Shown piece by piece: positions 1 to 16,955 of a DNA stretch of 16,955 nucleotides; position 1 is the first letter of the stretch, and each line of letters begins with the position of its first letter. This DNA is from an uncultured Magnetococcales bacterium (GTDB lineage: Bacteria > Pseudomonadota > Magnetococcia > Magnetococcales > Magnetaquicoccaceae): the NCBI GenBank assembly GCA_903913345.1, contig CAIWLA010000105.1:1-16955 (forward strand), given 5' to 3'. The position numbers and the translations under genes were made by a program. The notes under the pieces were generated by a model. It was not told the DNA's origin. It was given only the letters and a program-made list of their open reading frames with translations, and did no database searches.

Positions 1-383
1 CCCCCACCCCGGGTACTGGTAAAGACCGCCCCCCAGATTTCCAGCTGACACGGATTGCCCTGTTCTCCGCAACAGACCGTCAGGGCCGTGGTGATGGGAT
101 CGAAGGCCGGGGCCAGTTTCATCAGACTGTTGACGGTGAATGGCTGCCGTTTTTCCAGGGTCAGCAATACACTGTCCCCGGCCGGTCCCCGATGGGCAAA
201 CTCCTCCGGTTCCATCAGTGAAACCGTCACCTGTACCGGACGTTCCTCCTCCCGATGCAGGCCGGCGAGAAAAACCGTCTCCATCAGGGTCTTGATCACC
301 GGAAAAGGGGGTGCCAACTTGCGGATATCGGAGGATCGATTCCAGAGAGTAATGACTTGTTCGATGATTTTGCTGTCAAACAT
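1..383 (-). CDS. DACNV-type sensor domain protein, N-terminal part (probable diadenylate cyclase), cut by window edge
   Basis: Reading leftwards from ATG at 383-381, the frame stays open for 127 codons to the window edge, so the 3' part is missing. A clear ribosome binding site (GGGAG) lies 9 bases upstream of the ATG. Visible in the translation: FLAGLHREEERPVQVTVSL (residues 38-56), PFTVNSLMKLAPAF (81-94), FDPITTALTV (94-103) and LEIWGAVF (114-121). From memory this pattern (a charged strand, then PFTV.xL.KLA..xDP.T..L.V, then L.IWG) matches the DACNV sensor domain, which normally sits in front of a DisA_N diadenylate cyclase domain in proteins of about 400 aa. The catalytic domain would lie to the left of this window and cannot be checked. 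If present, the protein would make c-di-AMP or a related dinucleotide in response to an unknown ligand. It is divergent from the epimerase gene. Recognition rests on pattern memory only; the gene itself is better supported than its name. Confidence 0.62.
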   Translation of the reverse strand, partial: MFDSKIIEQVITLWNRSSDIRKLAPPFPVIKTLMETVFLAGLHREEERPVQVTVSLMEPEEFAHRGPAGDSVLLTLEKRQPFTVNSLMKLAPAFDPITTALTVCCGEQGNPCQLEIWGAVFTSTRGG

Positions 384-645
384 CGATCTGTTCTCCCGTT
401 GGTCTGTTGGTGTGAAAAAGATCCTTGATGTCACAGCATCGACGATGGAGGCAATGGTTGGCGTGCATGGGGAAGAGATTTTTTTGGATCCGATCGGAAA
501 AACCATTCAAAAACAGCCAACGGAGAGACGAACCCGCGATTATGGGTTGTTTTCGGGTGGGTGGCCTGTTACGTTAACGGGCTGAGGACGGAATCAACAG
601 GGTTTTCTCTCATTCAACCCCGGATAAAGAGGATCGGTATGACCC
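384..645. other. Divergent intergenic region, no gene seen
   Basis: These 262 bases separate the leftward DACNV gene from the rightward epimerase. I see no convincing coding frame on either strand. Two small palindromes are present: CCGATCGG at 490-497, bordered by a T-run at 479-485 and an A-run at 498-502, and CGTTAACG at 572-579. Promoters for both flanking genes should lie here, but no -35/-10 pair with good spacing stands out. The best rightward candidate, TTGTTT at 547-552 with TACGTT at 570-575 (17-base spacer), matches only 3 of 6 at each box. Confidence 0.5.
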
Positions 646-1668
646 ATGCAGGAAAAACCCGTTGCCGTTGTGACCGGCGGGGCCGGATTCATCGGCAGTC
701 ACATGACAGACCGCTTGCTGCAAGAGGGATACCGGGTGCGTGTGGTGGACAACCTGACGGGGGGGCGCGTCTCCAATCTGGCGCACCATGCCCACAATCC
801 CGATCTGGTGCTGGAAGAGTGCGATATACGCACCCTGCCAACGGATAGCCCCATTTTTGAAGATGTGCGCCACGTCTTTCATTTTGCCGGTATTGGCGAT
901 ATTGTCCCTTCCATTGAACAGCCGATCGAATACATGGCCACCAATGTCCAGGGGACGGTGCGTACCCTGGAAGCGGCGCGCCACGGCGGACGGTTGAGCC
1001 TGCGCCGTTTCGTCTATGCCGCCTCCTCTTCCTGCTATGGTTTGGCCAAAACCCCCACGGGGGAAGAGTATCCCATCCAACCCCAATATCCCTACGCATT
1101 GAGCAAATATCAGGGCGAACAGACGGTTTTGCACTGGAGCCAGGTCTATGATCTGCCGGTCAACTCGATGCGCATTTTTAACGCCTACGGTCCACGGGTG
1201 CGGACAACGGGTGCCTATGGTGCCGTATTCGGGGTCTTTTTTCGGCAGAAACTGGCGGGAAAGCCCTTCACGGTGGTGGGCGACGGGACGCAAACCCGGG
1301 ATTTCATCTATGTCACCGATGTGGTGGATGCCTTTTTTCGGGCCGCCATCTGTCCGCAGGTCGGTGAAATCTATAATGTGGGTGCGGACAATCCCCAGTC
1401 CATTCTGCGCCTGGTGGCACTGCTGGGCGGTCAGGTGGACAACAAGGATGTGGTGTTTATCCCCAAACGTCCAGGCGAGCCGGATTGCACCTGGGCCAAC
1501 AGCCACAAGATTACCCACCAGTTGGGCTGGAAACCTCAGGTGGATTTTGCAACCGGAGTCGGCATCATGTTGAAAGATATTGAAAAATGGCGCGATGCCC
1601 CCCTGTGGGATGCCGACAGTATTGCCGCCGCCACCGCCACATGGTTCAAACATATGGATAAAAAATAG
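646..1668 (+). CDS. NAD-dependent epimerase/dehydratase (extended SDR, nucleotide-sugar type)
   Basis: This 340-aa protein has the full extended short-chain dehydrogenase/reductase signature. There is a Rossmann dinucleotide loop TGGAGFIGS at residues 10-18, and the acid D35 at the end of beta-2 points to NAD rather than NADP. The active-site serine region is AASSSCYG (125-132) and the catalytic YxxxK is Y150-K154. The substrate-side motifs are VGDGTQTRDFIYV (211-223), YNVG (243-246) and RPGEPDCTWA (275-284), followed by LGWKP (293-297). These match UDP-GlcNAc/UDP-Glc 4-epimerases and dTDP-glucose 4,6-dehydratases of surface-polysaccharide pathways; the exact substrate cannot be assigned. The protein should be cytoplasmic. 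The ATG at 646 is preceded by AGAGGA about 12 bases upstream. The ATG at 639 is in another frame. The stop lies three bases before tamA, so co-transcription with tamA is likely although the functions are not obviously linked. Confidence 0.92.
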   Translation: MQEKPVAVVTGGAGFIGSHMTDRLLQEGYRVRVVDNLTGGRVSNLAHHAHNPDLVLEECDIRTLPTDSPIFEDVRHVFHFAGIGDIVPSIEQPIEYMATNVQGTVRTLEAARHGGRLSLRRFVYAASSSCYGLAKTPTGEEYPIQPQYPYALSKYQGEQTVLHWSQVYDLPVNSMRIFNAYGPRVRTTGAYGAVFGVFFRQKLAGKPFTVVGDGTQTRDFIYVTDVVDAFFRAAICPQVGEIYNVGADNPQSILRLVALLGGQVDNKDVVFIPKRPGEPDCTWANSHKITHQLGWKPQVDFATGVGIMLKDIEKWRDAPLWDADSIAAATATWFKHMDKK

Positions 1669-1671
1669 CCG

Positions 1672-3552
1672 ATGAGATCTGCTCGCCTGTGGGTTTTTCT
1701 GGTGTGTCTGTGGCTGGCCGGCGGTCTGTTGTGGTCCACTGGTCTGACCTGGGCGGAAGAGGCGGGAATTCCCTATGAGGTGCAGTTCCAGGGGCTGAAT
1801 CCCCAGGAGGAAAGCAGTCTGGAACCGTTGTTGCGCTCTGCCAGCGGTTGCGAACGGGAAAAAGGGTCGCGGCCAGCCAGTCGATTTGTGCTGTTGCGCC
1901 GCGCCAGGAAGGATCATCGCCTGTTGGTGGGTCTGCTCCATTCGCGGGGCTATTTCGCCGCCGGGGTCACCTCTGATCTGGATTGGGCCTCTGTACCGGC
2001 GCAGGTCATCTTGACGGTCACCCCCGGTCCGCTCTACCACCTGGGTCAGGTGACCATCGCGGTGCAGTCACCGCCGCCCGCCCCCCTTGCCCAACCGGAT
2101 GGCCAGGAGAAGGGACGGTTTGCGGTCGCCTTTGTCCCCCCGACAGGGGCCGAATTGGCCCTGGAACCCGGTGGAGAGGCCATCTCCCGATCCATTTTTG
2201 CCGCCGAGGAACGGCTCCTCCAGGCCGCCAAAAAACAGGGCTTCGCCTTTGCCAAACTGGCCAAACGCCAGACCCTGCTCGATCATGACCACCAGACCCT
2301 GGATGTTGCCCTGCACATCGAGACCGGTCCGCCGGTATGGCTCGGTGGCGTCACCCTGACGGGAACGGAGGGTATCGATGTCGATTATCTGTATAAACGG
2401 ATTCCCTGGACGCCTGCACCGACACCGGAACAGGCCACCCTCTTTCAGCCACACCGGATGGAAGAGGCCAAAAAGGCCCTGATGGCCACCGGATTGTTCA
2501 ATGCCGTACAGGTGCGGATCGACCCGGAACCGGATGGACAGGGCCTCCACCCGGTCACGATGGATCTGACCCAACGCAAACCCCATTCGATCACCAGCGG
2601 GGTGGGGTACAGCACGGGAACCGGGGCCAAGGTGGCCGCCAGTTGGGAAAATCGCAATATCATGGGGGCCGGGGAATCGTTGCAGGTCAAAGGTCAGGCG
2701 GCCTTGAATCTGCTCCAACTGGATGCATCGTTCAGCAAACCCGATTTTTTGCAGATGCAACAAAAATTGTTGCTCTCCGCCAGTCTGGACGAGGAAAACA
2801 CCGAAGCCTTCTACAAAAATTCCCTGGGCTTCGATGCGGGACTCAGTCATCCTTTGGAACCTCAGGTGGAACTCTCTTATGGCCTCGGTTATCGACTGGT
2901 CGATGAAAAAGATCAGAGCGGTACCCAACAGGAAAGGGTGTTCGGTCTCTTTTCCACGCCGGTCAAGCTGGCCTGGGATCGGCGGGACAATCTGCTCGAC
3001 CCCAGCCAGGGCTGGTACATGAACCTGATGGGTTCCGGGATTGTGGATACCCTGGGGACGGGGGTCTGGTTTGGCAAATTTTCCGGTCAGTATCGCCTCT
3101 ATTATCCCCTGCTGGATCCCCCCCATGCCCTGGTTCTGGCCGGACGCCTGGGTGCCGGAACCATCTCTGGAACCGCACGGGAAGCCGTCCCGGCGGATGA
3201 ACGGTTTTTTGTGGGCGGGGGCGGGTCATTGCGGGGGTATGGCTACCAGATGGCCGGTGAGGTGGATGCCAACCACAAACCCCTGGGGGGCCGATCCATG
3301 CTGGAATTTTCGACGGAGGTCCGGTGGCAGACGAGTGAATCCTTTGGCCTGGTGACCTTTCTGGATGGCGGGCGATCCTTTGCGGGCAATATGCCGGATG
3401 TCAACGAAACCTTGTTGTTGGGAGCGGGGGGCGGCATCCGGTACAAAACCCCGATTGGACCGTTGCGTCTGGATGTCGGAGTCCCCCTGCAACGTCGTCC
3501 GGGGATCGATGACCCCTATCAGATTTATGTGAGCGTTGGCCAAGCCTTTTGA
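1672..3552 (+). CDS. tamA: TamA-like outer-membrane protein (Omp85/BamA superfamily)
   Basis: This 626-aa protein starts with a signal peptide (hydrophobic VFLVCLWLAGGLLW at residues 8-21, probable cleavage after TWA at 28). POTRA-like domains follow: roughly 33-117 (with the family-like RGYFAAGV at 92-99), 120-220 (interrupted by a proline-rich insert near 134-158) and 222-300 (with FNAVQVRID at 276-284). From about 305 the sequence alternates like a beta-barrel. It carries WDRRDNLLDPSQGWY (435-449), the Omp85 loop-6 motif GGGGSLRGYG (515-524), YKTPIGPLRLDVGVPL (591-606) and a terminal Phe (626), the usual signal for barrel insertion. Three POTRA domains plus a barrel is the TamA layout, shorter than BamA with five POTRAs. 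Together with TamB encoded downstream it should form the TAM envelope machine for autotransporter assembly or inter-membrane phospholipid movement. The gene begins three bases after the epimerase stop with only a weak ribosome site. Confidence 0.9.
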   Translation: MRSARLWVFLVCLWLAGGLLWSTGLTWAEEAGIPYEVQFQGLNPQEESSLEPLLRSASGCEREKGSRPASRFVLLRRARKDHRLLVGLLHSRGYFAAGVTSDLDWASVPAQVILTVTPGPLYHLGQVTIAVQSPPPAPLAQPDGQEKGRFAVAFVPPTGAELALEPGGEAISRSIFAAEERLLQAAKKQGFAFAKLAKRQTLLDHDHQTLDVALHIETGPPVWLGGVTLTGTEGIDVDYLYKRIPWTPAPTPEQATLFQPHRMEEAKKALMATGLFNAVQVRIDPEPDGQGLHPVTMDLTQRKPHSITSGVGYSTGTGAKVAASWENRNIMGAGESLQVKGQAALNLLQLDASFSKPDFLQMQQKLLLSASLDEENTEAFYKNSLGFDAGLSHPLEPQVELSYGLGYRLVDEKDQSGTQQERVFGLFSTPVKLAWDRRDNLLDPSQGWYMNLMGSGIVDTLGTGVWFGKFSGQYRLYYPLLDPPHALVLAGRLGAGTISGTAREAVPADERFFVGGGGSLRGYGYQMAGEVDANHKPLGGRSMLEFSTEVRWQTSESFGLVTFLDGGRSFAGNMPDVNETLLLGAGGGIRYKTPIGPLRLDVGVPLQRRPGIDDPYQIYVSVGQAF

Positions 3553-3622
3553 CGGCAGCGGCCCGCTCTGACCCCAGGCAAACCGATCCGTTGGGCCACG
3601 GTTGCCGGATCTTTAAAACCCG

Positions 3623-3652
3623 TTGGAATCCTGGTCTGAATCATGCTAGACT
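3623..3652 (+). promoter_or_regulatory. Possible promoter for the CheW-CZB gene
   Basis: TTGGAA at 3623-3628 (4 of 6 to the -35 consensus) is followed after 18 bases by TAGACT at 3647-3652 (4 of 6 to the -10 consensus). A TG dinucleotide at 3644-3645 gives an extended -10. Transcription would start near 3659, about 47 bases before the chosen ATG at 3706. It would suggest that the coupling protein is expressed independently of tamA. This is a match by eye only. Confidence 0.3.
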
Positions 3653-3690
3653 CTCAGACAATCGGGTATCCATCGATCCATTGTGTCGGG

Positions 3691-3698
3691 GGGGAGGG
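3691..3698 (+). promoter_or_regulatory. Ribosome binding site that decides the CheW-CZB start
   Basis: GGGGAGGG ends seven bases before the ATG at 3706. The in-frame upstream ATG at 3643 lies inside the putative promoter and encodes a 21-residue prefix that does not resemble CheW. The start at 3706 is therefore preferred. Confidence 0.7.
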
Positions 3699-3705
3699 TA
3701 AAAGA

Positions 3706-4518
3706 ATGGTCGCCAGTTTTCCAAGTGATGTCGAATATCTCGTCTTTACGGTCAGCCAGGGCCGCTATGGCATTCCGGGTGCGGAGGTGCTCTCCGTCAT
3801 GGATATGCCGACCTGTACCCTGGTGCCCCATCTGCCTTCGGATGTACGGGGGGTCATTGCCTTTCGGGGGGGCAATATTCCCCTGTTTGACCTGCGTATC
3901 TGTTTTGGTGCGCGCGCCCGCACGGCTGAGACCGAAGAGCTGGTGACCACCATGGGGATGTGCAAACAGGATCATATCAACTGGGTCAACAAACTGAAAG
4001 ACGAAGTACTGAATGGCAAGCCCATTACCGTGCAGACCGATCCCCATAAATGTGCCTTCGGCAAATGGTATGACCAATTCCAGAGCGACAATGTCAATCT
4101 CTCTGCCTATATGCACCGTTTTGACAACCCGCACCAGGAGATTCACCGGGTAGCGATCGATGCGGCTGAATTGTGCCGGGATGGCTGCAATCCCCAGCGG
4201 GCACGGGATTTGATCCACCGCACCGAAACCGGGGTGCTGGCTCGTCTGATCGAGCTGTTTGATGGCATTTCCGATCAGGTGCGCAAATATTTGCTGGAAT
4301 ATGCCATCATTCTGCAAGTGGACGGCGAACTGTTTGCCATTGCGGTGGACGACATCAACTTTTTCAGCCGACTCACCCGGATTGAACATCCTTTGCCCTC
4401 CGGTTCGGTGCCGCAGGGATCCAGCCTGGTACAGGCCCTGGGCCGCTATCGGGAGGAGGGCAGTACGGAAGAAAAGGATGTTCTGTTGTTGGATATGACC
4501 CTCATCACCCAGCAGTGA
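3706..4518 (+). CDS. CheW-like coupling protein with an inserted CZB zinc-binding domain
   Basis: This 270-aa protein has two CheW halves around an inserted CZB (chemoreceptor zinc-binding) domain. Residues 8-68 hold the first half: EYLVFTV (10-16), YGIP (21-24), a VRGVIAFRGGNIPLFDLR stretch (47-64). Residues about 88-150 are a CZB domain with candidate zinc ligands H90 (in HINW), C116 (in CAFGKWY, 116-122), H143 and H147 (NPHQEIH). The C-to-H spacings of 27 and 4 equal those I recall for DgcZ of E. coli. Residues about 193-268 return to CheW: YAIILQVDGELFAIAVDDI (199-217) and VLLLDM (259-264). CheW couples chemoreceptors to the kinase CheA. CZB domains sense zinc and, through the ligand cysteine, hypochlorous acid. 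The inferred role is a coupling protein whose signalling changes with zinc or oxidant. It lies between tamA and tamB, with gaps of 153 and 62 bases. No CheA or receptor gene is in the window. Confidence 0.87.
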   Translation: MVASFPSDVEYLVFTVSQGRYGIPGAEVLSVMDMPTCTLVPHLPSDVRGVIAFRGGNIPLFDLRICFGARARTAETEELVTTMGMCKQDHINWVNKLKDEVLNGKPITVQTDPHKCAFGKWYDQFQSDNVNLSAYMHRFDNPHQEIHRVAIDAAELCRDGCNPQRARDLIHRTETGVLARLIELFDGISDQVRKYLLEYAIILQVDGELFAIAVDDINFFSRLTRIEHPLPSGSVPQGSSLVQALGRYREEGSTEEKDVLLLDMTLITQQ

Positions 4519-4580
4519 CGGTCCGTATCGGCGGTCTGATCCAATCTGGTGACCTTGACGCATAGGGACTTGGATGACCC

Positions 4581-7500
4581 ATGGCCACCACTGACGTGAC
4601 CCCGCCGGATCCGCAGGGGGGATCCCCTTCCTCCCGGTTTTCTGCGTGGTCGAAAGGGGTGGCGGCTGCCCTTCTCCTGCTCGTCGTCCTGCTGATCTCT
4701 GCCCTGCTGGCCCTGCAAGGCAAACCCAGTCAACACCTGTTGGCCCAACTCCTGGAACAATGGCTCAGTGGCCCGAATGGTCGGGTGACGGTGCAGGGGT
4801 TGCACGGCCAGTTCCCCTGGGAGGGGACCGTTGGCCACCTGTCCTGGACGGATCGGGATGGCACCTGGCTGGAGATCGAACGGTTGCACTGGGCCTGGTC
4901 GCCCGCCGCCCTGTGGCGGGGAGAGGTGCAGATCCAGGTCGTGGAGGCCGAACAGATCCATCTTTATCGTCAACCCCGCGCCAACCCGGACGGGGCATCG
5001 GAACCGGTCACCCCATCCTCCTGGTCACCGCTTGCCCATCTCCCACCGGTCCTGGTGGACCGTTTGCACCTGACCGAACTCCTTCTGGATGCCGAAGCCT
5101 ATGGACAGGCGGCCCGTTTTTCCCTGGACGGGGAGATCCAGAACCGGACCAGCCCCGCTTCCCCCACTGACCCCGATGCCACCCAATGGCAAGCCAAACT
5201 GGCCATACATCCCCTGGATGCCGGCGATACCCGATTGAACCTGCACGCCCAACTCTCCCCGGCGGGGCCTTTGCGGGGGGATTCCCGGTTGACCCTGACC
5301 CTGGAAGGAGAGGAACGGAGCGGACTGCTGGCCGCCCTGACCGGTTGGAGAGCGGCCAAGGGGGTCCATTTTCACTTGACCGGACACGGTCCACTGGCGG
5401 CCTGGCAGGGCCAGTTGCAGACCACGGTCGAGGGGGTGGGGGGGGTAAAGGGTGCCCTCCATCTGACCTATACCGACCACCCCGTTGTCCAGTTTGCGGG
5501 ACGGGCCGAGGGGGATTCCACCCTGCTCGGTGCCGAGTGGACCGCCCTGCTGGTCCCGGTCAACGCCGCGCACCCGGACGCTGTGGCACTCGATCTGAAC
5601 CTGGAGGCGGAATGGCTGGAGGGTCGCACCGTTCGTCTCCGTCATCTGGCCATTGGCTCGCCGTTGGTGCAGATGCAGGGTCAGGGCACCTGGGCATGGC
5701 CGGCCCAACAGGGAGAGGCCACCCTCCAGGTGACGATACCCCAATTGACCGCCGTCTCGGCCCTGACGGGTCTGCCCTGGCAGCGTGGCACCCTGTCGGC
5801 GACTCTGGCAGCCAAAGGCCATTGGCCCGATCCCCACCTCCAATTGACCGCCGAGGCCACCGATCTGGCCGTGGCGACGTGGCAGGTCAAACAGAGTACG
5901 CTCCAATGGGAAGGCACCCTGGTCCAGGGAGCAGACTCCCCCTTTCATGGCGAGGGCCGTGTGGTCGGACTGCGTTCCGGGGATGGACCAGATCTTGGCT
6001 CGGAGCCATGGATCTGGTCTGCCGATCTGACCATGCTGACCACCGGTGCGGCCCGACTGACCCGGATGACCCTGACCGATCACAATCTGACCGCCCGGTT
6101 GCAGGGGGCCATCGATTGGACCCAACAGAGCGGGCAAGGCCAGTGGCAGGTGACGATGATCCGCCTCTCCGACTGGATCCGACGGGTGGTTCCAGACCAT
6201 GCCCCGATCGAGGGGGAGGGGGAGTGGTCCGGTCAATTGACCCTGACCCCGCCGGGCGGATTGGGCGAACAGGCCACGCCGTTCCAATTGACGACCACCC
6301 TGACGGGTGCCGTGTCGTCCGTGCAGGGTCTGCCCGAGGCGGCACATATTTTATTGGGTGCGACAATCCAGACCGAGGCCAACCTCTCCTGGGCGGGAAA
6401 AGGGTTGGCCATCACCCATCTGAACATCCAGGGAGAGCGGATGCAATGGCAGGGAACCGGGCAGGTAGACCTGGGCAGCCAGCAGATGACGGGACAGGTT
6501 CAGATCCATATACCCCAATTGGCCCCTCTCTCCCCGCTGGCGGGTCTCCCGCTCAAGGGGGATCTCTGGGCGGATATGCAACTGGATGGTCTCCTCTCGA
6601 TGCCACACCTGCACATGGCGGTGCACGCCCCTGTCATCGATGTGGGAAAGGTCCATTGGGAAAGGCCCAACCTCCTTCTGGTGAACGATGGATGGGATCC
6701 CACCCCCCATGGCAGGTTGACGCTGGATCTGCCGGGGGTGGACAAAAAACCGTTGCCCATGACCGGTTCCTACCGTCTGGAAGAGACCCGGTTGCACCTG
6801 ACCGATCTGCACCTGCCCTGGCCCGGTGGCGAACTGACGGGGGAACCGGTGCAGGTGGACTGGGCACAGGGGATCATCGATGGCCAACTGCACGGCAAAA
6901 CCGCCACCCCCGGTCCGTGGGCAGAGTGGTTGACCGGTTCGATCCATCCGCTCGCCTCCGAATGGGCTGGTACTGTGGCGGTGAATCTGCACTGGGCCGG
7001 GGAGGGTCGGCGGCAAAACCTGGAGGCCAGTGTGCAGGGCCAACTGCTCCGGGGTGGTTCCAACCTGCTCGAAAAGGCAACGCTTCAGGCCAGGCTGGCG
7101 GACCTTTGGGGCAAAACCAACGGCACGGTTGAGGGAAAGATTCATCGGCTGCATTGGAAAAATACCCAGATACACGATGCCCAGTGGACGATGGCGGGCA
7201 CCCGCCAATCGGCCACCGTGACGATGAGCGGCAAAGGGTTGCTGACCCTGGGGAAGAGTCCAGACGCGCCATTTCCCATCCCGCTGACCACCCGCCCGAC
7301 GCCTGGAGTGACCAGACAGGAGGGATTTGATTGGCAGGTTCGTGGCACCCTGGGCATGGATGACAAAGGAGTGATACGCGGCACGTTGGCCGAGTGGACG
7401 GGTCGCATCGGCCCGGAGATGTTGCGATTGGACGAACCGGCCCATCTGGTCCTGACCCCCTCCGGCACCCATGCCAGGGGTGGTTTTCACCTGGATCTGG

Positions 7501-9203
7501 ACCGGTTGGCACTGGGGTATGGACCGGCCCACCTGGATGGTCATGTCCATTATGATGCGCATCGGGTCGATATGGAGGGCGATTTGCGTCTGCCACTGGC
7601 CCTGGTCGCCCAGTTGGGCGGGCCGGACAGTCAGGGAACGGCCAGGGCTTATCTGAAACTGAGCGGCTCATCCAACCAACCCGATGGACAATTTTCCCTG
7701 CAATTGGATCAGGTTCATTTTAACGATCCGGCCATGGAGTCCATTCCACCGGCCACCCTGCAGGCCGATGCGTGGTTGGAAAAGGGTCAGGTCAATCTCC
7801 GCATGACGTTGCAAAAATGGACATCCAGTCCAATGACGGCTCTGTTGTTGTTTCCCGTTCAGTTGGGGTTTGTCCCTTTTCATTGCGCGCTGCCGGAGGA
7901 AGGGGCGATCGGTGGCACCTTGAATGCCGATGCGCAATTGACGCAATTTGCCCTGCTGGCCAATTCGGGGTTGATGGACAGCCAAAAAGTGGATGGTCTG
8001 GTCCACATTGCCCTGCACCTGGGGGGGACCGTGGCGAACCCGGAGGTGGAGGGGACCGTTCTGGTCCACAATGGCAGTTATGAAAACGGCTCTTTGGGCA
8101 CCCTCTTGAAGGGGGTTGAACTCGCGGCGACGGCCCATGGCCGCACGATCACCATCGACACCTTGGCGGCCAATGATGGCGGGGCGGGCCATCTGCGCGC
8201 CACCGGTCAGCTGGCACTGGATGTCGCGCAGCACTGGCCCTTCAAGCTGGAGGCGACGCTGGAAAAGGCACTGTTGATCCATCGCGATGAGTGGCAGGCC
8301 ACCTTGAGCGGTCCCCTGGTGGTGCAGGGCAATGGGGAACGGATGGAGATAACGGGGGATCTGACCAGCAATGAGTCGTTGCTGTATCTGGCGGAGAGCG
8401 AATCCCTGGATATGCAGAGTGTGTCGATTGACAGGGAGATACAGAACGGTTTGCATGTGGAGGAGGAGGGGAGGGATGCTCCGGAATCGGCCTCCATGCC
8501 GGTGGCCTTGAACATGACCCTGCATGTACCCAATCGGGCCTTTGTGCGGGGACGCGGGTTGGAGTCGGAGTGGCAGGGGGATTTGACCCTGCGCGGTCTG
8601 GCGAGTGCGCCCCGGATTGAGGGGCAAATAGTGGTTCGGCGTGGTTATTTTGAATTTTTGGATCAGCGGTTCGATCTGCGCAAGGGGATCATCGCCTTTG
8701 AGGGCACGACCCCTCCGCTTCCCAATCTGGATCTGGAGGCGGAATCCAAAAACACCAACAACATGGTGGCGGTATTGAGTTTGAAGGGACCGGCCCTGTC
8801 ACCCACGTTGACCCTCAGTTCGGACCCCGATCTGCCCCAGGATGAAATTCTGGCCCGTCTGTTGTTCAACCGCAACCGGCAGCAACTGACGCCGACCCAG
8901 GCCCTCAGTCTGGCGATGGCCGTGGAAAAACTGCGCAATGGCGGTCCCGGTCTGTTGGGTCGGGCCAGGGACACCCTGAAAATTGACCGGCTGGAGTTGG
9001 GCGGGGACAACCCGGAATCCGGTTCGGTCAAGGCGGGCAAATATTTGAGTGACACGGTGCTTCTGGGGGTCGAACGTGGTGTCAAGCAGGGCAGCGGGAA
9101 GGTCTCTGTGGAGCTGGAGGTGATGCCCAACGTCGTCCTGCAAACCGAGATGGATGAGACCAACAAGAGCGGCGTGGAGATCAATTGGAAGCATGATTAT
9201 TAG
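4581..9203 (+). CDS. tamB: TamB, translocation and assembly module / AsmA-like inner-membrane protein
   Basis: This 1540-aa protein is anchored by one N-terminal transmembrane segment (about residues 26-46, VAAALLLLVVLLISALLAL). A very long periplasmic stretch of beta-strand-forming sequence follows, rich in alternating hydrophobic/polar runs and GxLxL repeats. The C-terminal third holds the TamB (DUF490) domain: FVRGRGLESEWQGDLTLRG (starting at 1321), the stretch from RRGYFEFLDQRFDLRKG on to FEGT, DLPQDEILARLLFNR (1417-1431), then a barrel-like end (NKSGVEINWKHDY). E. coli TamB is about 1259 aa, so this is a long member. TamB docks its C-terminus on the TamA POTRA domains and spans the periplasm as a hydrophobic groove. 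The ATG at 4581 follows AGGGA by 12 bases. Large open frames on other strands and phases here are by-products of the GC-rich codon usage. tamA and tamB are normally adjacent; here the CheW-CZB gene separates them. Confidence 0.93.
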   Translation: MATTDVTPPDPQGGSPSSRFSAWSKGVAAALLLLVVLLISALLALQGKPSQHLLAQLLEQWLSGPNGRVTVQGLHGQFPWEGTVGHLSWTDRDGTWLEIERLHWAWSPAALWRGEVQIQVVEAEQIHLYRQPRANPDGASEPVTPSSWSPLAHLPPVLVDRLHLTELLLDAEAYGQAARFSLDGEIQNRTSPASPTDPDATQWQAKLAIHPLDAGDTRLNLHAQLSPAGPLRGDSRLTLTLEGEERSGLLAALTGWRAAKGVHFHLTGHGPLAAWQGQLQTTVEGVGGVKGALHLTYTDHPVVQFAGRAEGDSTLLGAEWTALLVPVNAAHPDAVALDLNLEAEWLEGRTVRLRHLAIGSPLVQMQGQGTWAWPAQQGEATLQVTIPQLTAVSALTGLPWQRGTLSATLAAKGHWPDPHLQLTAEATDLAVATWQVKQSTLQWEGTLVQGADSPFHGEGRVVGLRSGDGPDLGSEPWIWSADLTMLTTGAARLTRMTLTDHNLTARLQGAIDWTQQSGQGQWQVTMIRLSDWIRRVVPDHAPIEGEGEWSGQLTLTPPGGLGEQATPFQLTTTLTGAVSSVQGLPEAAHILLGATIQTEANLSWAGKGLAITHLNIQGERMQWQGTGQVDLGSQQMTGQVQIHIPQLAPLSPLAGLPLKGDLWADMQLDGLLSMPHLHMAVHAPVIDVGKVHWERPNLLLVNDGWDPTPHGRLTLDLPGVDKKPLPMTGSYRLEETRLHLTDLHLPWPGGELTGEPVQVDWAQGIIDGQLHGKTATPGPWAEWLTGSIHPLASEWAGTVAVNLHWAGEGRRQNLEASVQGQLLRGGSNLLEKATLQARLADLWGKTNGTVEGKIHRLHWKNTQIHDAQWTMAGTRQSATVTMSGKGLLTLGKSPDAPFPIPLTTRPTPGVTRQEGFDWQVRGTLGMDDKGVIRGTLAEWTGRIGPEMLRLDEPAHLVLTPSGTHARGGFHLDLDRLALGYGPAHLDGHVHYDAHRVDMEGDLRLPLALVAQLGGPDSQGTARAYLKLSGSSNQPDGQFSLQLDQVHFNDPAMESIPPATLQADAWLEKGQVNLRMTLQKWTSSPMTALLLFPVQLGFVPFHCALPEEGAIGGTLNADAQLTQFALLANSGLMDSQKVDGLVHIALHLGGTVANPEVEGTVLVHNGSYENGSLGTLLKGVELAATAHGRTITIDTLAANDGGAGHLRATGQLALDVAQHWPFKLEATLEKALLIHRDEWQATLSGPLVVQGNGERMEITGDLTSNESLLYLAESESLDMQSVSIDREIQNGLHVEEEGRDAPESASMPVALNMTLHVPNRAFVRGRGLESEWQGDLTLRGLASAPRIEGQIVVRRGYFEFLDQRFDLRKGIIAFEGTTPPLPNLDLEAESKNTNNMVAVLSLKGPALSPTLTLSSDPDLPQDEILARLLFNRNRQQLTPTQALSLAMAVEKLRNGGPGLLGRARDTLKIDRLELGGDNPESGSVKAGKYLSDTVLLGVERGVKQGSGKVSVELEVMPNVVLQTEMDETNKSGVEINWKHDY

Positions 9204-9310
9204 GGGCTGTTGACATTCATGCCAAAAGTATGATAGAAAATCGGCATACGTTTTAATAAACGAGGAAAGACTGGGGTCTTTCTGAAAAACTGTCTTGATG
9301 TGGCAGCCCC
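9203..9310. repeat. 108-bp element with terminal inverted repeats and three internal stem-loops
   Basis: GGGGCTG at 9203-9209 is the exact inverse of CAGCCCC at 9304-9310. As RNA the stem could extend by three G-U pairs. Between them lie three consecutive stems: ATGCC/GGCAT (9219-9223 with 9243-9247), CGTTT/AAACG around a TAAT loop (9249-9262), and the perfect GAAAGAC/GTCTTTC around TGGG (9265-9282). The left end overlaps the last base of the tamB stop codon. No target-site duplication is obvious. It could be a small non-autonomous mobile element (MITE-like), a structured leader for the DUF262 operon, or a weak terminator of tamB (no T-run follows). A perfect -35 box TTGACA sits at 9210-9215, but the best -10 at 18-base spacing (TAGAAA, 9234-9239) is only 4 of 6, so a promoter here is uncertain. 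Confidence 0.45.
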
Positions 9311-9343
9311 ATCCCTACCAATCCGAGCAGGATCAACCTAAAG

Positions 9344-10519
9344 ATGAACACGGCAGAGCAAACAGGTAATCAAGGGGAAGAGATTGCAGCACCCGACCCC
9401 ATCGTGAATGAGGGCGGCGTTGAAGGGGAAGATCTGGGCATGACCAACCCCTTTGATCCGGCCAAAATCAAGGTTGAGACCAAGCAGATGAGCCTGGACA
9501 CCTTGATCAAACGGATGAAGGAGGGAGAGATCGACCTTTCCCCGGATTTCCAACGGAATGAGGTTTGGAAACCGCCTGCCAGAAGCCGGTTGATTGAATC
9601 CCTGTTGATTCGCATTCCACTGCCCGCCTTTTACATGGATGCCACGAATGAGGACAAATGGACGGTCGTGGATGGTCTGCAACGACTGTCAACATTGCGC
9701 AATTTTATCATCCCCAGGAATGAAAAGGAAAAATTATACCTGGTCGAACTGGAATTTTTGAAGGAACTGGAGGGCAAAGGATTCACCGATCTGCCACGCC
9801 ACTATCAACGCCGCATAGAAGAGACCCAGGTGACGGTTTACCTGATTGAAAGGGGTACGCCTGATGATGTCAAGTTTAATATTTTTAAACGAATCAATAC
9901 GGGTGGTCTTCCCCTCTCCTCCCAGGAGATCCGCCATGCGTTGAATCAGGGACCGGCGGCCGTTTTATTGAAAGAGTTGGCAGCATCACAAGAATTCCAG
10001 GAGGCCACTGCATGGGGTATCCGTGACCAACGGATGTCGGATCGGGAATGTGTTTTGCGCTTTTTCGCTTTTCTCCTCACACCTTATGACCAGTATGATG
10101 CGGGTGATTTTGACGCCTTCCTCAGCGGTGCCATGGCCCAGATTAACACCATGTCTGATCGGAAACGACGTCTTATAAAGTCAAAATTTTACCGCGCCAT
10201 GTCGAATGCAATGGATATTTTTGGTGATCGCGCCTTTCGCAAGCAGACCAGTCTGCAAGGGGGACGATTCCCTGTCAATAAAGCCTTGTTTGAATCCTGG
10301 TCGGTCAATCTGGATGCTTTGACCGATGATGAGATCGATATTTTGAAAGAGAACAAGAGGCTGGTAAATAAAGCATTCATAAAACTGATAAAAACTGACC
10401 AGGAATTTGTCAGTGCCATCACCCAGGGCACGGGTCATTTCAACCGGGTTCGCAAACGGTTCAATGCCATAGAACAACTCATCCAGGAGATCCTGCGCGA
10501 ACGGGGGGAGTCCCTATGA
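9344..10519 (+). CDS. DUF262 domain protein (GmrSD N-terminal / ParB-like fold), likely defence gene
   Basis: This 391-aa protein shows the DUF262 motifs in order: LSPDFQRNEVWKPPARSRLI (residues 65-84), LLIRIPLPAFYM (87-98), VVDGLQRLSTL (108-118, the DGxQR motif) and FKRINTGGLPLSSQEIRHAL (181-200). The fold is ParB/sulfiredoxin-like. In GmrSD-type restriction enzymes it binds or hydrolyses NTP and is fused to a DUF1524 HNH nuclease; here the last 190 residues show no HNH motif, so nuclease activity is not evident. The first 40 residues are acidic and low in complexity. AGGA lies 11 bases before the ATG. The stop overlaps the next ATG by four bases (ATGA), indicating translational coupling with the ATPase. 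GC is much lower than in tamB (24 and 22 of 60 in the samples 10141-10200 and 10321-10380), suggesting transfer. The inferred role is sensor or effector of an anti-phage cassette. Confidence 0.88.
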   Translation: MNTAEQTGNQGEEIAAPDPIVNEGGVEGEDLGMTNPFDPAKIKVETKQMSLDTLIKRMKEGEIDLSPDFQRNEVWKPPARSRLIESLLIRIPLPAFYMDATNEDKWTVVDGLQRLSTLRNFIIPRNEKEKLYLVELEFLKELEGKGFTDLPRHYQRRIEETQVTVYLIERGTPDDVKFNIFKRINTGGLPLSSQEIRHALNQGPAAVLLKELAASQEFQEATAWGIRDQRMSDRECVLRFFAFLLTPYDQYDAGDFDAFLSGAMAQINTMSDRKRRLIKSKFYRAMSNAMDIFGDRAFRKQTSLQGGRFPVNKALFESWSVNLDALTDDEIDILKENKRLVNKAFIKLIKTDQEFVSAITQGTGHFNRVRKRFNAIEQLIQEILRERGESL

Positions 10520-11625
10520 TCCAACATCTGCGTTTGAAAAATTTTAAATGTTTTGAGAGTGTCGCCATTCCCATGGCCAATCTGACCCTGCTCACGGGGC
10601 TGAATGGCATGGGGAAATCCTCCGTCATTCAGAGTCTCCTGGTTCTCCGGCAATCCTTTCAGCAGGGACTTCTTCCCGGTCGTGGACTGGCCTTGAATGG
10701 GGAACTGGTCAACCTGGGCACAACCCAGGCGGTGCTTTATGAAAACGCCAGGGAAGACCAGATCGAGATCACGCTGGAATCGACCCAACCCAAGGCCAAG
10801 GCGGAATTTGTGCTGAATTATGTCATGAATTCCGATGTAATGACCATACATTCCCACACCGTGACCGGTGACTTTTTTCAGGACACCCTTTTTACCGATC
10901 ATTTCCAATATATTCAGGCGGAACGCGTCGGCCCACGGGTGACCTTTCCGGTCTCTGAATACCATGTCCGGCAACATCGGCAACTGGGGTCACATGGGGA
11001 GTATACCAGCTATTTTCTGGAGGTTTTTGGCAGAGAATTGATCGTATTGTCCGCATTGCGCCATGAAAGGGAGCCGTCTGACCGATTGCTGGATCAGGTC
11101 TCTGCCTGGCTGGGAGAGATCAGCCCTGGCATCGCCATTCACCTCTCGCCCTATGCCAACATGGATGTGGTCAATCTGGAATATTCCTACGCCACATCCA
11201 TAGGACGCAGTGGACACTATCGGGCCTCCAGCGTGGGCTTCGGATTGACCTATACCCTGCCCATCGTCGTTGCCCTTCTGGCGGCCAAACCGGGGGCGGT
11301 GCTCCTCCTGGAAAACCCGGAGGCCCATCTCCATCCCCAGGGACAAGTCCGAATGGGTGAATTGATTGCACGAACCGCCCAGGCCGGTGTGCAGATTATC
11401 CTGGAAACCCACAGCGATCACATTCTCAATGGCATCCGGGTGGCGGTACGTCAACAAAGATGTGCCCCGGAACGGGTGGCCATCCACTATTTTTCGCGCA
11501 CAGAAAAAAATGGTCGCGCCCAAAGCGTCCTGGAATCGCCCGTCATGGACAAGGATGGCCGGATCGACCACTGGCCAGCCGGCTTTTTTGATGAATGGGA
11601 AAAAAGCCTTGAAAACCTGTTCTGA
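10516..11625 (+). CDS. AAA/OLD-like ATPase with DUF3696 C-terminus
   Basis: This 369-aa ATPase is of the RecF/OLD/ABC-like class. N-terminal LRLKNFKCFES (residues 5-15) is typical of this class. Walker A is GLNGMGKSS (28-36). A signature-like segment SVGFGLTY (239-246) precedes Walker B, LLLENPEAHLHPQGQ (263-277). The switch histidine is in ETHSDHILNGIR (297-308). The protein ends with GRIDHWPAGFFDEWEKSLENLF-type sequence (W353, P354, G356, F357, F358, D359), the hallmark of DUF3696. No TOPRIM domain is visible, so it is an ATPase rather than an OLD nuclease. It starts inside the stop of the DUF262 gene with a GGGGGAG site just upstream. ATPases of this type paired with DUF262 proteins occur in anti-phage loci; ATP hydrolysis is probably used to detect infection or gate a partner effector. 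A sample at 10801-10860 has 25 of 60 G+C. Confidence 0.9.
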   Translation: MIQHLRLKNFKCFESVAIPMANLTLLTGLNGMGKSSVIQSLLVLRQSFQQGLLPGRGLALNGELVNLGTTQAVLYENAREDQIEITLESTQPKAKAEFVLNYVMNSDVMTIHSHTVTGDFFQDTLFTDHFQYIQAERVGPRVTFPVSEYHVRQHRQLGSHGEYTSYFLEVFGRELIVLSALRHEREPSDRLLDQVSAWLGEISPGIAIHLSPYANMDVVNLEYSYATSIGRSGHYRASSVGFGLTYTLPIVVALLAAKPGAVLLLENPEAHLHPQGQVRMGELIARTAQAGVQIILETHSDHILNGIRVAVRQQRCAPERVAIHYFSRTEKNGRAQSVLESPVMDKDGRIDHWPAGFFDEWEKSLENLF

Positions 11626-11639
11626 CCGGAGGGGTAGAC

Positions 11640-12578
11640 ATGTCGTTAGACCTTGTTTTTAATGAGTTAAGTATGCTGCCCATGGCCCCCGACCAGGAAA
11701 GAGCCAGACAGCGCGCCCATACCTTTGTCCAGACGGTTCGTTATGCCCGCCAAAAGGGCATGGGCGAATTGCGGACCCAGGAGGCCTTCAGGGATTCCAT
11801 GCTGGCGGCGGGATATTCCTGGCGGAGATGGACGCAGGATCCAGAGGTTCCCAGGGAAGCGCGGTTGTATCTGAAAAGTCTCGCTGTCCGTGCCCCTTAC
11901 CTGGATGGTCTGGAGGCACTCCAGGATCAAGCAGCGAGATCCGATTTCTTGTTTGCTGGCCGCAAGGCCGAGGGGTTGGGGGTCGCCTTCATGAACAAAG
12001 GCTTGGCCGTCAGTCTCTTTTTCGATGGCATGTGGGATAAACCTTCCCTTGACTTGACCATTCAGGAATTACAAGAAGATGGCCAGATCCTGGAATACAA
12101 AGATTCTGTCTATCATGCCAGCCGACCTGACCATGTGGATCGACATGAGGCATGGATCCAAGAATTCCTGGAGGCCTCTGTTGTCGATGGGGCGGCATTG
12201 TGGGCACAAAGAGGCACCTGTTTTCCATCCCTCGTTTTTTGCGAGGCGGTTCAGGAGCAAATGCGGAAATTACCGAGAGAAAAGGTTCCATCCTTCTTTC
12301 GAGGATTGCGTTGTCTGGAAAAATATTGTCAGGAATGGCAATCGGGAGGGTTCAACCAGAGTGCGTTGGGATGTCAATCCTCCCCAGAGGGCCAAACGGC
12401 CCTGGATCAATATGCCCAGGAAAGAACCTTTACTCTGCCAAACGGGGAAAGAAAGATTTTCAACTATCACGTCAAACTGGGAAACCCTTGGCGCATTCTT
12501 TATGACCCGGATTTCGGTCCAGGAAAAATATGTGTAGGGTTCGTTGGGTTTCATCTTAGAACCAGGCATGACCATTGA
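11640..12578 (+). CDS. Uncharacterised 312-aa third component of the DUF262/DUF3696 cassette
   Basis: The gene begins 14 bases after the ATPase stop, with a strong GGAGGGG site five bases before the ATG, so it belongs to the same operon. I cannot assign a named domain. The protein looks soluble, without signal peptide or membrane segment. Residues 1-110 appear helical and charged. A middle part contains FPSLVFCEAVQEQMRKL (195-211), then a segment with W233. The C-terminus has a characteristic run: SPEGQTALDQYAQERTF (248-264), LPNGERKIFNYHVKL (266-280), WRILYDPD (284-291), KICVGFVGFHLRTR (296-309). This ending resembles a conserved tail (F.xH.KL ... RIxY ... IGxxGxHLxT) that I associate with hypothetical proteins of defence loci, possibly with a toxin-like or nuclease-like role; that is inference only. 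GC is low (24 of 60 at 12061-12120). It converges on the PAP2 gene after 85 bases. Confidence 0.85.
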   Translation: MSLDLVFNELSMLPMAPDQERARQRAHTFVQTVRYARQKGMGELRTQEAFRDSMLAAGYSWRRWTQDPEVPREARLYLKSLAVRAPYLDGLEALQDQAARSDFLFAGRKAEGLGVAFMNKGLAVSLFFDGMWDKPSLDLTIQELQEDGQILEYKDSVYHASRPDHVDRHEAWIQEFLEASVVDGAALWAQRGTCFPSLVFCEAVQEQMRKLPREKVPSFFRGLRCLEKYCQEWQSGGFNQSALGCQSSPEGQTALDQYAQERTFTLPNGERKIFNYHVKLGNPWRILYDPDFGPGKICVGFVGFHLRTRHDH

Positions 12579-12663
12579 CAGTCGCTCTGGCTGATGGTGG
12601 GCCAGTCGAACCCCTTTCAGCAGGAGAAACCGTCTGAGAAGTCGGTTGAAACCCGAATCCCCC

Positions 12664-13266
12664 CTATTCCGCCACCCATCCCTGGGCAATCGGCTTGGCC
12701 ATGATGCGCCGGTAGCGGTTTTCCAGTTGGACGACCAGACGGTCGCCCAGGCGGTTGGTGTGCAACAGGCGATGGACCCCCCAGACCGACCCCGCCGCCA
12801 CCCCCAATCCACCCACCATATCCAGGGGAAAATGGACCCCCAGGTAGACCCGCGACCAGCAGACCAGAAGGCTCAACCCCAGCAACACCCAGCCCACCCG
12901 CTTGCGCACCACATTCCACCACAAAGACAAGGCCATCGAAAAACAAAATACCGCATGATTGCTCGGAAAAGAGGCATCCGGGGCGTGGACCAGATGGGTA
13001 TGTCCCAGACCGATGACAAAGGGACGGGGATGCGGCCACAGCCAGCGCAGACAGAGGCTCACCATCAATCCCAACAGAATGGCCAGTACCGCCCGGACGG
13101 CCAACTCCCGATGATAGGACAAGCCCCACAGCCACATGCTCAATAACAGCAAAGGCAGTATATAAACCAACCATTTGGCAAAAAAAAGGGCACCATACAG
13201 CAACACAGGCGACGGATCAGCCCCGGCATTGAGCCACAAAAAGAGTGTCTGATTGAACTGTTCCAT
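12664..13266 (-). CDS. PAP2-family membrane phosphatase, possibly undecaprenyl-diphosphatase (BcrC-like)
   Basis: This 200-aa protein has about five to six membrane helices (for example residues 21-48, 56-75, 105-120, 125-142, 148-165) and the PAP2 active site. Motif 1 ends in RP (R81-P82 in WPHPRP), with R74 where the family usually has lysine. Motif 2 is FPSNH (100-104; S102, H104), with N in place of the usual G. Motif 3 is SRVYLGVHFPLD (138-149; R139, nucleophile H145, D149). PAP2 membrane enzymes of this size dephosphorylate undecaprenyl diphosphate or phosphatidate-type lipids on the periplasmic side. The start at 13266 (MEQFNQ) is chosen because the protein aligns from there. An upstream in-frame ATG at 13386 would add 40 residues encoded by the GC-rich inverted repeat, which is unlikely to be translated. 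GGAA about nine bases upstream is a modest ribosome site. Confidence 0.88.
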   Translation of the reverse strand: MEQFNQTLFLWLNAGADPSPVLLYGALFFAKWLVYILPLLLLSMWLWGLSYHRELAVRAVLAILLGLMVSLCLRWLWPHPRPFVIGLGHTHLVHAPDASFPSNHAVFCFSMALSLWWNVVRKRVGWVLLGLSLLVCWSRVYLGVHFPLDMVGGLGVAAGSVWGVHRLLHTNRLGDRLVVQLENRYRRIMAKPIAQGWVAE

Positions 13267-13287
13267 GGGATTGTTTCCAGGTAAGGG

Positions 13288-13321
13288 ATGTACGCTATTG
13301 ACTACGTCATGGATTGTACAT
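13288..13321. promoter_or_regulatory. Nested dyad upstream of the PAP2 gene, possible operator
   Basis: ATGTAC at 13288-13293 and GTACAT at 13316-13321 form a 6-bp inverted repeat with 28 bp between centres. Inside it, TGAC-TAC-GTCA occupies 13299-13309. The position, 22-55 bases upstream of the PAP2 start, suits a regulator binding site, but short dyads arise by chance. Confidence 0.2.
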
Positions 13322-13330
13322 GGACACGGG

Positions 13331-13408
13331 GTCCAGGGGCTGGACGGGCGCAGAAAAACCTTGGGGCTTTGCCCCCAAACCCCCACCAGTGGGATGATCC
13401 CCCTGGAC
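13331..13408. repeat. GC-rich nested inverted repeat (REP/MITE-like)
   Basis: The outer arms GTCCAGGGG (13331-13339) and CCCCTGGAC (13400-13408) are perfect 9-bp inverses. Inside are a hairpin GGGGC-TTT-GCCCC (13363-13375) extended by TT/AA with a bulged C, and a smaller CCCA-CCAG-TGGG (13382-13393). The composition (ggggctttgcccccaaaccccc) differs from the flanks and is reminiscent of dispersed intergenic REP-like repeats in many GC-rich proteobacteria. Copies elsewhere in the genome cannot be checked here. Confidence 0.5.
13354..13378 (-). terminator. Intrinsic terminator downstream of the large ZorA-like gene
   Basis: Read leftwards, the sequence is TTGGGG, a bulged G, C, AAA, GCCCCAA, GG, then TTTTT (complement of 13354-13358). 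This is a seven-pair GC-rich stem with a three-base loop followed within two bases by a T-run. It lies 61 bases after the stop codon at 13439, so it would separate that transcript from the PAP2 gene. Confidence 0.6.
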
Positions 13409-13438
13409 TAAGCAATCATGATCAGACAACACGGATCT

Positions 13439-16400
13439 CTACGATTTGAAAAGCGAAAACCGCTTCTGGCTGTCCAGAAAATCCGCTGTCTGCTGGGCGA
13501 TAAAGGCGGTCAAGGGCTGCCATGAACGACCGTTCTGACTCCTGAACGCCTGCAACAGAGTGGGAGCCAACAGTGGCACGGCTTGATCCCCCATGGAGAC
13601 CCCCGGCAACGACGCCCCCCCCCGTCCGGCCATCACCACCAGGGCACGCCGGCCCTCCCGCATCTCCCGTGCCCGTTGTGTCATCGCCGGCAACAGACGC
13701 GCGAAAGGACCGCTCTCCGCCGATCGCTCTCTGGGGAGAGGCAAAACCGCCCTTGGAGCGGTCTTGACCGACGAATCCGAATCGGAAACCGACTGATAGG
13801 CCACCAAAAGAGAGTCGTTGAGCGATACGGTCTCTGCCCATGCGGTCGCCACCGGGGGCAACGGTGCGGGGGCAGGGGAGAGGGATGGGCAGGTCTCCTC
13901 CACCCGATGACCATTCGGCACCCCCTCCCCGGTCTCCGGGTGACACACCGGAGCAGGAGGGGTGGCCGGTTGCACGGAACCCGCCACCGCTTGCGACCGC
14001 AAGGCCTGGACAATCTCCTGACTTCCGGCCCACAACCGATCGCCCTGCTCGTGAACGGTATGGATCAGGGTTTGCAATTGCAACGGCGTGGCCCGACCGA
14101 TCCTGGCATCCAACGCCGCAACCGAACGATTGACCTCGGTGGCCACCCGTTCCATCAAACGCATCTCCTCACCCCGTTGCCGGGCCATGAGTTGGGCCAT
14201 CTCGGTCACGGTCGGTGCCAGGGTGGCGATGCGGGCAAAAAGCCGATCGCCCTGTTCCCGTACCGTATCCGCCAACATTTTCATATTCAACGGCGTGGCC
14301 CGGCCAATCCTGGCATCCAACGTCGTCACCGCCCGGTTGACCTCTTTGACCACCTCTTTCAGCAGACGCCGCTCCTCATGACGTTGCCGGGAGAGAATAC
14401 GGGTCATTTCCACCAAAACCGGCTGCAGGGCCGTCTGGTTGGCCAACGGCTCCATCCCCTCCGGCCCCTCTGACTCTCCATCCCCCAGAGGCTCCTCCGA
14501 TGGCTCCGTTGACCCGCTCCCCACCAACGCGGCAGCGGATGACAGTGGGGCCAACCGCTCAACGACCTCTTCCAACAGCCGTTCAAAGGCCGCCTCACCG
14601 GCCATGACCAACCGTTCCCCCTCCTGACGCCAGCCATCCAGCAGGGGCTGGAGACTCTGTTCGTTCAGAACGGCCACCACCTCCCCCGTGGGGACCGGCG
14701 TTGCCGCAGCCAACAGGGCAGCGTGGGCCGGACTGGAGAGACTCTCCAACCGATCCAGCAACCGTTGATGGCCGTCATGCACCCGCTCCCCCTCCTGTTG
14801 AATGCGGTCAAACAGCGACTCCAGATCGGGTATCCAGGCCGATGCCACCACCGACTCGTCCGCCAACGCCGCCTTGGCGGTCAACGCCTGGCTGACGGCA
14901 GCCAACTGATCGACAATCCGGGTGAGAACCGCCGAGGCGTTCGGATCATCCATCCGGGCAGAACCGGTCGAACGGGATGAGATCTGTTCCGTCAACAGAC
15001 GATTCAGGGTGTCCGCATTGGCCTGGAGCAGACGCTCTCCTTCGCTGCGAATGGCATCGGCCAGTACCGTCAGGTCGGGCAGGGTATCGACCGCCCAGAC
15101 CTTGCTCTCCAGCGCGGCGGTCACCCGATCCAGTTGTTGCACAATCTGGGCAAAATGGCTCTGCACGGTATCGTTCAGGGTTTTTTGGCCCACATCGGGC
15201 ATCTGTTCCATCTCGCGGCGCAGGTTGGCGAAGAAAGGAGCCAGCCCCACCTCTCCCAGACTGGCCACGGCCTGCTCCATGCGCACGGCCACCCGCTCCA
15301 GCAACCCTTCCCGCTCGGACGGTGCCAATTCGGAGAGGGTGGTGGTGGCGGTGGCCGCCGTCAGGCGGTGACCAATCCCCTCCAGAAGGGTCTGCATGGT
15401 CTCCTCGTTGGCACGCATCCACCGCGCCCCCTCGTGGCGCACGGCCTGCAATACCGCATCCGCACTCGACTGGGTCGCCGAGACCTCCATCTTTTCGCCC
15501 AGAGCGAGAATGGCCCGTTCAATCTGGCTGCCCATCTGTTCCATCAGGAGAGGCAGGTCGTCCGACCGGGCGGAACGCTCCACTGACGGGAACGGGTCAG
15601 CCGGTGCCACCCGGTGCGATAATTCGGTTTTGAGGGTCGCCATCACTTCGAGATGGGCCGTCTGCATCCGCATCCCCTCTTCCCGCAAGGCGGCAACCAG
15701 GGGTGCCATCTCCATCGGCGTTCCAACGGTGGCCATCCGCTCTCCCAGGGTCTCCATCGCCTGTTCCAATTGGCCCGCCACCCGCTCCACAACCCCTTCA
15801 TTCAGGAAGGATTCCGCCGGAGGCTTGCCCGTCTGTGCCTGAAAGCTCGGTTGGGTGATCACTTGATGCAGACGGTCGGCGATCTCCTGCAACTGCCGCG
15901 ATTGGGTCTGGGTCGCCTGGAGTTGCTCCCGGCCAATCGAATCGTCACCGGTCCAGACCACCCGTTCCAGCCACAACTGGCAAATCAACTCGGCCTCCCG
16001 CTCCAGGCGGTATTTATGGCGTTTTTCCTCCCAGGAAAAGAGGAGGGCAATGGCCAGACCGGCAATGGAAGAGAGAAATTTGATCGAAGCGGCGTTGAGC
16101 AGCCCCATCAGGGCACTCTGGGTCGTGTAGAGGTCGCCACTCGCCATTCCCTGAATGGTAAAATGGATGGCCGCCACCAGGCCGACCAGAGTGACCAATA
16201 CCCCCACACCCACCAACAGGTTGGGAACAGTGCGATAATAATAGTGGGCCGCCTCCCGTCCCATCAGGAGATCGGCACTAAAAAAATGACCTGGAGTGCG
16301 ACTGCCATACAGGGGAACGCCTCGGGTCGGCGGTACCACCAGCGTCTTGCTGAAGGCCGACCAGGCGGGAGCCAGCAGACGGTGCCGAACCAATGCCTCG

Positions 16401-16609
16401 CTGATCTCTGCATAGCGGGCGGCAAAGAGAATCGGCTCCTCCGGCGTCTCTTCCAACTGTCGTCGCATATCGACCAGTTGCCGGTACAACGGACGAAAAA
16501 AATGGCCCTGCAAGGCGAACCAATGACCGCTCCCCCACAACAGAAGGAGACCGGCCGCCGCCCAAGGTGTCCACGCATGATTCAGCCACTGCAGAGTCCA
16601 GTCCAACAT
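13439..16609 (-). CDS. ZorA/MotA/TolQ/ExbB-like proton-channel protein with a long repetitive helical tail
   Basis: The predicted protein is 1056 aa. Membrane segments lie at about residues 11-33 (WTPWAAAGLLLLW), 129-152 (VPNLLVGVGVLVTLVGLVAA) and 167-193 (ALMGLLNAA then FLSSIAGLAIALLFSW). The pair VPNLLVGVGVLVTLVGL and KFLSSIAGLAIAL matches the MotA/TolQ/ExbB core, and most closely the ZorA version, in which a channel Thr and a GL follow PNLL. Residues about 230-880 form a helical tail with eight degenerate copies of a unit centred on RxEGxRL (near 309, 391, 464, 521, 604, 661, 784, 853). A proline-rich linker (about 880-925) and a final helical region follow. In Zorya defence, ZorA pairs with ZorB to form a proton-driven motor with a long intracellular tail. 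No zorB-like frame follows here. The start at 16609 has GGAGAG at 16614-16619; an in-frame ATG at 16636 with a weaker site is an alternative. Confidence 0.75.
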   Translation of the reverse strand: MLDWTLQWLNHAWTPWAAAGLLLLWGSGHWFALQGHFFRPLYRQLVDMRRQLEETPEEPILFAARYAEISEALVRHRLLAPAWSAFSKTLVVPPTRGVPLYGSRTPGHFFSADLLMGREAAHYYYRTVPNLLVGVGVLVTLVGLVAAIHFTIQGMASGDLYTTQSALMGLLNAASIKFLSSIAGLAIALLFSWEEKRHKYRLEREAELICQLWLERVVWTGDDSIGREQLQATQTQSRQLQEIADRLHQVITQPSFQAQTGKPPAESFLNEGVVERVAGQLEQAMETLGERMATVGTPMEMAPLVAALREEGMRMQTAHLEVMATLKTELSHRVAPADPFPSVERSARSDDLPLLMEQMGSQIERAILALGEKMEVSATQSSADAVLQAVRHEGARWMRANEETMQTLLEGIGHRLTAATATTTLSELAPSEREGLLERVAVRMEQAVASLGEVGLAPFFANLRREMEQMPDVGQKTLNDTVQSHFAQIVQQLDRVTAALESKVWAVDTLPDLTVLADAIRSEGERLLQANADTLNRLLTEQISSRSTGSARMDDPNASAVLTRIVDQLAAVSQALTAKAALADESVVASAWIPDLESLFDRIQQEGERVHDGHQRLLDRLESLSSPAHAALLAAATPVPTGEVVAVLNEQSLQPLLDGWRQEGERLVMAGEAAFERLLEEVVERLAPLSSAAALVGSGSTEPSEEPLGDGESEGPEGMEPLANQTALQPVLVEMTRILSRQRHEERRLLKEVVKEVNRAVTTLDARIGRATPLNMKMLADTVREQGDRLFARIATLAPTVTEMAQLMARQRGEEMRLMERVATEVNRSVAALDARIGRATPLQLQTLIHTVHEQGDRLWAGSQEIVQALRSQAVAGSVQPATPPAPVCHPETGEGVPNGHRVEETCPSLSPAPAPLPPVATAWAETVSLNDSLLVAYQSVSDSDSSVKTAPRAVLPLPRERSAESGPFARLLPAMTQRAREMREGRRALVVMAGRGGASLPGVSMGDQAVPLLAPTLLQAFRSQNGRSWQPLTAFIAQQTADFLDSQKRFSLFKS
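14024..14407 (-). repeat. Recent 207-bp tandem duplication inside the channel-protein tail
   Basis: The copy encoded by 14201-14407 (69 residues) is followed by a second copy at 14024-14200. Both contain LDARIGRATPL and EQGDRL, with RQR.EE.RL at the beginning of each. At DNA level, 14081-14090 and 14288-14297 are identical (caacggcgtg), and the flanking bases agree at most positions with an exact 207-base offset. Other repeats in this tail are much more diverged, so this pair appears to be the youngest expansion. Confidence 0.8.
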
Positions 16610-16955
16610 ACGGCTCTCCGTCAAAATTTTGGACATGTCATGAGGGTTCTTTTGTGCTGTTCTTGACCTGCACAAAAAAAATCGAGTACATCCGTTGAAT
16701 TATCCCCTGGCCGGGATGCCTGTCTGCGACACCTTGAAGCCAAGACGATCCTCCACGCGACCATGGATGCAAGATTCATGCTAAAGTTATTGAAACGCCA
16801 TCCTTCCCGTTTGGACGGCCCCCTGTCAACCGATCGCTGTCGCTCCGCAGAGGGTTTGAAACGGCGGAGCCTAAGGAGCCTGGCAAAAATAACTTGAACA
16901 TCTTGCTTGTCTTTTGGTCCGCCCGCGTCGTTGCAAAAAGGCTTACATACTGATA
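16610..16955. other. Right-edge intergenic region, no convincing gene
   Basis: These 346 bases upstream of the channel gene hold its presumed promoter and ribosome site. The only other structures seen are an inverted repeat GCTCCGC/GCGGAGC (16842-16848 with 16864-16870) whose loop contains GTTTGAAAC, and a direct repeat GGAGCCT-AA-GGAGCCT around 16866-16881. A rightward 44-codon frame from ATG 16765 (MDARFMLKLLKRHP...) and a leftward frame open to the edge have no recognisable domain and no clear ribosome site. The block 16842-16955 has the look of an interspersed repeat or element end, but this cannot be confirmed from one copy. Confidence 0.4.
16699..16726 (-). promoter_or_regulatory. Possible promoter of the ZorA-like gene
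   Basis: On the minus strand, CAGACA (complement of 16721-16726, 4 of 6 to -35) is followed after 16 bases by GATAAT (complement of 16699-16704, 5 of 6 to -10). Transcription would begin near 16692, about 80 bases before the chosen start. This is a match by eye only. Confidence 0.3.

Follow-up and report, generated by a model that had tools for sequence, protein, structure and literature searches.

By its sequence, the three-gene cassette found in a 16,955-nucleotide stretch of DNA from an uncultured Magnetococcales bacterium (the window) is a complete copy of the Menshen system, nsnABC, and a good example of a known defence system rather than a new kind. We put at roughly 60% the probability that it is a complete, horizontally acquired operon in which NsnA acts as a sensor switch, NsnB as a coupler and NsnC as an RNase killer, with an abortive outcome.

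Identification of the Menshen operon

All three proteins match PADLOC profiles of a defence system over almost their entire length, and the resemblance of the trio therefore goes beyond chance. NsnA scored 480 bits with profile PDLC03877 (residues 26–385 on profile positions 24–384 of 385; runner-up PD-T4-2_A, 136 bits), and NsnB scored 401 bits with PDLC03878 (residues 1–369 on positions 1–343 of 345; runner-up HEC-03B, 120 bits). NsnC matched PDLC03879 with 256 bits (residues 1–307 on positions 1–304 of 305), and every one of the five matches listed for this third protein is an NsnC profile. PMC10952713 credits the first description of Menshen to Millman et al. 2022, and parts of it state that phage resistance disappeared when the DUF262 gene was lost. 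The sequence-only reading had taken the genes for a candidate anti-phage system laid out like Menshen, in keeping with the names that the profiles assign. Its further suggestion of a variant not yet catalogued was rejected, because each protein, NsnC included, has a catalogued profile matched near full length; the window locus is an ordinary Menshen member.

Table 1. Features of the nsnABC locus, in window coordinates.
Feature	Position	Strand	Description	Basis
nsnA	9344..10519	+	391 aa; DUF262/ParB-Srx NTPase (GmrSD_N) and all-helical C-terminal part	
DGLQR motif of NsnA	9671..9685	+	DGxQR nucleotide motif of DUF262	alignment
nsnB	10516..11625	+	369 aa; ABC/OLD-type ATPase with DUF3696	
Walker A of NsnB	10597..10620	+	GLNGMGKS; pattern in 78/80 NsnB	alignments
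Walker B stretch of NsnB	11311..11337	+	ENPEAHLHP	alignments
nsnC	11640..12578	+	312 aa; two-part protein, putative effector	
NsnC N-terminal part	11640..12182	+	residues 1–181	retained in NsnC of other loci with a replaced C-terminal part
NsnC C-terminal YoeB/RelE-type domain	12225..12554	+	residues 196–305; H277, K279, R285, H305	predicted structure

In a Menshen system the A, B and C genes are adjacent on a single strand. The ORF coordinates confirm this arrangement and the three-gene operon described earlier: nsnA and nsnB overlap by the four bases ATGA (10516–10519), and a gap of 14 bases (11626–11639), which contains a GGAGG-like ribosome site, separates nsnB from nsnC. As the sequence-only reading had placed it, the trio lies between tamB (PF04357) and a PAP2 gene (PF01569) on the opposite strand, both identified by Pfam. 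The low GC content noted before was also found, with 49.4% for nsnA, 54.0% for nsnB and 52.1% for nsnC, against 62.6% for TamB, 62.5% for a 1078-aa ORF, 60.2% for TamA, 57.8% for PAP2, 56.9% for the epimerase and 55.0% for CheW-CZB, so that nsnB is only one point below the lowest flanking gene. At third positions the values are 56.4, 61.6 and 54.6% for nsnA, nsnB and nsnC, compared with 65.1–73.4% in the flanking genes.

The NsnA and NsnB proteins

The Pfam scan bore out the earlier domain assignments, namely DUF262, an ATPase with DUF3696 and a third protein without an assigned family. NsnA carries the GmrSD_N/DUF262 domain (PF03235, 91.4 bits, cut-off 33.2) as its sole Pfam listing at an E-value of 0.1, and the HNH (DUF1524) domain was not found. 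The ORF stops after the helical part, and the predicted model matches BrxU just to residue 421 of the BrxU chain. Residues D110, G111 and R114 are invariant among 16 aligned sequences, and D-G-x-Q-R is present in 68 of the 69 NsnA proteins scoring above 300 bits.

An alternative would make NsnA the effector, cutting or nicking (modified) phage DNA under the drive of NsnB; NsnC would then serve as sensor or docking protein, its RelE-like domain having no catalytic activity. We regard this as unlikely. DUF262 is described in parts of PMC10952713 and PMC12137116 as the sensor part of modification-dependent nucleases, an excerpt of PMC11980606 terms this kind of protein a putative nuclease, and in one other locus (L108) the gene for a DUF262+DUF1524 enzyme directly precedes nsnB; the missing DUF1524 match in NsnA and the early end of the BrxU match speak against it. 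A type IV restriction enzyme was rejected on the same DUF1524 result.

NsnB matches PF13175 (AAA_15), PF13304 (AAA_21) and PF12476 (DUF3696, 62.9 bits, cut-off 22). The Walker B pattern is likewise found in 78 of 80 NsnB, a count that holds partly by construction, the loci having been found with Walker B and ETHSDH patterns. The sequence match to PtuA chains is weak (E = 3e-4), and PtuA profiles reached 45.6–51.5 bits among the PADLOC matches listed, the NsnB profile being far stronger. Passages of a review link an OLD TOPRIM domain with Menshen; PF20469 gave no match in NsnA, NsnB or NsnC at an E-value of 0.1. Since the 345-position NsnB profile is matched almost throughout, an additional domain does not seem necessary.

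NsnC, a two-part protein whose C-terminal part is swapped in other loci

No Pfam family matched NsnC, and searches of Pfam and NCBIfam brought no significant hit for its C-terminal domain. An AlphaFold model (pLDDT 92.9, pTM 0.80) gives residues 196–305 a YoeB/RelE-type fold, and NsnC looks like an ATPase-controlled RNA-cutting toxin. The conserved letters of this domain are H-x-K/R, R and H/K, with H277 present in 81 of 81 aligned rows and R285 in 79 of 81. These rows comprise 57 members of the third-protein set and 24 of 26 homologues (P0025 and P0026 were dropped as incomplete), and certain genomes contribute two rows. The third-protein set (n = 72) consists of 69 proteins longer than 230 aa that match the window-type profile and of three added by hand (L112, L121 and L123); shorter or split proteins were excluded.

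In other loci a recognised RelE/ParE toxin replaces the C-terminal part of NsnC. Matches confined to the N-terminal portion of the profile cover profile positions 1–181 in L048 and L051, 1–177 in L053 and 1–182 in L083. The NsnC of L051 is of the RelE/ParE type, and that of L123 belongs to a 'YHGYP' type. L076 ends inside the C-terminal part and was scored neither as whole nor as swapped, and L109 runs off its contig. The sequence-only reading had left the effector role to either the DUF262 protein or the third protein; because swapped toxin domains point to NsnC, the third protein is now favoured.

Among seven Magnetococcales trios, mean pairwise identity is 62.3% for NsnA, 60.5% for NsnB and 50.6% for NsnC, and NsnC is less conserved than NsnA in 21 of 21 pairs. 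That NsnC changes faster than its two partners might be expected of a sensor and could fit the alternative with NsnA as effector. However, the stretch of NsnC that varies most is residues 151–195 (38%), and residues 261–312 at the C-terminus are the most conserved (62%). The retention of H277 and R285, together with the substitution by a toxin elsewhere, suits NsnC as the effector.

Distribution and genomic context

Intact trio loci number seven in 61 genomes, the window's own included. In GTDB, 73 of 80 loci have the trio in A-B-C order; the 80 were the top-ranking ones out of at least 583 NsnB relatives, retrieved with Walker B and ETHSDH peptide patterns, and rarer layouts are therefore under-sampled. 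Copies of nsnABC also occur on plasmids, among them L127 on a Methylobacterium plasmid, and on a temperate phage, and decayed or absent copies were seen among relatives.

The position between tamB and PAP2, with six flanking proteins among which the Pfam scan recognised no defence gene, would suit an ordinary housekeeping operon of the lineage that merely resembles defence genes. We give this almost no weight, since the patchy distribution already contradicts it: window-type NsnC is present in two of the seven genomes of the genus and in nine of the 61 genomes searched, fragments counted. All seven genus genomes have tamB, but where a downstream flank was available, in five relatives, the ORFs flagged behind it included no trio and no PAP2; a fixed tamB-linked operon was therefore rejected, and the low GC and the phage and plasmid copies also argue against it. 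The pattern that would have refuted the sequence-only reading thus did not appear: the three genes keep together in order, and they share no single fixed housekeeping context.

Of six further intact loci in Magnetococcales that were checked for a place in defence islands, one (L018) adjoins the BREX-type genes PglX and BrxC, a count taken without a matched control. A PADLOC scan of 64 neighbouring ORFs of at least 110 aa from six loci gave matches to AbiLi, AriA, mad2 and PDC-M12A, pooled over the loci and likewise without a matched control.

The plasmid and phage copies, and the RelE-family toxin domain in NsnC, could also indicate a toxin-antitoxin-like or plasmid-exclusion module, in which NsnA and NsnB restrain the NsnC RNase and selection is for self-maintenance or plasmid exclusion, not against phage. 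We consider this quite improbable, as catalogued Menshen is anti-phage according to passages of PMC10952713, the L018 copy adjoins BREX genes, and decayed or absent copies in relatives favour use-it-or-lose-it over addiction.

Proposed mechanism

The Menshen reading with NsnC as killer draws on gene content, order and co-occurrence, motifs, predicted folds and the swap of the C-terminal part for a RelE/ParE toxin elsewhere. The Magnetococcales bacterium would have acquired nsnABC horizontally. NsnA, probably the sensor of the invader, would be an NTP switch of the DUF262/ParB type that lacks a nuclease domain; NsnB, an ABC-type ATPase, would couple it to NsnC. In the sequence-only reading it is the ATPase that would sense infection. 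The N-terminal part of NsnC may tie this killer to the ATPase module, and the C-terminal part would be a YoeB/RelE-fold RNase with H277, K279, R285 and H305 as candidate active site, kept silent until infection. Its release would lead to cutting of mRNA, halt translation and abort phage growth.

A broader proposal is, in our view, evenly poised. Menshen may be a cassette system whose RNase warhead is exchangeable and driven by one DUF262 switch together with one ABC-type ATPase. The first 180 residues of NsnC would form the socket, and the C-terminal part would come in several interchangeable toxin folds (the YoeB-like H-x-K/R...R type here, the TIGR02683 RelE/ParE type in cyanobacterial loci, and two or more unclassified types). 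The system would have been published twice, as Menshen and as ptuXYZ, and the kill step would lie in a RelE-family RNase that the ATPase releases and that arrests translation, rather than in DNA restriction. Naming NsnC a RelE-family RNase with an exchangeable C-terminus points to point mutants and to a read-out, translation or mRNA cleavage. A literature search covering excerpts of its sources found no worked-out mechanism for Menshen.

Comparison with known systems

The locus shares with Menshen its three genes, their identical order and the near full-length match of all three profiles, and nothing was found that sets it apart from the family. In NsnA, our searches found no counterpart of the C-terminal DUF1524/HNH nuclease that GmrSD type IV restriction enzymes carry alongside DUF262; the locus also differs from GmrSD, BrxU and SspE in that NsnA is encoded together with a distinct ATPase and with a third protein resembling a toxin. 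NsnB has the ABC/OLD-type ATPase core in common with Septu or retron PtuA and other DUF3696 ATPases but is shorter, ends in DUF3696 and has other partners. Residues 196–305 of NsnC share the predicted fold of the ribosome-dependent RNase toxins YoeB, RelE and HigB, and thus of type II RelE/YoeB modules. The domain differs from these toxins in being fused behind a 180-residue N-terminal part, in its conserved letters and in lacking a Pfam or NCBIfam match. Type II modules have a short toxin gene, whereas here the domain ends a 312-aa protein; no cognate small antitoxin gene lies beside nsnC among ORFs of at least 90 aa, its neighbours being nsnB and PAP2.

A close parallel in architecture is ptuXYZ (Gerdes, mBio 2025, PMC11980606), for which the Fig. 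6 legend gives 17 operons. As described in parts of that paper, a DUF262 protein without DUF1524 is followed by a P-loop ATPase and by a two-domain protein with a PIN-like domain at the N-terminus and a YoeB-like BECR fold at the C-terminus. NsnA likewise is a DUF262 protein in which DUF1524 was not found, NsnB is a PtuA-like P-loop ATPase, and NsnC has the C-terminal YoeB-like BECR fold in its predicted structure. The word Menshen does not occur in the main text of PMC11980606, and among the papers listed by a literature search from 2025 onward none joined the two. By architecture, ptuXYZ and Menshen look like one system, and treating them as such would merge two literatures.

The window carries a complete Menshen operon

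The window is one complete contig (C105; 16,955 b) from a 3.63-Mb draft assembly split into 729 contigs, and the nsnA-nsnB-nsnC trio that it carries is a complete Menshen operon. The three products score 480.1 (NsnA), 400.8 (NsnB) and 256.0 bits (NsnC) against PADLOC profiles that are covered almost end to end; the runner-up non-Menshen matches were PD-T4-2_A (136 bits) and HEC-03B (120 bits), and the five matches listed for the third protein are all to NsnC profiles. ORF and composition analysis bore out the coordinates, gene overlap, gap and low GC described for the trio in the sequence-only reading, and the likeness to Menshen drawn there was right. Its suggestion of a variant not yet catalogued was wrong, as PADLOC already holds profiles for all three proteins.

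Features of the window and their coordinates
Feature	Coordinates	Strand
Epimerase	646-1668	
TamA/Omp85	1672-3552	
CheW + CZB protein	3643-4518	
TamB	4581-9203	
Trio nsnA-nsnB-nsnC	9344-12578	+
PAP2	12664-13386	-
1078-aa ORF	13439-16675	-

Between tamA and tamB, a single protein combines CheW-like and CZB zinc-binding domains. Pfam at E 0.1 matched no family in the 1078-aa ORF, which by eye appears membrane-bound in its N-terminal part and repetitive thereafter. A 108-b stretch immediately 3' of tamB (9203-9310) has 7-nt inverted ends (GGGGCTG/CAGCCCC) and looks like a small mobile element; it occurs as a single copy in its own genome, and a search of 17 further genomes from the family found it in none.

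Genomic site and distribution among relatives

The trio's site in the window is not a fixed housekeeping context. TamB is present in all seven genomes of the window's genus and this NsnC type in two of them, and no NsnA, NsnB, NsnC or PAP2 ORF was flagged in the tamB downstream flanks of five relatives (L033-L036, L038). In G004, a genome of the same genus (trio at L015), three separate contigs carry tamB, PAP2 and the trio; in a further genome, G001, a PAP2 copy adjoins a relative of the 1078-aa ORF (47%; locus L040), with tamB on another contig. The relatives' genomes are drafts, so these comparisons cover short range, and the genes may be linked over longer distances.

Among 61 genomes (own included), window-type NsnC was found in nine (fragments counted), from 5 of 28 genera, NsnA in 12 and NsnB in 11 (E 1e-30). 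Seven carry an intact trio, namely the window's and six others (L015-L020). Two loci look like decayed Menshen copies: L021 retains one NsnA piece and one NsnC piece, and L022 NsnA and two NsnC pieces, both without NsnB. At L030, also listed as a decayed copy, the NsnB match stops at residue 250 and gives way to sequence that is transposase-like by eye. An NsnA relative of 53-55% identity was seen in genome G036 (L023:8221-9369), with no NsnB or NsnC flagged; downstream of it lie an AAA-like protein (below cut-off) and then a TPR protein, and this is perhaps a different system with the same switch.

Operon layout across GTDB

GTDB yielded at least 583 relatives of NsnB, and the 80 best of them made up the sample. 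By record title, many of these loci are from cyanobacteria and others from Chloroflexota, Clostridia, Bacteroidota, Desulfobacterota, Myxococcota and Planctomycetota, with one Frankia and one Methanosarcinaceae bin. Among these best 80, NsnA lies upstream of NsnB in 77, NsnC downstream in 76, and both in 73. The Walker A pattern is present in 78 of the 80 NsnB proteins, Walker B in 78 and the ETHSDH/ESHSDH stretch in all 80, the latter two being patterns used to find the loci. All three stretches occur in the window's NsnB, which is an intact ATPase of 369 aa with DUF3696 at its end.

Four loci fall outside the NsnC count. NsnC is present at L063 in an overlapping frame, outside the position rule of the count; no third gene was found downstream of NsnB at L093; and L112 and L123 have a divergent third gene, that of L123 being a PADLOC NsnC (345 bits). 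Three loci have no NsnA upstream: L047 is at a contig start, L062 has other genes there, and at L108 (Desulfobacterales HSG16; 859-2538, 2542-3654) a GmrSD-type DUF262+DUF1524 gene replaces NsnA and is separated from nsnB by 3 b, while the contig end truncates the third gene. DUF1524 scores 60.2 bits in this enzyme, at the mirrored position of its contig, and possibly the NsnA slot is exchanged as well. The main rival reading would make NsnA itself a DNA-cutting effector; the window's NsnA is a DUF262 protein in which no DUF1524 domain was found, and we regard that reading as unlikely.

Exchange of the NsnC C-terminal part

Our preferred reading places the effector in NsnC. When 72 third proteins were compared with the window-type NsnC profile, 57 reached its end, 14 differed and fell short, and one (L076) stopped early. 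The N-terminal part was matched at 128-161 bits in L048, L051, L053 and L083, where the match ends at profile position 177-182, at 65-95 bits in L109, L111 and L122, at 22-36 bits in L069, L081, L085 and L094, and at 12-15 bits in L112, L121 and L123. Past the break point, a RelE/ParE toxin follows in L048 (3013-3939), L051 (7102-7998) and L083 (7108-7998), with TIGR02683 at 96.8, 92.5 and 80.1 bits, respectively (cut-off 62.85), and PF05973 above its cut-off in the first two and below it in L083. PADLOC NsnC profiles stop at residue 192 in L048, where nsnA itself is split across two ORFs, and at 178 in L053; in L083 the best such match extends to residue 219, a weak one to residue 248. The swapping of toxin-like C-terminal parts behind a retained N-terminal part, beside NsnA and NsnB, is the pattern expected of an effector; as a counter-argument, sequence comparison gave no tie between the window-type C-terminal part and the TIGR02683 type.

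The converse case is provided by seven divergent third proteins from relatives (L024-L029, L031; PADLOC NsnC), which match the window protein at 12.6-36 bits; the best-matching stretch falls within the C-terminal part in six of them and covers the whole length in L024.

A further tail type, recognized by eye as MDLs..AQ..L ... YHGYP/YHGFP, occurs in L069, L081, L085, L094, L112, L121 and L123, and Pfam scans of three of these (L069, L094, L123) returned no family above cut-off. Another, GAFEVCD.RG.H by eye, is seen in L111 (7043-8095) and L122 (7150-8055), in which no Pfam or NCBIfam family scored above cut-off.

Mean pairwise identity among the seven Magnetococcales trios is 62.3% for NsnA, 60.5% for NsnB and 50.6% for NsnC, the last being below NsnA in 21/21 pairs and below NsnB in 18/21. 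NsnC is least conserved at residues 151-195 (38.0%) and most conserved at 261-312 (62.3%). A rapidly evolving middle ahead of a conserved C-terminal domain is compatible with, but does not prove, an enzyme preceded by a region for sensing or docking.

Mobile carriers and defence neighbours

NsnA-like genes were found in 23 of 72,556 plasmid records (E 1e-30) and 4 of 50,697 phage records (E 1e-20), two of the latter being the same Klebsiella phage. Gene layout was read in two of these records. On a Methylobacterium plasmid, a DUF262 gene, a DUF3696 gene and a third gene follow one another in order, the third a PADLOC NsnC (289 bits). Vibrio phage L9-1 (Peduoviridae; L126:2616-6686) carries the trio (PADLOC NsnA 360, NsnB 344, NsnC 93 bits) 3' of an integrase and a cytosine methyltransferase and 5' of a hypothetical gene and a CI repressor; its NsnA has 646 aa, of which ~225 precede the profile match.

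Besides the window's, six Magnetococcales loci are intact, and one of them (L018 in genome G018; 4394-16000) has BREX-type neighbours: Menshen lies directly beside a BREX-type PglX (1356 bits), beyond which follow Schlafen and Mrr-type genes and then BrxC (1202 bits). A scan of 64 neighbour ORFs of these six loci alone yielded 15 PADLOC families (E 1e-15), one ORF per family, and we claim no defence-island enrichment.

Proposed mechanism and comparison with known systems

We propose, with a probability of about 0.6, that Menshen acts here as an ATPase-gated RNase toxin leading to abortive infection. NsnA would sense infection and NsnB would couple it to NsnC, which would stay silent until infection and then act on RNA. 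Gene content and order, intact ATPase motifs, predicted folds, conserved residues and the domain swap are the steps documented here, and the NsnC evidence renders the mechanism testable.

Menshen is an already catalogued system, of which the window locus is a further example, and its identification is ordinary. Loss of the DUF262 gene abolished Menshen phage resistance, according to PMC10952713. A second paper (PMC11980606) describes ptuXYZ, in which a DUF262 protein lacking DUF1524 is followed by a PtuA-like ATPase and by a third protein whose N-terminal domain is PIN-like and whose C-terminal domain is YoeB-like. To read the third protein as YoeB-like thus predates this analysis; the word Menshen is absent from the main text of that paper. 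Because ptuXYZ, as described there, and the window trio are alike in architecture, order and predicted C-terminal fold, we infer that ptuXYZ is probably the same system as Menshen.
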